A DNA stretch of 53,064 nt, from IMG/VR virus record IMGVR_UViG_3300009181_004240, positions 1 to 53,064 of that record. One strand, given 5' to 3'. The position numbers and the translations under genes are program-made. Shown piece by piece: positions 1 through 53,064 of the stretch. The notes under the pieces are model-generated. The model searched no databases and had not been told where the DNA came from. It was given only the letters and a program-made list of their open reading frames with translations. Each line of letters opens with the position of its first letter. The first letter of the stretch is position 1. This DNA comes from a virus.

Positions 1-1
1 T

Positions 2-628
2 CCTTTCCCATGGAACAACACAAATAATTTACTTATTAAATGGGAAAATAGAAATAATGCTTATACATTTGATGAACCATGGTTTTATTATACAACAAAA
101 ACAAATACAGTTGCATATAAAGTGTTGGATGCTTCATACCCAACTGCTGATGGTGTTAGAGGTAGTTTAAGACCTAATATAAAAATTGCATTAGGCGATC
201 CGGTTTCCTTACCTATTAGTTTAGTGTATTTTGAAGGACGTAACACCATCGATGGTAATTTATTAGAATGGCAAACTGCGACCGAGGCAGATAATGATTA
301 TTTTACGTTGGAACGCGGTGTATATGCAAATGGATCTGTAGATTGGCAGGTTATAAAATATGAACGAGGAGCCGGTAATTCTACAATAGAACATACATAT
401 GGTATATATGATTGGGACTATGCCGATGACATTAATTATTACAGATTAACTCAAACAGATTATAATGGTAAGAATGAAATATTTGATATAATTTCTATAG
501 ACAACCGAATCAAAACAAACCTAATTATCCGTGCATATAACCTACTAGGACAACCGGTGCCATTAGATACTCCGGGACAAATTATAATTCAATTAGAGGA
601 CGGTACATACCAAAAAAAGTTCAATTAA
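2..628 (+). CDS. C-terminal part of a large exported or fibre-like protein with T9SS-like tail (5' truncated by window)
   Basis: The reading frame is open from base 2, so the true start lies upstream; the GTG at 122 is internal. The visible part has the pattern common at the ends of Bacteroidota surface proteins: a LPISLVYFEG strand, then NLLEWQTATEADNDYFTLER, then INYYRLTQTDYNGK, and finally YNLLGQPV. The first three resemble the module that precedes type IX secretion sorting domains, and the last resembles the sorting domain itself. This is family knowledge, not a search result. In a phage it may be an adhesin or fibre borrowed from a host surface protein. The last residues after the YNLLGQPV block are short, so the sorting domain may be incomplete. 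Confidence 0.8.
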   Translation, partial: PFPWNNTNNLLIKWENRNNAYTFDEPWFYYTTKTNTVAYKVLDASYPTADGVRGSLRPNIKIALGDPVSLPISLVYFEGRNTIDGNLLEWQTATEADNDYFTLERGVYANGSVDWQVIKYERGAGNSTIEHTYGIYDWDYADDINYYRLTQTDYNGKNEIFDIISIDNRIKTNLIIRAYNLLGQPVPLDTPGQIIIQLEDGTYQKKFN

Positions 629-641
629 TTTAATATTTTGG

Positions 642-672
642 TTGGAAATTATAATATATTTTCATATTATTA
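642..672 (+). promoter_or_regulatory. Class A promoter for the AAA+ ATPase gene
   Basis: TTGG at 642, exactly 19 nt, then TATTATTA at 665. This matches the Bacteroidota vegetative pattern TTTG-N19-TAnnTTTG. The AAA+ gene starts about 27 nt downstream. Confidence 0.75.
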
Positions 673-698
673 TAATATATAAATTTAATTAAAGAGTT

Positions 699-1850
699 AT
701 GAAAAACGAAACATTTGGGGTAGTAGTTAATGGTCGAGTAATTGAGGTATCGACGGGCAATGACATTTCTAATTTATTCAGATCTGCAATGATCAATGAA
801 GCAGTTAGTACTAACATGGCACTTAAGTATGATTATGAGACTAGGAAAGCAAAAAGAATAATGATTGAAGATTTACCAGACCATGGTACCGAAGTAAAAA
901 CTACTCAGGAAACGAAACAAAGCACAGATCCAATATTTAATTTAATTACAAATGCCGCAAACATCAAACCAGATGATCTCGAGATGTCTGACATCAAATG
1001 GAAGTATTTAGTTAGATCTGCAGTAAGAGGTAAAAATATCATGATGGTTGGTCCTGCAGGTTGTGGTAAGACACAAGCAGCAAAAGCATTGCCAGCAGCA
1101 ACTAATCGTCCATTCTTCTATTTTAACTTAGGTGCTACACAGGATCCTAGGTCAGCATTAATTGGTAATACACATTTCAAAGATGGTCAGACAACATTTG
1201 ATGAGTCTGCATTTGTGAAAGCAATTAAAACTGAGAACGCAGTTATTTTGTTAGATGAATTATCTAGAGCGCATCCAGAAGCATGGAACATCTTGATGCC
1301 GGTATTAGATGAAGGACAGAGATATTTGAGATTAGACGAAGATGTTAATGCACCTACTATTCACGTAGCATCAGGAGTATCATTCATTGCAACAGCAAAT
1401 ATTGGTACTGAGTATACATCAACACGTGTATTAGATAGAGCATTGATGGATCGTTTTGAGATTATCGAAGTAGATATCTTAAACTTAGAAAAAGAAGAAT
1501 CTTTATTAACTAAAAGATATGGTACTCAATTAAGCAAACAACAAATCCATGCAGTGGCTGATATTGCTGAGGCAACTAGAAAAGAATGGAGATCAGAAGA
1601 AGGTAAATTATCCACTATGATTTCAACTCGTATGACAGTTCGAGTATGTGATTTGTTAGCAGATGGGTTCACATTGGTTGAAGCAGCCGAAGTAGCAATC
1701 TTACCATTCTTTGATGCATCGGGTGGTGCTGACTCAGAAAGAACATTTGTTAAGCAGATTATACAAAAACATGTAGAGACTGTAGCAAATGACATTTTCA
1801 ATGTAGGTACCGAACAAGAAGTCGTAACAGACACACAACATCCATTCTGA
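699..1850 (+). CDS. MoxR/CobS-like AAA+ ATPase
   Basis: 383 residues. Walker A GPAGCGKT is at about 118-125 and Walker B ILLDE at about 183-187, followed by an arginine-finger-like RALMDRF segment. The fold and order match MoxR/CobS-type AAA+ ATPases, which act as ring-shaped remodelling motors. The next gene encodes a VWA protein with a MIDAS motif, the usual partner of MoxR ATPases, so the two probably form one chaperone-like complex. The first 30 residues (VVVNGRVIEVSTG) resemble the N-terminus of the second AAA+ protein at 33.5 kb, which suggests a shared phage-specific adaptor. The substrate is unknown. It has its own class A promoter. Confidence 0.9.
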   Translation: MKNETFGVVVNGRVIEVSTGNDISNLFRSAMINEAVSTNMALKYDYETRKAKRIMIEDLPDHGTEVKTTQETKQSTDPIFNLITNAANIKPDDLEMSDIKWKYLVRSAVRGKNIMMVGPAGCGKTQAAKALPAATNRPFFYFNLGATQDPRSALIGNTHFKDGQTTFDESAFVKAIKTENAVILLDELSRAHPEAWNILMPVLDEGQRYLRLDEDVNAPTIHVASGVSFIATANIGTEYTSTRVLDRALMDRFEIIEVDILNLEKEESLLTKRYGTQLSKQQIHAVADIAEATRKEWRSEEGKLSTMISTRMTVRVCDLLADGFTLVEAAEVAILPFFDASGGADSERTFVKQIIQKHVETVANDIFNVGTEQEVVTDTQHPF

Positions 1851-1895
1851 ATAACCAGTACTGGTTTAGGCATGGTATAATAAATTTCATAGCGG

Positions 1896-1955
1896 AAAAA
1901 GAGATAGTTACGGCTAAAATCACCATTCGTTACTCAGCGTGATCTGTCTCTTTTT
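1896..1955 (+). terminator. Long hairpin after the AAA+ gene
   Basis: AAAAAGAGATAG (1896-1907) pairs over 12 positions with CTGTCTCTTTTT (1944-1955), enclosing 36 nt, and ends in a T-run. A smaller palindrome, AACCAGTACTGGTT, lies just upstream. It probably terminates the ATPase transcript or protects its 3' end. Confidence 0.6.
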
Positions 1956-1976
1956 ATAAAATAATTCAACAATCGG

Positions 1977-2007
1977 TTGGATTGTACTTGTAAATTTCTT
2001 ATTATAT
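1977..2007 (+). promoter_or_regulatory. Class A promoter for the VWA gene
   Basis: TTGG at 1977, 19 nt, then TATTATAT at 2000. The VWA gene begins 20 nt after the -7 box. Confidence 0.75.
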
Positions 2008-2026
2008 TAGTATAAAAATAGAAGAT

Positions 2027-4162
2027 ATGAAAGCAAATAGAAAAAATTCAATTACATCAAAGCACTCATCATCACCATATGTGCCTAGCAAAGCATATCA
2101 AAAATATGCAAGATCAGCATCAAGCTTCTGGGCAGACACTGATTTTGATACAGCATTTAAAGTTGGTAGCAATTTAGATTTTACAAAATTAGCAGCTACT
2201 CAAAGAGCAATTGGTAACTTTGTGAATATTGTTACAGGTCAACAAATACCAGTTATATTTCAAAGCAATGATAGTAGTTACACTGATGGTAAATCTGTAG
2301 TAATCGGTACTAAGTTAGATGCTGGAAACTTTGACCCGGCAGTTGGATTGGCATTGCATGAAGGATCTCATATTGCTTATACTGATTTTAAACTATTCAA
2401 TAGTGAAATAAATAATTCACCGACCTCTGATATAACACGAACTAGGTTTGCTACGATTGTAAGAGAAGGATTGCCAGACACGGTTAGTAGTGTATTAACT
2501 TCAGACGCTTTAAATACTATAAAATCTTTATTGAATTGGGTTGAGGATCGTCGTATCGATTATAAAATATACACAACGGCGCCAGGTTACCGTATGTACT
2601 ATGAGGCAATGTATAACAAATACTTCAATGACAAAGTTATTGATAAAGCTCTAGTAACAAATGAAAAGACTCAAGAGACATGGGATGATTATTTATTTCA
2701 TGTTATTAACTTTACCAACCCAAACCGTAGATTGGATTCACTTAAACAGTTACGCAAAGTATGGGATGTTATTGATTTAAAAAATATACACAGATTACAA
2801 AATACGACAGATGCTTTACGTGTAGCAGTTCGTGTATATACAATTATACGAGAAGCGTGTCTAGAAACTCAATTATCAGAAATTCAAGATATATTCAATC
2901 AGAATTCTGGAGCAGGTGCACCTGATGGTAGCGATGAAGGAGAAGGAGATGGGTCACACGAAATGTCAATGGATACGGATTCTCAGCCAGCTGATGGAGG
3001 TGATGGTGGAGAAGGTTCTGATTCTAACTCAAGTATGCTTTCTGACAAAGAAAAGAAAAAACTAGAAGATGCAATCAATCAGCAAAAAGATTTCATAGAA
3101 GGTCAGCAGAAAAAAACAGGTAAGTTAACTAAGACTCAAAATGCATTGGTTCGTGCCTTAAAAGAATCAGGTACTGAAACTAGAATAGTATCGACAGCAC
3201 CAGATGGATCTGCGGGTACAATGGGTGACGTAACAACAGTTGTTGTGAAGAAATTAACTCGTGAAGTTATATGTTCTATGCCATCATTATTCCACGATTA
3301 TGCATCAGAACATATGCAAGGTAAAACGATTTATAGTTCTTATAGCAAACGAATTGAAGAAACTCATGATGCTGTGATTACTGGTATAATATTAGGTAAA
3401 CAATTAGGATCTAAATTGCAATTAAGAAACTCTGACAGAAGTCTTAAAACAACTAGATTGCAAACTGGTAAAATTGATAGACGTTTGATTTCTCAATTAG
3501 GTTATAACAATGTAAATGTATTCCATAAAATTGTAACCGATAAATTTAAAAACTATTTCATTCACATTTCAATAGATGCGTCTGGATCGATGTCAGGAGA
3601 TAAAATGTTAGCAGCAATTAAATCTGCAGTAGCAATTGCACAAGCAGCATCTATGACAACAGGCATCAGAGTACAAATATCATTTCGTGGTACTGACACC
3701 ATAAGTAGTAACATTGAAAAATGTGTAACAGTGTATGCATATGATTCAGCTCACGATAAAATGAGTAAGATTAAAAGTTTATTTAAATACTTGGATGTAT
3801 TCGGATGTACGCCAGAAGGAGTTGCATTTAAGAGTATTGAAAAAGATATTCAAGCTGATGCAAAAGGAGATGAATTGATTTTTATTAATTACTCAGATGG
3901 TGCACCTAGTACAGTACAAGGTATGCACAGAGCAGCAGATCCGGTTATGTTTACTAAAAATGTTGTTAATGGTATGAGATCATATGGATTTAGTATAATT
4001 AGTTATTTCATTAATTCATCAGCTGGTTATGATTGGGGCAGTGATGGCGAAAGAAGATGTTTTAAAACAATGTATGGTCAGGATGCACAATTTATTAATC
4101 CGGTTAATATGACAGAAATATCAAAATCAATTAACTCAAAATTCCTAGAAATATCAAAGTAA
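2027..4162 (+). CDS. Metallopeptidase-like/VWA protein (CobT-like partner of AAA+ ATPase)
   Basis: 711 residues. An HExxH-type motif HEGSH lies at 111-115 within LALHEGSHIAYTD, which suggests a zincin-like domain. An acidic, low-complexity linker (GSDEGEGDG and following) occupies about 300-335. A C-terminal von Willebrand A domain carries an intact MIDAS motif, DASGS, starting at D517. This arrangement is that of CobT/DUF2201-like VWA proteins that work with MoxR ATPases; the neighbouring AAA+ gene supports the pairing. In phages such pairs have unknown targets. The gene has its own promoter and a 3-nt gap to the next gene, so it is probably co-transcribed with it. Confidence 0.88.
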   Translation: MKANRKNSITSKHSSSPYVPSKAYQKYARSASSFWADTDFDTAFKVGSNLDFTKLAATQRAIGNFVNIVTGQQIPVIFQSNDSSYTDGKSVVIGTKLDAGNFDPAVGLALHEGSHIAYTDFKLFNSEINNSPTSDITRTRFATIVREGLPDTVSSVLTSDALNTIKSLLNWVEDRRIDYKIYTTAPGYRMYYEAMYNKYFNDKVIDKALVTNEKTQETWDDYLFHVINFTNPNRRLDSLKQLRKVWDVIDLKNIHRLQNTTDALRVAVRVYTIIREACLETQLSEIQDIFNQNSGAGAPDGSDEGEGDGSHEMSMDTDSQPADGGDGGEGSDSNSSMLSDKEKKKLEDAINQQKDFIEGQQKKTGKLTKTQNALVRALKESGTETRIVSTAPDGSAGTMGDVTTVVVKKLTREVICSMPSLFHDYASEHMQGKTIYSSYSKRIEETHDAVITGIILGKQLGSKLQLRNSDRSLKTTRLQTGKIDRRLISQLGYNNVNVFHKIVTDKFKNYFIHISIDASGSMSGDKMLAAIKSAVAIAQAASMTTGIRVQISFRGTDTISSNIEKCVTVYAYDSAHDKMSKIKSLFKYLDVFGCTPEGVAFKSIEKDIQADAKGDELIFINYSDGAPSTVQGMHRAADPVMFTKNVVNGMRSYGFSIISYFINSSAGYDWGSDGERRCFKTMYGQDAQFINPVNMTEISKSINSKFLEISK

Positions 4163-4165
4163 CAT

Positions 4166-4699
4166 ATGAATACACACAGGCCACAATCAAATGGTAGAGT
4201 AGTAACGATGCCGGTATATGTAAGTAATCATATTACCGATGAGATGTTAGAATTATTTTTACAATCAGGAGAGGCAATGACAATCAATGCTGGTAAGTTA
4301 TCAGAGCAGGTTGTGTTGCCTTATTTAGAAAATTATTTTAATTGCAAAGGACAAGTAGTAGATGCAGATGGTTATGATCATGTATTTGGAGATATCCGCA
4401 ATGAACATAAAAAGTTAGCAATTCGTAAAACATCAGCAGCTGCAAAGAACATTGGTGAGAATAAACGAGGTAAATGTGATACTATATCATTTCATCATGC
4501 AACAGCAAATGCAATCTATGTAATCGATTCGAATACCTTTTATGAGAATGCAATACTAAACTATGACAAAACTGGTAATTGCTTTGATGTTAACTTTTAT
4601 AACGATATGCAATTAATGGGTAAAGGCAAAAGAATCGGCTGTAATGCTTGGAAAAACACAGAAATGTTATTAAAATATTCAGAAAAAATTGCGTTGTAA
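4166..4699 (+). CDS. Hypothetical protein, possible nuclease-like fold
   Basis: 177 residues, three nt after the VWA gene. No family recognised. The segment VFGDIRNEHKK, with acidic residues followed by E-x-K, loosely recalls a PD-(D/E)xK core, and it is preceded by a helix-rich LSEQVVLPYLENYF. This is weak. Its position suggests it belongs to the ATPase/VWA unit. Confidence 0.8.
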   Translation: MNTHRPQSNGRVVTMPVYVSNHITDEMLELFLQSGEAMTINAGKLSEQVVLPYLENYFNCKGQVVDADGYDHVFGDIRNEHKKLAIRKTSAAAKNIGENKRGKCDTISFHHATANAIYVIDSNTFYENAILNYDKTGNCFDVNFYNDMQLMGKGKRIGCNAWKNTEMLLKYSEKIAL

Positions 4700-4721
4700 A
4701 TAGTTATATTAAAATAAATAA

Positions 4722-6362
<1,641 letters not shown>

Positions 6363-6381
6363 CATTTTAAATTACAAATGA

Positions 6382-6408
6382 ACCGGCGTGTAATGCGTCG
6401 GTTTTTTT
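6382..6408 (+). terminator. Rho-independent terminator after groEL
   Basis: ACCGGCG, 7-nt loop, CGTCGGT, then seven T. It isolates groEL from the cupin gene. Confidence 0.85.
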
Positions 6409-6426
6409 ACATATAAAACGGTTATT

Positions 6427-6756
6427 ATGAAGATAAATAAAGACGATATCGGTGGTGAGCTAATTCGCGACACGCACGTATATAAAGTAATAGACAACAA
6501 GTATTTAAACAACTTAACTTTATCCAAAACAATACTGAATCCATTGCAACAAACTGGTGGTCATAACCACGAAGGCTTAGAAGAAGTATACTTTTTCATA
6601 CGTGGATTTGGTCGTATGGAATTGGATGATGAGGTTATCATAGTAAAAGATGGCGACATTGTATTGATCCCATATGGAGTATTCCACAAAGTGTACAATG
6701 AGTCGCAACGAGAAACATTAGAATTTAACTGTATATTTCAAAGTTATGAGAGGTAG
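6427..6756 (+). CDS. Small cupin-domain protein
   Basis: 109 residues with a single cupin barrel. GGHNHEGLEEVYFFIRGFG supplies the first cupin motif (H, H, E, G) and IPYGVFHKV the second. These residues normally hold a metal. Relatives include small sugar-phosphate isomerase-like and storage-type cupins, so the substrate cannot be told. Its stop overlaps the next start by 11 nt. Confidence 0.88.
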   Translation: MKINKDDIGGELIRDTHVYKVIDNKYLNNLTLSKTILNPLQQTGGHNHEGLEEVYFFIRGFGRMELDDEVIIVKDGDIVLIPYGVFHKVYNESQRETLEFNCIFQSYER

Positions 6757-6964
6757 TCGAGTATTTCAACACAATGATTCTAAGTATATAATCTTAGATC
6801 AACGCCTAATCCATGTATTCGCAAAAACAATGGATGAAGAACCTAACATGGAAATGGTTCAAGTGTATATGAAATGGCGAGGTGCGGACCATGTTTTAAG
6901 AACACAAACACATTTCTTATTCTGCGAAACAATTCAGGATGCAATCTTGGATATTGAAGAATAA
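6746..6964 (+). CDS. Hypothetical protein (72 aa)
   Basis: Starts inside the end of the cupin gene, so it is translationally coupled. Mixed alpha/beta composition with no recognisable motif. The promoter of the next gene lies within its last codons. Confidence 0.75.
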   Translation: MRGSRVFQHNDSKYIILDQRLIHVFAKTMDEEPNMEMVQVYMKWRGADHVLRTQTHFLFCETIQDAILDIEE

Positions 6965-6977
6965 TTTCATATAATAT
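6947..6977 (+). promoter_or_regulatory. Class A promoter for phosphoesterase gene
   Basis: TTGG at 6947 (inside the previous coding region), 19 nt, TATAATAT at 6970. The phosphoesterase ATG is 15 nt further on. Confidence 0.65.
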
Positions 6978-6991
6978 AGAAAATAATAATA

Positions 6992-7510
6992 ATGGCACAA
7001 GTAAGATTTATATCAGATTTACATTTTGGTCACAATTGGATGGCTACTCATAGAGGATTTCAGGATGTATTTTATCATGATGAACATATCATTGATTGTT
7101 GGAACAGTGTAGTAAAAAAGAAAGATCTTGTTTACATACTAGGAGATATCACAATGGAATCGTCTGACCATTATTATAGATTAGATGCATTGAACGGCCG
7201 TAAAAAAGTCGTATTAGGTAATCACGATGATCCACGCCATATTCCGGAACTGTTAAAATATGTAGAAGAAGTATCCGGGATGCTTAAGTATAAAGGAATT
7301 TGGTTAACGCATTGCCCAGTTCATGAAAGAGAATTAGAATTCAGAGTATCTCGCAATATACACGGACACATACACGAACATAACATAATGCGGGAAGTAT
7401 CATATATCGAAGGAGATGTATTAGAACCGGATACTAGATATATCAATGTATCATGTGAACAAATAGATTATACACCAAAAACATTAGAACAATTAGGAAT
7501 AACAAGATGA
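6992..7510 (+). CDS. Calcineurin-like metallophosphoesterase
   Basis: 172 residues. The ordered metal-binding motifs of this superfamily are visible: SDLHFGH, ILGDI, GNHDD, HCPVH and HGHIHEH. These hold two metals and hydrolyse phosphodiesters or phosphomonoesters. The substrate is unknown; phage members act on nucleotides or nucleic-acid ends. It is followed by four overlapping small genes and probably heads that operon. A second, unrelated-length member lies at 17.4 kb. Confidence 0.93.
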   Translation: MAQVRFISDLHFGHNWMATHRGFQDVFYHDEHIIDCWNSVVKKKDLVYILGDITMESSDHYYRLDALNGRKKVVLGNHDDPRHIPELLKYVEEVSGMLKYKGIWLTHCPVHERELEFRVSRNIHGHIHEHNIMREVSYIEGDVLEPDTRYINVSCEQIDYTPKTLEQLGITR

Positions 7511-7770
7511 CAGCAGAACAATTTACATATTGGTTGCAAGGTTTCATGGAAATCAACGACCCAGAGACATTAGGTGTTAGAGAAACACAGATTATCAAAG
7601 ATCATTTGAAATTGGTATTTGACAAACAGACTCCTGTGAGGAAACAATTGTTAACGGAACGAACTCCATACACAACACCAGCACCAGCTGCACCATGGCC
7701 ATACACTCCATCAACGAGTCCATACACAGTTACTTGTGGCACTGATTCAACAAACCGAATAATATGTTAG
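7507..7770 (+). CDS. Hypothetical protein (87 aa) with Pro/Thr-rich tail
   Basis: ATGA overlap with the phosphoesterase stop. The N-terminal half is helical (TYWLQGFMEI), and the last 35 residues are rich in P, T, A and S (TTPAPAAPWPYTPS) and likely disordered. Function unknown. Confidence 0.8.
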   Translation: MTAEQFTYWLQGFMEINDPETLGVRETQIIKDHLKLVFDKQTPVRKQLLTERTPYTTPAPAAPWPYTPSTSPYTVTCGTDSTNRIIC

Positions 7771-8009
7771 ATTATGAAATTAGTTTAACGGCTCTTCGTG
7801 CAAAGTATGAAGGTAAACGATTTAGGTATAAGTCAAAGTATGGTGGGTTTGTAGATAATTTATTATGTACAGATGTTTCAATTATATATGAAATAAGCAC
7901 AGATACACGTACACAAACTGATGAATTTGTAATAACGAGAAAAAAGATAAGTCTTATCTCTGACAAAAATAATATATACGAACTAGATAATATAGAATTC
8001 TATGAATAA
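7764..8009 (+). CDS. Hypothetical protein (81 aa)
   Basis: Overlaps both neighbours by about 7 nt. Beta-rich composition (KYGGFVDNLL, SIIYEIS). No family recognised. Confidence 0.78.
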   Translation: MLDYEISLTALRAKYEGKRFRYKSKYGGFVDNLLCTDVSIIYEISTDTRTQTDEFVITRKKISLISDKNNIYELDNIEFYE

Positions 8010-8490
8010 TAAAGCAAGGATATACCTAGACGATATCCGTACACCGATTAGTCCTAACAATGAATGGGTTGAAGGTATAGAAGAATGGACAGTCGTAAGA
8101 AACTATGAAGAATTCGTAGCAAAGGTTTTGGACTTAGGATTATCTAATATTGAGTTAATTTCATTGGATCACGACTTAGGTGATACCGCTATGAGTGAGT
8201 ACTTTAAAAATGTATCTACTAATTACCAATTGAATTACGATAACATTGAGGAGAAGACCGGCTTTGATTGTTGTAAATGGCTTATCAATTACTTCTATGA
8301 TACAAACCCTAAACGAGTTAATATGGCTCGTTACGATAAGAAACAGTATCCTATTAAGTTTCCAGAAGTAGTGGTACATTCAGCAAATCCAATTGGTAGT
8401 GCTAACATGATGGGTTATATCAATAACTTCTTAATGAATGAAGGACAACCACAAACTTGCGTAAGAGTAAACATCGAACATACAGTATAA
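8002..8490 (+). CDS. Receiver-like cREC-type protein, possible RNA-repair role
   Basis: 162 residues. The pattern LDDIRTP near residue 9, ISLDHDLG near 53, TGFDCCKWLI and VVHSANPIGSANM matches what I recall of the cyclic-phosphate-processing receiver-like (cREC) family, a receiver fold with conserved acidic residues linked to RNA-end processing. This is recall of the family, not a search. Context fits: a large tRNA block lies 5 kb downstream, and phages often repair tRNAs cut by host anticodon nucleases. No RNA ligase or kinase is seen in the window. Confidence 0.7.
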   Translation: MNNKARIYLDDIRTPISPNNEWVEGIEEWTVVRNYEEFVAKVLDLGLSNIELISLDHDLGDTAMSEYFKNVSTNYQLNYDNIEEKTGFDCCKWLINYFYDTNPKRVNMARYDKKQYPIKFPEVVVHSANPIGSANMMGYINNFLMNEGQPQTCVRVNIEHTV

Positions 8491-8493
8491 CAT

Positions 8494-8943
8494 ATGAATA
8501 TGAAACTAGGTTTAATTAATTATGAAGGCAGTTGCTTAACTGCAATTAAGAAACGAACAGACTTTGTGATCCAAGATCAATACGGAGTAGTTGTGGATAT
8601 ATTAGGAGCTGATGAATTGTTACAATTTGTTGCTGGTAAACGAGATATCGCAGACAGCGAAGGTAGGGTTTGGAATTGTGCTCATGAACACCGAGAAGCA
8701 AAACCAAAACTTAAAGAAGTGTATGAGTTTATTGGAATTCCATATGACAAAGTCGCAGTTGCTAATGACATATTAGAACGAACTGCGGATTCATTGCCGA
8801 TTCTAAATGCTAAAGACCAGTTAATTGATCTGCTTTATTCACAAGTAATAGATCTGAGCATGATGTCTAAAATCGAATTAGGTGATGATGTGATAGCAGA
8901 GATTAAACGTTTAAAACATCTTATCAATGAACACGTTAGATAA
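8494..8943 (+). CDS. Hypothetical protein (149 aa)
   Basis: Begins 4 nt after the cREC-like gene and overlaps thyA by 17 nt. N-terminal beta-rich part (INYEGSCLTAIKK, DQYGVVVDILG) and helical C-terminus. No motif recognised. Confidence 0.8.
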   Translation: MNMKLGLINYEGSCLTAIKKRTDFVIQDQYGVVVDILGADELLQFVAGKRDIADSEGRVWNCAHEHREAKPKLKEVYEFIGIPYDKVAVANDILERTADSLPILNAKDQLIDLLYSQVIDLSMMSKIELGDDVIAEIKRLKHLINEHVR

Positions 8944-10276
8944 ACAATACCAAGCATTACTTCAGGATATTATTGATAATGGAGTAACAAAACAAGACCG
9001 AACAGGTACCGGTACCATATCAGTATTTGGTAGACAGATCCGACATAAGATGAGTGAAGGATTTCCGCTTATCACAACAAAGAAAATGTATTTCAAAGGT
9101 ATCGTAACTGAGTTGTTATGGTTTTTAAGAGGTGATACAAACATTAAATTCCTTGTTGATAATGATTGTCATATTTGGGATGGTGATGCTTATAAAAATT
9201 GGTTCGAAACAGGTAGAACTAAATTTGAAAAGTTTGCTGACCCTATGTTTATGAGTGAAGATTCTATAGGTGAGGAAAAATTTCATGAAATTTCTAAAGA
9301 ATGGTTTATTGAAAAAATTAAAACAGATGTCAATTTTGCTAAGAAGTGGGGTGATTTAGGTCCAATTTATGGGGCACAATGGAGAAATTGGTATACGAGA
9401 GAGTTAATGTCTAGAAGTGATGTTGTTGGTGAACCACAATCACTACCTGAATTTTTTGAAGTTAAAGTACCAATTGACCAAATCGCAAACCTAATCAACG
9501 ACCTCAAAACAAACCCAGACTCAAGACGCTTAATGGTATCGGCGTGGAACCCATCTGAATTGGATTCAATGGTACTTCCACCTTGCCATTATGGATTTCA
9601 AGTTTATACAAGAGAGTTGAGTTTGGAAGAAAGACGATCATTAGTCAGTCAAGAAATGTTTAATCAAATATACAATGGAGGTGGACCAGAAACTCTATCT
9701 CATTCTGAAATCAATCAATGGAATATACCAACCAGAGCAATTTCTTTAATGTGGAATCAACGTTCAGTAGATACATTCTTAGGTTTACCATTCAACGTTG
9801 CATCTTACGGCCTGTTATTGGAAATAATTGCTAAAGCAGTTAATATGGTTCCGGATGAATTGATTGGTAACTTAGGTGATACACATTTATATTCAAACCA
9901 TGTTGAACAAGCAAAGGAACAGATAGGTAGAGAATACGATCACGAAGAAAGGCATGAAATGTTAAAGACCGCAATGGGTGATTTTTATAAAACCGCAGTT
10001 GATGAACAAGTACCATTCGGTGGAGGTTTACGTGAGTATTATGATTCTTACAAAATACCAAATCACACAAGAGAACCATATGAGTTACCAACGTTAAACA
10101 TCAACACAGAATTCTGGTTGTATGAAGGCGGCTCGTGTGGCGAAGGTCCATTAGATGCTGTTGGTATATTCAATTCATTTAAGGATGATAACTTTTGCAG
10201 ATGTTTGTTAGAAGAGGATATACAATTAGGTAACTACCAATCTCACCCAACAATTAAAGCACCATTATCAAATTAA
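8927..10276 (+). CDS. thyA: Thymidylate synthase, enlarged
   Basis: 449 residues against about 264 in the usual enzyme. It makes dTMP from dUMP using methylene-tetrahydrofolate. Conserved landmarks: DRTGTGT with the phosphate-binding Arg, GIVTELLWFLRGDTN, GPIYGAQWR, DSRRLMVSAWNP, the catalytic Cys in LPPCHYGFQ (C220), and RSVDTFLGLPFNVASY. Extra segments lie at about 100-140 and 228-265 and in a long C-terminal tail, where the usual terminal APVAV-like end is replaced by IKAPLSN. The insertions have normal codon use, so they look like accretion rather than an intein. It supplies thymidine for phage DNA. Confidence 0.96.
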   Translation: MNTLDKQYQALLQDIIDNGVTKQDRTGTGTISVFGRQIRHKMSEGFPLITTKKMYFKGIVTELLWFLRGDTNIKFLVDNDCHIWDGDAYKNWFETGRTKFEKFADPMFMSEDSIGEEKFHEISKEWFIEKIKTDVNFAKKWGDLGPIYGAQWRNWYTRELMSRSDVVGEPQSLPEFFEVKVPIDQIANLINDLKTNPDSRRLMVSAWNPSELDSMVLPPCHYGFQVYTRELSLEERRSLVSQEMFNQIYNGGGPETLSHSEINQWNIPTRAISLMWNQRSVDTFLGLPFNVASYGLLLEIIAKAVNMVPDELIGNLGDTHLYSNHVEQAKEQIGREYDHEERHEMLKTAMGDFYKTAVDEQVPFGGGLREYYDSYKIPNHTREPYELPTLNINTEFWLYEGGSCGEGPLDAVGIFNSFKDDNFCRCLLEEDIQLGNYQSHPTIKAPLSN

Positions 10277-10277
10277 T

Positions 10278-11111
10278 ATGAAGTATATTTATACAATAGC
10301 AAAGGAATATAAGTATTCGTTATTACTGATTTATTTTTATATGTTTATTGCGCAGTTATTATTCTTACTAGAACCATATGTGTTAGGTAAAATGATAGAT
10401 GGGTTATTGATAAAAGAATATGGTTGGATGCTTTGTTTTATTGGTATTGCGGTATTTGAAAATATTTTCATATACAAGAGAATGGTATTTGATACTAAAA
10501 TATATACTAAAATATACAATGATATTGTGTTAAAGTATTTATTACGAAATAAAGATGTTGATGCTTCGACAAAAATAGCACGGGCTGATATGTCAAATAA
10601 CATTATCAATTTTTTAGAGAATGATATACACTATTATATATACGCTACTATATCAGTTATTGGTTCAATACTTTTTATATTCATAGGTAATCCATTAACT
10701 GGGTTCGTTGCTATTTCAAGCATAGTTCCTATAGCAATGATTGTGTATTTTTTATATAAAAAGATTGAACAGAGTACAATTGTAAGGCATTCACATTATG
10801 AACAACAAGCATCGATATTAACAGAAGGTGATGATTCGAAAATAGATACATTCTTTAAACGACGCAGAAAGGTTTTGATATATGGATCCACATTACAAGG
10901 TAAAAATTGGACTTCATTGAACATAACAAAAACAGCATTTCTAGTACTAGCAATAGTTGTATTTACTCACAGCAGTATTAATTTAAGTCAAGGACAAGCA
11001 GTATCAATGTATGCTTATATTAATCAGTTTTTAATTTCACTGATGTCAATTCCTATAGGGGTTGAAACATTTACGCGAATGAAAGATGTAATAAGTAGAA
11101 TAAAGGAATAA
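10278..11111 (+). CDS. ABC-exporter-like transmembrane domain without ATPase
   Basis: 277 residues, one nt after thyA. Five to six hydrophobic helices are visible (LLLIYFYMFIAQLLFLLEP, WMLCFIGIAVFENIFI, ATISVIGSILFIFIG, GFVAISSIVPIAMIVYFL, AFLVLAIVVF). The N-terminal LLEPYVLGKMIDGLL is the typical TM1-TM2 signature of type-I ABC exporters. No Walker or ABC-signature motif follows, and the next gene is only 63 aa, so the nucleotide-binding half is missing. It may cap a host half-transporter or work alone in the membrane. Function unknown. Confidence 0.78.
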   Translation: MKYIYTIAKEYKYSLLLIYFYMFIAQLLFLLEPYVLGKMIDGLLIKEYGWMLCFIGIAVFENIFIYKRMVFDTKIYTKIYNDIVLKYLLRNKDVDASTKIARADMSNNIINFLENDIHYYIYATISVIGSILFIFIGNPLTGFVAISSIVPIAMIVYFLYKKIEQSTIVRHSHYEQQASILTEGDDSKIDTFFKRRRKVLIYGSTLQGKNWTSLNITKTAFLVLAIVVFTHSSINLSQGQAVSMYAYINQFLISLMSIPIGVETFTRMKDVISRIKE

Positions 11112-11112
11112 C

Positions 11113-11304
11113 ATGAAAATACTTAAAGTAGAAGACCATTCATACTCAATTATTTATGTAAATGATAATGAGAAATACAATGTTTATAAACGGATCGATG
11201 AAGGTAAATGGGAGATATTCCATAGAAACCAATGGAAACTGGTAACTGTTAATACAGTACAACTGGACCAATTGTTTAAAGATTTTTATATTAGTACAAC
11301 ATAA
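11113..11304 (+). CDS. Hypothetical protein (63 aa)
   Basis: Two nt after the membrane protein. Beta-rich, with aromatic and charged residues alternating (YSIIYVNDNEKYNVYKR). No family recognised. Confidence 0.72.
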   Translation: MKILKVEDHSYSIIYVNDNEKYNVYKRIDEGKWEIFHRNQWKLVTVNTVQLDQLFKDFYISTT

Positions 11305-11333
11305 ATATATTTATTATAAAAATAGAAAGAACA

Positions 11334-11579
11334 ATGATTAATAAAATATTAATGCTATTTGTTTTATTAATAGTTTCTTGTACAACACATCGAATAAAAG
11401 GTCCTAATTATAATCAAGGAAGATCACACAATGCTGATAAACATTATCGTGCACTGGTAGTAATGAAAGAAGATCACAGATCAAAGAAGGCTATGATTAG
11501 AACAAGAAAACGAGCTTCCCGGTGTGTAAAGAATAGTAAGCAAAATAAAAAACATAATCACAATAAATATATACAATAG
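11334..11579 (+). CDS. Small basic lipoprotein
   Basis: 81 residues. The signal peptide ends in a lipobox, LLIVSC, so Cys16 would be lipidated. The mature part is very rich in K, R, H and N. Small basic lipoproteins can serve as outer spanins in phage lysis, but no partner is obvious here. Confidence 0.72.
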   Translation: MINKILMLFVLLIVSCTTHRIKGPNYNQGRSHNADKHYRALVVMKEDHRSKKAMIRTRKRASRCVKNSKQNKKHNHNKYIQ

Positions 11580-11588
11580 CAACGAACA

Positions 11589-12005
11589 ATGGAATTAATT
11601 AGTACCCACGCAGTTATTATACCAGATGCTGGATTTAGTGGTAACCTCTTTGGAGGAAAACTTATGTCATGGATTGACAAAGATGCAGTCGCATTCGCTA
11701 TGCAGGTCTGTGATACCCTTAAAATGGTTACGGTTTCGATTGATAAATGTATATTCAAGAAACCTGTGAAGCAGGGACAGCTCGTAAAAACCTATGCTGA
11801 GGTTAAGGATGTAGGTAGTACCTCAATAACATTGCATGTAGAGGCTCGCCAACACAATGTATATAATGGTAAACAAGAAGTAATATTATCAACTCATATC
11901 AAATTCGTACGGGTTGATGAATTAGGAACACCTTTACCTATTAGCGATAAGGTTAAGAACAAAATCAAAGAAGTGCATGAAAAAGGTGGTAACCTAACCA
12001 AATAG
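11589..12005 (+). CDS. Hotdog-fold acyl-CoA thioesterase
   Basis: 138 residues. The opening HAVIIPDAGFSGNLFGGKLMSWIDKDA is close to the YciA/acyl-CoA thioesterase consensus, with the catalytic-type Asp in the GGxLMxWID segment, and a central strand-rich VDKCIFKKPV. It would hydrolyse acyl-CoA. This is unusual in a phage and could alter host lipid metabolism or be a moron gene. Codon use is like its neighbours. Confidence 0.88.
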   Translation: MELISTHAVIIPDAGFSGNLFGGKLMSWIDKDAVAFAMQVCDTLKMVTVSIDKCIFKKPVKQGQLVKTYAEVKDVGSTSITLHVEARQHNVYNGKQEVILSTHIKFVRVDELGTPLPISDKVKNKIKEVHEKGGNLTK

Positions 12006-12006
12006 G

Positions 12007-12037
12007 TTGGATTGTTGGATCTATTTGCTTATATTTA
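12007..12037 (+). promoter_or_regulatory. Class A promoter
   Basis: TTGG at 12007, 19 nt, TATATTTA at 12030, ahead of the 43-codon gene at 12055. Confidence 0.72.
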
Positions 12038-12054
12038 ATTAATAAAGAAAGCAA

Positions 12055-12186
12055 ATGAAAACAATACAAATTACTCAGCAAGAAATATTACAAGCAACAC
12101 GCCCTAATATATATCGCAACAGGAAGAAGTATACTCGTAAAGACAAACATAAAAACACGCAACATGACTGTACAAGAATTAATTGA
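12055..12186 (+). CDS. Small basic protein (43 aa)
   Basis: ATG 18 nt after a strong class A promoter. Product MKTIQITQQEILQATRP and a K/R/H/N-rich tail. The last 23 nt overlap the next gene. Short, but the promoter position argues it is real. Confidence 0.6.
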   Translation: MKTIQITQQEILQATRPNIYRNRKKYTRKDKHKNTQHDCTRIN

Positions 12187-12400
12187 CAAATTGCAACAAA
12201 TAGATCCATCTGCAGAAGTATATGTAAACGGATATGAAGGTGGGTATGATGATATACATAAACTAGAACCTATAGAAGTATGTAAAGATTTCTATGAAGA
12301 ATGGTACTATGGTGTTCATGAAGAATATAATGTAGTAAGAAAAGGACCAGCAGATCCATATTCATTTGAGATTGCTAAAGGTATTGTATTAACTAAATAA
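12164..12400 (+). CDS. Hypothetical phage protein (78 aa)
   Basis: Begins MTVQELIDKLQQIDPSAEV, followed by YVNGYEGGYDD, a pattern I know from small conserved phage and bacterial proteins of unknown function. Likely cytoplasmic. Confidence 0.82.
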   Translation: MTVQELIDKLQQIDPSAEVYVNGYEGGYDDIHKLEPIEVCKDFYEEWYYGVHEEYNVVRKGPADPYSFEIAKGIVLTK

Positions 12401-12419
12401 AAAAAAGTTTCAAAAAAGG

Positions 12420-12450
12420 TTGGATTCGATTGATTAATTTCTTATATTTA
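12420..12450 (+). promoter_or_regulatory. Class A promoter
   Basis: TTGG at 12420, 19 nt, TATATTTA at 12443, then TAGTATAAAA and the gene at 12470. Confidence 0.75.
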
Positions 12451-12469
12451 TAGTATAAAAATAAAGATT

Positions 12470-12772
12470 ATGAAATTAGTAGAGTTTGACAATGGTGTTG
12501 TTTATTTTATTGAAGACACCTTCGAAGGAGTAGATCATCCAGTAATGATAAGTATTGAATATTCCGGTGGCGAGAATGACAATGAGTTTGAATTTGAATG
12601 GGCAACTGTTAGCAAAGAATCAAACCCATGGTTGACTGAAGAACAATTTCGAGAAGTTAATAAAACATTGGAATGTGGTTTAGAAGAACAATATGTTAAT
12701 GAGTTAGAAGCATTTTATGCCAAAACTGATATTAAATTCGATCCAAATCATTATGAATCGATATTAAAGTAA
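12470..12772 (+). CDS. Acidic hypothetical protein (100 aa)
   Basis: Strongly acidic, with a beta-rich first half (VYFIEDTFEGVDHPVMI) and a helical end. Single-gene unit with its own class A promoter. No family recognised. Confidence 0.8.
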   Translation: MKLVEFDNGVVYFIEDTFEGVDHPVMISIEYSGGENDNEFEFEWATVSKESNPWLTEEQFREVNKTLECGLEEQYVNELEAFYAKTDIKFDPNHYESILK

Positions 12773-12821
12773 TATTAAATTGTTAGATTAACAGAAATTA
12801 TTAAATTAATTTAATAAAAGG

Positions 12822-12852
12822 TTGGATTTTTTAAAAAAAATTCATATATTAT
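12822..12852 (+). promoter_or_regulatory. Class A promoter ahead of the tRNA block
   Basis: TTGG at 12822, 19 nt, TATATTAT at 12845. It drives the small gene at 12888, and a terminator at 13055 lies before the first tRNA. Confidence 0.72.
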
Positions 12853-12887
12853 AGTAAGAAAATTAAATAGACATATATTTATAAAAG

Positions 12888-13028
12888 ATGAAAAGAATTA
12901 ATAACATATCGAGACAAAGTTGGAACACAGAGAGCAATTGTGCATCGCGCAATGCCATGGGCCATACGAATGTTGTGATTCTTGACCCGAAACAGTTCGT
13001 GTATATTATACCCGGAGATTTAAGTTGA
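12888..13028 (+). CDS. Small protein (46 aa) leading the tRNA block
   Basis: ATG 35 nt after the class A -7 box; stop TGA at 13026. Product begins MKRINNISRQSWNTE and ends FVYIIPGDLS. No family recognised. It is followed directly by a terminator-like hairpin, so it may be a leader peptide. Confidence 0.5.
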   Translation: MKRINNISRQSWNTESNCASRNAMGHTNVVILDPKQFVYIIPGDLS

Positions 13029-13054
13029 TATAATATCGATTATATATAATTTTG

Positions 13055-13085
13055 AATCCGGGTCTTTAATTAGGCTCGGATTTTT
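13055..13085 (+). terminator. Terminator or attenuator before the tRNA block
   Basis: AATCCG pairs with CGGATT around a 16-nt loop, followed by a T-run. Its place between the promoter and the first tRNA would allow attenuation. Confidence 0.65.
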
Positions 13086-13094
13086 ACATGTAAT

Positions 13095-13167
13095 GCCTTT
13101 GTAGCTCAGACGGTAGAGCAAATGATTTGTAATCATTAGGTCGCAGGTTCGATCCCTGCCAAAGGCT
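13095..13167 (+). tRNA. tRNA-Thr (TGT)
   Basis: Acceptor GCCTTTG/CAAAGGC; anticodon stem AATGA/TCATT around TTTGTAA; standard GGTTCGATCCC T-arm. Discriminator T. Confidence 0.95.
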
Positions 13168-13205
13168 CATAATGAAATGTTCATTGACATATTGGAAATA
13201 TAAAT

Positions 13206-13279
13206 TACCCGGTAGACAAACTGGCAAAGTCACCACACTTTGACTGTGGAGTTTGGAGGTTCGACTCCTCCCCGGGTAG
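13206..13279 (+). tRNA. tRNA-Gln (TTG)
   Basis: Acceptor TACCCGG/CCGGGTA; anticodon stem CCACA/TGTGG around CTTTGAC; T-arm GAGGTTCGACTCCTC. Discriminator G. Confidence 0.93.
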
Positions 13280-13284
13280 CAATT

Positions 13285-13368
13285 GGAAAAGTAATTAAGC
13301 TGGCGCTTGACCTAGTCTTGAAAACTAGTGGTACTGAAAGGTATGGGGATCGATACCTCACTTTTCCG
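13285..13368 (+). tRNA. tRNA-Ser (TGA)
   Basis: 84 nt with a long variable arm. Acceptor GGAAAAG/CTTTTCC; anticodon stem CTAGT/ACTAG around CTTGAAA. Discriminator G. Confidence 0.92.
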
Positions 13369-13377
13369 CAATAATAA

Positions 13378-13453
13378 CTAGGTGTAGAGGAGTCCGGTTT
13401 ATCTCGGGTCGTTTGGGGCGATCAGCACGCAGGTTCGAATCCTGCCACCTAGA
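13378..13453 (+). tRNA. tRNA-Pro (TGG)
   Basis: Acceptor CTAGGTG/CACCTAG; anticodon stem GGTCG/CGATC around TTTGGGG; T-arm GCAGGTTCGAATCCTGC. Discriminator A. Confidence 0.9.
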
Positions 13454-13514
13454 CTAAACATAAAAAAGGTCAATTATGGAAAGTGACAAGAGCGACAAGA
13501 GTCGCAAGAACAAA

Positions 13515-13589
13515 GACCTCGTAGCTCAGTTGGTTTAGAGCACCTCACTTTTAATGAGGGAGTCGTTGGTTCGAATCCAACCGGGGTCA
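13515..13589 (+). tRNA. tRNA-Lys (TTT)
   Basis: Acceptor GACCTCG/CGGGGTC; anticodon stem CCTCA/TGAGG around CTTTTAA; T-arm GTTGGTTCGAATCCAAC. Confidence 0.95.
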
Positions 13590-13596
13590 CAAACAA

Positions 13597-13669
13597 GCAT
13601 CCTTAGCTCAGTGGTAGCAGCAATTGCCTTACATGTAATAGGTCCTAGGTTCGAATCCTAGAGGGTGCA
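13597..13669 (+). tRNA. tRNA-Val (TAC)
   Basis: Acceptor GCATCCT/AGGGTGC; anticodon stem ATTGC/GTAAT around CTTACAT; T-arm CTAGGTTCGAATCCTAG. The CCA end is encoded (13670-13672). Confidence 0.94.
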
Positions 13670-13675
13670 CCAATT

Positions 13676-13749
13676 GGGGATGAAGCTTAAGTGGTATAAG
13701 CTACTGCCTGTTAAGCAGAAGATAGTAAGTTCGAGTCTTACCGTTCCCG
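13676..13749 (+). tRNA. tRNA-Asn (GTT)
   Basis: Acceptor GGGGATG/CGTTCCC with wobble pairs; anticodon loop CTGTTAA inside ACTGC/GCAGA; T-arm GTAAGTTCGAGTCTTAC. Discriminator G. Confidence 0.9.
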
Positions 13750-13756
13750 CAACAAT

Positions 13757-13829
13757 GCGACTATCGTATAATGGTTTATTATACTAGCCTTCCAAGCCTG
13801 GGATGACAGTTCGATTCTGTCTAGTCGCT
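13757..13829 (+). tRNA. tRNA-Gly (TCC)
   Basis: Acceptor GCGACTA/TAGTCGC; anticodon loop CTTCCAA with an imperfect stem (CTAGC/GCCTG); T-arm GACAGTTCGATTCTGTC. Discriminator T. Confidence 0.85.
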
Positions 13830-13835
13830 CAAAAT

Positions 13836-13909
13836 ACACATATAGCTCAATTGGTTAGAGCATTCGCCTGATACGCGAAAGGTTATTGGTTCGATTCCAG
13901 TTATGTGTA
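13836..13909 (+). tRNA. tRNA-Ile (GAT)
   Basis: Acceptor ACACATA/TATGTGT; anticodon stem TTCGC/GCGAA around CTGATAC; CCA encoded at 13910-13912. Confidence 0.94.
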
Positions 13910-13913
13910 CCAT

Positions 13914-13998
13914 GGAAAGTAAAGCAGTCAGGGCTACTGTTACCGCCTGCTAAGCGAGTGGTACCGCAAGGTATGTGTTTCGAATACACTGCTTTCCG
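13914..13998 (+). tRNA. tRNA-Ser (GCT)
   Basis: 85 nt with a long variable arm (GGTACCGCAAGGTA). Acceptor GGAAAGT/GCTTTCC; anticodon loop CTGCTAA. Discriminator G. Confidence 0.88.
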
Positions 13999-14005
13999 CT
14001 TTATA

Positions 14006-14074
14006 TATCGAGGGGTCAGGGACCGGATTTGGCTCATATCCGAATCTAGAATGGATCGTTACCATTTCTCGGTA
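14006..14074 (+). tRNA. Degenerate tRNA-Met-like gene (CAT)
   Basis: Acceptor TATCGAG/CTCGGTA pairs fully; anticodon stem TTTGG/CCGAA around CTCATAT gives CAT. The D-arm is reduced to GGTC-AGG-GACC, and the T-loop is ATCGTTA instead of TTCGANT. Two other CAT tRNAs lie in the block, so this one may be decaying or specialised. Confidence 0.5.
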
Positions 14075-14076
14075 CT

Positions 14077-14150
14077 GTGTTATTAGCTCAGTTGGTCAGA
14101 GTGTCAGGTTGTGAGTCTGAAGGTCGTGGGTTCAATTCCCACATAACACC
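14077..14150 (+). tRNA. tRNA-His (GTG)
   Basis: Acceptor GTGTTAT/ATAACAC; anticodon stem TCAGG/TCTGA around TTGTGAG; discriminator C as in His; CCA encoded at 14151-14153. Starts 2 nt after the preceding tRNA. Confidence 0.94.
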
Positions 14151-14156
14151 CCAAAT

Positions 14157-14228
14157 AGTACTATAGTTCAACGGATAGAGCACTTGGCTACGAACCATGA
14201 GATGGAAGTTCGAATCTTTCTAGTACTA
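14157..14228 (+). tRNA. tRNA-Arg (ACG)
   Basis: Acceptor AGTACTA/TAGTACT; anticodon loop CTACGAA between CTTGG and CCATG; T-arm GGAAGTTCGAATCTTTC. A34 would need conversion to inosine. Confidence 0.9.
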
Positions 14229-14236
14229 CACAAAAT

Positions 14237-14309
14237 GCCCTTGTCGTTCAATTGAATAGGACATAGCACTTCTAATGCTAGAATCGGAGTTTGAATCTCT
14301 GCGAGGGTA
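14237..14309 (+). tRNA. tRNA-Arg (TCT)
   Basis: Acceptor GCCCTTG/CGAGGGT; anticodon stem TAGCA/TGCTA around CTTCTAA; T-arm CGGAGTTTGAATCTCTG. Confidence 0.9.
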
Positions 14310-14353
14310 CAATAAAGAATCCGATGTGTGATCCGAGCTAGGTCGGATAATTT

Positions 14354-14426
14354 ACTTCAGTAGCTCAATTGGTAGAGTGCTGGTCTCCAAAACTAGAGGT
14401 TGTAGGTTCGATTCCTACCTGGAGTG
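14354..14426 (+). tRNA. tRNA-Trp (CCA)
   Basis: Acceptor ACTTCAG/CTGGAGT; anticodon stem CTGGT/ACTAG around CTCCAAA; discriminator G as in Trp. Confidence 0.93.
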
Positions 14427-14432
14427 CAAAAT

Positions 14433-14505
14433 GGACAGATAGCTCAGTTGGTAGAGCGTTGGCCTGAAGAGCCAAGCGTCGGGGGTTCGAATCCCTCTCT
14501 GTCCA
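14433..14505 (+). tRNA. tRNA-Phe (GAA)
   Basis: Acceptor GGACAGA/TCTGTCC; anticodon stem TTGGC/GCCAA around CTGAAGA; CCA encoded at 14506-14508. Confidence 0.95.
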
Positions 14506-14511
14506 CCATAT

Positions 14512-14583
14512 GGTTCTGTGTCTGACAGGTAAAGTCCCGTTCTGCAAAAGCGTGGTATATGAGTTCGAATCTCATCAGAACCT
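14512..14583 (+). tRNA. tRNA-Cys (GCA)
   Basis: Acceptor GGTTCTG/CAGAACC; anticodon loop CTGCAAA; T-arm ATGAGTTCGAATCTCAT; discriminator T as in Cys. Confidence 0.9.
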
Positions 14584-14615
14584 CAAAAAAAAAAATAAAA
14601 AAGTTTGTATAACGG

Positions 14616-14646
14616 TTGGAAAACGAAATGAATTTTCATATTATAT
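14616..14646 (+). promoter_or_regulatory. Class A promoter splitting the tRNA block
   Basis: TTGG at 14616, 19 nt, TATTATAT at 14639, preceded by an A-run. It would drive the second half of the block, from tRNA-Leu on. Confidence 0.75.
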
Positions 14647-14694
14647 AAAAGTAAATAAGCAATAAGATCTTTGACATATTAGAATAAATAAAAT

Positions 14695-14776
14695 GCTTGG
14701 GTGGTGGAATTGGTAGTCACGGTAGATTTAGGATCTATTGCCGCAAGGCGTGAGAGTTCGAGTCTCTCCTTGAGTA
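14695..14776 (+). tRNA. tRNA-Leu (TAG)
   Basis: 82 nt with a long variable arm (TTGCCGCAAGGCG). Anticodon stem GTAGA/TCTAT around TTTAGGA; acceptor GCTTGGG/CTTGAGT, rich in wobble pairs. Confidence 0.88.
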
Positions 14777-14803
14777 CAAAAGATAAATTCACTTATCTTA
14801 TAT

Positions 14804-14876
14804 GGGGCTGTAGCTCAATTGGCTGAGCGTTACCTTTGCAAGGTAAAGGATGTGGGTTCGAATCTCATCAGCTCCA
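14804..14876 (+). tRNA. tRNA-Ala (TGC)
   Basis: Acceptor GGGGCTG/CAGCTCC including the G3-T70 Ala identity pair; anticodon stem TTACC/GGTAA around TTTGCAA. Confidence 0.95.
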
Positions 14877-14911
14877 CGGTTTAAGTCCTAGTAACCGCTA
14901 GGCAATCATCA

Positions 14912-14983
14912 GGTCCATTGGTGAAGTGGCTATCATCCTACCCTGTCACGGTAGAGTAGACGGATCGTAACCGTCATGGACCG
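14912..14983 (+). tRNA. tRNA-Asp (GTC)
   Basis: Acceptor GGTCCAT/ATGGACC; anticodon stem CTACC/GGTAG around CTGTCAC; T-loop ATCGTAA is atypical; discriminator G as in Asp. Confidence 0.88.
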
Positions 14984-15063
14984 CAAAAAAGATATTGGTT
15001 CAAATCCAATACTGTCGGCAGTACACCTTCAGTTAGTTTAAAAAGAGCAAAACATTTTATAAT

Positions 15064-15145
15064 GGAGACGTGGGCGAGTGGTTAATGCCAGCAGACTGTA
15101 AATCTGCCCTCTTTGAGTTCGCAGGTTCGAATCCTGCCGGCTCCA
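15064..15145 (+). tRNA. tRNA-Tyr (GTA)
   Basis: 82 nt with a long variable arm. Anticodon stem GCAGA/TCTGC around CTGTAAA; acceptor GGAGACG/CGGCTCC with one A-G mismatch. Confidence 0.9.
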
Positions 15146-15300
15146 CGATGAGTTGATTACTCATTATGATATCATGTATCTAGAAACATGCCGTCTTAAC
15201 TATTGGGTCGAAATCAATAGCGTTTTTATAATGTGTAGCGAGAAACATATTATCGGATATAGCAATAGTTCGTTAGGTTTAATCATCCATATTGCTACAC

Positions 15301-15372
15301 GTTCCGTTAGTGAAGCGGTTAACACGCTGCCCTTTCACGGCAGAGGCACGGGTTCGATTCCCGTACGGAATA
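15301..15372 (+). tRNA. tRNA-Glu (TTC)
   Basis: Acceptor GTTCCGT/ACGGAAT; anticodon stem CTGCC/GGCAG around CTTTCAC; T-arm ACGGGTTCGATTCCCGT. Confidence 0.94.
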
Positions 15373-15467
15373 CAAAGAATGGAGTAATTAACCATTCCTA
15401 ACAAGAAAATAAACATATTGCCTAAGGAGATTTGTCGACACTAATTTCTGTTTATTGTTCTTGAATA

Positions 15468-15539
15468 ATTACTTATAGCATAAATCAATGCGTCGGCTGT
15501 CACAGCCGGAGAATGTAGGTTCGAGTCCTATGGGTAATT
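15468..15539 (+). tRNA. tRNA-like gene with TCA anticodon (possible opal suppressor)
   Basis: Acceptor ATTACTT/GGGTAAT; T-arm GTAGGTTCGAGTCCTAT; anticodon stem TCGGC/GCCGG, perfect, around TGTCACA, placing TCA at 34-36. Oddities: position 33 is G instead of T, and the D-loop (AAATCA) lacks GG. It could read UGA, or it may be a decayed tRNA. TGA is used as a normal stop by several genes here. Confidence 0.45.
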
Positions 15540-15544
15540 CATAT

Positions 15545-15615
15545 AGCGGTATGGTGTATCTGGTTGCATAATGGGCTCATAACCCAAAGGAGTGGTTCGA
15601 TTCCACGCTCCGCTA
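15545..15615 (+). tRNA. tRNA-Met (CAT)
   Basis: Anticodon loop CTCATAA in a GGG/CCC-type stem; T-loop TTCGATT; acceptor AGCGG/CCGCT with mismatches next to the T-arm. D-arm GTGT/GCAT with GG in the loop. Confidence 0.75.
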
Positions 15616-15688
15616 CTCGACAATAACAACTCTGGGGTCATGGTTTTGTTGGCACTGCAAGGTGTGTGTTTTCAACGGTTCGAGTCCG

Positions 15689-15818
15689 AGTCAGGTGGCG
15701 GAATGGAGTGGGGTGTCCTCGCTCGTTGGTAGACGCTGCATTATACATCATGTGTGTATAGGCAAATCTTGGTCGAAAGATTGTAACAAGAATACAGGTT
15801 CGAATCCTGTCCTGGCTA
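15689..15818 (+). tRNA. 130-nt tRNA-Leu-like gene with hairpin inserted in the D-loop
   Basis: Acceptor AGTCAGG/CCTGGCT and T-arm ACAGGTTCGAATCCTGT are intact, and the D-arm frame GCGGAAT...TGGTAGACGC is Leu-like. The D-loop holds an extra hairpin, GAGTGGGG-TGT-CCTCGCTC (8 bp). The anticodon region folds as an extended arm (TATACA/TGTATA), without a clear standard 7-nt anticodon loop. A sister gene of the same length lies at 31.3 kb. Confidence 0.55.
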
Positions 15819-15879
15819 CGCAAAAAACAATAAGTGGAGTTTCCTTACCTCGAATATAGATGGGTTTTAAAAACTAGAA

Positions 15880-15953
15880 GGTCCTTTAACTCAGTTGGTT
15901 AGAGTAGCGCACTCATAATGCGAAAGTCCCAGGTTCAAGTCCTGGATGGGCCA
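15880..15953 (+). tRNA. tRNA-Ile2 or Met (CAT)
   Basis: Anticodon stem GCGCA/TGCGA around CTCATAA. The whole sequence resembles bacterial ileX-type tRNA (GGTCC acceptor, GGTTCAAGTCC T-arm), in which C34 is changed to lysidine to read AUA. Acceptor GGTCCTT/ATGGGCC has one mismatch. Confidence 0.85.
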
Positions 15954-15973
15954 CAAAATATATAAAATAAAGG

Positions 15974-16006
15974 TTGGATAGTATATGTTATTTTCACATA
16001 TTATTA
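15974..16006 (+). promoter_or_regulatory. Class A promoter after the tRNA block
   Basis: TTGG at 15974, 21 nt, TATTATTA at 15999. Drives the gene at 16046. Confidence 0.6.
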
Positions 16007-16045
16007 ATATAAAAATTTAAAAAATTAACGTAAAAAATAAAAAGT

Positions 16046-16957
16046 ATGAAAAACTCATTAGCGAAAAACGGATTATCTTTAAGTCAGGCACAATCAATTA
16101 GCAACCTTTGCAATCAAAGAAGCCGAGACATTCAAAACAAGTTATCAGTAGTTAACAATATCCAAAAAACAGTTAAGTACGGTGATACTGATTATGTTGA
16201 GACCGTAGGTAATCCATTACCTAGCAATGTAGTTGAATTGTTGTTAGAGAAATCTCGTTTGCATGCAGCTCAAGCATTTTTAATGGAAAACATTAAAGCT
16301 AAGGATCTATTGATCCAAACACAAAAGGAAGCAGACTTTGAATATGAGATTGAAAGACCATTACGAGGTGGACTTAAAACTCCTGTTTCAGAATACAATG
16401 TAAATGAGGAATGGGCCTGGGATCAGTTATCTGTTGCTGAGTACAATGAGTTTATTGAGGCAGAAGCTTTTGCTGCTCACATTGGACAATTCATTCACAA
16501 AAATGGAATATTGGATCGTTTGAGATCTGAGTTACCTAATATCAAAACATTGGAATGGATTGAGTTAGAGGTAGGGAAGAAATCTCCAGTAGTTGTTACG
16601 CCTCATCATACTCCGGAGTATTTATCAGAGTTGCATGAAGAATTGTCTGCATTGCATCGTAAATACGAGCAACGTGTTAACTATTTTAAATCTAAGATTA
16701 AGAATGCGGTTACAGCAGAAAATGCACGCCGTGCTAAGGTTAACGGAGATGAGCAAGCTCAGTGTAATGAATACAACCAAACCATATTAGATGCACACGA
16801 AAAGGCATTACGTGAATGGAATAACGCATACAAAGAAGCTCATTTGGTTTGGGAAGAAGCTAGACTAAAAGAGATTGAGAACATCATTAATTTAAAAATT
16901 GAAGTTCCAGCAAGGTTCCAATCAGTTGTTGACCAGTTCATGCAAACAACAAATTAA
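16046..16957 (+). CDS. Hypothetical helical protein (303 aa)
   Basis: Own class A promoter and its own terminator, so a single-gene unit. Mostly helical: about 200-290 (YLSELHEELSALHRKYEQRV and on) looks like coiled coil. No enzyme motif or membrane segment is visible. Family not recognised. Confidence 0.88.
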   Translation: MKNSLAKNGLSLSQAQSISNLCNQRSRDIQNKLSVVNNIQKTVKYGDTDYVETVGNPLPSNVVELLLEKSRLHAAQAFLMENIKAKDLLIQTQKEADFEYEIERPLRGGLKTPVSEYNVNEEWAWDQLSVAEYNEFIEAEAFAAHIGQFIHKNGILDRLRSELPNIKTLEWIELEVGKKSPVVVTPHHTPEYLSELHEELSALHRKYEQRVNYFKSKIKNAVTAENARRAKVNGDEQAQCNEYNQTILDAHEKALREWNNAYKEAHLVWEEARLKEIENIINLKIEVPARFQSVVDQFMQTTN

Positions 16958-16966
16958 CATTGAGTT

Positions 16967-17004
16967 AATAGTCAGTAGAAACAAAAGTGGAAGCTGACTA
17001 TTTT
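16967..17004 (+). terminator. Terminator of the 303-aa protein gene
   Basis: AATAGTCAG pairs with CTGACTATT over 9 bp around an 18-nt loop, then TTTT. Confidence 0.7.
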
Positions 17005-17030
17005 AATGTTGGAGTAATAGATATTTTCAT

Positions 17031-17129
17031 ATGAAAAATATTATACAAGACAGCAAATCTTTGATTAAGATCATACCTCAATTCGCAATGAATTGTAACT
17101 TCCGCCCTCTTTACAAATTAAAAAACTGA
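17031..17129 (+). CDS. Doubtful small gene (32 aa) in a non-coding stretch
   Basis: ATG after TATTTTCAT; product MKNIIQDSKSLIKIIPQF and on, ending LYKLKN. No strong start signal. The 16,958-17,353 stretch is otherwise non-coding and is closed by a strong terminator at 17,295, so it may instead make a small RNA. Confidence 0.25.
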   Translation: MKNIIQDSKSLIKIIPQFAMNCNFRPLYKLKN

Positions 17130-17294
17130 GATAGAACTCAACGGTTAGACAGGTTGCTTTAAATAGATAATTGGCTAACAACTCTAGACTTAGTTATTAA
17201 CTTTGCCTTTGTAGTAAGGAGGGGTCTTTGATTTAGATTTTATTTTGGATTTAGTCTATATTATTTATTACTCCAGCAACTCGATAATATTAAG

Positions 17295-17317
17295 CCCAAC
17301 TTTGGTTGGGTTTTTTT
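17295..17317 (+). terminator. Strong Rho-independent terminator
   Basis: CCCAAC-TTTG-GTTGGG followed by seven T. It ends whatever transcript comes from 17.0-17.29 kb, where no convincing gene is present. Confidence 0.88.
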
Positions 17318-17353
17318 ATGTTTTTATATATTATATAATAAAAGAAATTCAAT

Positions 17354-18058
17354 ATGTTAGTTACATTAATTAGTGATACCCACGGCCAACACCGATCTGT
17401 AATATTACCTGGTGGTGATTTATTAATTCATACTGGTGACTTTATGACATCTGGTTATAGTAAAACACAAGCAGAAGACTTTTTTAAATGGATGCAAGGT
17501 CATGACTATGATGATATTGTGTTCATAGCCGGCAACCATGATCGTATAATGCAGAATGAACCTGACGAAATGCAAGGTATTCTAACCGGATATAAATTGA
17601 TCGATTACCTAGAAGATACTGAATTAGTGTTGTATAGAGATGGGCCTAATGGAGACCTACCAGAAAACAATATCAGAATATATGGTTCACCATGGCAACC
17701 TGAGTTCTATGATTGGGCGTTTAATTTACCAAGAAATGGTGATGTGTTAAAATCAAAATGGGATGCAATACCAACCAATACCGACATATTGCTTACACAT
17801 GGTCCTGCATGGGGCATGGTAGATGAAGTATACAATAGAAGAGGTGTTCATTTAGGTTGTGAATTGTTAACAGATAGAATTGCAGTGGTTAAACCTAAGA
17901 TTCATGTATGTGGTCATATTCATTCCGGACATGGATATTACTTTGATGGAACAACACATTTCTTCAATGCATCTGTGTTAAATGAACAATATGAATATGA
18001 ACAAAATATGTGGCACTTTGAGTGGGATCCAATTACAAACGAAATAAATTTTATATAG
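17354..18058 (+). CDS. Calcineurin-like metallophosphoesterase (second copy)
   Basis: 234 residues. Motifs in order: SDTHGQH near residue 7, HTGDF, AGNHDR, LTHGP, and CGHIHSGHG. All metal ligands of the superfamily are present. It resembles the Rv0805/UPF0046-like branch more than the shorter enzyme at 7.0 kb. Substrate unknown. It begins a tight operon of small genes to 19.6 kb. Confidence 0.93.
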   Translation: MLVTLISDTHGQHRSVILPGGDLLIHTGDFMTSGYSKTQAEDFFKWMQGHDYDDIVFIAGNHDRIMQNEPDEMQGILTGYKLIDYLEDTELVLYRDGPNGDLPENNIRIYGSPWQPEFYDWAFNLPRNGDVLKSKWDAIPTNTDILLTHGPAWGMVDEVYNRRGVHLGCELLTDRIAVVKPKIHVCGHIHSGHGYYFDGTTHFFNASVLNEQYEYEQNMWHFEWDPITNEINFI

Positions 18059-18059
18059 T

Positions 18060-18305
18060 ATGGGAAAAGTTATATTAGAGTTCGATTCAGTCGAAGAGCA
18101 AGATGACATCAAGTCAGCATTAGATGGTTATAAATGGAAACTAGCAATGTGGGATCTAGATCAAGAATTGCGAAAAACAACTAAATATGGTCAATCGGCA
18201 TTATCACTGAAAGATGAAGCATCTGCGTTAGAGCATGATTTAGCTGAAAGATATCGTGAACTATTACGAGAGGCACTGAGTACTTATGGTTTAATATTAG
18301 ATTAA
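18060..18305 (+). CDS. Hypothetical protein (81 aa)
   Basis: One nt after the phosphoesterase stop. Helical and charged (VEEQDDIKSALDGYKWKLAM). This pattern recurs in small T4-like phage proteins of unknown role. Confidence 0.82.
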   Translation: MGKVILEFDSVEEQDDIKSALDGYKWKLAMWDLDQELRKTTKYGQSALSLKDEASALEHDLAERYRELLREALSTYGLILD

Positions 18306-18307
18306 AT

Positions 18308-18682
18308 ATGGTAACAAGATATTGTAGAAGTTGCGACGCTAAAACAGAATGTCGCGAGAAATTGAATGACAATGTATGCAATGTATGTGATAGTACTCAT
18401 GTATTCAAATACTCATTGGTACGCGAACATGACAATTCAACTCACTATTCTAATTTAGTTAAATGGGTTGAATGGGATCGTGAAACTAGTAGAGCTAAAC
18501 AATTACATGATGAACCAGCAGTAGATTTTTCTTGTATGTTTGGTCCATATTCAATCCTAGGACAAGCATCATATGAATGGTTGACCACTGAAATTGTTGA
18601 GATTGTTGAGAAAACAGATTCGGAATTAAAATTTAAAACAAAAAATTCAACATATACTTTATATAATCATGATGAATTATAA
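18308..18682 (+). CDS. Small zinc-finger-like protein (124 aa)
   Basis: N-terminal RYCRSCDAKTECRE followed by VCNVCDSTHV gives a CxxC...CxxC pair that would bind zinc. The C-terminal part is beta-rich. Function unknown; a nucleic-acid or protein-binding role is possible. Confidence 0.82.
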   Translation: MVTRYCRSCDAKTECREKLNDNVCNVCDSTHVFKYSLVREHDNSTHYSNLVKWVEWDRETSRAKQLHDEPAVDFSCMFGPYSILGQASYEWLTTEIVEIVEKTDSELKFKTKNSTYTLYNHDEL

Positions 18683-18887
18683 AAAATATCCAGTACGAGC
18701 TCGGTTTGCAAATGAATCGGTGTACATGACAATACAGGTGGATCCTTCAAAGTTAAATATAATAAGGGAGTTTGCAACAGATGTGTTTGTAACAATTGAT
18801 GATGTATGTATCGCAATCAATAGAGAAGATTATGATGCAATGATAGAACTATATAACAATGGCAATGAAAAACATATTAAACATTAG
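18669..18887 (+). CDS. Hypothetical protein (72 aa)
   Basis: Overlaps the gene before by 14 nt and the gene after by 29 nt. Beta-rich first half. No family recognised. Confidence 0.72.
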   Translation: MMNYKKYPVRARFANESVYMTIQVDPSKLNIIREFATDVFVTIDDVCIAINREDYDAMIELYNNGNEKHIKH

Positions 18888-19461
18888 ATTGTGGTGGAAA
18901 TTTGAAGGTAGGTATTATCACAAAGATTTCATCGAAGGTATTAAAAATTTATGGAAATGGTTTCCTACTATATGGAAAGACAGAGATTGGGATGCTAATT
19001 TCATATATGAAATCATTAAAGTTAAATTAGAACACCAAGCAAAATACATTGGTGACCATGATAGACATAATAGTGCTAAACGAGATGCTGAACGAATGAG
19101 ATTAACTTCTCGTTTAATCCAACGATGTCAAGATGATTATTATGATATGGAGTATATGGATTACCATGAAAGCGAATGGAATTGGTTAGCCATCCCGGAA
19201 GATGATGATATCCCTGAGGAATATAAAGATTCTAAAAGATTAGAGATTGAACTAATCTCTGAAAATTTTGATGAATACTTTAAAAAGTACCCAATTCAAT
19301 ATAAAAGAGTATTATCTGGTGAGCTTAATAGATTTGATCGAAGTGGGGAAGAAAAGGATAAACAATTAATTGCAATGGAGATTGCACACGAAAATCAATA
19401 CAGATGTCGTAAATTGACATTTAAAATAATGGAAAGACATATAGAAGGATGGTGGGACTAA
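18859..19461 (+). CDS. Hypothetical protein (200 aa)
   Basis: Rich in W, Y, D, E and R. Segments such as FPTIWKDRDWDANFIYEIIK and RHNSAKRDAERMRLTSRLI look like a conserved phage protein of unknown role; no catalytic motif identified. Overlaps both neighbours. Confidence 0.82.
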   Translation: MAMKNILNIRLWWKFEGRYYHKDFIEGIKNLWKWFPTIWKDRDWDANFIYEIIKVKLEHQAKYIGDHDRHNSAKRDAERMRLTSRLIQRCQDDYYDMEYMDYHESEWNWLAIPEDDDIPEEYKDSKRLEIELISENFDEYFKKYPIQYKRVLSGELNRFDRSGEEKDKQLIAMEIAHENQYRCRKLTFKIMERHIEGWWD

Positions 19462-19622
19462 ATACATCGATTGAATTAGCAGCGATTACAGCAATAGTTT
19501 TTATCGCGAATATACTATTATTATATTACATGATAAAATTGTATTACGAAGCATTGAAGTCGGTTAATAAGTTCGGAAAACACAGAAAAAAGCGGAAGAA
19601 TAAGCTAAAGAAGGTTGGATAA
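19449..19622 (+). CDS. Small membrane protein (57 aa)
   Basis: One transmembrane helix (ITAIVFIANILLLYYMIKLY) followed by a very basic tail (KHRKKRKNKLKK), so N-out/C-in is likely. Its stop codon overlaps the -33 box of the next promoter. Confidence 0.65.
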   Translation: MVGLNTSIELAAITAIVFIANILLLYYMIKLYYEALKSVNKFGKHRKKRKNKLKKVG

Positions 19623-19645
19623 CTGCCATTAATTTCTTATTATAA
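19615..19645 (+). promoter_or_regulatory. Class A promoter
   Basis: TTGG at 19615, 19 nt, TATTATAA at 19638; gene at 19660. Confidence 0.75.
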
Positions 19646-19659
19646 TAAAAAATAAGAGT

Positions 19660-19956
19660 ATGAAACGTAAAAAATCTTTATTGACACATGTTTTTTTATT
19701 TTTAAGAAAATCAGGATTGTTATGCAAAAAGGAACAACCATATGTGTCAAAATTAAAAATTCAGCAATCAGTTGATCCGTCAGGTGAATCTATCGATCAC
19801 AAAGATTTCATGTTTGCAAAGAATGCATTGCTACATGTAAATGAGTTAGGCAAAGAGAAAAAGTTGTGTCATTACAATTTCAGAACACATAGTTGCCGTT
19901 GCGGTATCACATTGAATGAGTTGAAGGCAGATAACAATTGTCCACTTAAAAAATAA
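19660..19956 (+). CDS. Hypothetical protein (98 aa) with Cys/His cluster
   Basis: The C-terminal half has C, H, C, C and C in CHYNFRTHSCRCGITL...NNCPL, which may bind zinc. Basic N-terminus. Function unknown. Confidence 0.78.
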   Translation: MKRKKSLLTHVFLFLRKSGLLCKKEQPYVSKLKIQQSVDPSGESIDHKDFMFAKNALLHVNELGKEKKLCHYNFRTHSCRCGITLNELKADNNCPLKK

Positions 19957-19962
19957 AGAGAT

Positions 19963-20121
19963 ATGAAAACAGTAATCCGTTTTGTTGCACAGATATATGC
20001 AAACTTAATCATTGCATCGTTAGAGAATATTAAAGATCCGATGATCCGAGAATCCATTATCCAGCAAGGCATCGCACTAGATGCATATTGTATTGTGTTT
20101 CACGATATTTATTTAGACTAA
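19963..20121 (+). CDS. Small helical protein (52 aa)
   Basis: ATG in an AGAGAT context; product MKTVIRFVAQIYANLIIASL and on. Its TAA shares its last A with the next ATG, so the two are coupled. Confidence 0.65.
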   Translation: MKTVIRFVAQIYANLIIASLENIKDPMIRESIIQQGIALDAYCIVFHDIYLD

Positions 20122-20222
20122 TGGATACCATAACAAGATTAATCATTGCATTGCGAGATGCCTGGAAACGTTTTGTTAAGCGTCATATTGTAGATGATTA
20201 TCCATATAATGATAACATGTAA
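20121..20222 (+). CDS. Small protein (33 aa)
   Basis: Start overlaps the previous stop (TAATG). Product MDTITRLIIALRDAWKRFVK and on, amphipathic and basic. One nt gap to the nucleotidase. Confidence 0.55.
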   Translation: MDTITRLIIALRDAWKRFVKRHIVDDYPYNDNM

Positions 20223-20223
20223 C

Positions 20224-20610
20224 ATGAAAATAAGTTTTGATTTTGATAGTACACTGACAAGACCAGATGTACAAGAGTTTGCTAAGCAATGCATCGATGC
20301 CGGCCATGAAGTTTGGTTGGTAACATCCCGACAAGATACCGAGTCAGCATTGCAACGTGGCCATCATTGGGTTGAACGTCAGAATAACCAATTGTTTGAA
20401 GTTGCTGAACGAGTAGGTATCAATGCAGATCGTATTGTGTTTACTTCACATCAACCTAAAATAGAATTCCTTAAAGGCAAAGCGTTTACAATTCACATTG
20501 ATGATGATATTGAGGAACTGCTTGACATTAAAATATCTAAGGATCCATGTGTCGGAGTTAATGTAGAATACTTTGAATGGAAAGAAATAACCGAAAAACT
20601 TTTAAAATAA
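20224..20610 (+). CDS. HAD-family 5'-nucleotidase-like protein
   Basis: 128 residues from ATG 20224, chosen because it follows the previous stop directly and begins at the first HAD strand; an in-frame ATG at 20194 would overlap. Motif I is SFDFDSTLT (DxDxT), motif II VTSRQ, and a late acidic motif HIDDDIEE. This matches small HAD deoxyribonucleotidases, which dephosphorylate dNMPs, or related swivel-type HADs. It fits nucleotide recycling alongside ThyA. Confidence 0.85.
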   Translation: MKISFDFDSTLTRPDVQEFAKQCIDAGHEVWLVTSRQDTESALQRGHHWVERQNNQLFEVAERVGINADRIVFTSHQPKIEFLKGKAFTIHIDDDIEELLDIKISKDPCVGVNVEYFEWKEITEKLLK

Positions 20611-20615
20611 TAAAC

Positions 20616-20879
20616 ATGGAAAAATTTCCAAACAATAAAATGCCAGAATATGATCCATGGACTGGGGACAGGAATCCATATCTGCCAGAAATAACTACCA
20701 AACCAAAAAGTAAATTTACATATGTTTTTTGGTTGTATATGTTAGGATGCTTAACAGCAATCTCAAATACAATATTAACCATTGCAATTGCAATGCCATT
20801 TGACACTATATTTGCATGGGCCTTTGGTACATTTTATAGTGCAATATGTGTCATGCATGAATATTTAAGGAACAATTAG
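20616..20879 (+). CDS. Two-helix membrane protein, holin candidate
   Basis: 87 residues from ATG 20616. A soluble proline-rich N-terminus is followed by FTYVFWLYMLGCLTAISNTI and MPFDTIFAWAFGTFYSAICV, two transmembrane helices, with a short charged tail. It sits directly before the endolysin gene, the usual place of a holin; this is inference from position and topology. Confidence 0.7.
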   Translation: MEKFPNNKMPEYDPWTGDRNPYLPEITTKPKSKFTYVFWLYMLGCLTAISNTILTIAIAMPFDTIFAWAFGTFYSAICVMHEYLRNN

Positions 20880-20889
20880 GAGATAGAAT

Positions 20890-21324
20890 TTGAAATTAAT
20901 TATAACAAGTATATGTTGTGTTGCATTTACTACATTAATATCACAAACATATTTTAACAAGTATCAGTTGTTAGCTGATAGTTTAGAAACAATATACCAA
21001 ATACCTAGTTCAGTAATGTTAGCAATTGCTTATTATGAATCAGGAGCCGGTAAGAGCATGTTAGCCAGAAAATCAAACAACCACTTTGGTATTGTAGGAA
21101 AGAATCCACATTACAGGTCCAGGTATCGATATTTTAAAAGTGATACAGCATCATATGAAGGATTTTGTAAACTAATTTGCAATAAATCATTTTATAGAAA
21201 GTTGGCAGGTACCGATGATACACATCAATGGATCTTAGCAATCTCTAATGCAGGTTATGCTCAAAATGCAACAGCATGGCGGCATAAAATATTAGCAATT
21301 ATTAAAAGCAATGAATTAAGTTAG
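20890..21324 (+). CDS. Secreted endolysin, glucosaminidase-type
   Basis: 144 residues. The start is TTG 20890, supported by a rare good Shine-Dalgarno sequence AGGAG at 20878-20882. An N-terminal hydrophobic signal (LIITSICCVAFTTLI) directs export. The rest matches the glucosaminidase/GH73-like lysozyme fold: SVMLAIAYYESGAGKS with the catalytic-type Glu, NNHFGI, and a C-terminal ISNAGYAQN motif. It would cut peptidoglycan at lysis. It follows the holin-like gene and ends in a terminator. Confidence 0.88.
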   Translation: MKLIITSICCVAFTTLISQTYFNKYQLLADSLETIYQIPSSVMLAIAYYESGAGKSMLARKSNNHFGIVGKNPHYRSRYRYFKSDTASYEGFCKLICNKSFYRKLAGTDDTHQWILAISNAGYAQNATAWRHKILAIIKSNELS

Positions 21325-21347
21325 TCGACTAAGGTCGGCTTTTTTTG
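21323..21347 (+). terminator. Terminator after endolysin
   Basis: AGTCGAC pairs with GTCGGCT, followed by an eight-T run. Confidence 0.85.
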
Positions 21348-21358
21348 TGTCCAATTGG

Positions 21359-21389
21359 TTGGATCTGTGGATTCTATTTTATATTATAT
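21359..21389 (+). promoter_or_regulatory. Class A promoter
   Basis: TTGG at 21359, 19 nt, TATTATAT at 21382; gene at 21405. Confidence 0.75.
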
Positions 21390-21404
21390 AGAAAATTAAG
21401 AGAT

Positions 21405-21656
21405 ATGAATAAAGCAGAATTTTTCGCAGAATATGGTAGCGGTTTAGTAGTAGCACAAGAAGACAGTGCAGAGTATGGAGATTACTTATTTCTTCATCCA
21501 GAAGAGATTAGTAAAGTACAAGAATTTGACCCAGCAGAGTATCATGTTGTAGCAGTACACGAAACAGAAGATGGAGAAGATTTTGTAGAGATGGGACAGA
21601 TAGATTATGGATCACAGCCATATAAATATGGTTATTATGTAATTAAAAATAAATAG
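21405..21656 (+). CDS. Acidic hypothetical protein (83 aa)
   Basis: ATG 21405 is preferred over an upstream in-frame start because the class A -7 box lies at 21382. Very acidic (HETEDGEDFVEMGQIDYG). No family recognised. Confidence 0.78.
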   Translation: MNKAEFFAEYGSGLVVAQEDSAEYGDYLFLHPEEISKVQEFDPAEYHVVAVHETEDGEDFVEMGQIDYGSQPYKYGYYVIKNK

Positions 21657-21658
21657 TT

Positions 21659-21880
21659 ATGGAAGACATAGAACAAATGAAAAATGACATTTTAAAGTCA
21701 TTGGGTCAAGAAAATAATCCGGTTGGCATTCTATTAACCAGCTACCTCGAGGCTAAAATTAACAAGATAATGAGAAGCAAATTGATAGAGTTTCAATGCT
21801 TTATGTCAGAATTAGATTTGATAGAGGATCACAATTGGTCATTCGAAACAGTTGCAGACGAATTTTTAAGTGAATTATGA
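21659..21880 (+). CDS. Hypothetical protein (73 aa)
   Basis: Helical and acidic; ATGA overlap with the next gene. No family recognised. Confidence 0.75.
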   Translation: MEDIEQMKNDILKSLGQENNPVGILLTSYLEAKINKIMRSKLIEFQCFMSELDLIEDHNWSFETVADEFLSEL

Positions 21881-22116
21881 AAACAACATCTGCAAATATA
21901 CAAATCAATACACGTAAGTCAGCATTTACTGAGTTATCAGTGCATTGTATATTTTCCAATATTGGCAGTCATGACTTCATAGAAGTTACGGAATGGACAA
22001 ATGGAGGAGGATATGATGTATGCATTAATGCATCAAACCAGCAACAGACGTTTTATATAACATATGGCCAACTCAAAGCATTGCGCAAATTGGTTAAGGA
22101 ATTAGACAAAGCATAA
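21877..22116 (+). CDS. Hypothetical protein (79 aa)
   Basis: Beta-rich, with VTEWTNGGGYDVCI and a final helix, TYGQLKALRKLVKEL. This pattern is known to me from small conserved phage proteins of unknown role. Confidence 0.78.
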   Translation: MKTTSANIQINTRKSAFTELSVHCIFSNIGSHDFIEVTEWTNGGGYDVCINASNQQQTFYITYGQLKALRKLVKELDKA

Positions 22117-22301
22117 TGGGAGCGATCCAACCAAATAAGAATTTTGATAATGAACGGCGCGAACATCCACCATATCAAAAAACAGAATCCACACCGATAC
22201 CGATACAACAACGGTATGCAGAGTTAATGAAAAAGATAACTCCACCAACAAAGGATATCAGAGATGGATCGGTATATGCTAAATATTTTAATACTAAATA
22301 A
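22116..22301 (+). CDS. Hypothetical protein (61 aa), Pro-rich
   Basis: Start shares a base with the previous stop (TAATG). Polar, proline-rich and probably disordered. Confidence 0.65.
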   Translation: MGAIQPNKNFDNERREHPPYQKTESTPIPIQQRYAELMKKITPPTKDIRDGSVYAKYFNTK

Positions 22302-22302
22302 G

Positions 22303-22566
22303 ATGAAAACAGCAATTCAACATTTACTAGAGGCAATTGAATATAGACAAACTATATTGCCTGAGTTATATAAATCCGAAGAGTATACAGCCGGATATGA
22401 ATTAGCATTAACTTGGCTTACTGGCCAATGTGAATCAATGTTAGAACTAGAGAAGGATGACATAGTCCAAGCTGCAGCACAATGCCACCAAGATATGTTT
22501 GGTACTGATGGTATTGAGTACGGAGATAAATATTATAACGATACATTTAAAAAAGAAGTAATATGA
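22303..22566 (+). CDS. Hypothetical protein (87 aa)
   Basis: ATG 22303, one nt after the previous stop, is preferred to the upstream ATG 22264. Helical; ends with YGDKYYNDTFKKEV. ATGA-type overlap with the next gene. Confidence 0.75.
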   Translation: MKTAIQHLLEAIEYRQTILPELYKSEEYTAGYELALTWLTGQCESMLELEKDDIVQAAAQCHQDMFGTDGIEYGDKYYNDTFKKEVI

Positions 22567-23159
22567 AAAACATACACATTATCTCAACAGACCAACCAAG
22601 CAGGTTGCATCTTTGGACTGATGAAAAAGGAATGAGATTAGCATTATGTGAATTAGAATATTCACATACAAGAAACACTCAACACATTTACATCACTTCT
22701 GATGAAGAAATTAAAGAAAGAGATTATAGTTTTTACCCTCCATTTGGTGTAGGTAAAAACATATTTATTGACGGAGAATTATGTTTTCACATAGAATCCA
22801 AAGATGGTAAAGGAAGTTTTACTCAAAAAACCTATCAAACTTTAGACAGGAACAAAAAAATCATCCTAACAACAGACCCAACTCTAATTGCAGATGGTGT
22901 TCAAGCTATTTATGATGAGTTCTTAGAATGGTTTGTAAAGAATAGTTCTTGTGAGTTTGTTGAGGTGAATAAAAAACTTGTTGAATTTCCTCTAACATTT
23001 AAGATGATGTATAAAATCATCATACCACAAAAAGAATCTAAACCAATAAATAACATGGAAGAAATATTCAAAGAATTCGGTACCATCGGTGCACCATCAA
23101 TGTATGAGATTACTAAACTAATTTACGACGCGACACATGATAGTACTAGCTCTAATTAG
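22563..23159 (+). CDS. Hypothetical protein (198 aa) with MEEIF module at C-terminus
   Basis: The first 155 residues are alpha/beta without a known motif. The last 40 contain MEEIFKEFGTIGAPSMYEIT, which is almost identical to the start of the separate gene at 25,693 (MEEIFEEFGEIGAPSMYEIT). A former separate gene therefore seems fused here, or the region was duplicated. Confidence 0.8.
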   Translation: MKNIHIISTDQPSRLHLWTDEKGMRLALCELEYSHTRNTQHIYITSDEEIKERDYSFYPPFGVGKNIFIDGELCFHIESKDGKGSFTQKTYQTLDRNKKIILTTDPTLIADGVQAIYDEFLEWFVKNSSCEFVEVNKKLVEFPLTFKMMYKIIIPQKESKPINNMEEIFKEFGTIGAPSMYEITKLIYDATHDSTSSN

Positions 23160-23267
23160 TTTATCCGCAATTGCAATTATTGCATATTGGATGCGAACAA
23201 CAAAATAATATAACAATAATCCGGTCAGCACGCTAAATTCATTATTATAAATTAAAAGGATAATATT

Positions 23268-23657
23268 ATGGAAATAGCTATATTTTTTATGTTAGGGATG
23301 TTATTTGTATTAGTAGGGATTGCGGTTCCTGTTGTACTTAATATCATGTCTAGAATAAACAGAATTGAAACAACTGCAACTGATTCATTAACTCAAATCA
23401 ATTTAAGCATTGATCACATTCATAGAAGATTCGAAGAGGAACGACGAGGATGGGAAGAATCAGACAATCTTTTGCACCGCGTAATGAATAGTAGATCAGA
23501 CACTGTGGAAAATGAATTATCAAATTTAAGATCGAAAGTAGATTCTAACTTTGACAAACTGAATTCATATATCATTGCACATGTTGATAGAATTGAGTCT
23601 AACATTGCTACCACTGAGGCAGTAAGTAAATTAAAAAAACAACAAATTAACGGATAA
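23268..23657 (+). CDS. Membrane-anchored coiled-coil protein (129 aa)
   Basis: N-terminal transmembrane helix (IFFMLGMLFVLVGIAVPVVL), then a long heptad-like region (about 30-125). Could be a membrane-tethered spacer or a superinfection factor; function unknown. Confidence 0.8.
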   Translation: MEIAIFFMLGMLFVLVGIAVPVVLNIMSRINRIETTATDSLTQINLSIDHIHRRFEEERRGWEESDNLLHRVMNSRSDTVENELSNLRSKVDSNFDKLNSYIIAHVDRIESNIATTEAVSKLKKQQING

Positions 23658-23675
23658 AAAGATTTAGTGTGTTGG

Positions 23676-23706
23676 TTGGATTATTGTTATTATTTTCATA
23701 TTATAG
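23676..23706 (+). promoter_or_regulatory. Class A promoter
   Basis: TTGG at 23676, 19 nt, TATTATAG at 23699; gene at 23740. Confidence 0.75.
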
Positions 23707-23739
23707 TAAAAAATTAAAAGTAATTAATAAATAAGAGAT

Positions 23740-24081
23740 ATGAGCGGAGGAGCATTTGATTACAGTCAATATCAGATTAGAAATATTGCTGACAGTATTG
23801 AGCAAGAAATTATTAACAACGGTAGAGAGAAAACCGACTCTGAGTTAAAAGATGAAGCTGGTTGGCGAGATCCGGATTGGTATACAAAATATCCTGAGGA
23901 CTTAAAGCATTATGAATATCCAGCAGAAGTGATTGAAGAATTTAAAAATGCAGTAAGAGCATTGAGAATTGCTGAGGTATATGCACAACGAGTAGATTGG
24001 TTGCTATCAGGCGATGATGGAGAAGAATCATTCATGAGACGATTAAAAGATGATTTAGGTAAATTAAACGAAGATATATGA
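23740..24081 (+). CDS. Conserved phage protein (113 aa), MSGGAFDY family
   Basis: Begins MSGGAFDYSQYQIRNIAD and continues with helical RALRIAEVYAQRVDWLLSGD. I recognise this opening from small proteins frequent in phages and plasmids, with unknown function. ATGA overlap with the next gene. Confidence 0.85.
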   Translation: MSGGAFDYSQYQIRNIADSIEQEIINNGREKTDSELKDEAGWRDPDWYTKYPEDLKHYEYPAEVIEEFKNAVRALRIAEVYAQRVDWLLSGDDGEESFMRRLKDDLGKLNEDI

Positions 24082-24395
24082 AAATATTACCAATTATTCT
24101 AGGATCATTGCTAGTAATAACATCTTGTATAAAAAAACAACATGGTTGTGTATTAAATAGAACCGGATTGTTTGAGGTTAATAATCATTCCAATGTTACA
24201 GCAAAGTTTGTATTAATACAAAAACAAGATACAATCAGAGAAACAATATTACCACATACAAATTATCAATATACAATTAAAGCTGGTGTTGTAACTAAGG
24301 CTATTGTATATGTTGCTGATACAATATATAGAGAATCGCGAGATGGTTGGAAGATACAAAGATGCCAGTTAGATGGGGATTTAATACGGTTTTAA
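24078..24395 (+). CDS. Small lipoprotein (105 aa)
   Basis: Signal peptide with lipobox LLVITSC at the end of a hydrophobic stretch. The mature part is beta-rich. Likely anchored to the inner or outer membrane; function unknown. Confidence 0.75.
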   Translation: MKILPIILGSLLVITSCIKKQHGCVLNRTGLFEVNNHSNVTAKFVLIQKQDTIRETILPHTNYQYTIKAGVVTKAIVYVADTIYRESRDGWKIQRCQLDGDLIRF

Positions 24396-24490
24396 CAAAT
24401 CCATATGGTGCTAATATGAATGGTAAAATTAATATTAGATTTATTTCCGAAGATGATCCGCAGTACAAAATTAAAGAAATAGAACAATGA
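24362..24490 (+). CDS. Small protein (42 aa)
   Basis: Begins inside the end of the lipoprotein gene and ends with ATGA overlap into the next gene. Product MPVRWGFNTVLTNPYGANMN and on. Coupling on both sides supports it. Confidence 0.55.
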   Translation: MPVRWGFNTVLTNPYGANMNGKINIRFISEDDPQYKIKEIEQ

Positions 24491-24699
24491 AACAGACAGC
24501 AACGGAATGGTTGTTTCAACGATTGTGGGAAACACCGATAGACAAGTTAACTTGGTATGCTATTCTCGAACAGGCTACGGCAATGGAGAAAGAGCAGATA
24601 AAAGATGCTCATATTAATGGATTTTATAGTCCACCATTTAGGAAGAGTAGAAATGGGGAGGCAAAAGACTATTATGATAAAACTTTTAAATCAGAATAA
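24487..24699 (+). CDS. Hypothetical protein (70 aa)
   Basis: Helical; contains ATEWLFQRLWETPIDKLTWY and YDKTFKSE at the end. The final bases and the next start form a repeat seen again at 24,866. Confidence 0.75.
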   Translation: MKQTATEWLFQRLWETPIDKLTWYAILEQATAMEKEQIKDAHINGFYSPPFRKSRNGEAKDYYDKTFKSE

Positions 24700-24706
24700 G
24701 ATGAAA
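24684..24706 (+). repeat. Gene-junction direct repeat, copy 1
   Basis: CTTTTAAATCAGAATAAGAT then GAAAA covers the stop of one gene and start of the next. A near-identical copy lies at 24,866-24,888. Confidence 0.75.
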
Positions 24707-24871
24707 AAACACTTTCACAAATTACCATTTAAGTTTAAACTATGGTGGGCAAAACAATTTCTTTATATGTTTAAAGGATTTGGACCAACATTTAATGATG
24801 ACATTATTTTATATAATGAGTTAAAACTTTGGGTTGAAACAAAAGGAAAACCAACAAGTAAAAACCTTTAA
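24701..24871 (+). CDS. Small basic protein (56 aa)
   Basis: ATG 24701, one nt after the previous stop, is chosen over an upstream ATG that would lie inside that gene. Aromatic and basic (PFKFKLWWAKQFLYMFKGFG). Unknown. Confidence 0.68.
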   Translation: MKKHFHKLPFKFKLWWAKQFLYMFKGFGPTFNDDIILYNELKLWVETKGKPTSKNL

Positions 24872-24888
24872 ATCAGAATAAGATGAAA
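24866..24888 (+). repeat. Gene-junction direct repeat, copy 2
   Basis: CCTTTAAATCAGAATAAGAT then GAAAA, again across a stop-start junction. It suggests the 24.70-24.87 kb gene was inserted by recombination between junctions. Confidence 0.75.
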
Positions 24889-25377
24889 AGATTTGAATTA
24901 GTAAAAAGAGAGGATCATTATGGTTTATATAATGAAGATGGTCATAAAATTGCTGCTACAATAGATGGTTGTAATAGTAAACTATCAAAAGAAAACTGTG
25001 ATGAGATATTTGGAGTTGTTGATGTTGAGATGTTGGCAGTATTGACAATTAATGAAGAAACCACTTTTGTTGGGAATGAAAAAATGGCTAAAGGTTTCAT
25101 TAAAGGTTTCAATAAAGCAATAGAGTTGAATAAAGACAAGTTGTTTACTGAATTTGATATTATTAAAGCCTTTGAATATGGTTGGAATCAAAGACATTTT
25201 AATAAAACTGATGAAGATGAATTAAGAGAAATTCAAGAAAAATTTATCCAATCACTACAACAACCAACAGAAATAGAGGTTGAGATTGAAATGAATATAA
25301 TACCTGAATTATTAAAAGGTAGTTATCCTGAAGAAAAACTAGATGAAAATGGTTGTTTAATACTTAAAAAGAAATAA
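24883..25377 (+). CDS. Hypothetical protein (164 aa)
   Basis: Beta-rich start (RFELVKREDHYGLYNEDGHK), then helices with AFEYGWNQRHFN. This pattern occurs in phage proteins of unknown role. Acidic C-terminus. Confidence 0.82.
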   Translation: MKRFELVKREDHYGLYNEDGHKIAATIDGCNSKLSKENCDEIFGVVDVEMLAVLTINEETTFVGNEKMAKGFIKGFNKAIELNKDKLFTEFDIIKAFEYGWNQRHFNKTDEDELREIQEKFIQSLQQPTEIEVEIEMNIIPELLKGSYPEEKLDENGCLILKKK

Positions 25378-25378
25378 G

Positions 25379-25474
25379 ATGGAATTTGGCTTTTATCCTG
25401 AACAATTACCTTTTGCACTTATCTTTATTGCAATTGGTATTGCAGCATTTATTGCTAGAAAATTATTAAAATAG
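25379..25474 (+). CDS. Single-helix membrane peptide (31 aa)
   Basis: MEFGFYPEQLPFALIFIAIG and on: one transmembrane helix ending KLLK. The junction with the gene before, AAAAAGAAATAAGATGGAA, recurs at 25.68 kb. Confidence 0.55.
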   Translation: MEFGFYPEQLPFALIFIAIGIAAFIARKLLK

Positions 25475-25481
25475 AAATAAA

Positions 25482-25691
25482 ATGCAAAAAGAAACATTAG
25501 AAGAAGCTGCTGATAGGTTAGCAGGTACAGTTGATGAGTTTAATATGTTTGTAGCAGGTGCTAAATGGCAAGCCCAAAAAATGTATAGTGAGGAAGATTT
25601 AAGACGAGCATATACAGTTGGAAAACATGGTGGAGTAAATCAAACGTATTATGATTTTGATGAATGGTTTGAACAATTTAAAAAGAAATAA
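25482..25691 (+). CDS. Hypothetical protein (69 aa)
   Basis: Helical, with KWQAQKMYSEEDLRRAY, the sort of motif common in small Bacteroidota phage proteins. Unknown. Confidence 0.75.
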   Translation: MQKETLEEAADRLAGTVDEFNMFVAGAKWQAQKMYSEEDLRRAYTVGKHGGVNQTYYDFDEWFEQFKKK

Positions 25692-25692
25692 G

Positions 25693-25869
25693 ATGGAAGA
25701 AATATTTGAAGAATTCGGAGAAATAGGTGCACCAAGTATGTATGAAATTACTAAATTAGTATATGAAGCAAAATATGGTTCAGATGAAGATTGTATGAAA
25801 GGATTCATCATAAAAGCAATGGAAGAGTATGCCAAATTATATCACGAAGAACAATTAACTAAAAATTAA
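25693..25869 (+). CDS. MEEIF-module protein (58 aa)
   Basis: ATG 25693 follows the previous stop by one nt. N-terminal 25 residues match the C-terminal part of the 198-aa protein at 22.6 kb; the rest is helical. Unknown role. Confidence 0.75.
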   Translation: MEEIFEEFGEIGAPSMYEITKLVYEAKYGSDEDCMKGFIIKAMEEYAKLYHEEQLTKN

Positions 25870-25873
25870 AACA

Positions 25874-26056
25874 ATGATCACACTAACAATTATCAGCATA
25901 TTGTATGCAATCTTCGGATTGTTGAGGTTTAAAAAAATATATGGACATTATAACGTTTATGATGAAGATATGAAAGGGTGGACCTTGTTAGTTGCAATGA
26001 CCACAATATACTCAATTTTGATGGGAATGGTGTTAATAGTTAAATACTTACCATAA
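25874..26056 (+). CDS. Two-helix membrane protein (60 aa)
   Basis: Helices LTIISILYAIFGLLRF and LLVAMTTIYSILMGMVLIV with a short loop between. Holin-like size but far from the endolysin. Last gene before the non-coding repeat locus. Confidence 0.72.
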   Translation: MITLTIISILYAIFGLLRFKKIYGHYNVYDEDMKGWTLLVAMTTIYSILMGMVLIVKYLP

Positions 26057-26102
26057 CCTCCGGACTAATTTGTAAACCTGCAATTTCCCGGATAGAACTA
26101 GA

Positions 26103-26267
26103 ATGTTTATAAGCATAACGCAACGAACACGAATACTAATACATAAAGCAATACATCGAGTATATAGAGTAATAAAGTTAATACGTACACAAATAGCACA
26201 AAAAAGACAACGTATGCTCAGTACGTTATTAGGTCGTGGCTCAGGTCACCTGGTGTCTATGGTGTAA
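26103..26267 (+). CDS. Possible small basic protein (54 aa)
   Basis: Open frame starting MFISITQRTRILIHKAIHRV, rich in R, K and I. No clear start signal. It ends near the palindrome CAGGTCACCTG. The surrounding 26,057-26,927 stretch otherwise holds no gene. Confidence 0.35.
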   Translation: MFISITQRTRILIHKAIHRVYRVIKLIRTQIAQKRQRMLSTLLGRGSGHLVSMV

Positions 26268-26624
26268 ACATGAATATAGTTAAATTGTTCAGATGCATTT
26301 ATTATTCAGAGATACGGGTGTGGAGGTTGTGGGTGGTGGTGTGTCTAGGAGCATCAGGACAGAGAGGTTATATATATACCCCTCCCTATACAATGTTTAC
26401 GGGGGGCGTAGACTCTTTATCGCCTGGTAACGAATATCAGTAATCCAGATACGGTGTCGAGTGCGTTAAAAGTGCGTAAAAAGGTTTTCCACATATCCAA
26501 GAAAAACCTCAATTATTTTTCCAGTTTACGCGAAATAAAGTTGCCGGAAAGGTTGGTACTGTGAAATATTATTCTTATATTAGTGTATGGGATTAAAGGT
26601 AATACATTGGGATCATGGAGAACA
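26268..26624. other. Non-coding stretch upstream of the repeat locus
   Basis: No convincing gene. It holds TATATATACCCCTCCCTATA, a run of six G, and a promoter at 26,553. Its purine/pyrimidine-skewed segments resemble those at 34.9 kb. Confidence 0.5.
26553..26583 (+). promoter_or_regulatory. Class A promoter reading into the repeat locus
   Basis: TTGG at 26553, 19 nt, TATATTAG at 26576. No gene follows for 340 nt, so it may make a non-coding RNA. Confidence 0.65.
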
Positions 26625-26638
26625 CTAGCTATACGGAG
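26625..26638 (+). repeat. CTAGCTATACGGAG repeat, copy 1
   Basis: 14-nt exact repeat followed by TAACC. Other copies at 26,690 and 26,850. Confidence 0.85.
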
Positions 26639-26689
26639 TAACCGCAAAACCGAACTAGGCGCACTATAACGAGGTTTCTGGTCGGATTG

Positions 26690-26703
26690 CTAGCTATACG
26701 GAG
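26690..26703 (+). repeat. CTAGCTATACGGAG repeat, copy 2
   Basis: Exact 14-nt copy, 65 bp after copy 1, just before the first ATTTTTAG element. Confidence 0.85.
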
Positions 26704-26718
26704 AGTATCGTAGCATTG

Positions 26719-26895
26719 ATTTTTAGAACGATCAGGCTATTTCTAGGCCAGGATCACCATTACCCAGCTATTTTTAGGCTATTTCTAGCAGGATCCGGGT
26801 AGGCTATTTTTAGAAGAATCGCACTTTTAGAACTTGTACATTCGGTTCGCTAGCTATACGGAGTAACGTATTTTTAGATTGAGGTTGGTTTTTAG
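26719..26895 (+). repeat. ATTTTTAG iteron-like array, left block
   Basis: Elements ATTTTTAG or close variants at 26719, 26739, 26770, 26781, 26806, 26823, 26870 and 26888. Many read GCTATTTTTAG. No gene lies in this block. Confidence 0.8.
26850..26863 (+). repeat. CTAGCTATACGGAG repeat, copy 3
   Basis: Exact copy followed by TAACG, lying between array elements. Confidence 0.85.
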
Positions 26896-26915
26896 CAGTA
26901 TATTTCATATTATAA
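26885..26915 (+). promoter_or_regulatory. Class A promoter overlapping an array element
   Basis: TTGG at 26885, 19 nt, TATTATAA at 26908. The spacer contains TTTTTAG, so a protein binding the array could repress this promoter. Confidence 0.7.
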
Positions 26916-26927
26916 ATAAAAAACACA

Positions 26928-27125
26928 ATGGCAAAGTACATAGTATATTTAGAAAGAACCATTACCGAGAATGCTGCGGTGGAGGTGGAGGCCGCATCCG
27001 AAGAAGAAGCTAAGGAGCTGGCTCATGATTGTATATGTGAAGGTGATGTAGACTTCGAAGCGGATTGCTTTGACTTTGACATTGATATAATTGGTGTGGA
27101 TATTATAGAGGGAGATGCTGATTGA
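26928..27125 (+). CDS. Highly acidic small protein inside the repeat locus (65 aa)
   Basis: Starts 12 nt after a class A promoter. A beta strand (KYIVYLERTITE) and a helix are followed by an extremely acidic tail (DVDFEADCFDFDID). Repeats flank it on both sides. It may be a DNA mimic or the array's regulator; both are guesses. Family not recognised. Confidence 0.8.
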   Translation: MAKYIVYLERTITENAAVEVEAASEEEAKELAHDCICEGDVDFEADCFDFDIDIIGVDIIEGDAD

Positions 27126-27371
27126 TTTTTAGATCATTATTCAGCATTTATTTTTAGACCAATCCGGATCCTATTTTTAGAGCATAATATGTGGGATCTA
27201 TTTTTAGACGAAGTGGATCCTATTTTTAGAGCAATATGCCGGATTGATTTTTAGACCATATCCAGGCTATTTTTAGACGCAGCATATACACGCTATATTT
27301 AGGCCAGGTAGGCTGCTTTTAGACGGTTTATATTTAGACAATAAATAGTTGATATTTAGGTTGGATTTTAG
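27125..27371 (+). repeat. ATTTTTAG iteron-like array, right block
   Basis: Elements at 27125, 27150, 27173, 27200, 27222, 27247, 27269, 27295, 27315, 27330 and 27352, plus ATTTTAG near 27365. Spacing is mostly 20-27 bp, about two helical turns, so sites would lie on one face of the DNA. The first starts within the stop of the acidic gene. Later copies drift to ATATTTAG. Confidence 0.85.
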
Positions 27372-27391
27372 ATTTAGATTTGCTATTATAT
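27361..27391 (+). promoter_or_regulatory. Class A promoter for structured RNA and tRNA
   Basis: TTGG at 27361, 19 nt, TATTATAT at 27384. Downstream lie the structured element and the tRNA-Met. Confidence 0.72.
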
Positions 27392-27427
27392 AAATAGAAA
27401 TAAGGCATAAAGACATTTAGGTTAAAC

Positions 27428-27492
27428 ATAGAGCCGGCAACCACAGGCGCCTGGAATTAAGCTTTCAGTTCGCCTACCGGCTCCGGCTCTAT
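27428..27492 (+). ncRNA. Structured RNA element with alternative stems
   Basis: ATAGAGCCGG (27428-27437) pairs perfectly with CCGGCTCTAT (27483-27492). Inside are GGCG/CGCC and a hairpin CTGGAA-TTAAGC-TTTCAG. A second CCGGCT at 27477-27482 can replace the outer strand, so two mutually exclusive folds exist. It lies between a class A promoter and a tRNA. No known family recognised. Confidence 0.6.
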
Positions 27493-27499
27493 AATATAT

Positions 27500-27572
27500 T
27501 GTGCGGTGGAGAAGTTGGTATCTCGGCAGGCTCATAACCTGAAGATCGCTAGTTCGAGTCTAGCCCGCGCTA
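27500..27572 (+). tRNA. Isolated initiator-like tRNA-Met (CAT)
   Basis: Anticodon loop CTCATAA; D-arm GAGA/TCTC with GTTGG; T-arm GCTAGTTCGAGTCTAGC. The acceptor TGTGCGG/CCGCGCT has a mismatch at 1-72, the mark of initiator tRNAs, but the stem shows AGG/CCT in place of the full GGG/CCC. It lies 11.5 kb from the main block. Confidence 0.82.
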
Positions 27573-27578
27573 CATAGT

Positions 27579-27635
27579 ATCCCGGTGGATCGGTAACCAC
27601 TGAAACAATTGGAGAGCCGTGTAAGGCGTCGGGAT
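27579..27635 (+). ncRNA. Small structured element, tRNA-like remnant
   Basis: ATCCCG pairs with CGGGAT and encloses a D-arm-like hairpin GTGG-ATCGGTAA-CCAC and a GCC/GGC hairpin. Too short for a tRNA and without an anticodon. Possibly a decayed tRNA or processing signal. Confidence 0.35.
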
Positions 27636-27673
27636 CATAATTGCAGGATCGTTGGATCGATCCATTTCTTATC

Positions 27674-27726
27674 GGCCAGAATGAGTTTCATATCTCTCTC
27701 TTATCATATCTCTTCTCATTCTGGCC
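27674..27726. ncRNA. Perfect 12-bp long-loop hairpin
   Basis: GGCCAGAATGAG pairs with CTCATTCTGGCC around a 29-nt pyrimidine-rich loop with two CATATCTCT copies. It may be a terminator or a regulatory RNA. A GGGATCC pair follows at 27.74-27.76 kb. Confidence 0.6.
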
Positions 27727-27812
27727 ACTCTTATCTAGTTAGGGATCCTTACCGGGATCCTTTACTACTGAAATAAATGTTTACTTTTGTTGAAACTTTT
27801 CTGTGAAAAGAC

Positions 27813-27843
27813 TAGGACGTGAAGTGAAAAATGCTTATCTTTA
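27813..27843 (+). promoter_or_regulatory. Class B promoter module 1
   Basis: TAGG at 27813, 19 nt, TATCTTTA at 27836. Preceded by the hairpin CTTTTC-TGT-GAAAAG. Confidence 0.8.
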
Positions 27844-27878
27844 AGTATAGGAAGTTTATTAATTAAATAAAGAGAGAT

Positions 27879-28058
27879 ATGATAGAAGTAGGAGAAGTAG
27901 CAAAAGGTCAAGTAGTAGAATTGGGATTACACAATCGCGGCAATATAGAGATATATCACTTGACAGTAGTAAAAAAGAAAAAGTATACTGTCGACGTAGC
28001 AACTGTAAGCGGTACGATCTGGAATTTAGATAATGATACATTAGTTAAATTAATTTAA
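27879..28058 (+). CDS. Small protein (59 aa) in module 1
   Basis: ATG in AGAGAGATATG context. Beta-barrel-like composition (VAKGQVVELGLHNRGNIEIY, VKKKKYTVDVATV). First gene of the promoter-module array. Confidence 0.78.
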   Translation: MIEVGEVAKGQVVELGLHNRGNIEIYHLTVVKKKKYTVDVATVSGTIWNLDNDTLVKLI

Positions 28059-28076
28059 ACAAAGTTGCTAATTTGC

Positions 28077-28107
28077 TAGGACGATAAATATAAAATGCTT
28101 AAATTTA
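28077..28107 (+). promoter_or_regulatory. Class B promoter module 2
   Basis: TAGG at 28077, 19 nt, TAAATTTA at 28100. Confidence 0.75.
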
Positions 28108-28124
28108 TAAAAAATAAGAGATAT

Positions 28125-28367
28125 ATGAAATATATGAGAAATTTAGAAAACGCAGTAGCATCACAGTTTGAGGTGCAAGATCGAGTAGTTAAAGTGAGAA
28201 CATTCTTAGATGAGGATCTAGCACAAATATTTGTAGATGGCGTGTTAGTGGCTGAATATGGTTATGGCGGTGCTGGTTGCACGTTTATAAATGAGGTCGA
28301 TCCTCGCATATTAATTGACATTATTGCTGAGATAGCTCACTCAGGTATTAGCAAAATGCGAGGTTAA
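28125..28367 (+). CDS. Hypothetical protein (80 aa) in module 2
   Basis: ATG 28125 is chosen because the upstream ATG 28095 lies within the promoter's -7 region (ATGCTTAAATTTA). Contains VRTFLDEDLAQIFVDGVLVA and YGYGGAGCTF. Unknown. Confidence 0.78.
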   Translation: MKYMRNLENAVASQFEVQDRVVKVRTFLDEDLAQIFVDGVLVAEYGYGGAGCTFINEVDPRILIDIIAEIAHSGISKMRG

Positions 28368-28441
28368 TGCAGGGCTTTATAATATTAATAGTATTAATAC
28401 TGGCAGTAGTATTTTCACTAGGAGAGGATTTAGAAAATTAA
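28367..28441 (+). CDS. Single-helix membrane peptide (24 aa)
   Basis: Start overlaps the previous stop (TAATG). MQGFIILIVLILAVVFSLGE and on is one transmembrane helix. Confidence 0.5.
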   Translation: MQGFIILIVLILAVVFSLGEDLEN

Positions 28442-28456
28442 TTTAAAACAAGAGAT

Positions 28457-28687
28457 ATGAGAGGAACACATTTATTAAGAGAAGGCAATGTATATATCGT
28501 TCAGTGTATCGATACTACTTATCCGAGTATGAAGTATTTAGGAATGTCAGAACGAGGACGTTATTTACACTTCCACAATACCCGTAACGATACTGGTGTT
28601 AGATTCGATCAGGATCATCCAAAAGTGCTTAAAGCACAATGGGAAATTAAAGAGTTTGATGCTAGCCGGTATTCTAGAAAAGTTTAA
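28457..28687 (+). CDS. Hypothetical protein (76 aa)
   Basis: Beta-rich and basic (GNVYIVQCIDTTYPSMKYLG). Third gene of the module 2 operon. Unknown. Confidence 0.78.
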   Translation: MRGTHLLREGNVYIVQCIDTTYPSMKYLGMSERGRYLHFHNTRNDTGVRFDQDHPKVLKAQWEIKEFDASRYSRKV

Positions 28688-28705
28688 ACAAAGTTAACAA
28701 AAGAC

Positions 28706-28736
28706 TAGGACGATAAAAGAAAAATGCTTATCTTTA
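28706..28736 (+). promoter_or_regulatory. Class B promoter module 3
   Basis: TAGG at 28706, 19 nt, TATCTTTA at 28729. Confidence 0.8.
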
Positions 28737-28752
28737 ATAAAAAGAAAGAGAT

Positions 28753-29133
28753 ATGAAAAAAGAAGCAAAAGTTGAGTACGGGATCACAATCACAAAGCCA
28801 TGGAGCAAAGAGATGTATGCCCACAATGAAGAAGTGGCGCGAGTAGTAGTTGATGAAGTTAACTCACTGTGGCAGGCGGCAATGATTGATTGTGCTACTG
28901 ATTTCGATGATCCGGAGGACATGTTAGATGCCGAATTCAAAGATCAGGCAACGCCAGAAATGAAGCGAATCCAATGTGCAGTTACATGTTATGGATTTGG
29001 ATTTGGATACACAGTGCATGACGTATCTGTGATAGTAGAGGAAGAGCTTGAAAGCGCTGCTAGCTTCAGACTTAAGGAAATAGCTGAGGAATTAGAAATT
29101 GAATTAGAAAAAGGATTTATTGGCTTTAATTAG
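28753..29133 (+). CDS. Acidic hypothetical protein (126 aa) in module 3
   Basis: Helical and acidic with conserved-looking CYGFGFGYTVHDVSV in the middle. No motif recognised. Confidence 0.82.
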   Translation: MKKEAKVEYGITITKPWSKEMYAHNEEVARVVVDEVNSLWQAAMIDCATDFDDPEDMLDAEFKDQATPEMKRIQCAVTCYGFGFGYTVHDVSVIVEEELESAASFRLKEIAEELEIELEKGFIGFN

Positions 29134-29169
29134 CCAGTAAACTTTTCTGAAACTTTTCTGGTAAAAGAT

Positions 29170-29200
29170 TAGGATCCGGGGAGAAAAATGCTTATCTTTA
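29170..29200 (+). promoter_or_regulatory. Class B promoter module 4
   Basis: TAGG at 29170, 19 nt, TATCTTTA at 29193; upstream hairpin CTTTT-CTGGT-AAAAG. Confidence 0.8.
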
Positions 29201-29244
29201 AGTATAGGGAAAGGGAATAATAATTTAATTTAAAAAAGAGAGAT

Positions 29245-29487
29245 ATGAGAGTTAAAGCAAGATTACAATTGGAAGAGTTAGCAGAGTTCTTCGAGCCGGC
29301 AATAGCAAGTCGCATCGCAACAGAAATTTGGGGTAAAAATACCACAATTATTTTAGGAGCCATTAATGGTAAACATTATTGGGTTAGTTATAAATTTAAT
29401 TCCAAATTTAACGACTTCAATCGCAGATATATTGCGACTAGGATAGCTAAGCCAAGTAAAACTAACCCGGGTTGTTTTCAATTTTAA
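29245..29487 (+). CDS. Hypothetical protein (80 aa) in module 4
   Basis: Alpha/beta; starts MRVKARLQLEELAEFFEP and later has NGKHYWVSYKFNSKFNDF. Unknown. Confidence 0.78.
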   Translation: MRVKARLQLEELAEFFEPAIASRIATEIWGKNTTIILGAINGKHYWVSYKFNSKFNDFNRRYIATRIAKPSKTNPGCFQF

Positions 29488-29497
29488 AACTAGACAA

Positions 29498-29626
29498 ATG
29501 AGAAACGTAGGATTTATTATAGGGATCTCCTCAATGATGCTAGGAGGTATAATGTTAGCATTTGGAAATGGATTTGGTTTAATAATATTAATGTCAGGCA
29601 CATTAGGTGCTATAGCAAATAAATAA
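29498..29626 (+). CDS. Small membrane protein (42 aa)
   Basis: Glycine-rich hydrophobic helices (VGFIIGISSMMLGGIMLAFG). Second gene of the module 4 operon. Confidence 0.65.
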   Translation: MRNVGFIIGISSMMLGGIMLAFGNGFGLIILMSGTLGAIANK

Positions 29627-29631
29627 GAGAT

Positions 29632-29838
29632 ATGAGAAATGAAGAGATTGTCAAATTAGCAAAGGCAAATAAAGCAGCAGCCTTTATCACATTATTAGAG
29701 GAGAGCGGGATCCAGTTTGTAATAATAGACATGGATAATTTATGTAATCCAAATGATGGATATTGCAATATCGATGTAGCCGGCTGTGATGCTGGAGAGT
29801 CCATATTATTCGTAGACGGGAAATTTGATTTATTTTAA
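29632..29838 (+). CDS. Hypothetical protein (68 aa)
   Basis: ATG in AGAGATATG context, 5 nt after the membrane protein. Acidic, alpha/beta. Unknown. Confidence 0.75.
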   Translation: MRNEEIVKLAKANKAAAFITLLEESGIQFVIIDMDNLCNPNDGYCNIDVAGCDAGESILFVDGKFDLF

Positions 29839-29854
29839 TTATTAAAACTGAGAT

Positions 29855-30076
29855 ATGAGCACAACATTCGGAGTGAGAATACCTAGCACCGGCGAAGTAC
29901 TGCCAATAGCTAGACGAGTTGGAATCGGCAATGGACAAGTCAAATTAACCTTTACCGATCCATTGGCTGAATTGTTAAAGGATTCCACTAAGGTTATTGC
30001 AATTGACAATTCCAGGCAAGGGATCCGTACCATCGGCGACATTAAGCATTGCATTAAAGAGCAGCACAAAGTTTAA
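29855..30076 (+). CDS. Hypothetical protein (73 aa)
   Basis: Begins STTFGVRIPSTGEVLPIARR, a beta-rich opening; last gene of the module 4 operon. Unknown. Confidence 0.75.
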   Translation: MSTTFGVRIPSTGEVLPIARRVGIGNGQVKLTFTDPLAELLKDSTKVIAIDNSRQGIRTIGDIKHCIKEQHKV

Positions 30077-30094
30077 ACAAAGTTAACAAAAGAC

Positions 30095-30125
30095 TAGGAT
30101 ATGAAGTGAAAAATGCTTATCTTTA
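30095..30125 (+). promoter_or_regulatory. Class B promoter module 5
   Basis: TAGG at 30095, 19 nt, TATCTTTA at 30118; preceded by AACAAAGTTAACAAAAG, the alternative upstream element. Confidence 0.8.
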
Positions 30126-30155
30126 AGAAAGAGATATTAATTTAAATTTAAAGAG

Positions 30156-30509
30156 ATGAGAGAAGATTTTAGACCGTCAGAGACACAAATGCATTATTTC
30201 GATCAGGACTTAACGACTCGTATGAAAGAGTTAGGGATGATTCAGGAAGCTGAGGAAGGAATGGTTAGCAGTATCGATTGGTACAATTGGGATAACAAGC
30301 CGAGATGGTTTGTGCATGTATTATTATTCAATGAGAGAGGTGACCGACGAGGTTATGTAGAATTGGATGTAGATGCAGTGGATTGGAATGGTCCGGATCA
30401 TCCGATGGGTATTGAGAATGTAGAAGTAGCTGGCCATGGCTATCCGTGTAACTCAACCACAGTAGCGCAATGGGATCGATCCACTGAGGAATGGGTTATT
30501 CAACCATAA
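30156..30509 (+). CDS. Acidic hypothetical protein (117 aa) in module 5
   Basis: Rich in D, E and W (IDWYNWDNKPRWFVHVLLF). No motif recognised; single-gene unit. Confidence 0.8.
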   Translation: MREDFRPSETQMHYFDQDLTTRMKELGMIQEAEEGMVSSIDWYNWDNKPRWFVHVLLFNERGDRRGYVELDVDAVDWNGPDHPMGIENVEVAGHGYPCNSTTVAQWDRSTEEWVIQP

Positions 30510-30538
30510 ACTTTTCTGAAACAAAGTTGCGAAAAGAT

Positions 30539-30569
30539 TAGGATCCGAAGTGAAAAATGCTTATCTTTA
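30539..30569 (+). promoter_or_regulatory. Class B promoter module 6
   Basis: TAGG at 30539, 19 nt, TATCTTTA at 30562. Confidence 0.8.
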
Positions 30570-30614
30570 AGTATAGCAATTAGGGAATGGTCCTTAATTT
30601 TAAACCGAGAGAAT

Positions 30615-31007
30615 ATGAAAACGACATTAGCAGAACAATTGAATGCATTTGCATCAGGCAGAATTATTGACAGTGAAGGATCGGAAAATGATTGTTTTAA
30701 CTTTTATGATTGGTTCTGCAAAGATTCATCATTAGAGCGCAAAGCAAAGGCATTGTTCCCTAAGGTAAAAAAGTTCATTGCAGCCAATCCGGAGATCGAT
30801 ATATTAAGCACATATGTGTTCTTTAAAAATAATTGTCCGGGTGCTGGATCACTATATGACGATTTCCGTATATGCAATGAGAATGAAGTTTTATTCACAG
30901 TTATTCCTAAATGCAGCCATTCCGGCCAAGCAGAAATATGGGGACGGAACTCGGTAGGTCACTTTGAGTGCTTAAAGAGAGCTGAAACATTTTCGAAACT
31001 TTTCTGA
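30615..31007 (+). CDS. Hypothetical protein (130 aa) in module 6
   Basis: Contains FYDWFCKDSSLERKAKALFP and FFKNNCPGAGSLYDDFRI. This recalls small conserved Bacteroidota phage proteins of unknown role. Single-gene unit. Confidence 0.82.
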   Translation: MKTTLAEQLNAFASGRIIDSEGSENDCFNFYDWFCKDSSLERKAKALFPKVKKFIAANPEIDILSTYVFFKNNCPGAGSLYDDFRICNENEVLFTVIPKCSHSGQAEIWGRNSVGHFECLKRAETFSKLF

Positions 31008-31015
31008 GAAAAGAC

Positions 31016-31046
31016 TAGGATATGAAGTGAAAAATGCTTATCTTTA
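31016..31046 (+). promoter_or_regulatory. Class B promoter module 7
   Basis: TAGG at 31016, 19 nt, TATCTTTA at 31039; upstream hairpin CTTTTC-TGA-GAAAAG. Confidence 0.82.
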
Positions 31047-31089
31047 AGTATAGAAAGAAATAAGGTTATTAATTTAAAATTTGAGAGTT

Positions 31090-31335
31090 ATGAGTATTGG
31101 AAGAAGAAATTCAGGATTTGTTAAGCAAGACGGGATCATCGCAGGATTTGGCAAAGAAGCAAGAACCGCAGCATCTGGATCGGATGCAGTGGCAGTAGCA
31201 ATGGGTTTAGATGCTCGTTCAGCAGAAAAAGGTATCAAAGACAAAAGAGCAGAGTATGCAGCAGCACAAGCGCTTAAATTGGCTTCATCGCCTCGTATGT
31301 CGATCAATGCAGTAACTGGTAAGAAGTTTAAGTAA
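31090..31335 (+). CDS. Ala/Lys-rich protein (81 aa) in module 7
   Basis: ATG 31090 is preferred to the TTG at 31081. Basic and alanine-rich (GKEARTAASGSDAVAVAMGL); probably disordered or DNA-associated. Confidence 0.75.
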   Translation: MSIGRRNSGFVKQDGIIAGFGKEARTAASGSDAVAVAMGLDARSAEKGIKDKRAEYAAAQALKLASSPRMSINAVTGKKFK

Positions 31336-31341
31336 TAAAAT

Positions 31342-31471
31342 AGTCAGGTGGCGGAATTGGTAGACGCTATGAATAAAGGTTAACATTAAAGATAACGCAG
31401 AGTAACCTCGAAAAACCCGGTGCAAGTCCTGCTCATAAGTTATCATACAGGTTCGAATCCTGTCCTGACTA
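31342..31471 (+). tRNA. 130-nt tRNA-Leu-like gene with inserted domain
   Basis: Acceptor AGTCAGG/CCTGACT, D-arm GCGGAATTGGTAGACGC and T-arm ACAGGTTCGAATCCTGT are intact and match the gene at 15,689. About 78 nt lie between D- and T-arms, against about 33 in a normal Leu tRNA. This part contains AGGTTA/TAACCT pairing, and TATGA can pair with either of two TCATA. No clear anticodon loop. It lies 6 nt after module 7's gene and could be co-transcribed. Confidence 0.5.
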
Positions 31472-31506
31472 CCCAAAACAAAGTTTAAAAAAAGTTCCTA
31501 AAAGAC

Positions 31507-31537
31507 TAGGATCCGAAGTGAAAAATGCTTATATTTA
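31507..31537 (+). promoter_or_regulatory. Class B promoter module 8
   Basis: TAGG at 31507, 19 nt, TATATTTA at 31530. Confidence 0.8.
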
Positions 31538-31562
31538 AGTATTAATTTAAATGATAGAGATT

Positions 31563-31718
31563 ATGACAAAAGGTTTTAAAGAGTTATTAGCATTAGCTAA
31601 AGCGGAGAGAGTTACGACAATTGATGAGTTAGAAAACCTAGTAGGTCAATGTGAAAATGAGATTACAGGTGCTGATGTGGATCAAGTTCGCCAAAAGTTA
31701 AAAATCAAATGGTGTTAA
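31563..31718 (+). CDS. Small helical protein (51 aa) in module 8
   Basis: MTKGFKELLALAKAERVTTI and on; helical and charged. Single-gene unit directly before the sigma gene. Confidence 0.68.
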   Translation: MTKGFKELLALAKAERVTTIDELENLVGQCENEITGADVDQVRQKLKIKWC

Positions 31719-31736
31719 AAAAAGATCCTAAAAGAT

Positions 31737-31767
31737 TAGGATCCTATTCAAATAAACCTTATATTTA
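31737..31767 (+). promoter_or_regulatory. Class B promoter module 9 (sigma factor)
   Basis: TAGG at 31737, 19 nt, TATATTTA at 31760. Its spacer (ATCCTATTCAAATAAACCT) departs from the common one, as does module 13. Confidence 0.75.
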
Positions 31768-31788
31768 ATAAATTAAAAAGTTATAAAG

Positions 31789-32529
31789 ATGGCAAAGAAA
31801 ATTCATGTAACCACAGGAGCAATTGTAACGGATGTAGCAAGCACATTGAGATATATCCAGGAAGTAAAAAAGGCGCCGTTGTTGTCTAAAGCTCAAGAGG
31901 TTGAATTAGCATTAGCAGGACAGTCTGGTAACCGAGATGCAGTAAACCAATTGGTTCAAAGCAATTTACGCTTTGTGTTGCAAGTAGCTAAACAATATCA
32001 GGGAATGGGTATCGGATTGGAGGACTTGATTGGATTTGGTAATATTGGATTGTTTGAAGCAGCTGAGAAGTTCGACACTAGCAGAGGGTTCAAGTTCATT
32101 ACCTTTGCTGTATGGTATATCCGCGCAGAAATCCAAAAAGCTTTGAATGATATGTCACGCACAGTGAGAGTACCATCTCATTTAACTAAGACAGCCGAAT
32201 ATTCAACTAAATCGATCTCTACTCCGGTTGGGGATGGCGACAATACAGAAACCTATGCGGATCGCTACTTAGCATCTGAATCTGGTAAATCCGCTCGCGA
32301 CACGGCTGATTTGAAATATGATGTTCAAAGAGCATTATCACAATTGAAACCTAAACAAAGAGAGGCTATCACTCGCTTTTATGGTATTGGCTTTGAATAT
32401 GAAATGTGTATGGATCAAATTGCTGAGGAATTGAATGTTACTGGCGAGAGAGCTAGACAATTGGTTCGCCAAGCAGAGAATGCATTGAAAGCATTGCCAG
32501 GAATTAAATTGTTAGAGCAGTATAAATAA
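31789..32529 (+). CDS. Sigma-70 family RNA polymerase sigma factor (phage-encoded)
   Basis: 246 residues. Region 1.2 LLSKAQEVELALAGQSG near 31-47; region 2 NLRFVLQVAKQYQGMGIGLE, DLIGFGNIGLFEAAEKFD and FKFITFAVWYIRAEIQKALN; region 3 SRTVRVPSHLTK; region 4 LKPKQREAITRFYGIG with helix-turn-helix DQIAEELNVTGERARQLVRQ. All core- and promoter-binding regions are present. It resembles the short primary sigma of Bacteroidota. It sits within the class B promoter array and is itself behind one, so it may recognise those promoters and control itself. Confidence 0.95.
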   Translation: MAKKIHVTTGAIVTDVASTLRYIQEVKKAPLLSKAQEVELALAGQSGNRDAVNQLVQSNLRFVLQVAKQYQGMGIGLEDLIGFGNIGLFEAAEKFDTSRGFKFITFAVWYIRAEIQKALNDMSRTVRVPSHLTKTAEYSTKSISTPVGDGDNTETYADRYLASESGKSARDTADLKYDVQRALSQLKPKQREAITRFYGIGFEYEMCMDQIAEELNVTGERARQLVRQAENALKALPGIKLLEQYK

Positions 32530-32552
32530 TTGAAACTTTTCTCGGAAAAGAT

Positions 32553-32583
32553 TAGGATCCGAAGTGAAAAATGCTTATCTTTA
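32553..32583 (+). promoter_or_regulatory. Class B promoter module 10
   Basis: TAGG at 32553, 19 nt, TATCTTTA at 32576; upstream hairpin CTTTTC-TCG-GAAAAG. Confidence 0.82.
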
Positions 32584-32615
32584 AGTATAGGAAGTTTAAT
32601 TAATAATTAAAGGTT

Positions 32616-32828
32616 ATGACAAAAAGAGAGAAAATGTTTCAGATTATCGGTCGCGCGGTTGTGACTTTAAAAGTTAAAGGTAATATGTCTGAGGATGCTG
32701 CTACCACTATTATTCTAGATGGCATGAAAGCACTACCAGCTGAGTCGGTTATGGATTTGTTTTTATTGCCGACGTTGTTAGAAAGCATTATTGAATTAGA
32801 GTTAAGTTTTATTAATCAAACTAAATAA
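32616..32828 (+). CDS. Hypothetical protein (70 aa) in module 10
   Basis: Helical, with hydrophobic C-terminal LFLLPTLLESIIELELSF. Unknown. Confidence 0.75.
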   Translation: MTKREKMFQIIGRAVVTLKVKGNMSEDAATTIILDGMKALPAESVMDLFLLPTLLESIIELELSFINQTK

Positions 32829-32833
32829 GAGAT

Positions 32834-32947
32834 ATGAAACCTTTTAAAAGAATTACGCCAGCAAAGAGCCAAGCTCAATTAGAAATGATCCGTTTACAGC
32901 AAACATTAGCCGGAGAGGCATTCGTTTACTCAATAATCTTTAATTAA
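32834..32947 (+). CDS. Small protein (37 aa)
   Basis: ATG in AGAGATATG context; MKPFKRITPAKSQAQLEMIR and on. Second gene of module 10. Confidence 0.55.
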   Translation: MKPFKRITPAKSQAQLEMIRLQQTLAGEAFVYSIIFN

Positions 32948-32965
32948 AAAAAGTTAACAAAAAGG

Positions 32966-32996
32966 TAGGATCCTAACCTAAAAATGCTTATCTTTA
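32966..32996 (+). promoter_or_regulatory. Class B promoter module 11
   Basis: TAGG at 32966, 19 nt, TATCTTTA at 32989. Confidence 0.8.
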
Positions 32997-33035
32997 AGTA
33001 TAGGAAATTTAATTAATAATTTAAAAAGAGAGATT

Positions 33036-33356
33036 ATGACAAAGGCACAAACATTAGCAGCATTGAAGAATCAATTAGATTCATTCTATTCATTACAGCA
33101 AGTAATTGCAATTATCGAAGGGATCGATCCGGAGCCGGAAACAAATGTGTTAACTGGGGAACTATGTGATACACTCATGGGATCCATTGAAAACTGCTTC
33201 GATCGTTGCGGTAGTGAGTTTATCGACTTACAGTCAGCGGAATTCGAATTGGGCTATGACGGCAAAACTATCGAGTTAAGCACAGTTGATTTGGATGTAA
33301 ATGAAATAATGCACAGCATCGGCCGAGTATTCGATCAACTTAAATCAGAAAAATAA
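33036..33356 (+). CDS. Acidic hypothetical protein (106 aa) in module 11
   Basis: Helical first half and acidic second half (ELGYDGKTIELSTVDLDV). Unknown; single-gene unit. Confidence 0.8.
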   Translation: MTKAQTLAALKNQLDSFYSLQQVIAIIEGIDPEPETNVLTGELCDTLMGSIENCFDRCGSEFIDLQSAEFELGYDGKTIELSTVDLDVNEIMHSIGRVFDQLKSEK

Positions 33357-33390
33357 GTTAAACTTTTTTTAAACAAAGTAGCAAAAAGAT

Positions 33391-33421
33391 TAGGATCCTA
33401 TATTAAAAATGCTTATCTTTA
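33391..33421 (+). promoter_or_regulatory. Class B promoter module 12 (AAA+ gene)
   Basis: TAGG at 33391, 19 nt, TATCTTTA at 33414. Confidence 0.8.
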
Positions 33422-33466
33422 TATATAGGAAGTAAGAGATATAGTTTAATTTAAAAAAGAGAGATT

Positions 33467-34405
33467 ATGAATGTATTCGAAGCAGTAAGAGTAAATGGGA
33501 AATTAGTAGCAAAAAACATCAGCACAGGTGAAATTGCTCAAGCAGGTTTGATCCGCGATGTTCAATTGAGAAGTGCAGAATCGAATAACGAGAAATTGAT
33601 CGTTACCGGTACTGGCAGAGTTCAAAGAGTTGCTAACACTAATGCACCTACTCATTCCGGTCCGGCTAAGATGTCATTCTTATCAATAGTTGAATCGAGA
33701 GATCCACAGGTAATGTTCTCTAATTTAGAGCGCTTAACTAAAATGGTAGGTAAAGGGATCCAACCATCATTAGTGTTAACGGGCATGGCAGGAGTAGGTA
33801 AGACTCACCTAGTAAAAGAAACTCTTAAAGGTTTAGGTTTAAGAGAGTCATATGACTTTGAGCACTTCAAAGGCAAAGCTACCGCTGCCGGATTGTTTAT
33901 TACACTTTATCAAAACTCTGACAAGATTATTGTGTTAGATGATTGTGACTCTGTATTCAAAGACGATGATGCTGTGAATATATTGAAAGCAGCATTAGAC
34001 AGCTATGACACTAGAAAGATCTCTTATATCTCTACTAAGCCTCTTAAAGATGAATTTGGCGAACCGATACCAGCACACTTTGAGTTCACAGGTAAAATCA
34101 TCTTTATCTCTAATATTCACCAAAGCAAATTAGATAGTGCAATTCGCAGTAGATCTTTTGTAGCTGATATCACAATGAATACTCAGCAAATGTTTCAAAG
34201 AATGACTCAGCTATTAGAGACAATGGAGCCTCGCATACCGTTAGCGGCTAAGAAACAAGCATTAGAGATAATGAAAGAGTTAGATGCTAAATATGGCGGA
34301 GTAGACATTAACTTGAGATCATTTATTAAAGCAGCAAGAATATGTGCAATGGGCTTTGATGATCCGACAATGTTAGTAGCAGAGCAAATCATCTCAGCAT
34401 CATAG
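33467..34405 (+). CDS. AAA+ ATPase (second)
   Basis: 312 residues. Walker A GMAGVGKTH near 104-112, Walker B IIVLDDCDSVF, sensor-1-like IIFISNIH and arginine-finger region AIRSRSFVADI. The N-terminus (VRVNGKLVAKNISTGEIAQA) resembles that of the AAA+ protein at 0.7 kb. T4-like phages carry similar ATPases of unknown role; replication or DNA remodelling is possible. A terminator follows. Confidence 0.9.
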   Translation: MNVFEAVRVNGKLVAKNISTGEIAQAGLIRDVQLRSAESNNEKLIVTGTGRVQRVANTNAPTHSGPAKMSFLSIVESRDPQVMFSNLERLTKMVGKGIQPSLVLTGMAGVGKTHLVKETLKGLGLRESYDFEHFKGKATAAGLFITLYQNSDKIIVLDDCDSVFKDDDAVNILKAALDSYDTRKISYISTKPLKDEFGEPIPAHFEFTGKIIFISNIHQSKLDSAIRSRSFVADITMNTQQMFQRMTQLLETMEPRIPLAAKKQALEIMKELDAKYGGVDINLRSFIKAARICAMGFDDPTMLVAEQIISAS

Positions 34406-34446
34406 ACATTACCACCACCTAATAGCAAAGCAGCAAGACGCTTAAT

Positions 34447-34477
34447 AAGCCCACGGGATCCAAAAGGTCCCGGCTTT
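34447..34477 (+). terminator. Terminator after second AAA+ gene
   Basis: AAGCC...GGGATCC pairs with GGTCCC...GGCTT around AAAA; the T-run is short (TTT). Confidence 0.65.
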
Positions 34478-34515
34478 GCATTGTAAAAAAAGATTAAACA
34501 AAGTTAACAAAAGAC

Positions 34516-34546
34516 TAGGATCCGAACCAAATAAACCTTATCTTTA
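34516..34546 (+). promoter_or_regulatory. Class B promoter module 13
   Basis: TAGG at 34516, 19 nt, TATCTTTA at 34539. Spacer ends AAATAAACCT as in module 9. Confidence 0.8.
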
Positions 34547-34588
34547 TATATAGGAAGTAAGAGATATATTAATTTAATAACAAGAGAG

Positions 34589-34837
34589 ATGAGAGTAGCA
34601 ATGAAAACCCGAGTGACAAAACAAGCAATGATCCAATTGATCATCACAGAAGAGCTTAATGCATGGAACAGCTTAATGTTCGACATATGGTACTATGGAG
34701 ATGACAGCAGAGAGGCATATGGATCTCGCAATGCATGGAGCGTGTTATCGATAACCTTACACAATATAGGTGTATCAGAATACCAGGGAGTGAAGCGTCG
34801 CAACATGATAGACATACCTCGTCCGGTAATAGGGTAG
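34589..34837 (+). CDS. Hypothetical protein (82 aa) in module 13
   Basis: Last gene of the array. Basic; contains LIITEELNAWNSLMFDIWYY. Unknown. Confidence 0.75.
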   Translation: MRVAMKTRVTKQAMIQLIITEELNAWNSLMFDIWYYGDDSREAYGSRNAWSVLSITLHNIGVSEYQGVKRRNMIDIPRPVIG

Positions 34838-35213
34838 CATAACGTATATAGGGTATATAGGGGTGGGGATAGACCCCCCTATTGTACTGGGGTAGGGTGG
34901 GGGTGTATTTAGGGGTCATATAGGGGTCATATAGGGGGGGTGGGGAGGGTTTCATTAACACCCCGTTTACCCACCCCTGGCTGATGAAGGTTATATAGAT
35001 TTTCACCGCACGGGTAATTTTTTTGCTATATAGGTGCTCTTTATTAGGATATGGTACCCATATAAAACATTCCTCCCCTTATATGCCTTTATATCCTGCT
35101 TTATATACAATATCACACGATATACCCTATATTTTTATTCACATCGTTTATATCGGTATAAAGGTATTGTCTTTATTACTGGATAATATTTATAATAAAA
35201 ATGAGTATATAGC
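34838..35213. other. G-rich non-coding spacer
   Basis: No gene seen. 34,848-34,950 is very G-rich on the plus strand, with repeated TATAGGGG and a tandem AGGGGTCATAT at 34,911 and 34,922 followed by a seven-G run, so G-quadruplexes are possible. 35,030-35,200 is rich in TATA. It separates the promoter-module array from the virion-type genes. Confidence 0.7.
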
Positions 35214-35363
35214 ATGAAACGAATCGTATACATAATCGGCGTCGCAGCACTAGTGTCTGCATGTGCTTCGCAACCTAGTGGACATTGTGATGCTTACGGA
35301 CTAAATCAAACTGAGGCGCAACAAGATGTAGTGTCTTCAATTAATAATGATAATGATATATAA
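35214..35363 (+). CDS. Small lipoprotein (49 aa)
   Basis: Signal peptide with lipobox LVSAC. The mature part SGHCDAYGLNQTE resembles a short lipoprotein I associate with Bacteroidota genomes, so it may be host-derived. Function unknown. Confidence 0.7.
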   Translation: MKRIVYIIGVAALVSACASQPSGHCDAYGLNQTEAQQDVVSSINNDNDI

Positions 35364-35426
35364 AGTTAAGGCTGTGAATTGTTTCCAGCTTCAGCGGAAA
35401 CGAAAATAACAACAACGAGGAACCCC

Positions 35427-35726
35427 ATGATACGATTAAAATCCATGTTAACGGAACAACAGGAAACACCAACGCAACTCATGTTGCAACGCCAAGCTAT
35501 AATGCAAGATGCGTTAGCCAAATTAACTGCCTTAGAACCAATGCGTGATTTTGATGTAGATGAAACGGTTTCATCTGTTGATAATGCGGTAGCAGCTGCA
35601 TACATTGCGTATTGTGGCAACATGCAATCGCATATGAAAACGTCTACCGAACCATTAATGGATCTTCCATGGGGAACTGAGATTGTTAACATGATTGCAC
35701 GAATCAAACAAGATGTTAATTATTAA
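35427..35726 (+). CDS. Small protein with capsid-targeting peptide (99 aa)
   Basis: Start ATG 35427 chosen because it gives MIRLKSMLTE, the shared N-terminal peptide. Predicted cleavage after E10. The mature part is helical (LMLQRQAIMQDALAKLTALE). Probably an internal head protein. Confidence 0.82.
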   Translation: MIRLKSMLTEQQETPTQLMLQRQAIMQDALAKLTALEPMRDFDVDETVSSVDNAVAAAYIAYCGNMQSHMKTSTEPLMDLPWGTEIVNMIARIKQDVNY

Positions 35727-35740
35727 CACGAGAACACAAC

Positions 35741-36514
35741 ATGATTAAATTAAAGACCCTGTTAATGGAGTGGCACGATACCGACCCGGCCCACGTAAAG
35801 TATTGGATCATGAAACATGTACCTGCTATAGCAGCGAAACTAGGTGAACAGATTGATAAGAAATTAGGTGGCGGAATGAACGGCGTTGCTTTTCTTCTTA
35901 AGAGTGGTAAGGTATTAAAGATTACTGGCGACAAACAAGAAGTCGCAGCTGCATCTAGATATCGTACTAAACTTAATGTTCCGCATCTCGTATCCGTATA
36001 TGATGTGCGCAAATTAGAAGGAGACATTGTTGATCCAACCTCACCTGACTATGCAACATTTAAAACTAGTTGGGATCGTAGTCGACAATTTTATGTTATT
36101 ATAATGGACTATGTAACTCCATTTGATAATCACGAACAACAAGTATGGCGAGAAATTAGTGACGATTATTTAAGTCCGCGTTTCAGTGATGAAATCACGC
36201 GTGAAGAATTAGAAAGCTTCATTGATGAACACCAAAATCTAACATTACCAGAAAGATGGATTGATACCATGATCACACAACGACAATCCGTATTAGCAGC
36301 GTTTCGACGAAACCAAGTATTCACACAAGAAGCACATGGAGAAAATATGGGTTGGAGTCGCCATGGGAAATTGGTACATTTTGATTGGTGGATGGTTGAT
36401 CAAACTCAAACGTCGGACCAATGGACCCGTTTCCAAGATAAACCTCGTCGTTTAAATAAGCCGATTCAATATGATGCATCGGGTATCGACACGCCTAATG
36501 ATCCGACCATGTAA
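35741..36514 (+). CDS. Kinase-like protein with capsid-targeting peptide
   Basis: 257 residues. N-terminus MIKLKTLLME is the shared targeting peptide. The rest resembles a small protein-kinase/aminoglycoside-kinase fold: glycine-loop GGGMNGVAF, the strand Lys in KVLKITG, hinge-like VIIMDYVTPF, and a catalytic-like EAHGENMGW followed by LVHFDWW. The usual catalytic Asp is replaced by Glu (E five residues before N), so activity is uncertain. Paralogue at 39.1 kb. Likely injected and acting on host proteins or small molecules (inference). Confidence 0.78.
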   Translation: MIKLKTLLMEWHDTDPAHVKYWIMKHVPAIAAKLGEQIDKKLGGGMNGVAFLLKSGKVLKITGDKQEVAAASRYRTKLNVPHLVSVYDVRKLEGDIVDPTSPDYATFKTSWDRSRQFYVIIMDYVTPFDNHEQQVWREISDDYLSPRFSDEITREELESFIDEHQNLTLPERWIDTMITQRQSVLAAFRRNQVFTQEAHGENMGWSRHGKLVHFDWWMVDQTQTSDQWTRFQDKPRRLNKPIQYDASGIDTPNDPTM

Positions 36515-36526
36515 CCGACACTGTGT

Positions 36527-36549
36527 AAAGGGCTTATTAGCCCTTTTTT
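36527..36549 (+). terminator. Terminator after kinase-like gene
   Basis: AAAGGGCT-TATT-AGCCCTTTTTT. Confidence 0.88.
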
Positions 36550-36569
36550 ACTGGACATAGGTTGCTGTA

Positions 36570-36598
36570 AGTACGGCCCTGCGCAGAAAGGGCGTACT
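36570..36598. other. Hairpin of unknown role
   Basis: AGTACGGCCCT pairs with AGGGCGTACT (one bulge). No T-run, so it is not a plain terminator. Confidence 0.5.
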
Positions 36599-36654
36599 AG
36601 CGTTCTTTATTTTAAAATTAATTTAATTTTTTATAAACTTTCCGCGGAAATCAT

Positions 36655-36685
36655 TTGGTATATTGGAATATTATTCTTATATTTA
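36655..36685 (+). promoter_or_regulatory. Class A promoter
   Basis: TTGG at 36655, 19 nt, TATATTTA at 36678, followed by AGTATAG as in class B. Confidence 0.75.
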
Positions 36686-36707
36686 AGTATAGATAAATGA
36701 TAAGGAT

Positions 36708-36965
36708 ATGAGTAAAGGTAGTAACGCAGCACAATTATCAACCGCGAGGCAACTTGCTTTGTTATATGGTTGGCCCGGTGGTTCGACCACAGGTGATCCT
36801 AGAAATGCAAAAACAGGTACATTCTCAGGATATTTTAGAGATGGCCATCTTGCTTGGCGTGGTAGGTTTGATGTAGGAATACAAGTTGGTTTATGGGAAT
36901 ATTATGTATATCCAATAAGAAATTCGGAACCAGAAATTATTAATGAGTTTTATTGTAATCTTTAA
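36708..36965 (+). CDS. MORN-like small protein (85 aa)
   Basis: The segment GYFRDGHLAWRGRFDVGIQ continuing VGLWEYY resembles one MORN-type repeat. Polar N-terminus. Unknown role. Confidence 0.75.
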   Translation: MSKGSNAAQLSTARQLALLYGWPGGSTTGDPRNAKTGTFSGYFRDGHLAWRGRFDVGIQVGLWEYYVYPIRNSEPEIINEFYCNL

Positions 36966-36975
36966 ATTTTAAATT

Positions 36976-37749
36976 ATGTTAGTTCGTTTGTTCAAAGATA
37001 TGCCGTTATTCGTATATGACACTATTAGCGAAGGATTCGTATCACAAAGTGCATGGGGCAATACACCAACCGGTATTCCAAATGATTATGTTATTCGTTA
37101 CTTAAAAAATAGATATACAAACAAAGAGCGTTTTATTGCTGGATTTGTAAATCCAATATTAAACTTAGTTAATGAATGTGCTGCTCCAGATCGTTTAGTT
37201 AAATTAGTAAATACACTGAATATGTTTGCTACGCAGTATGATTCGGTTAAGCCATGGTCATATGCAGAAGCATTCCAGATTGGAAGTTTAGATTTTAAAT
37301 CTATGGTATTCGGCAGTATCCGTGTTCCTGAAATGATTGCAGAATTAGGTCATACAAGAATTGCCACAGCAGGACGTCCTGTGAAACACAAACAATATTC
37401 TAAATCCGGAGAGTTTCTAGGATACAAAGAATATGATGTTATTTTTGAAACGCACCGTGTTGATGGATCCAAATTAGGATTGCGTGAATCTGTGTATGCA
37501 GTTAAGTGTTGGTGTACTACTACTAATAATGAACATTGGTTGTGGATAGACGAACAATACAAGTCAGATCCATTGGAGGCAATTGCTCATACATTTTTTA
37601 TACATGAAAATTTAATTCCACATATTAAAGAATTAAAACGTCAAGGCGATGTTTTATTAGTAGAATTAACTTCAGAGGTGGAACCACGTGGTAACATGGT
37701 GTCTTTAAATAAAGATCAATACTTTGAATTATTAACGGCACAAAGTTAA
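36976..37749 (+). CDS. Hypothetical protein (257 aa)
   Basis: Alpha/beta protein; includes GIPNDYVIRYLKNRYTNKER, VYAVKCWCTTTNNEHWLWID and TFFIHENLIPHIKELKRQG. No family recognised. Ten nt after the MORN-like gene, so co-transcribed. Confidence 0.82.
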   Translation: MLVRLFKDMPLFVYDTISEGFVSQSAWGNTPTGIPNDYVIRYLKNRYTNKERFIAGFVNPILNLVNECAAPDRLVKLVNTLNMFATQYDSVKPWSYAEAFQIGSLDFKSMVFGSIRVPEMIAELGHTRIATAGRPVKHKQYSKSGEFLGYKEYDVIFETHRVDGSKLGLRESVYAVKCWCTTTNNEHWLWIDEQYKSDPLEAIAHTFFIHENLIPHIKELKRQGDVLLVELTSEVEPRGNMVSLNKDQYFELLTAQS

Positions 37750-37757
37750 TAATTAGG

Positions 37758-37788
37758 TTGGTTAATTGAAAAAGTTTTATTATATTTA
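37758..37788 (+). promoter_or_regulatory. Class A promoter
   Basis: TTGG at 37758, 19 nt, TATATTTA at 37781; gene at 37814. Confidence 0.72.
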
Positions 37789-37813
37789 TTAAGTAATTTA
37801 AAATCCAAATCAT

Positions 37814-38044
37814 ATGCAAGTAGTTGTTTTAGAACCAAGCACAAACACACACCGTTTAGAATCAGAATCTGTTGAGGTAACAGACTTAGGACATGGTATC
37901 CTAAAAGTGAAAACTTCTAAACAAGGAGGTATCGTTACTCACGGTGAGCATGGTACATTAGTAACAGAATCTGAGAATGTTATTAAGTATGTACAGCAAG
38001 AGTTAAATCCGATTACAAAAAAGATGCAGAATGCATTTGATTAA
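37814..38044 (+). CDS. Hypothetical beta-rich protein (76 aa)
   Basis: VVVLEPSTNTHRLESESVEV, then GILKVKTSKQGGIVTHGEHG. Own promoter and own terminator. Unknown. Confidence 0.8.
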   Translation: MQVVVLEPSTNTHRLESESVEVTDLGHGILKVKTSKQGGIVTHGEHGTLVTESENVIKYVQQELNPITKKMQNAFD

Positions 38045-38064
38045 TTAGATTTAATCACATTATA

Positions 38065-38087
38065 AAAGCCCCACAAGGGCTTTTTTT
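38065..38087 (+). terminator. Terminator
   Basis: AAAGCCC-CACAA-GGGCTTTTTTT. Confidence 0.9.
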
Positions 38088-38122
38088 ACTGTTTGATATT
38101 TATATAAAAGGAACAGAATACG

Positions 38123-39097
38123 ATGATTAAACTTAAAAATATCCTAAGTGAAGGTTTTGCTTGGGAACGTAAAGAAGGTAAGGGGTTACCTACGATGGCT
38201 GAAGTTCAAGCAGAATATAATGCTAAACAATTAAAAGAATATTCAGGAGATATATTTGATGAGATCGCTGATGAGTTAGGGATTTCAGCTGATGCTTTTG
38301 ATAATGCTTTAAATTCTTCGAAGGCTGAGTTAGATATTATTGAAAAAATATATATGAGCGATAGTTATACACGCACAGAATCATTAAGCATGATTGCTGA
38401 TATGTTAGATATTGATATCAATGAAGCAGTTAGCCAAGAAGAAGCTGATAAGAGATGGAATGATCCTATTCAAATGGGAATGCGTAATATATCTAAACCT
38501 GCAACATCGAACTCTACAAAAGCTCCTAGCAATTTTTATCGTGAAAAATTAACAGCATTAAAAGCACAACGTAAACAAATTGAATTTGATATGGAACAAG
38601 AAGCTGAACCAGAAGGTGGGCCAATTGCTGAATATTATGGAGAAGCATTACAGAGTGTAGATGATCAAATTAATGCTATCATGCAAAAAATGGGTACGAA
38701 TGAATCTATCGAAGAAGCTCAAGAAGCTAGAGGCGAAGATGGTCGTACGGAAACTATTAGTGCAAAAAGAGCAGCTGCTGAATTAAAGCAATATATTAAA
38801 GGTAAACGTAGTGACGGTATGGGTGCATATACTTCTACTATATATGGTATTAATGATGCTGGTAAAAAAGTTAAAATAACATCACAAGATCAATTATCAA
38901 AATTTAAAACATTTGGTTTAACTGATAAAGATGAGCCAGCTAATGCTAATGAGAAGCCAGATTATATTGATGCTGATAATGATGGGAATGAGGATGAATC
39001 TATGAAAGATGCTTTTAAAGATAAAAACGAAAATATAAATGAATCATTTGTCGGCCGTTTGAAAAAGAATTTTATTGGCGGCGCTGTAAGAAAGTAA
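38123..39097 (+). CDS. Virion-type protein with capsid-targeting peptide (324 aa)
   Basis: N-terminus MIKLKNILSE then GFAWER. Mostly helical and acidic. An EF-hand-like calcium loop, DADNDGNEDE, occurs near residue 289. The C-terminal tail is basic (RLKKNFIGGAVRK). Further LxE/INE sites occur inside. Probably a packaged or scaffold-type protein. Confidence 0.82.
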   Translation: MIKLKNILSEGFAWERKEGKGLPTMAEVQAEYNAKQLKEYSGDIFDEIADELGISADAFDNALNSSKAELDIIEKIYMSDSYTRTESLSMIADMLDIDINEAVSQEEADKRWNDPIQMGMRNISKPATSNSTKAPSNFYREKLTALKAQRKQIEFDMEQEAEPEGGPIAEYYGEALQSVDDQINAIMQKMGTNESIEEAQEARGEDGRTETISAKRAAAELKQYIKGKRSDGMGAYTSTIYGINDAGKKVKITSQDQLSKFKTFGLTDKDEPANANEKPDYIDADNDGNEDESMKDAFKDKNENINESFVGRLKKNFIGGAVRK

Positions 39098-39099
39098 TT

Positions 39100-39795
39100 A
39101 TGATCAAGCTAGTTAATTTATTGCAGGAAGCATTATTACCAATTGATATGGTAAAGAAATTAGCATTGGAAATGGGTGAAACCGTAACAGATGTAATTAG
39201 CGGCGGCCAAAATGGTGTAGCGTACGCGACCGCATCAGGTAAAGTTGTTAAATTAACAGGCGATCCGGCAGAGGTTGCATTAGCTACGAGATTGCGTACA
39301 AAACGATTATACAAACACATTATTAATGTATATGAAGTACGACCTATAGAAAATTTAAATGAGAATTATATAATATTAATGGATCGAATTACACCGTTCA
39401 TTATCGGTGAAGAACAACAATGGTATAATATACGTAAACAGTATCTAAATCGAAAGAATTCAGATAAAGATTTCACAGAATTTATAGCAACACTACCAAA
39501 ACAATCAAAATATTACACCATCGATTCAAAATTTATTGAAAAAATAACACAACAACGAACTGGATTACTTAGAGATTTTTCTGAATTACGAATTATATGG
39601 GAAGAAGCACATGGTGGTAATATGGGTTGGAATCGACATGGTAACCTAGTACACTTTGATGCATGGCAAGTAGTACATCGTACTAAATTAGGTACATCTG
39701 ATTATTCTGAATTAGATTATGATGCGGCAAATGAAACTCCATATGCAAAAGGATTATCTAAACCATTACAATCTTTTAAAGATAGAAATAATTAA
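39100..39795 (+). CDS. Kinase-like protein with capsid-targeting peptide, paralogue
   Basis: 231 residues, two nt after the previous gene. N-terminus MIKLVNLLQE. Shares with the 35.7 kb gene the glycine loop GGQNGVAY, KVVKLTG, YIILMDRITPF, EEAHGGNMGW and LVHFDAW. Same Glu-for-Asp change at the catalytic position. The two differ in the middle, so duplication is not recent. Confidence 0.78.
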   Translation: MIKLVNLLQEALLPIDMVKKLALEMGETVTDVISGGQNGVAYATASGKVVKLTGDPAEVALATRLRTKRLYKHIINVYEVRPIENLNENYIILMDRITPFIIGEEQQWYNIRKQYLNRKNSDKDFTEFIATLPKQSKYYTIDSKFIEKITQQRTGLLRDFSELRIIWEEAHGGNMGWNRHGNLVHFDAWQVVHRTKLGTSDYSELDYDAANETPYAKGLSKPLQSFKDRNN

Positions 39796-39799
39796 TAGT

Positions 39800-39889
39800 A
39801 TGATACGTTTAAAAACATTGTTAGAAAATATAAATTTAAGTGTGATTTCGATCACACTTTTTTACTGTTCAAACTGTCGATACATTTAA
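39800..39889 (+). CDS. Orphan capsid-targeting peptide mini-gene (29 aa)
   Basis: Begins MIRLKTLLEN, the same peptide as its neighbours, but the frame then runs through a terminator hairpin and stops. It looks like a gene that lost its body, or a target-peptide cassette. Confidence 0.45.
   Translation: MIRLKTLLENINLSVISITLFYCSNCRYI
39838..39863 (+). terminator. Terminator
   Basis: AAGTGTGAT-TTCG-ATCACACTTTTTT, a very stable tetraloop hairpin. Confidence 0.9.
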
Positions 39890-39945
39890 TTACTAGTATA
39901 TTTATATATAAATGTTAAATATTTACAATACTGAAAGTCCCGGCA

Positions 39946-40569
39946 ATGGATTTAACAACAATATCGACAATAGCAGTTGCACTTATTACTGCAGTAATAG
40001 GACCTATAGTAGTAGAATGGGTACGTACTAAATTAAAGTCATCAACCGAAACACATACTACCGTTGGTGAGGCAGTAGAGTTAGGTATTATTGATGAAAA
40101 ATTAGATAGCATGATGGCGTATTTAAATTGCGATCGCATATGGATTGCTCAATTTCACAATGGAGGTCATTTTTATCCAACCGGTAAATCCATTCAGAAA
40201 TTTTCTATATTTTATGAAAAACTGTCTGCAGGAACTACATCACTACGAAACATGCTTCAAAATATTCCAGTTTCATTGTTTCCAAAGGCTTTGAATGAAA
40301 TTCATACCAACCAAGAATTGAGTATACACTCATTTGAACCTGGCAATGAATTTTATGGAATGGAATCTATTTCAATACCACTTAAAACAAAATCATTTTA
40401 TATGTATGGAGTATATAATTTAGAAGATCGTTTGATAGGTGTAATGGGAATTGCGTTTAATGGACAAGAACATAAGCTATCTGGAGATGAATTGGATTAT
40501 ATTGCTACTAAAAATGGTGTTATTGGTACTTTATTAACAAATTATCTATATGCGCCTGGAAAAAAATAA
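39946..40569 (+). CDS. Membrane-anchored GAF-like protein (207 aa)
   Basis: N-terminal transmembrane helix (ISTIAVALITAVIGPIVVEW). The rest resembles a GAF sensor domain: CDRIWIAQFHNGGHF, then IPLKTKSFYMYGVYNLEDRL and a final helix. Similar GAF-type proteins occur in large marine phages. Ligand unknown. Confidence 0.78.
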   Translation: MDLTTISTIAVALITAVIGPIVVEWVRTKLKSSTETHTTVGEAVELGIIDEKLDSMMAYLNCDRIWIAQFHNGGHFYPTGKSIQKFSIFYEKLSAGTTSLRNMLQNIPVSLFPKALNEIHTNQELSIHSFEPGNEFYGMESISIPLKTKSFYMYGVYNLEDRLIGVMGIAFNGQEHKLSGDELDYIATKNGVIGTLLTNYLYAPGKK

Positions 40570-40615
40570 TATGCGTTTATATATATAATAAAATCATCAT
40601 ATTATTAGGAACACA

Positions 40616-40711
40616 ATGGAATACACTACAGAAGATTACGATATCCTTTTCGGAGTCATGTTTGACGAAGTTGCTGAACAATTGGATATCGAAGATGCTG
40701 TGTTAGTATAA
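40616..40711 (+). CDS. Small acidic protein (31 aa)
   Basis: MEYTTEDYDILFGVMFDEVA and on; ATG in an ACACAATG context. Short; kept because of acidic, helical composition and a downstream terminator. Confidence 0.5.
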   Translation: MEYTTEDYDILFGVMFDEVAEQLDIEDAVLV

Positions 40712-40747
40712 GATATTCGACTGCTACCTTAGTCGTTTTAGTTAAAG

Positions 40748-40774
40748 AACCTGAGCTTTTGCTTGGGTTTTTTT
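40748..40774 (+). terminator. Terminator
   Basis: AACCTGAGC-TTTT-GCTTGGGTT followed by a T-run. Confidence 0.88.
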
Positions 40775-40815
40775 GTGGACGAATATTTATAATAAAGAAG
40801 TTAATAAGGATATTT

Positions 40816-40965
40816 ATGGCTGCAGCAGTTAAAAAACAAGGATCTAGCAAATTGCATATCGGTAAATCAAAAGTAAAAAGACCAAGTGTGCATTCTAAAA
40901 CTAAAAATAGCAAAAATAAATCTAGTAAAAATTATTCTAAACAATATGTGAGCCAAGGAAGATGA
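40816..40965 (+). CDS. Small basic Lys/Ser-rich protein (49 aa)
   Basis: ATG 40816 gives MAAAVKKQGSSKLHIGKSKV and a KSKNSKN-rich tail. Histone-like composition, so possibly DNA-associated in the head. Overlaps the next gene by 4 nt. Confidence 0.72.
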   Translation: MAAAVKKQGSSKLHIGKSKVKRPSVHSKTKNSKNKSSKNYSKQYVSQGR

Positions 40966-42284
40966 TACGATTAACCTCATTATTATTAGAAGATGAACAG
41001 CGTGTTTATAAAGCATTGTTTATAGGAGATATACAAACCGTTTCGCCAACAAGTTTTGCAAAAAAGGTATTACGTTCTAGATATCTTAACGGCGAAATAA
41101 ATGGTCGAGTAAATGCATCGATTACAGATTTAAATAACATACTTCAAACTAATATGTTAAAAGAATATGATGTAGTAACGATATTTCCTGGTTTAATTAA
41201 AAATACAAAAAATGCAGATGTTATTATACAGACACTAGCATCAATGTTTTCGTTAGTTAAAGAATATAATTGCATATTAGTTGCTATAACGAATACCACA
41301 TCAGAATTTGTTGATAAACCTGAATTATATGAATTCAATGAATCTATATCAGAATGGATTCAATCTCAAGATATTGCCGATGTTGTTATCGATACAACGG
41401 AATTCAGTAAATTAGATTTTATACGACATGGTACCATGTTAGACGAAGATGCACAGAATACAATAGCACAACAATGGATGCAAAATGTATTACCATTATT
41501 ACAATCGACTGATGATTTAGATGTTGTTGATACTGATGGTATGATTGATGCTAATGTAGAACAAATAAAAGATCTACAAGTTAAATTGTTATCATTAGGC
41601 TATTTAGAAACTAGTGACGAAGTTACTGGGAAATTGGATAGTAACACAAAAATTGCATTATCGCAATTTCAACGAGATCGAGATATAAACCCAACTGGTA
41701 CTATAGATAAAACTACAATTAGTAAATTAGATACGGTTGCTGATACAGATGATTCTAATTTAGCTAACCTAGTTCCTAAGAAAGTAAAACGTTCTAGAAC
41801 TATTAGTCATAATGATATTGCAACTGTTAATACTATAATAGATTTCTTTGTAGATAAAGGATTATCTGAAACCGGTGCTGCAGGTATTGCTGGTAATTTA
41901 TTCATCGAATCCGGATTTAAAACAGATAACCCAGGTGATCATGGTACATCAAATGGATTAGCACAATGGCATAATGAACGTTGGTGGGGTCCACGTGGAT
42001 TTGAAGCTTGGTGTACAAATAAAGGATTAGATCCATGGTCTGTTAATGGACAATTGGAATTTTTATGGTGGGAGTTGAGTACTAATCATAGCGCATTAGC
42101 CGAGAAACTTAAAAATGAAGATATTACGCCAGAAGATGCTGCATATTTATTTGCAAAACTTTATGAACGACCGGCACATATTTCTTCTGAACGAAAAACG
42201 AAAGCAGCTGAATTTTATGAGGAATATTCAAAATCTTCATTAAATCCGTTAAATACATTGGATGCGTTAAATCCGTTAAATTAA
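40962..42284 (+). CDS. SGNH-like/peptidoglycan-binding/lysozyme fusion with capsid-targeting peptide
   Basis: 440 residues. N-terminus MIRLTSLLLE. Residues about 13-180 resemble an SGNH-type hydrolase (YKALFIGDIQTVSP near the start), although the usual nucleophile Ser is not obvious. About 185-255 is a peptidoglycan-binding repeat (IKDLQVKLLSLGYLETSDEV, IALSQFQRDRDINPTGTIDK). About 285-430 matches phage tail-lysozyme proteins (GLSETGAAGIAGNLFIESGF, NGLAQWHNERWWG). A packaged wall-cutting enzyme could help DNA entry. Ends with NPLN repeats. Confidence 0.85.
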   Translation: MIRLTSLLLEDEQRVYKALFIGDIQTVSPTSFAKKVLRSRYLNGEINGRVNASITDLNNILQTNMLKEYDVVTIFPGLIKNTKNADVIIQTLASMFSLVKEYNCILVAITNTTSEFVDKPELYEFNESISEWIQSQDIADVVIDTTEFSKLDFIRHGTMLDEDAQNTIAQQWMQNVLPLLQSTDDLDVVDTDGMIDANVEQIKDLQVKLLSLGYLETSDEVTGKLDSNTKIALSQFQRDRDINPTGTIDKTTISKLDTVADTDDSNLANLVPKKVKRSRTISHNDIATVNTIIDFFVDKGLSETGAAGIAGNLFIESGFKTDNPGDHGTSNGLAQWHNERWWGPRGFEAWCTNKGLDPWSVNGQLEFLWWELSTNHSALAEKLKNEDITPEDAAYLFAKLYERPAHISSERKTKAAEFYEEYSKSSLNPLNTLDALNPLN

Positions 42285-42319
42285 ATTAAATAGATATATA
42301 TAGTAAAAGAAACGATATT

Positions 42320-42850
42320 ATGAAAATATTCGATATTAATAACCCGACACATGTTCGTATCCTTAAGGAAGAAATTAGCAGAGCTAAACGAATTATTGCT
42401 GAAACATATTCAGCTGATGCAGTATGGGAAAAAATGACAGACAACGATCGCAAAACTGAGTTATATTCAGCAAAGGCAATGAACCCGGATGAATTAGTTA
42501 ATGCAAAATGGGATGCAATTCCTGCTGATACACAAGATCAGATAGATTTAACAAAATATAGTTTAGCAAATATGCCAGGTAGCTCTGGTAATATGTCTGG
42601 ATTGCGTGGGATACAAAAAATTGCAAATGAAGATGCGAATGTAAAAACTTTGGTTTCAAAATACTTAAAACAAGTAGGTCGTTCTTTATCTGATATTACT
42701 GTTGCACAATCATATGAGTTACAAACAAAGATTGGTAAATTAAGACAACAAACTAGTTCTCCAACTAAATCTAGTATCGAACTAAATCCTAGAGATTTTG
42801 GTGGAGGTCCGTCTCAAAGTCCATTCAATAAAGGATATACAGGTGACTAA
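42320..42850 (+). CDS. Virion-type protein (176 aa)
   Basis: N-terminus has LKEEISRAKRIIAE, which includes LxE-type cleavage sites but not the common MIKL peptide. Helical with a Pro/Gly/Ser-rich end. Shares its stop with the next start (TAATG). Confidence 0.78.
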   Translation: MKIFDINNPTHVRILKEEISRAKRIIAETYSADAVWEKMTDNDRKTELYSAKAMNPDELVNAKWDAIPADTQDQIDLTKYSLANMPGSSGNMSGLRGIQKIANEDANVKTLVSKYLKQVGRSLSDITVAQSYELQTKIGKLRQQTSSPTKSSIELNPRDFGGGPSQSPFNKGYTGD

Positions 42851-43041
42851 TGAATAAACCTAATTTTATACATGTTATTGTAATACATGAAGATGGTACT
42901 ACCATGTCTAGATTTATTAATACAGCACATATAATGCAGGTTTATGAAAAAAATGGAAATGTATATATCGAATTGACAGAATTTACCACATACAAAGTAT
43001 CAACCCCAAACGTACACGTATTTATGGATAAATTTGTATAA
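42850..43041 (+). CDS. Hypothetical protein (63 aa)
   Basis: Beta-rich (FIHVIVIHEDGTTMSRFINT). Coupled to the previous gene. Unknown. Confidence 0.75.
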   Translation: MNKPNFIHVIVIHEDGTTMSRFINTAHIMQVYEKNGNVYIELTEFTTYKVSTPNVHVFMDKFV

Positions 43042-43077
43042 TTTGATATTTATATATATAAATAAATAAAGGTTAAT

Positions 43078-43263
43078 ATGACATCACAAGAAGTATTTGA
43101 AGTAATGGAACAGTTATGGGCAGATTTTAAAGAAAATCACGAACGTTTCAGAGATAAAAAAGTTAAAAAAGCTGGAGTTATAGCACGTAAGTCAATTAAT
43201 GAATTAAAAAAATTATCAACAACTTATCGTTCAATTAATTTAGCTGAATCAAAAGAGATATGA
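43078..43263 (+). CDS. Small helical protein (61 aa)
   Basis: Charged helix (VMEQLWADFKENHERFRDKK). HU-like size, but no match recognised. ATGA-type overlap with the next gene. Confidence 0.75.
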   Translation: MTSQEVFEVMEQLWADFKENHERFRDKKVKKAGVIARKSINELKKLSTTYRSINLAESKEI

Positions 43264-44081
43264 TTGAAAAACGTCGACATATTATTGAAAACACATTGAA
43301 AGAAATGATATTGGAACAGGCACCTAGCGACAGTAATACTGCCGCGGGTGCTACTTCTGATGATACATTATTTACACCTGCAGAAGAAAAATTCTTAGGT
43401 AAATTTGATGCGTATGGAACAACCCATTTAGGAATTATTTATTCTACATCTGATATTGGTATTCGTGAGTTTATCGGAAGAAGTGGTGCTGAGTTAGATT
43501 TAACACCTGAAACATTGTTATCATTAGTACGTCGTAACGTTGTTAAACTTGTACCATATACTGGGTTCGGTCAAAACGATGATTATACAATAGAATTGCA
43601 ACTTAGTTTAAATGATGTTAAAGGTTTAGGTGCTGATGACAAAGAAGCATTAAAATCTAAAGAATCTAGCGGAGGTGGTGCTATGCCAGCAGAACCATCG
43701 ATGCCAGAAGCACCGATAGAACCAGCACCAGATCTTGCATGGGTTGTAAAATATGGTGATGTTTTAAAAGAATCGGTTACAATTGCAAAGCAATTAATCA
43801 GTGAAAAGAAAAAAACAAAAGAAACTAGCAATATTAAAATATATTCAGACCAATCTAGAATATTAAAACGTCTTCCTAAACACTTTGTTACTCAATTAAA
43901 AAAGATTATTGAGTTATTAGATAAAAAAACTAATAACGTAAGTGAAAAAGAACGTTTAATTGCTGACATTTTAGATAATTTACAAATTAATTTTAATTTA
44001 TCTCCAAAACATATTACAAAATCATATGAATTTCACAAAAGTCAGAAAAGATTACAAAAATTCATTGATAAAGATAAATAA
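43260..44081 (+). CDS. Virion-type protein with cleavage-site-like N-terminus (273 aa)
   Basis: N-terminal helix ends LKEMILE then QAPSDS, consistent with cleavage after LxE. A Pro-rich linker (PAEPSMPEAPIEPAPD) divides two domains. Basic C-terminal end. Probably structural. Confidence 0.78.
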   Translation: MIEKRRHIIENTLKEMILEQAPSDSNTAAGATSDDTLFTPAEEKFLGKFDAYGTTHLGIIYSTSDIGIREFIGRSGAELDLTPETLLSLVRRNVVKLVPYTGFGQNDDYTIELQLSLNDVKGLGADDKEALKSKESSGGGAMPAEPSMPEAPIEPAPDLAWVVKYGDVLKESVTIAKQLISEKKKTKETSNIKIYSDQSRILKRLPKHFVTQLKKIIELLDKKTNNVSEKERLIADILDNLQINFNLSPKHITKSYEFHKSQKRLQKFIDKDK

Positions 44082-44085
44082 ATAA

Positions 44086-44116
44086 TTTGAATTACGCTTT
44101 TTATTTCATATAATAG
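44086..44116 (+). promoter_or_regulatory. Class A promoter (TTTG form)
   Basis: TTTG at 44086, 19 nt, TATAATAG at 44109; gene at 44154. Closest to the textbook Bacteroidota promoter. Confidence 0.72.
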
Positions 44117-44153
44117 TGGTAATAAAAATAAATGTTATACTAAATTTTTAAAA

Positions 44154-44363
44154 ATGAGTTATTACACAGCAAAAGTTCAACTAACAGACGAAGTTGACAC
44201 GCCGAAAGGCCCAAAAATCAAAAAAACAACAGAGACATACCTTGTCGAGGCAATGTCGGTTACAGAAGCAGAAGCAAAAGTTATCGAAGATTTTAAAGGA
44301 TATACTTTTGACTTCGAAGTTAAATCAGTTACAGCAAGTAAAATCGTTAAAATTTTAGAATAA
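44154..44363 (+). CDS. Conserved phage protein (69 aa)
   Basis: YTAKVQLTDEVDTPKGPKIK, then TETYLVEAMSVTEAEAKVIE. This matches a small DUF-type protein frequent in Bacteroidota phages (from memory). Shares a base with the next gene. Confidence 0.82.
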   Translation: MSYYTAKVQLTDEVDTPKGPKIKKTTETYLVEAMSVTEAEAKVIEDFKGYTFDFEVKSVTASKIVKILE

Positions 44364-44638
44364 TGGGTTATAAAGCCGGAGATACTGTGATTGTTACTCA
44401 AGAAGATGTACATCACGTAGGAGTTGTATTAGATAAATACACACTCAGCAAAGCAACTGTATATGATGTTTTATTAGAAAACAGAACAGCATTGATAATG
44501 TTAAATACAGCATTTTCAAAGAAAACTTTTATTAATAAAGGTTTAACAGCAAAGTTATGTGACACAGACCTCATTCAGACAACTATTCCTTATAAGGAGA
44601 TGTTATTGAATGATCGGTTACCAATTTGCCACGCATAA
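44363..44638 (+). CDS. Hypothetical beta-rich protein (91 aa)
   Basis: Begins MGYKAGDTVIVTQEDVHHVG, an SH3-like barrel opening. Unknown. Confidence 0.78.
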   Translation: MGYKAGDTVIVTQEDVHHVGVVLDKYTLSKATVYDVLLENRTALIMLNTAFSKKTFINKGLTAKLCDTDLIQTTIPYKEMLLNDRLPICHA

Positions 44639-44747
44639 TATTGAATATACGAACATCTTAGTATATATGCAAATTTTATAATAAAGTTTATTTTAATTTG
44701 CGAATAATACATTAAATGAACGTATTTACCTCCAAAATTTAAGTTAA

Positions 44748-45389
44748 ATGACTTCAAATGAATTAGAATCTAAAATCACAGGTATATTATCAAATACATC
44801 TGAATATGATGTTTTAGCAACAGATCACCCAGATTATATGTTATATAGTCCACACTCAGTTGGATATAATACAATTTCTGAACAAAATACCTTATTTTTA
44901 CATGTTTTATCCGGCTTTAATCCTAATCAGTCTATATTAGATATAGGTTGTGGACGAGCCGATATGGCGCACTTTATTAGCGAATTTTACGGTAAATTGA
45001 ATGCGTATACAGGTATAGATCATAATCCTATCATGGCAGATCTAGCAAAACAGAAATATGGCTATGACGTAATGATAGGTGCATTCGAAACAACGGAATT
45101 AAATCAACATGATTGGGTTGTTGCATCCGGTGTATTTACTCAACGTCGTTGTGAAACCGAAGAACAAGATTTTAACAAATTATTAGATGATATTGAATTA
45201 ATGTATAACATTGCTAACTCAGCAGTTTCATTTAATTTGTTATCTCCAATAAACACACACCACCACGAAGGGTTCTTTTATGTTCACCCGGGACTAATAT
45301 TGGATATGTTAATTGAACGATACGGATATGTATCAGTTAAAAATAACTATTCGAAAGATGTATATACAATAACAATTTATAAATTTTAA
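44748..45389 (+). CDS. SAM-dependent methyltransferase
   Basis: 213 residues. Motif I ILDIGCGRADMAHFI, acidic motif YTGIDHNPIM, and motif IV-like DWVVASGVF. Class I Rossmann methyltransferase. Substrate unknown; no DNA-methylase NPPY/DPPY motif is seen, so small molecule, RNA or protein is more likely. Confidence 0.88.
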   Translation: MTSNELESKITGILSNTSEYDVLATDHPDYMLYSPHSVGYNTISEQNTLFLHVLSGFNPNQSILDIGCGRADMAHFISEFYGKLNAYTGIDHNPIMADLAKQKYGYDVMIGAFETTELNQHDWVVASGVFTQRRCETEEQDFNKLLDDIELMYNIANSAVSFNLLSPINTHHHEGFFYVHPGLILDMLIERYGYVSVKNNYSKDVYTITIYKF

Positions 45390-45392
45390 ACC

Positions 45393-45785
45393 ATGATTAA
45401 AAGTATCAATCATCCATGGGCCGTTACTGATAAATTCAGAGAACGTTATGGGAACACTTGGGCTGATATGGATTTTATTTTTGAAGATAAGATCTCTACA
45501 GACAATTTTAAAACAGATCCAATGGCTGTATTAATCGGCACATTGCATATCGAAGGTAAACAGTTACCAATGCGATATAAAGACTTAATTTCATATAGTA
45601 AATCATTAGATACATTTACTAACAACATGTATGCTGAAAACGTAGGTAAACAAGATTTAATGCTAGTAGCTGTTAAAGGAACTGAGTTTACTTTGAGAAA
45701 ACATGAAGTTGCAAAATTATATGATACTATTTCAGATGCATTGGATTCTTCTATGCGAGCATACGAGTTAGGATTATATTTATAA
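45393..45785 (+). CDS. Hypothetical protein (130 aa)
   Basis: Three nt after the methyltransferase. Contains NHPWAVTDKFRERYGNTWAD. Unknown. Confidence 0.8.
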   Translation: MIKSINHPWAVTDKFRERYGNTWADMDFIFEDKISTDNFKTDPMAVLIGTLHIEGKQLPMRYKDLISYSKSLDTFTNNMYAENVGKQDLMLVAVKGTEFTLRKHEVAKLYDTISDALDSSMRAYELGLYL

Positions 45786-45800
45786 TAAAATAAGGTACCT

Positions 45801-45959
45801 ATGCAAACATATATTTATTACAGCCGTAATGATACTAAATGTGAAATCATAGGACGTGTATTGGCAACGAGTTTGGACGGGGCACGTGAATGTATAATGC
45901 AAATGAAACGTTTATCTGCAGCTAATGTAGATGAATTATTTGTAATAAAAAAGGTCTAA
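45801..45959 (+). CDS. Hypothetical protein (52 aa)
   Basis: MQTYIYYSRNDTKCEIIGRV, then a helix. Fifteen nt after the previous gene and 2 nt before the next. Typical small phage protein, unknown role. Confidence 0.7.
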   Translation: MQTYIYYSRNDTKCEIIGRVLATSLDGARECIMQMKRLSAANVDELFVIKKV

Positions 45960-45961
45960 AC

Positions 45962-46399
45962 ATGAACACAGTATTTGACAGCATTAATGTTAACTATTCA
46001 GAGTATAGTTACTTTAATCAATTAGCTAAATCAGAACAATTGCATTATTTTTTTGATTTATATGAATCCGGAGTTGCTCGTTTAAATGGAATTGATTTAC
46101 AAACATTTTTTAGTGCAATTAAAGATTCATTGAATGTTGATGAACCAATATCTAATACCGATAATGATGAATATCCATTAGATGTTGATAGAGTTGATGT
46201 GATGATTGATGATCATCATATTATGATTGAATCAAATAGTTTAAAGGCTGTTAGATATATGATTAATAAGTTTATAGAATCTGGTTATATTCTTAGACGT
46301 GATAATGATACTGAAAAGTATTTTCGTAAAGACAAATTAACTAAATACATGAGAATATTTCACATCGTAGATCAAACATCCTCAATTTGTTTAAATTAA
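45962..46399 (+). CDS. Hypothetical protein (145 aa)
   Basis: Helical, acidic. SEQLHYFFDLYESGVARLNG and ALKAVRYMI-like segments. Unknown. Confidence 0.8.
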   Translation: MNTVFDSINVNYSEYSYFNQLAKSEQLHYFFDLYESGVARLNGIDLQTFFSAIKDSLNVDEPISNTDNDEYPLDVDRVDVMIDDHHIMIESNSLKAVRYMINKFIESGYILRRDNDTEKYFRKDKLTKYMRIFHIVDQTSSICLN

Positions 46400-46405
46400 T
46401 AAGTT

Positions 46406-46981
46406 ATGGCAAAAAGACAAGTTGACGATAAAATACAAGCAAAATTTGAAAAACCGCAATTCTCAATCGAGGATGCGGTTTATTTTTCTTTTTTAGGACA
46501 AAAACAATACGGATATGTTACACAAATTACGCCAGTTAATTGGGGTGTTAAATACACAGTTCAATCGTCTAATGGACTTCGTTACCCGTGCGGTATCATC
46601 ATCGAAGGCATCAAGACCACATATGACGCAGGAGTCATTTACTTCGAAGAATCTAAAGAACTCGGATCTAATGAATGTCGACGAAGATACGAAGCCGGAA
46701 GAAATTGCAAATCGATTAATGCAGTTCCTAGCAACGCCAGAAGGACAGAAATTGAAAGCACAGACAGTGATCAAACAAGCAAACCAAATGTTGATACCTC
46801 TGTTGGAAAAGTGGATGCAAACACCAAACGAAGAAATAGCACAACGAATGTTGCTAAGCCTAGCACTGATGGAGTGTCAACGAGCAATAGAAAAAAACGA
46901 AGCCCTGTTAAAAACGCTGAACTGACAAATGCAATCCAGCGTCAAAAAGATTTCCTCAATGGGTTTATTAATCGAGATTAA
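46406..46981 (+). CDS. Hypothetical protein with SH3-like N-terminus and disordered tail (191 aa)
   Basis: The first 85 residues look like a compact beta domain (EDAVYFSFLGQKQYGYVTQI). From about residue 90 on, the sequence is K/S/T/N-rich and low in complexity, ending NAIQRQKDFLNGFINRD. That tail overlaps a second plausible gene in the +1 frame, so part of it may be constrained by the other frame. Confidence 0.78.
   Translation: MAKRQVDDKIQAKFEKPQFSIEDAVYFSFLGQKQYGYVTQITPVNWGVKYTVQSSNGLRYPCGIIIEGIKTTYDAGVIYFEESKELGSNECRRRYEAGRNCKSINAVPSNARRTEIESTDSDQTSKPNVDTSVGKVDANTKRRNSTTNVAKPSTDGVSTSNRKKRSPVKNAELTNAIQRQKDFLNGFINRD
46671..46925 (+). CDS. Overlapping +1-frame gene (84 aa)
   Basis: ATG 46671, fully inside the 191-aa gene. 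The product is a well-composed acidic helical protein: MNVDEDTKPEEIANRLMQFL, then LIPLLEKWMQTPNEEIAQRM. It has better protein-like composition than the host frame's tail. It could also be reached by a +1 frameshift from the upstream frame. Confidence 0.55.
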   Translation: MNVDEDTKPEEIANRLMQFLATPEGQKLKAQTVIKQANQMLIPLLEKWMQTPNEEIAQRMLLSLALMECQRAIEKNEALLKTLN

Positions 46982-48127
46982 TTAGATACTATGTTTTTGA
47001 GCATACCAACAGAATTTTTGTCTTAAGTATGTATTTACATCAGCTTTGTTTTTTGTTATAGTTTGTATAGCACTCCATTTTTTATATGGTGGAAATGAAT
47101 TAGTTGTATTAGCTATATTTAAAATATCATCAGATACAGCTGGAGTATTGCTTATAATTTTGTTAATACGGTCTGCAACATACGTAACAGCTTCTGGTTT
47201 ATAACTCAGCCCAAACATAGGTTGGCCTTTTGATGCCAACGCAGTTCGTAAATTTATTGACATATCTTTAAGTTCTGGGAATTTAGACCAATATCTGTGT
47301 GACCACGATGATGCTTGTTTAAACCAGTCTTTAAATTTCTCAATATCATTGATTGTATTAAGTTTTACAAATTGCATTTGTCCAGTTGCCGCTTTTTTTA
47401 TTATTGGCATCCATGTCTCGGCTATTTTTTTAGATGTTGGATTACCAGCATATCCAGCTGCTATCATATATTCGTTTAACGTAATTCCATCTTTATAATA
47501 TTCTAGTCTCGCTTGACTTTCGAATTGTTTCGCTAGCATATTCCAATCAACAGTACCAATTTCATCTATTATTACTCGACCTTCTGCTCGAGTTAGCCCG
47601 GTTCTTTTTATCATTTCGTCGTCTGTTTTTGTTTTAGCTAAAGAATTTTCTATTTTCGTAGCATTGTTTTCTATACCCATTGCTAGCTTGTCCCAATTAA
47701 AAAACTTTGCAGCTCCACCTGCTAGCGATGAAGTAATACCATCTTTAATCATCCAACGTACAGCATTACCTTTAGTAATACCGCGGTTCTTTGCAACGAT
47801 ACCAACGAGTTTATTCAGTGCTTTACCAGCTAGTGCTGCTAATAGTAGTGTCCCTACTGTGAGCTTTGTCCACTCAAAAATATCGTTGTAATGAGCAATT
47901 TTTGCTGGGTCTATTTCTGATATATCACTATTCGCAACAACTGTCTTATCTTTTGCTGCTACGGCTTTTTTCTCTGCTGCGGCTTTCTCCCTTGCTGCTT
48001 TCTCCCTTGCTGATTTCTCCCTTGCTGCTTTTTGTTGAGGAGTTTCTTTAGGTGTTAAAGCACCTCCTTGTTCGTTTAATATACGATCACAAATTTGTAG
48101 TTTTAGTGATTTTGTTTTAGTATTCAT
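46982..48127 (-). CDS. Minus-strand virion-type membrane protein (381 aa)
   Basis: N-terminus LKLQICDRILNE then QGGALTP, a variant of the targeting peptide with cleavage after LNE. Next come tandem AREKAAREKA repeats, a hydrophobic helix (LTVGTLLLAALAGKAL) and a folded C-terminal part ending CWYAQKHSI. Converges with the plus-strand gene at 46.4 kb. Probably packaged and membrane-active; inference. Confidence 0.8.
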   Translation of the reverse strand: MNTKTKSLKLQICDRILNEQGGALTPKETPQQKAAREKSAREKAAREKAAAEKKAVAAKDKTVVANSDISEIDPAKIAHYNDIFEWTKLTVGTLLLAALAGKALNKLVGIVAKNRGITKGNAVRWMIKDGITSSLAGGAAKFFNWDKLAMGIENNATKIENSLAKTKTDDEMIKRTGLTRAEGRVIIDEIGTVDWNMLAKQFESQARLEYYKDGITLNEYMIAAGYAGNPTSKKIAETWMPIIKKAATGQMQFVKLNTINDIEKFKDWFKQASSWSHRYWSKFPELKDMSINLRTALASKGQPMFGLSYKPEAVTYVADRINKIISNTPAVSDDILNIANTTNSFPPYKKWSAIQTITKNKADVNTYLRQKFCWYAQKHSI

Positions 48128-48128
48128 A

Positions 48129-49376
48129 TTATTTTTTCTTTTTGTTTTGTGGATTCATTGGTTCTAAATTGTTGAACATATCATCTGGATTTGACGGATT
48201 TTGTTTTCTGTATTGTTTTGCTTTTTCTATATTTTTTTTAGCTTTTGGAATAGCATATAATTTATCAAACAATGTATGATATTGTTCTACACCGGCATCA
48301 AATGCAACTAGAGGTATTGCAAGTTTAGTTACTAATGCAGAAGTTTTAATACCACCATCCGCAATTTTAAACATTATATTAGCACCTCGTTGACCTAATT
48401 GTTGTCTAATTCGATCACGAACTATGCTATTAGTAACCTGATTAGCTAATGATGCTTTAACATAATTATCTATTCCATTTTTCAATGCATAGTTATATTT
48501 CCATACATCTTTAATTGCAAGACGTTCTATTGCAGATAAAACCGGATCTCCACTCAAAGCTAATTTACGCCCCAATGCTGCCATACCACGTTCACCTAAC
48601 CGAGCAACTCCTGGCATTTTAGCTATTAAATTTAATCCTTTTCCGACAACTGGCATTAATGCAAATAATGATGATAATCCGGCTTCACGCATATTTCCTT
48701 GTGAATATTGGTCTGCGGCATCTAATGCAAGAATCCCCGCAGATACTCCCCAACCTACAACTGGTATAAAAGCAGTAGCAAAGCCCATTACTTGTAGATA
48801 TGTATGTCTGAATTCTGGATCTTCCATGGCTTTAGCAGCAACACCCATTCCGGTACCACTGAAATCCATTTTAGACCAATCGAGTTCACCGGGAGCACTC
48901 TGTGTTGGTTCAGTTGGGTATGTTTTTTTATATTTGTTTAAATAGTCATTAAAAATCTTTAAAGAGTTTTCACTAGCTTTAATACTTTTTAAATGTTTTA
49001 TTATAATATCCAGATAATATATTGTTAATTTAGCTCTATGCCAACGATCTTTACTAGCTGGTCCTACATCAATGAAACTAGTAACATATTGTGCAATACC
49101 TTTACCACCTGTTAGTTTTTGTAATTCTAACGTTACTTGATTATATTGGTTTGAATCGGCAATAGATTTTATTGTTTGAACTATACCATATTCTTCATCC
49201 CAAATAAATCCTTTTGCATCATATATTTTTTTAGCAATTTTTTTAGCAAGTTGTATATCAGCAGTTTGTTTATTAGATTTATTTACCATATCTCCGGTTA
49301 CTTGCATCAGTTGTTTTTGTGCATCATCAGGAGACCATTGTTCGTTTAATAAATCTTTTAATTTAATATTAGCCAT
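48129..49376 (-). CDS. Minus-strand virion-type protein with capsid-targeting peptide (415 aa)
   Basis: Start 49376 is chosen over the upstream in-frame ATG because it yields MANIKLKDLLNE then QWSPDD. Central hydrophobic segments (YLQVMGFATAFIPVVGWGVS, LSSLFALMPVVGKGLNLIA) resemble the transmembrane-helix pair of phage injected or pore-like proteins. Two nt before the 381-aa gene, so the two form one minus-strand operon. C-terminus is basic. Confidence 0.82.
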   Translation of the reverse strand: MANIKLKDLLNEQWSPDDAQKQLMQVTGDMVNKSNKQTADIQLAKKIAKKIYDAKGFIWDEEYGIVQTIKSIADSNQYNQVTLELQKLTGGKGIAQYVTSFIDVGPASKDRWHRAKLTIYYLDIIIKHLKSIKASENSLKIFNDYLNKYKKTYPTEPTQSAPGELDWSKMDFSGTGMGVAAKAMEDPEFRHTYLQVMGFATAFIPVVGWGVSAGILALDAADQYSQGNMREAGLSSLFALMPVVGKGLNLIAKMPGVARLGERGMAALGRKLALSGDPVLSAIERLAIKDVWKYNYALKNGIDNYVKASLANQVTNSIVRDRIRQQLGQRGANIMFKIADGGIKTSALVTKLAIPLVAFDAGVEQYHTLFDKLYAIPKAKKNIEKAKQYRKQNPSNPDDMFNNLEPMNPQNKKKK

Positions 49377-49429
49377 GTATTCATTCCAATTTATAATAAA
49401 TATTGTTGTATAATATTTCACCGGAAAGG

Positions 49430-49460
49430 TTGGATAATTGAATTATAATTCTTATATTTA
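49430..49460 (+). promoter_or_regulatory. Class A promoter
   Basis: TTGG at 49430, 19 nt, TATATTTA at 49453; gene at 49506. Confidence 0.75.
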
Positions 49461-49505
49461 TAGTATAAGAGATTTAAATAATTAACTAATTAAAATTTAA
49501 GAGAT

Positions 49506-49994
49506 ATGAAAAAGTTAGCAGTAGTTTTAGCCGTAGTAGTAAGTGGGTTTGTAAATGCACAGGAATTAGAATCCGATATAGCAAAGGATGTACATGAATT
49601 AATTGGTTGGGCAAATACAACTAAATCTATCAAAACTGGAGATTATGATGTGAATTTAATGAAAGGATTAGTAAAAACAATTTATTCTGATCCGACAACA
49701 AGATATAAATTTGCACAACTTAATCCTAAAATTGGTGAAATGGAAATTGTTAGTAATTGCGATTATAAAACAATTGATTATAAAACATGGTGTACAAAAT
49801 ATGTAAAAACACAAGATACATCTAAGTTTACATATATATATGAAATATTTCACGATGATGCAAATCCAGCTGATACCTTTAATGAATTTATGAAAGCATA
49901 TGATAAAAATTCAGGAGATGGATATTTTATCATGATTATATATGTCGATGGTTGTTTACGTGGAATTATAGATTCTACAATTGGTTGTGAATAA
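49506..49994 (+). CDS. Secreted protein (162 aa)
   Basis: Typical Bacteroidota Sec signal MKKLAVVLAVVVSGFVNAQE with cleavage after NAQ-type site. The mature part has four Cys (NCDYK, TWCTK, DGCLR, IGCE) that could form disulfides. Periplasmic or outer; unknown role. Confidence 0.82.
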   Translation: MKKLAVVLAVVVSGFVNAQELESDIAKDVHELIGWANTTKSIKTGDYDVNLMKGLVKTIYSDPTTRYKFAQLNPKIGEMEIVSNCDYKTIDYKTWCTKYVKTQDTSKFTYIYEIFHDDANPADTFNEFMKAYDKNSGDGYFIMIIYVDGCLRGIIDSTIGCE

Positions 49995-50013
49995 ACTTAA
50001 TATATTTAATGTT

Positions 50014-50055
50014 AAAAACTAGTAAGATATTTTATACTTTATCTTACTAGTTTTT
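50014..50055. terminator. Bidirectional terminator
   Basis: A perfect 16-bp stem, AAAAACTAGTAAGATA with its complement, between convergent genes. Confidence 0.92.
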
Positions 50056-50081
50056 AAAAATTATAATTATAATTTATATAT

Positions 50082-50756
50082 TTAACTTTTACCACCTCTA
50101 CTTATATAAGTAGCAACATTTTTATTAAATACTGCTAACTTCATATCCGTCGTAGGATCGCCAGCAACTGGAATTGGTGCTGTATTAGTTAATGTACATA
50201 ATTTAAACGTTTTAATTAAATTGTTATATTGTTGTGTATATAATGCACCCGCTTCTACCATAATATTATTTTTAGCAGCTAAGCATAGTTTTGCAAATAA
50301 TTGAGCAATTCCATTTTCATCTTTAAGATATGCCTCAAGTTGAATTGCGCCGGGTTTACTAATCAATCTATTTTCTAGTGTAAAAATAGCTTGTTTTAAT
50401 GGTGATGTAATTATTCCGTTCGCAGTATCATATTCGCCGATATTACCAATTACTAGATTATACGAACCAAGTCTAGATACAACAGCACCTGAGTTATTAT
50501 CTACCGCATATAATATCGGGCCAGCAGGTACCGGCACATTTGCTTTAGTATTTATAGTTATAAATTTTGTAGTTGGATCTGTAACATCTGTTAGTGTAGT
50601 TGTTGCACCTTTTGCAACGCCTGGTAACGCTAACATAGATTTAACACCATTTAAACCTTCTGTTTGTTCAGCTAATTTTTGTAATTTTTTCTTCGAAGCT
50701 TCAGATAAATTCTTTGATCCAAAACGAAGCATATTTTCTGCTAATGTGTTTTTCAT
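50082..50756 (-). CDS. Minus-strand virion-type protein (224 aa)
   Basis: N-terminus MKNTLAENMLRFGSKNLSE then AS, with LxE-type cleavage sites. The mature part is Thr/Ala-rich and beta-like (TTTLTDVTDPTTKFITINTK). I recall similar openings in T4-like Bacteroidota phage structural proteins, but the exact role is unknown. Confidence 0.78.
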   Translation of the reverse strand: MKNTLAENMLRFGSKNLSEASKKKLQKLAEQTEGLNGVKSMLALPGVAKGATTTLTDVTDPTTKFITINTKANVPVPAGPILYAVDNNSGAVVSRLGSYNLVIGNIGEYDTANGIITSPLKQAIFTLENRLISKPGAIQLEAYLKDENGIAQLFAKLCLAAKNNIMVEAGALYTQQYNNLIKTFKLCTLTNTAPIPVAGDPTTDMKLAVFNKNVATYISRGGKS

Positions 50757-50816
50757 TATAATCCTTTTAAGGTTTCTTTTAAATAAATATCATTCAATAA
50801 AAAAACATAGTATAAT

Positions 50817-50847
50817 TAGGTTTTGTGGATTTAATTTCTTATTATAG
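50817..50847 (+). promoter_or_regulatory. Promoter of uvsE (TAGG form)
   Basis: TAGG at 50817, 19 nt, TATTATAG at 50840. It decides the start of the next gene. Confidence 0.68.
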
Positions 50848-50858
50848 TGAAAAAAGAT

Positions 50859-51878
50859 ATGATAAGACACGGGTATGCATGTATTAACATGGAATTAAGT
50901 AAGCAGAATATTCGTACCGGCCGTACGATGATTGAGAAAAAATTCAAGCAAGGTGGTGTTCAATTAGCTGGCGAGATATCTTTAGCAAATGCTCAAGATT
51001 TGATAACTATTCTAAAATGGAACGAGCAACATGACATCCGTTTATTCAGAATTGGATCTGAGTTGTTTCCTAGATGGAATCATTATGAATTAACTGATCT
51101 TCCTCAGTATGATGAAATTGCTAAGGCTTTGCGAGAAGCTGGAGATTATGCAAATCAACATGGTCATCGTTTAACTACACACCCTGGTCCATTTCACATA
51201 TTAGGATCTCCTGAAGCTCGTGTTGTTGATAATAGCATTGTTAGTTTAGAACGACATTCAGAAATGTTTGACCTTATGGGCTTTGCACCTAGCTACGAAA
51301 ACAAGATCAATATTCATATTGGTGCTACTTACAATGATAAGCCAGGTACAATTGCACGTTGGATCCATAATTATGATCGTTTGTCTGATTCACTTAAAGC
51401 TAGATTAGTTATAGAAAATGATGACAAAGCATCTATGTATTCAGTTCGTGATTTATACAATATGGTGCATCGCGAAATTGGTATTCCTATTACCTTTGAT
51501 TATTTTCATCACAAATTCAATACTGGTGACTTATCCGAGCAAGAAGCATTCTTCATGGCGCGTGAGACGTGGGACGTTCATGGTATTACTCAATGTACTC
51601 ATTACTCAGAATCTCGTCGACGCGAATATCAATCATTAATCGAGAACATTTGTGACAAGCACGGTATTGCTTGGGAGGACTTGCCTAATTGGCCTACTTT
51701 TTCTAAACACTATGACGAGTTTAGCAAGATCAAATCACAAGCACATTCTGATTTTATTTTAGAATTACCAGATACTTATGGTGTAGATTCTGTCGATGTT
51801 ATGATCGAAGCAAAGGCAAAAGAACAATCTTTATTAAGTGTCAGAACATTTCAAAATAACGGTATGATTTTAGGATAA
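50859..51878 (+). CDS. uvsE: UV-damage endonuclease UvdE/UvsE
   Basis: 339 residues from ATG 50859; the in-frame GTG 50847 lies in the promoter. A TIM-barrel endonuclease that nicks 5' of UV photoproducts and needs metal. Family blocks: GYACINMEL, FRIGSELFPR, LTTHPGPFHILGSP, NIHIGATYNDK, LVIENDD, ITFDYFHHKFN and CTHYSESR. Length and blocks agree with the family. It allows repair of UV damage in the phage genome. Confidence 0.95.
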   Translation: MIRHGYACINMELSKQNIRTGRTMIEKKFKQGGVQLAGEISLANAQDLITILKWNEQHDIRLFRIGSELFPRWNHYELTDLPQYDEIAKALREAGDYANQHGHRLTTHPGPFHILGSPEARVVDNSIVSLERHSEMFDLMGFAPSYENKINIHIGATYNDKPGTIARWIHNYDRLSDSLKARLVIENDDKASMYSVRDLYNMVHREIGIPITFDYFHHKFNTGDLSEQEAFFMARETWDVHGITQCTHYSESRRREYQSLIENICDKHGIAWEDLPNWPTFSKHYDEFSKIKSQAHSDFILELPDTYGVDSVDVMIEAKAKEQSLLSVRTFQNNGMILG

Positions 51879-51926
51879 TTATATTTATATTATATAAGAA
51901 ATAAGTTTAATTTAGAAATAAAAGTT

Positions 51927-52106
51927 ATGGCGTATTATAAATACAAAGCAAAAATCACAGATGATGTTGTAGATGCAAAAGAAATCATTATGAGCGCAGG
52001 TCGTTCAATTCAACAAGGTCATGCAGACAAAGATGCAATATTAACAAATTTAGCAGCTGCAATTGCTAAATTAGAATCGGCACTATATTATATCGAAAGA
52101 GAATGA
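51927..52106 (+). CDS. Small helical protein (59 aa)
   Basis: MAYYKYKAKITDDVVDAKEI and on; helical. ATGA overlap with the zinc-ribbon gene. Confidence 0.72.
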   Translation: MAYYKYKAKITDDVVDAKEIIMSAGRSIQQGHADKDAILTNLAAAIAKLESALYYIERE

Positions 52107-52294
52107 AAATAAAAAAAGTTACGAAAGTATCGGGTTACAAAAAATTAGCATGTAAGTATTGTGGTTCAATTTGTGAACGAGTTGATGCAAATGCAGACGC
52201 AATTACATGTTCTAGATGTGTTTCTAAATTGGTTAATGGTGATGTACTAGAACCGTTAGCAGCAGAAAAAAAATCTAAAAAATCTAAAAAATAA
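52103..52294 (+). CDS. Zinc-ribbon protein (63 aa)
   Basis: ACKYCGSICE and TCSRCVSK form a CxxC...CxxC zinc ribbon; the C-terminal tail is Lys/Ser-rich. Possibly a nucleic-acid-binding or transcription-associated protein. Confidence 0.82.
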   Translation: MKIKKVTKVSGYKKLACKYCGSICERVDANADAITCSRCVSKLVNGDVLEPLAAEKKSKKSKK

Positions 52295-52297
52295 GTT

Positions 52298-53064
52298 ATG
52301 TTAGAAGCAGAAAAAATTAAATCGAATTGGGAAGAATATCGAGAAATTGTTAATACATTGTTTCCTACTCGTAAAGTTGCGTTAAATAAAATGTATGATG
52401 AGTTTGAAGAAAGAATGGTATTTATGCCAGCATCTGGAGTAGAACATTATCACAATGCATTTGCAGGAGGTTATGTAGATCATATACTTCGAGTTATTCA
52501 ATGTGCTGAATCATTGCATTTTACGTGGACGACAATGGGATCTGATATGTCGGGTTATACTAAAGAAGAATTAGTGTTTGCAGCAATGCATCATGATTTA
52601 GGTAAGATAGGATTCCCAGGTGACGGCAATGAAGTATATCAAATTGAAACTTCAGATTGGCATCGTAAGAATCAGGGTAAAATGTATAAGCATAACCAAA
52701 ATATTCCGTTTGCAATGGTACCAGATTTATCAATTTGGTTGTTGCAAGAATATGGAGTAAAAATGTCTTGGACAGAATATCAGGCAATTAAAATACATGA
52801 TGGAATGTATGATGATGCAAATAAACCATATTTCGTTGCAAGATCTGCACAAGCAAAATTAAAAACAAATTTACCTTTATTATTGCACCACGCAGATCAT
52901 ATGGCATCGCAGATTGAGTATGAGCGTTGGAGAAATTATAAAGCAGGTACTCCTAAGCCAACGGTTGAAAAATCAAAAGCAACAAAGAGTAACGGATTGA
53001 AAAACTTAGCAGAAAATAATCCAAATGTTGAAGCTGCTATTACAGATATTTTTAAAGCATTTAA
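52298..53064 (+). CDS. HD-domain phosphohydrolase (3' end cut by window)
   Basis: 255 codons visible and still open at the window end. The HD pattern is H in HNAFAGGYVDHIL, AMHHDLGKIG (the HD pair), KIHDGMYDDAN and LLHHADHMA. HD enzymes hydrolyse phosphoester bonds of nucleotides or cyclic nucleotides. The exact substrate is unknown. Starts 3 nt after the zinc-ribbon gene. Confidence 0.88.
   Translation, partial: MLEAEKIKSNWEEYREIVNTLFPTRKVALNKMYDEFEERMVFMPASGVEHYHNAFAGGYVDHILRVIQCAESLHFTWTTMGSDMSGYTKEELVFAAMHHDLGKIGFPGDGNEVYQIETSDWHRKNQGKMYKHNQNIPFAMVPDLSIWLLQEYGVKMSWTEYQAIKIHDGMYDDANKPYFVARSAQAKLKTNLPLLLHHADHMASQIEYERWRNYKAGTPKPTVEKSKATKSNGLKNLAENNPNVEAAITDIFKAF

Follow-up and report, generated by a model that had tools for sequence, protein, structure and literature searches.

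A MIKLK-like N-terminal leader on unrelated proteins of uncultured T4-like phages as a candidate capsid-targeting propeptide

T4-like phages carry internal proteins that have no homology to one another except for an N-terminal leader, and those reported for the T-even phages number at least ten, few of them with known targets (PMC12373910). For packing of T4 IPIII, its first 10 residues are enough. Within this peptide, residues 4 and 7 are involved in targeting and residues 8 and 10 in processing, and the prohead protease gp21 cleaves after L/I-X-E (PMC9026906). The T4 vertex protein gp24 also loses ten N-terminal residues (PMC9958956); in the T4 sequence these are MAKINELLRE. Other phages use comparable strategies. 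In phiKZ and SPN3US, a protease related to gp21 cuts many head proteins after a short Glu-terminated motif, and several of the cleaved proteins are ejected, but the propeptides are mostly longer than 100 residues and are cut after A-X-E or S/A-X-E (PMC5694885; PMC10052503). In phage P1, the N-terminal 30 residues of DarB direct the protein into the capsid (PMC9024508); P1 is an unrelated phage, and the likeness is at the level of description.

The locus described here resembles the capsid-targeting sequence (CTS) of T4 IPI, IPII, IPIII, and Alt (PMC9026906, PMC12373910) in having a leader of about 10 residues on unrelated proteins, with hydrophobic residues at positions 4, 7, and 8, Glu at position 10, and the L/I-X-E motif, and a protease of the same S77 family is encoded by relatives of the phage. 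It differs in the leader itself, which is MKTYQEF in T4 and MIKLK-like here, in how many genes of one genome are tagged (about ten or more, compared with IPI-III and Alt in T4), in a composite second type of leader, and in its cargo classes. Among T4 leaders, that of gp24 is the closest in form, with ten residues ending LLRE, although gp24 is a shell protein and not cargo. The mechanism is already known from the T4 CTS; what is new is the composite leader together with the classes of cargo. A literature search for the leader strings found nothing, which is not proof of absence.

The window analyzed spans an entire IMG/VR virus record (53,064 bases) and represents a fragment rather than a complete genome. 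Ten proteins in one block carry a leader or a variant N terminus:

35427-35726, plus strand: tagged protein of 99 aa, leader MIRLKSMLTE then QQ
35741-36514, plus strand: tagged kinase-like protein A, leader MIKLKTLLME, paralog of the 39100 product, weak kinase-fold matches
38123-39097, plus strand: tagged protein, leader MIKLKNILSE then GFAWERKEGKGLPT, conserved in the clade
39100-39795, plus strand: tagged kinase-like protein B, leader MIKLVNLLQE, paralog of the 35741 product
40962-42284, plus strand: tagged wall-degrading enzyme, leader MIRLTSLLLE, PG_binding_1 and Phage_lysozyme2 domains (Pfam)
42320-42850, plus strand: clade-conserved protein, N-terminal site RIIAE28 then TYSAD (variant propeptide)
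43260-44081, plus strand: clade-conserved protein, leader ending TLKEMILE19 then Q
46982-48127, minus strand: protein with a hydrophobic segment, leader ending DRILNE19 then Q, as read from the sequence
48129-49376, minus strand: tagged protein with the hydrophobic stretch FIPVVGWGVSAGILALDAA, leader MANIKLKDLLNE then Q, start ATG at 49376
50082-50756, minus strand: type-B tagged protein, leader MKNTLAENMLRFGSKNLSEASKKKLQKLAE then Q, N terminus common to 23 IMG/VR loci

The initial annotation of this DNA had named six leaders of the form MI[KR]L..(L/I/M)L.E, and all six are present, five on the plus strand and one on the minus strand; a GTG at 49421 is merely an upstream in-frame start of the ORF that begins at 49376. 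The six proteins had been called otherwise unrelated. This description is accurate for five families, but the 35741 and 39100 products are paralogs of about 40% identity, so the six leaders represent five unrelated families. Variants ending ILNE, MILE, or LSE had also been noted, and variant N termini ending in (L/I)-x-E are found on four further proteins of the block, with candidate sites at IAE28 (42320), ILE19 (43260), LNE19 (46982), and LAE7, LSE19, and LAE30 (50082). Judged by sequence alone, L/I-x-E is present at the leader end in all ten proteins, although relatives of the 35741 type may stop one residue earlier (LLE). Other genes of the block have no leader, for example 36708, 37814, and 39946.

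The leader is a feature of gene starts. The internal Met codons of the same genes provide a null, against which the strict motif occurs at 5 of 86 called gene starts and 0 of 216 internal Met codons in the window (p=0.0017). The corresponding counts are 6/84 and 0/393 in the relative G003 and 6/212 and 0/879 in G006, the longest relative. A matrix trained on five relatives, with the window left out, gives five of the six leader starts the top ranks in the window, above every internal Met; the gene caller used does not call a gene from the sixth, 35427. Two window starts unrelated to the leaders, 28457 and 21659, also score above the matrix null. Conservation is at the level of the peptide and not of the DNA. 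Mean pairwise DNA identity is 54% within the leader, 30% upstream, and 27% downstream, and synonymous codons vary. Duplication of the leader as DNA was ruled out because the codons differ and the flanks are unrelated.

The positions conserved in the leader (hydrophobic 4, 7, and 8 and Glu10) are those mapped in T4 IPIII. Applied to the 248 gene starts of T4, this 4-7-8-10 pattern selects exactly two internal proteins and gp24; it occurs at 4/86 starts in the window compared with 5/1060 starts in control viral loci (p=0.003). The clade-trained matrix ranks gp24 fourth in T4 and misses the internal proteins, so the T4 and MIKLK leaders are alike in pattern and not in sequence. In phage PA5oct the pattern is not enriched. 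The best matrix start of that phage (155221), which belongs to a virion protein, and several of its high scorers carry an 'ESI-MS/MS' structural annotation, a distant form of support for location in the virion, and one high scorer is a ClpA homologue, surely by chance.

Evidence for a prohead protease comes from relatives of the phage. The search for a gp21-like enzyme, suggested in the initial annotation, detects neither a protease nor a head gene within the 53-kb window, and the window is therefore tied to gp21 solely via relatives; Peptidase_S77 is encoded in the collinear relatives G003-G006. Six IMG/VR contigs, G001-G006, share the block, with overlapping content in G003 and G004. Homologues of window genes number 41/86 in G001 and 33/86 in G006 and are collinear in inverted order. 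The collinear relatives encode gp20, gp21, gp22, and gp23, and G006 (169 kb) and G005 (140 kb) contain a T4-type cluster of terminase, portal, protease, gp22-like scaffold, and gp23. In G006 the protease has a Peptidase_S77 match at 6e-32, and homologues of the protease of Flavobacterium phage immuto are present in G003-G007 with E values of 4e-62 or better. By capsid protein, immuto and Microcystis phage Mel-JY01 are the nearest isolates (both 55%), and each has a gp21-type protease and MI.L leaders. A search for isolates with the head-cluster and small-protein families of the survey described below found only these two and an uncultured phage.

The two isolates have further N-terminal sequences of their own. 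A third leader type, MENFDLKKFLVENKLTxNSK(L/I)LxE, is present on four immuto proteins (L001-L003), and other immuto proteins begin with MKKSxLxxLIKEE-like sequences. In Mel-JY01, three tagged genes lie in tandem at 60276-62718 (L125 2277-4719) and share a VWH(L/V)T motif; they encode two full-length tagged proteins (60276 and 62056) and a 60-aa copy. By eye the motif recalls ADP-ribosyltransferases (cf. T4 Alt), with no match in Pfam, and is only a lead. The window itself contains a phage-encoded GroEL (4746-6362) that shares 82% identity with its counterparts in G001 and G006 and is related to that of immuto, and a protein at 50847-51878 that resembles by eye a UV endonuclease-type TIM barrel and is 72-76% identical in five relatives. 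It also contains an array of 22 tRNAs at 13095-15954 and one more at 27500-27573 (23 in the window); the tRNA at 15468-15540 has the anticodon TCA, would read UGA, and is a possible selenocysteine or suppressor tRNA.

The leader is swapped between unrelated proteins. Across the window and eight relatives, BLAST of the mature parts sorts 58 tagged proteins into 29 families. In the reverse search, using the mature part alone, the homologues recovered bear the leader in 2/2 cases for the kinase-like proteins, in 6/6 for the wall enzyme, and in most of the 48129 family.

A survey of viral contigs for DNA encoding MIKLK.(L/I)L.E extends these observations to at least 120 loci with at least 143 matches. 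Among the tagged matches listed, 126/143 (88%) begin an ORF of 60 aa or more, compared with 17/103 (17%) for a permuted pattern with comparable fixed bases run against the whole collection (p=2e-31). The 135 tagged ORFs among the matches listed form at least 81 families at E 1e-3, a count that may be too high because distant homologues get split. A gp21-like (S77) protease is encoded in 30/120 of the tagged loci listed and 2/103 control loci (p=1.8e-7). In the protease-bearing loci listed, 31/31 tagged ORFs lie on the protease strand, 14/31 within 600 nt of the protease and 22/31 within 1.5 kb. Long contigs display the same linkage, with S77 in 11/20 tagged and 3/20 control contigs (p=0.009); the 9/20 long tagged contigs in which S77 was not seen are probably fragments. 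Nine tagged contigs contain gp23 and S77 together. The exceptions are G028, with gp23 only, and G015 and G023, with S77 only, and in these the missing gene could lie past the contig edge. The motif scan of gene starts proposed in the initial annotation gives enrichment at starts and, in environmental contigs, linkage to S77.

Cargo classes in the survey, assigned by domain match, include RimK-type ATP-grasp (1e-32), Nudix, zeta/AAA_33, RNase_T (DEDD nuclease), HD, and M23. One match to ADPrib_exo_Tox (2.8e-6) is not tied to a particular member. Together with the kinase-like proteins and cell-wall hydrolases, the RimK-type, zeta/AAA, Nudix, DEDD nuclease, and HD proteins would be new classes of cargo.

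A second form of leader is composite. The 50082 protein shares its first 30-37 residues, and not its remainder, with the 23 IMG/VR loci. The 35 non-redundant leaders of this type B share EN(M/L)(L/R)RFGxKNL, and some consist of MIKLKNILAE followed by NMRRFGTKNL, that is, both leader types joined. A further L-x-E lies no more than 20 residues past KNL in 27/35 type-B leaders, compared with a background of 20% (p=5e-12), and most of the remaining leaders have L-x-E directly at KNL. This arrangement of sites suggests that the type-B leader is processed by stepwise cleavage. A tblastn search of isolate phages with the 31-aa type-B leader gave no match.

The tagged proteins of the window are diverse, and for most of them Pfam and PHROGs return no family. 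The initial annotation had placed a lysozyme among the cargo, and for the wall-degrading enzyme at 40962 this holds at the domain level, with Phage_lysozyme2 (PF18013, E=2.7e-27) accompanied by PG_binding_1. Its N-terminal part is homologous to GDSL domains of relatives, and its homologues contain GDSL or M23 domains.

The 35741 and 39100 products are tentatively kinase-like. Every listed Foldseek match of a weak model (pLDDT 55, TM ~0.25) has a kinase-like fold, and a β-3-like Lys60 and Asp215 are retained in an alignment of three sequences. The catalytic Asp expected five residues before the catalytic-loop Asn is absent, with Glu (E197, in EAHGxNMGW) at this position in 3/3 aligned sequences. 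The pair matches no Pfam family, a kinase profile run against PDB sequences gives E values of only ~0.4-0.8, and a scan of viral contigs for kinase gave no match. Homologues of the 35741 product are present in G001 (leader MIKLKTLLEQ) and G005 (MIRLKDLLQE).

Other members of the block differ in how widely they are conserved. The 38123 product has homologues in G001, G002, G003, G005, and G006, and homologues of the 48129 product carry the leaders MIQLKSLFNE and MIRLKQILTE; an AF2 model of the latter protein, the putative pore-like cargo of the initial annotation, is unusable (pLDDT 44). Searches with the mature parts of the 35427 and 46982 proteins found no homologue. In the 42320 family, the ILxE/IIAE-Y site is retained in relatives that keep the N terminus, and in the 43260 family nearly all of 14 homologues have the hydrophobic-x-E site. 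The 43260 product is 48-61% identical across the clade and belongs to no known family; together with 42320 and the short genes 42850 and 43078, it forms a block conserved in nearly all relatives (window 42320-44081).

Taken together, the presence of S77 in relatives, the enrichment at starts, the linkage to S77, and the match to the T4 IPIII positions support the proposal of the initial annotation that these leaders are T4-like capsid-targeting peptides cut after (L/I)xE; the support is strong but indirect, and they are very probably T4-type capsid-targeting propeptides. No virion proteomics for this clade was found, and we therefore infer packaging, cleavage, injection, and the role of each cargo. 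In the proposed mechanism, the N-terminal peptide, through its hydrophobic residues 4, 7, and 8, would dock the protein within the scaffold core as the prohead assembles, and the gp21-like S77 protease would then cut after (L/I)-x-E near residue 10. The mature protein would remain in the head with the DNA, and most cargo would be ejected into the host upon infection. In type B, the 10-mer would be fused to NM(L/R)RFGxKNL and further L-x-E sites and be cleaved stepwise. Cargo would vary between phages because any gene that gains a leader becomes packaged. Besides the two kinase-like paralogs and the wall-degrading enzyme, the cargo of the window would include a protein that has a membrane-like stretch and several proteins of no assigned family.

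Some tagged proteins may belong to the prohead core rather than to injected cargo. That the tagged proteins are mainly core or scaffold components, packaged and cleaved like T4 gp67 and gp68 but not injected as effectors, is unlikely. Several tagged families do directly adjoin gp21, and 42320 and 43260 are conserved clade-wide, as structural genes are. However, most of the families are rare and vary from phage to phage, and enzymes (RimK-type, Nudix, zeta/AAA, exonuclease, HD) are numerous among them, which fits delivery better than building. The 40962 enzyme could belong to the tail, given that Phage_lysozyme2 is a 'tail lysozyme' domain. This domain, the similarity of the enzyme to phi29 morphogenesis protein 1, and the short amphipathic nature of the leader would suit a different signal, for example one for tail or baseplate assembly or for membrane attachment. 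On the other hand, the leader is linked to the head protease and has the gp21 cut motif at its end, and the T4 proteins that match the pattern are head proteins, making a signal of this other kind improbable.

It is hardly credible that the leaders are alike by chance or through shared ancestry of all the proteins. The motif is short, its residues are common ones, and 35741 and 39100 are indeed paralogs. Nevertheless, the comparison of starts with internal Met codons and the permuted-pattern control oppose chance, at least 81 families have no detectable similarity in their mature parts, and the leader is retained in homologues found without using it. Both chance and shared ancestry of all cargo were rejected on these grounds.

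With capsid targeting as the preferred reading, a broader proposal seems somewhat better than even: uncultured T4-like phages, as a very large group, may employ a modular head-import tag to load exchangeable enzymes that modify the host (kinase-like, RimK-type, zeta/AAA, possible ADP-ribosyltransferase, Nudix, nucleases, and wall hydrolases), such that the injected set could be read from N termini alone, and the composite NM(L/R)RFGxKNL leader may constitute a second docking element that has not been described before and is cleaved stepwise. The proteins that phages inject alongside their DNA are mostly unknown. If the leader does mark proteins for packing, candidate injected proteins of phages that cannot be grown can be listed by a sequence scan. 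Among the 81 or more families are classes of enzyme whose targets at the onset of infection could be ribosomes, RNA, nucleotides, or the cell wall, and the cargo injected by environmental T4-like phages would thereby become a question directly testable by virion mass spectrometry.
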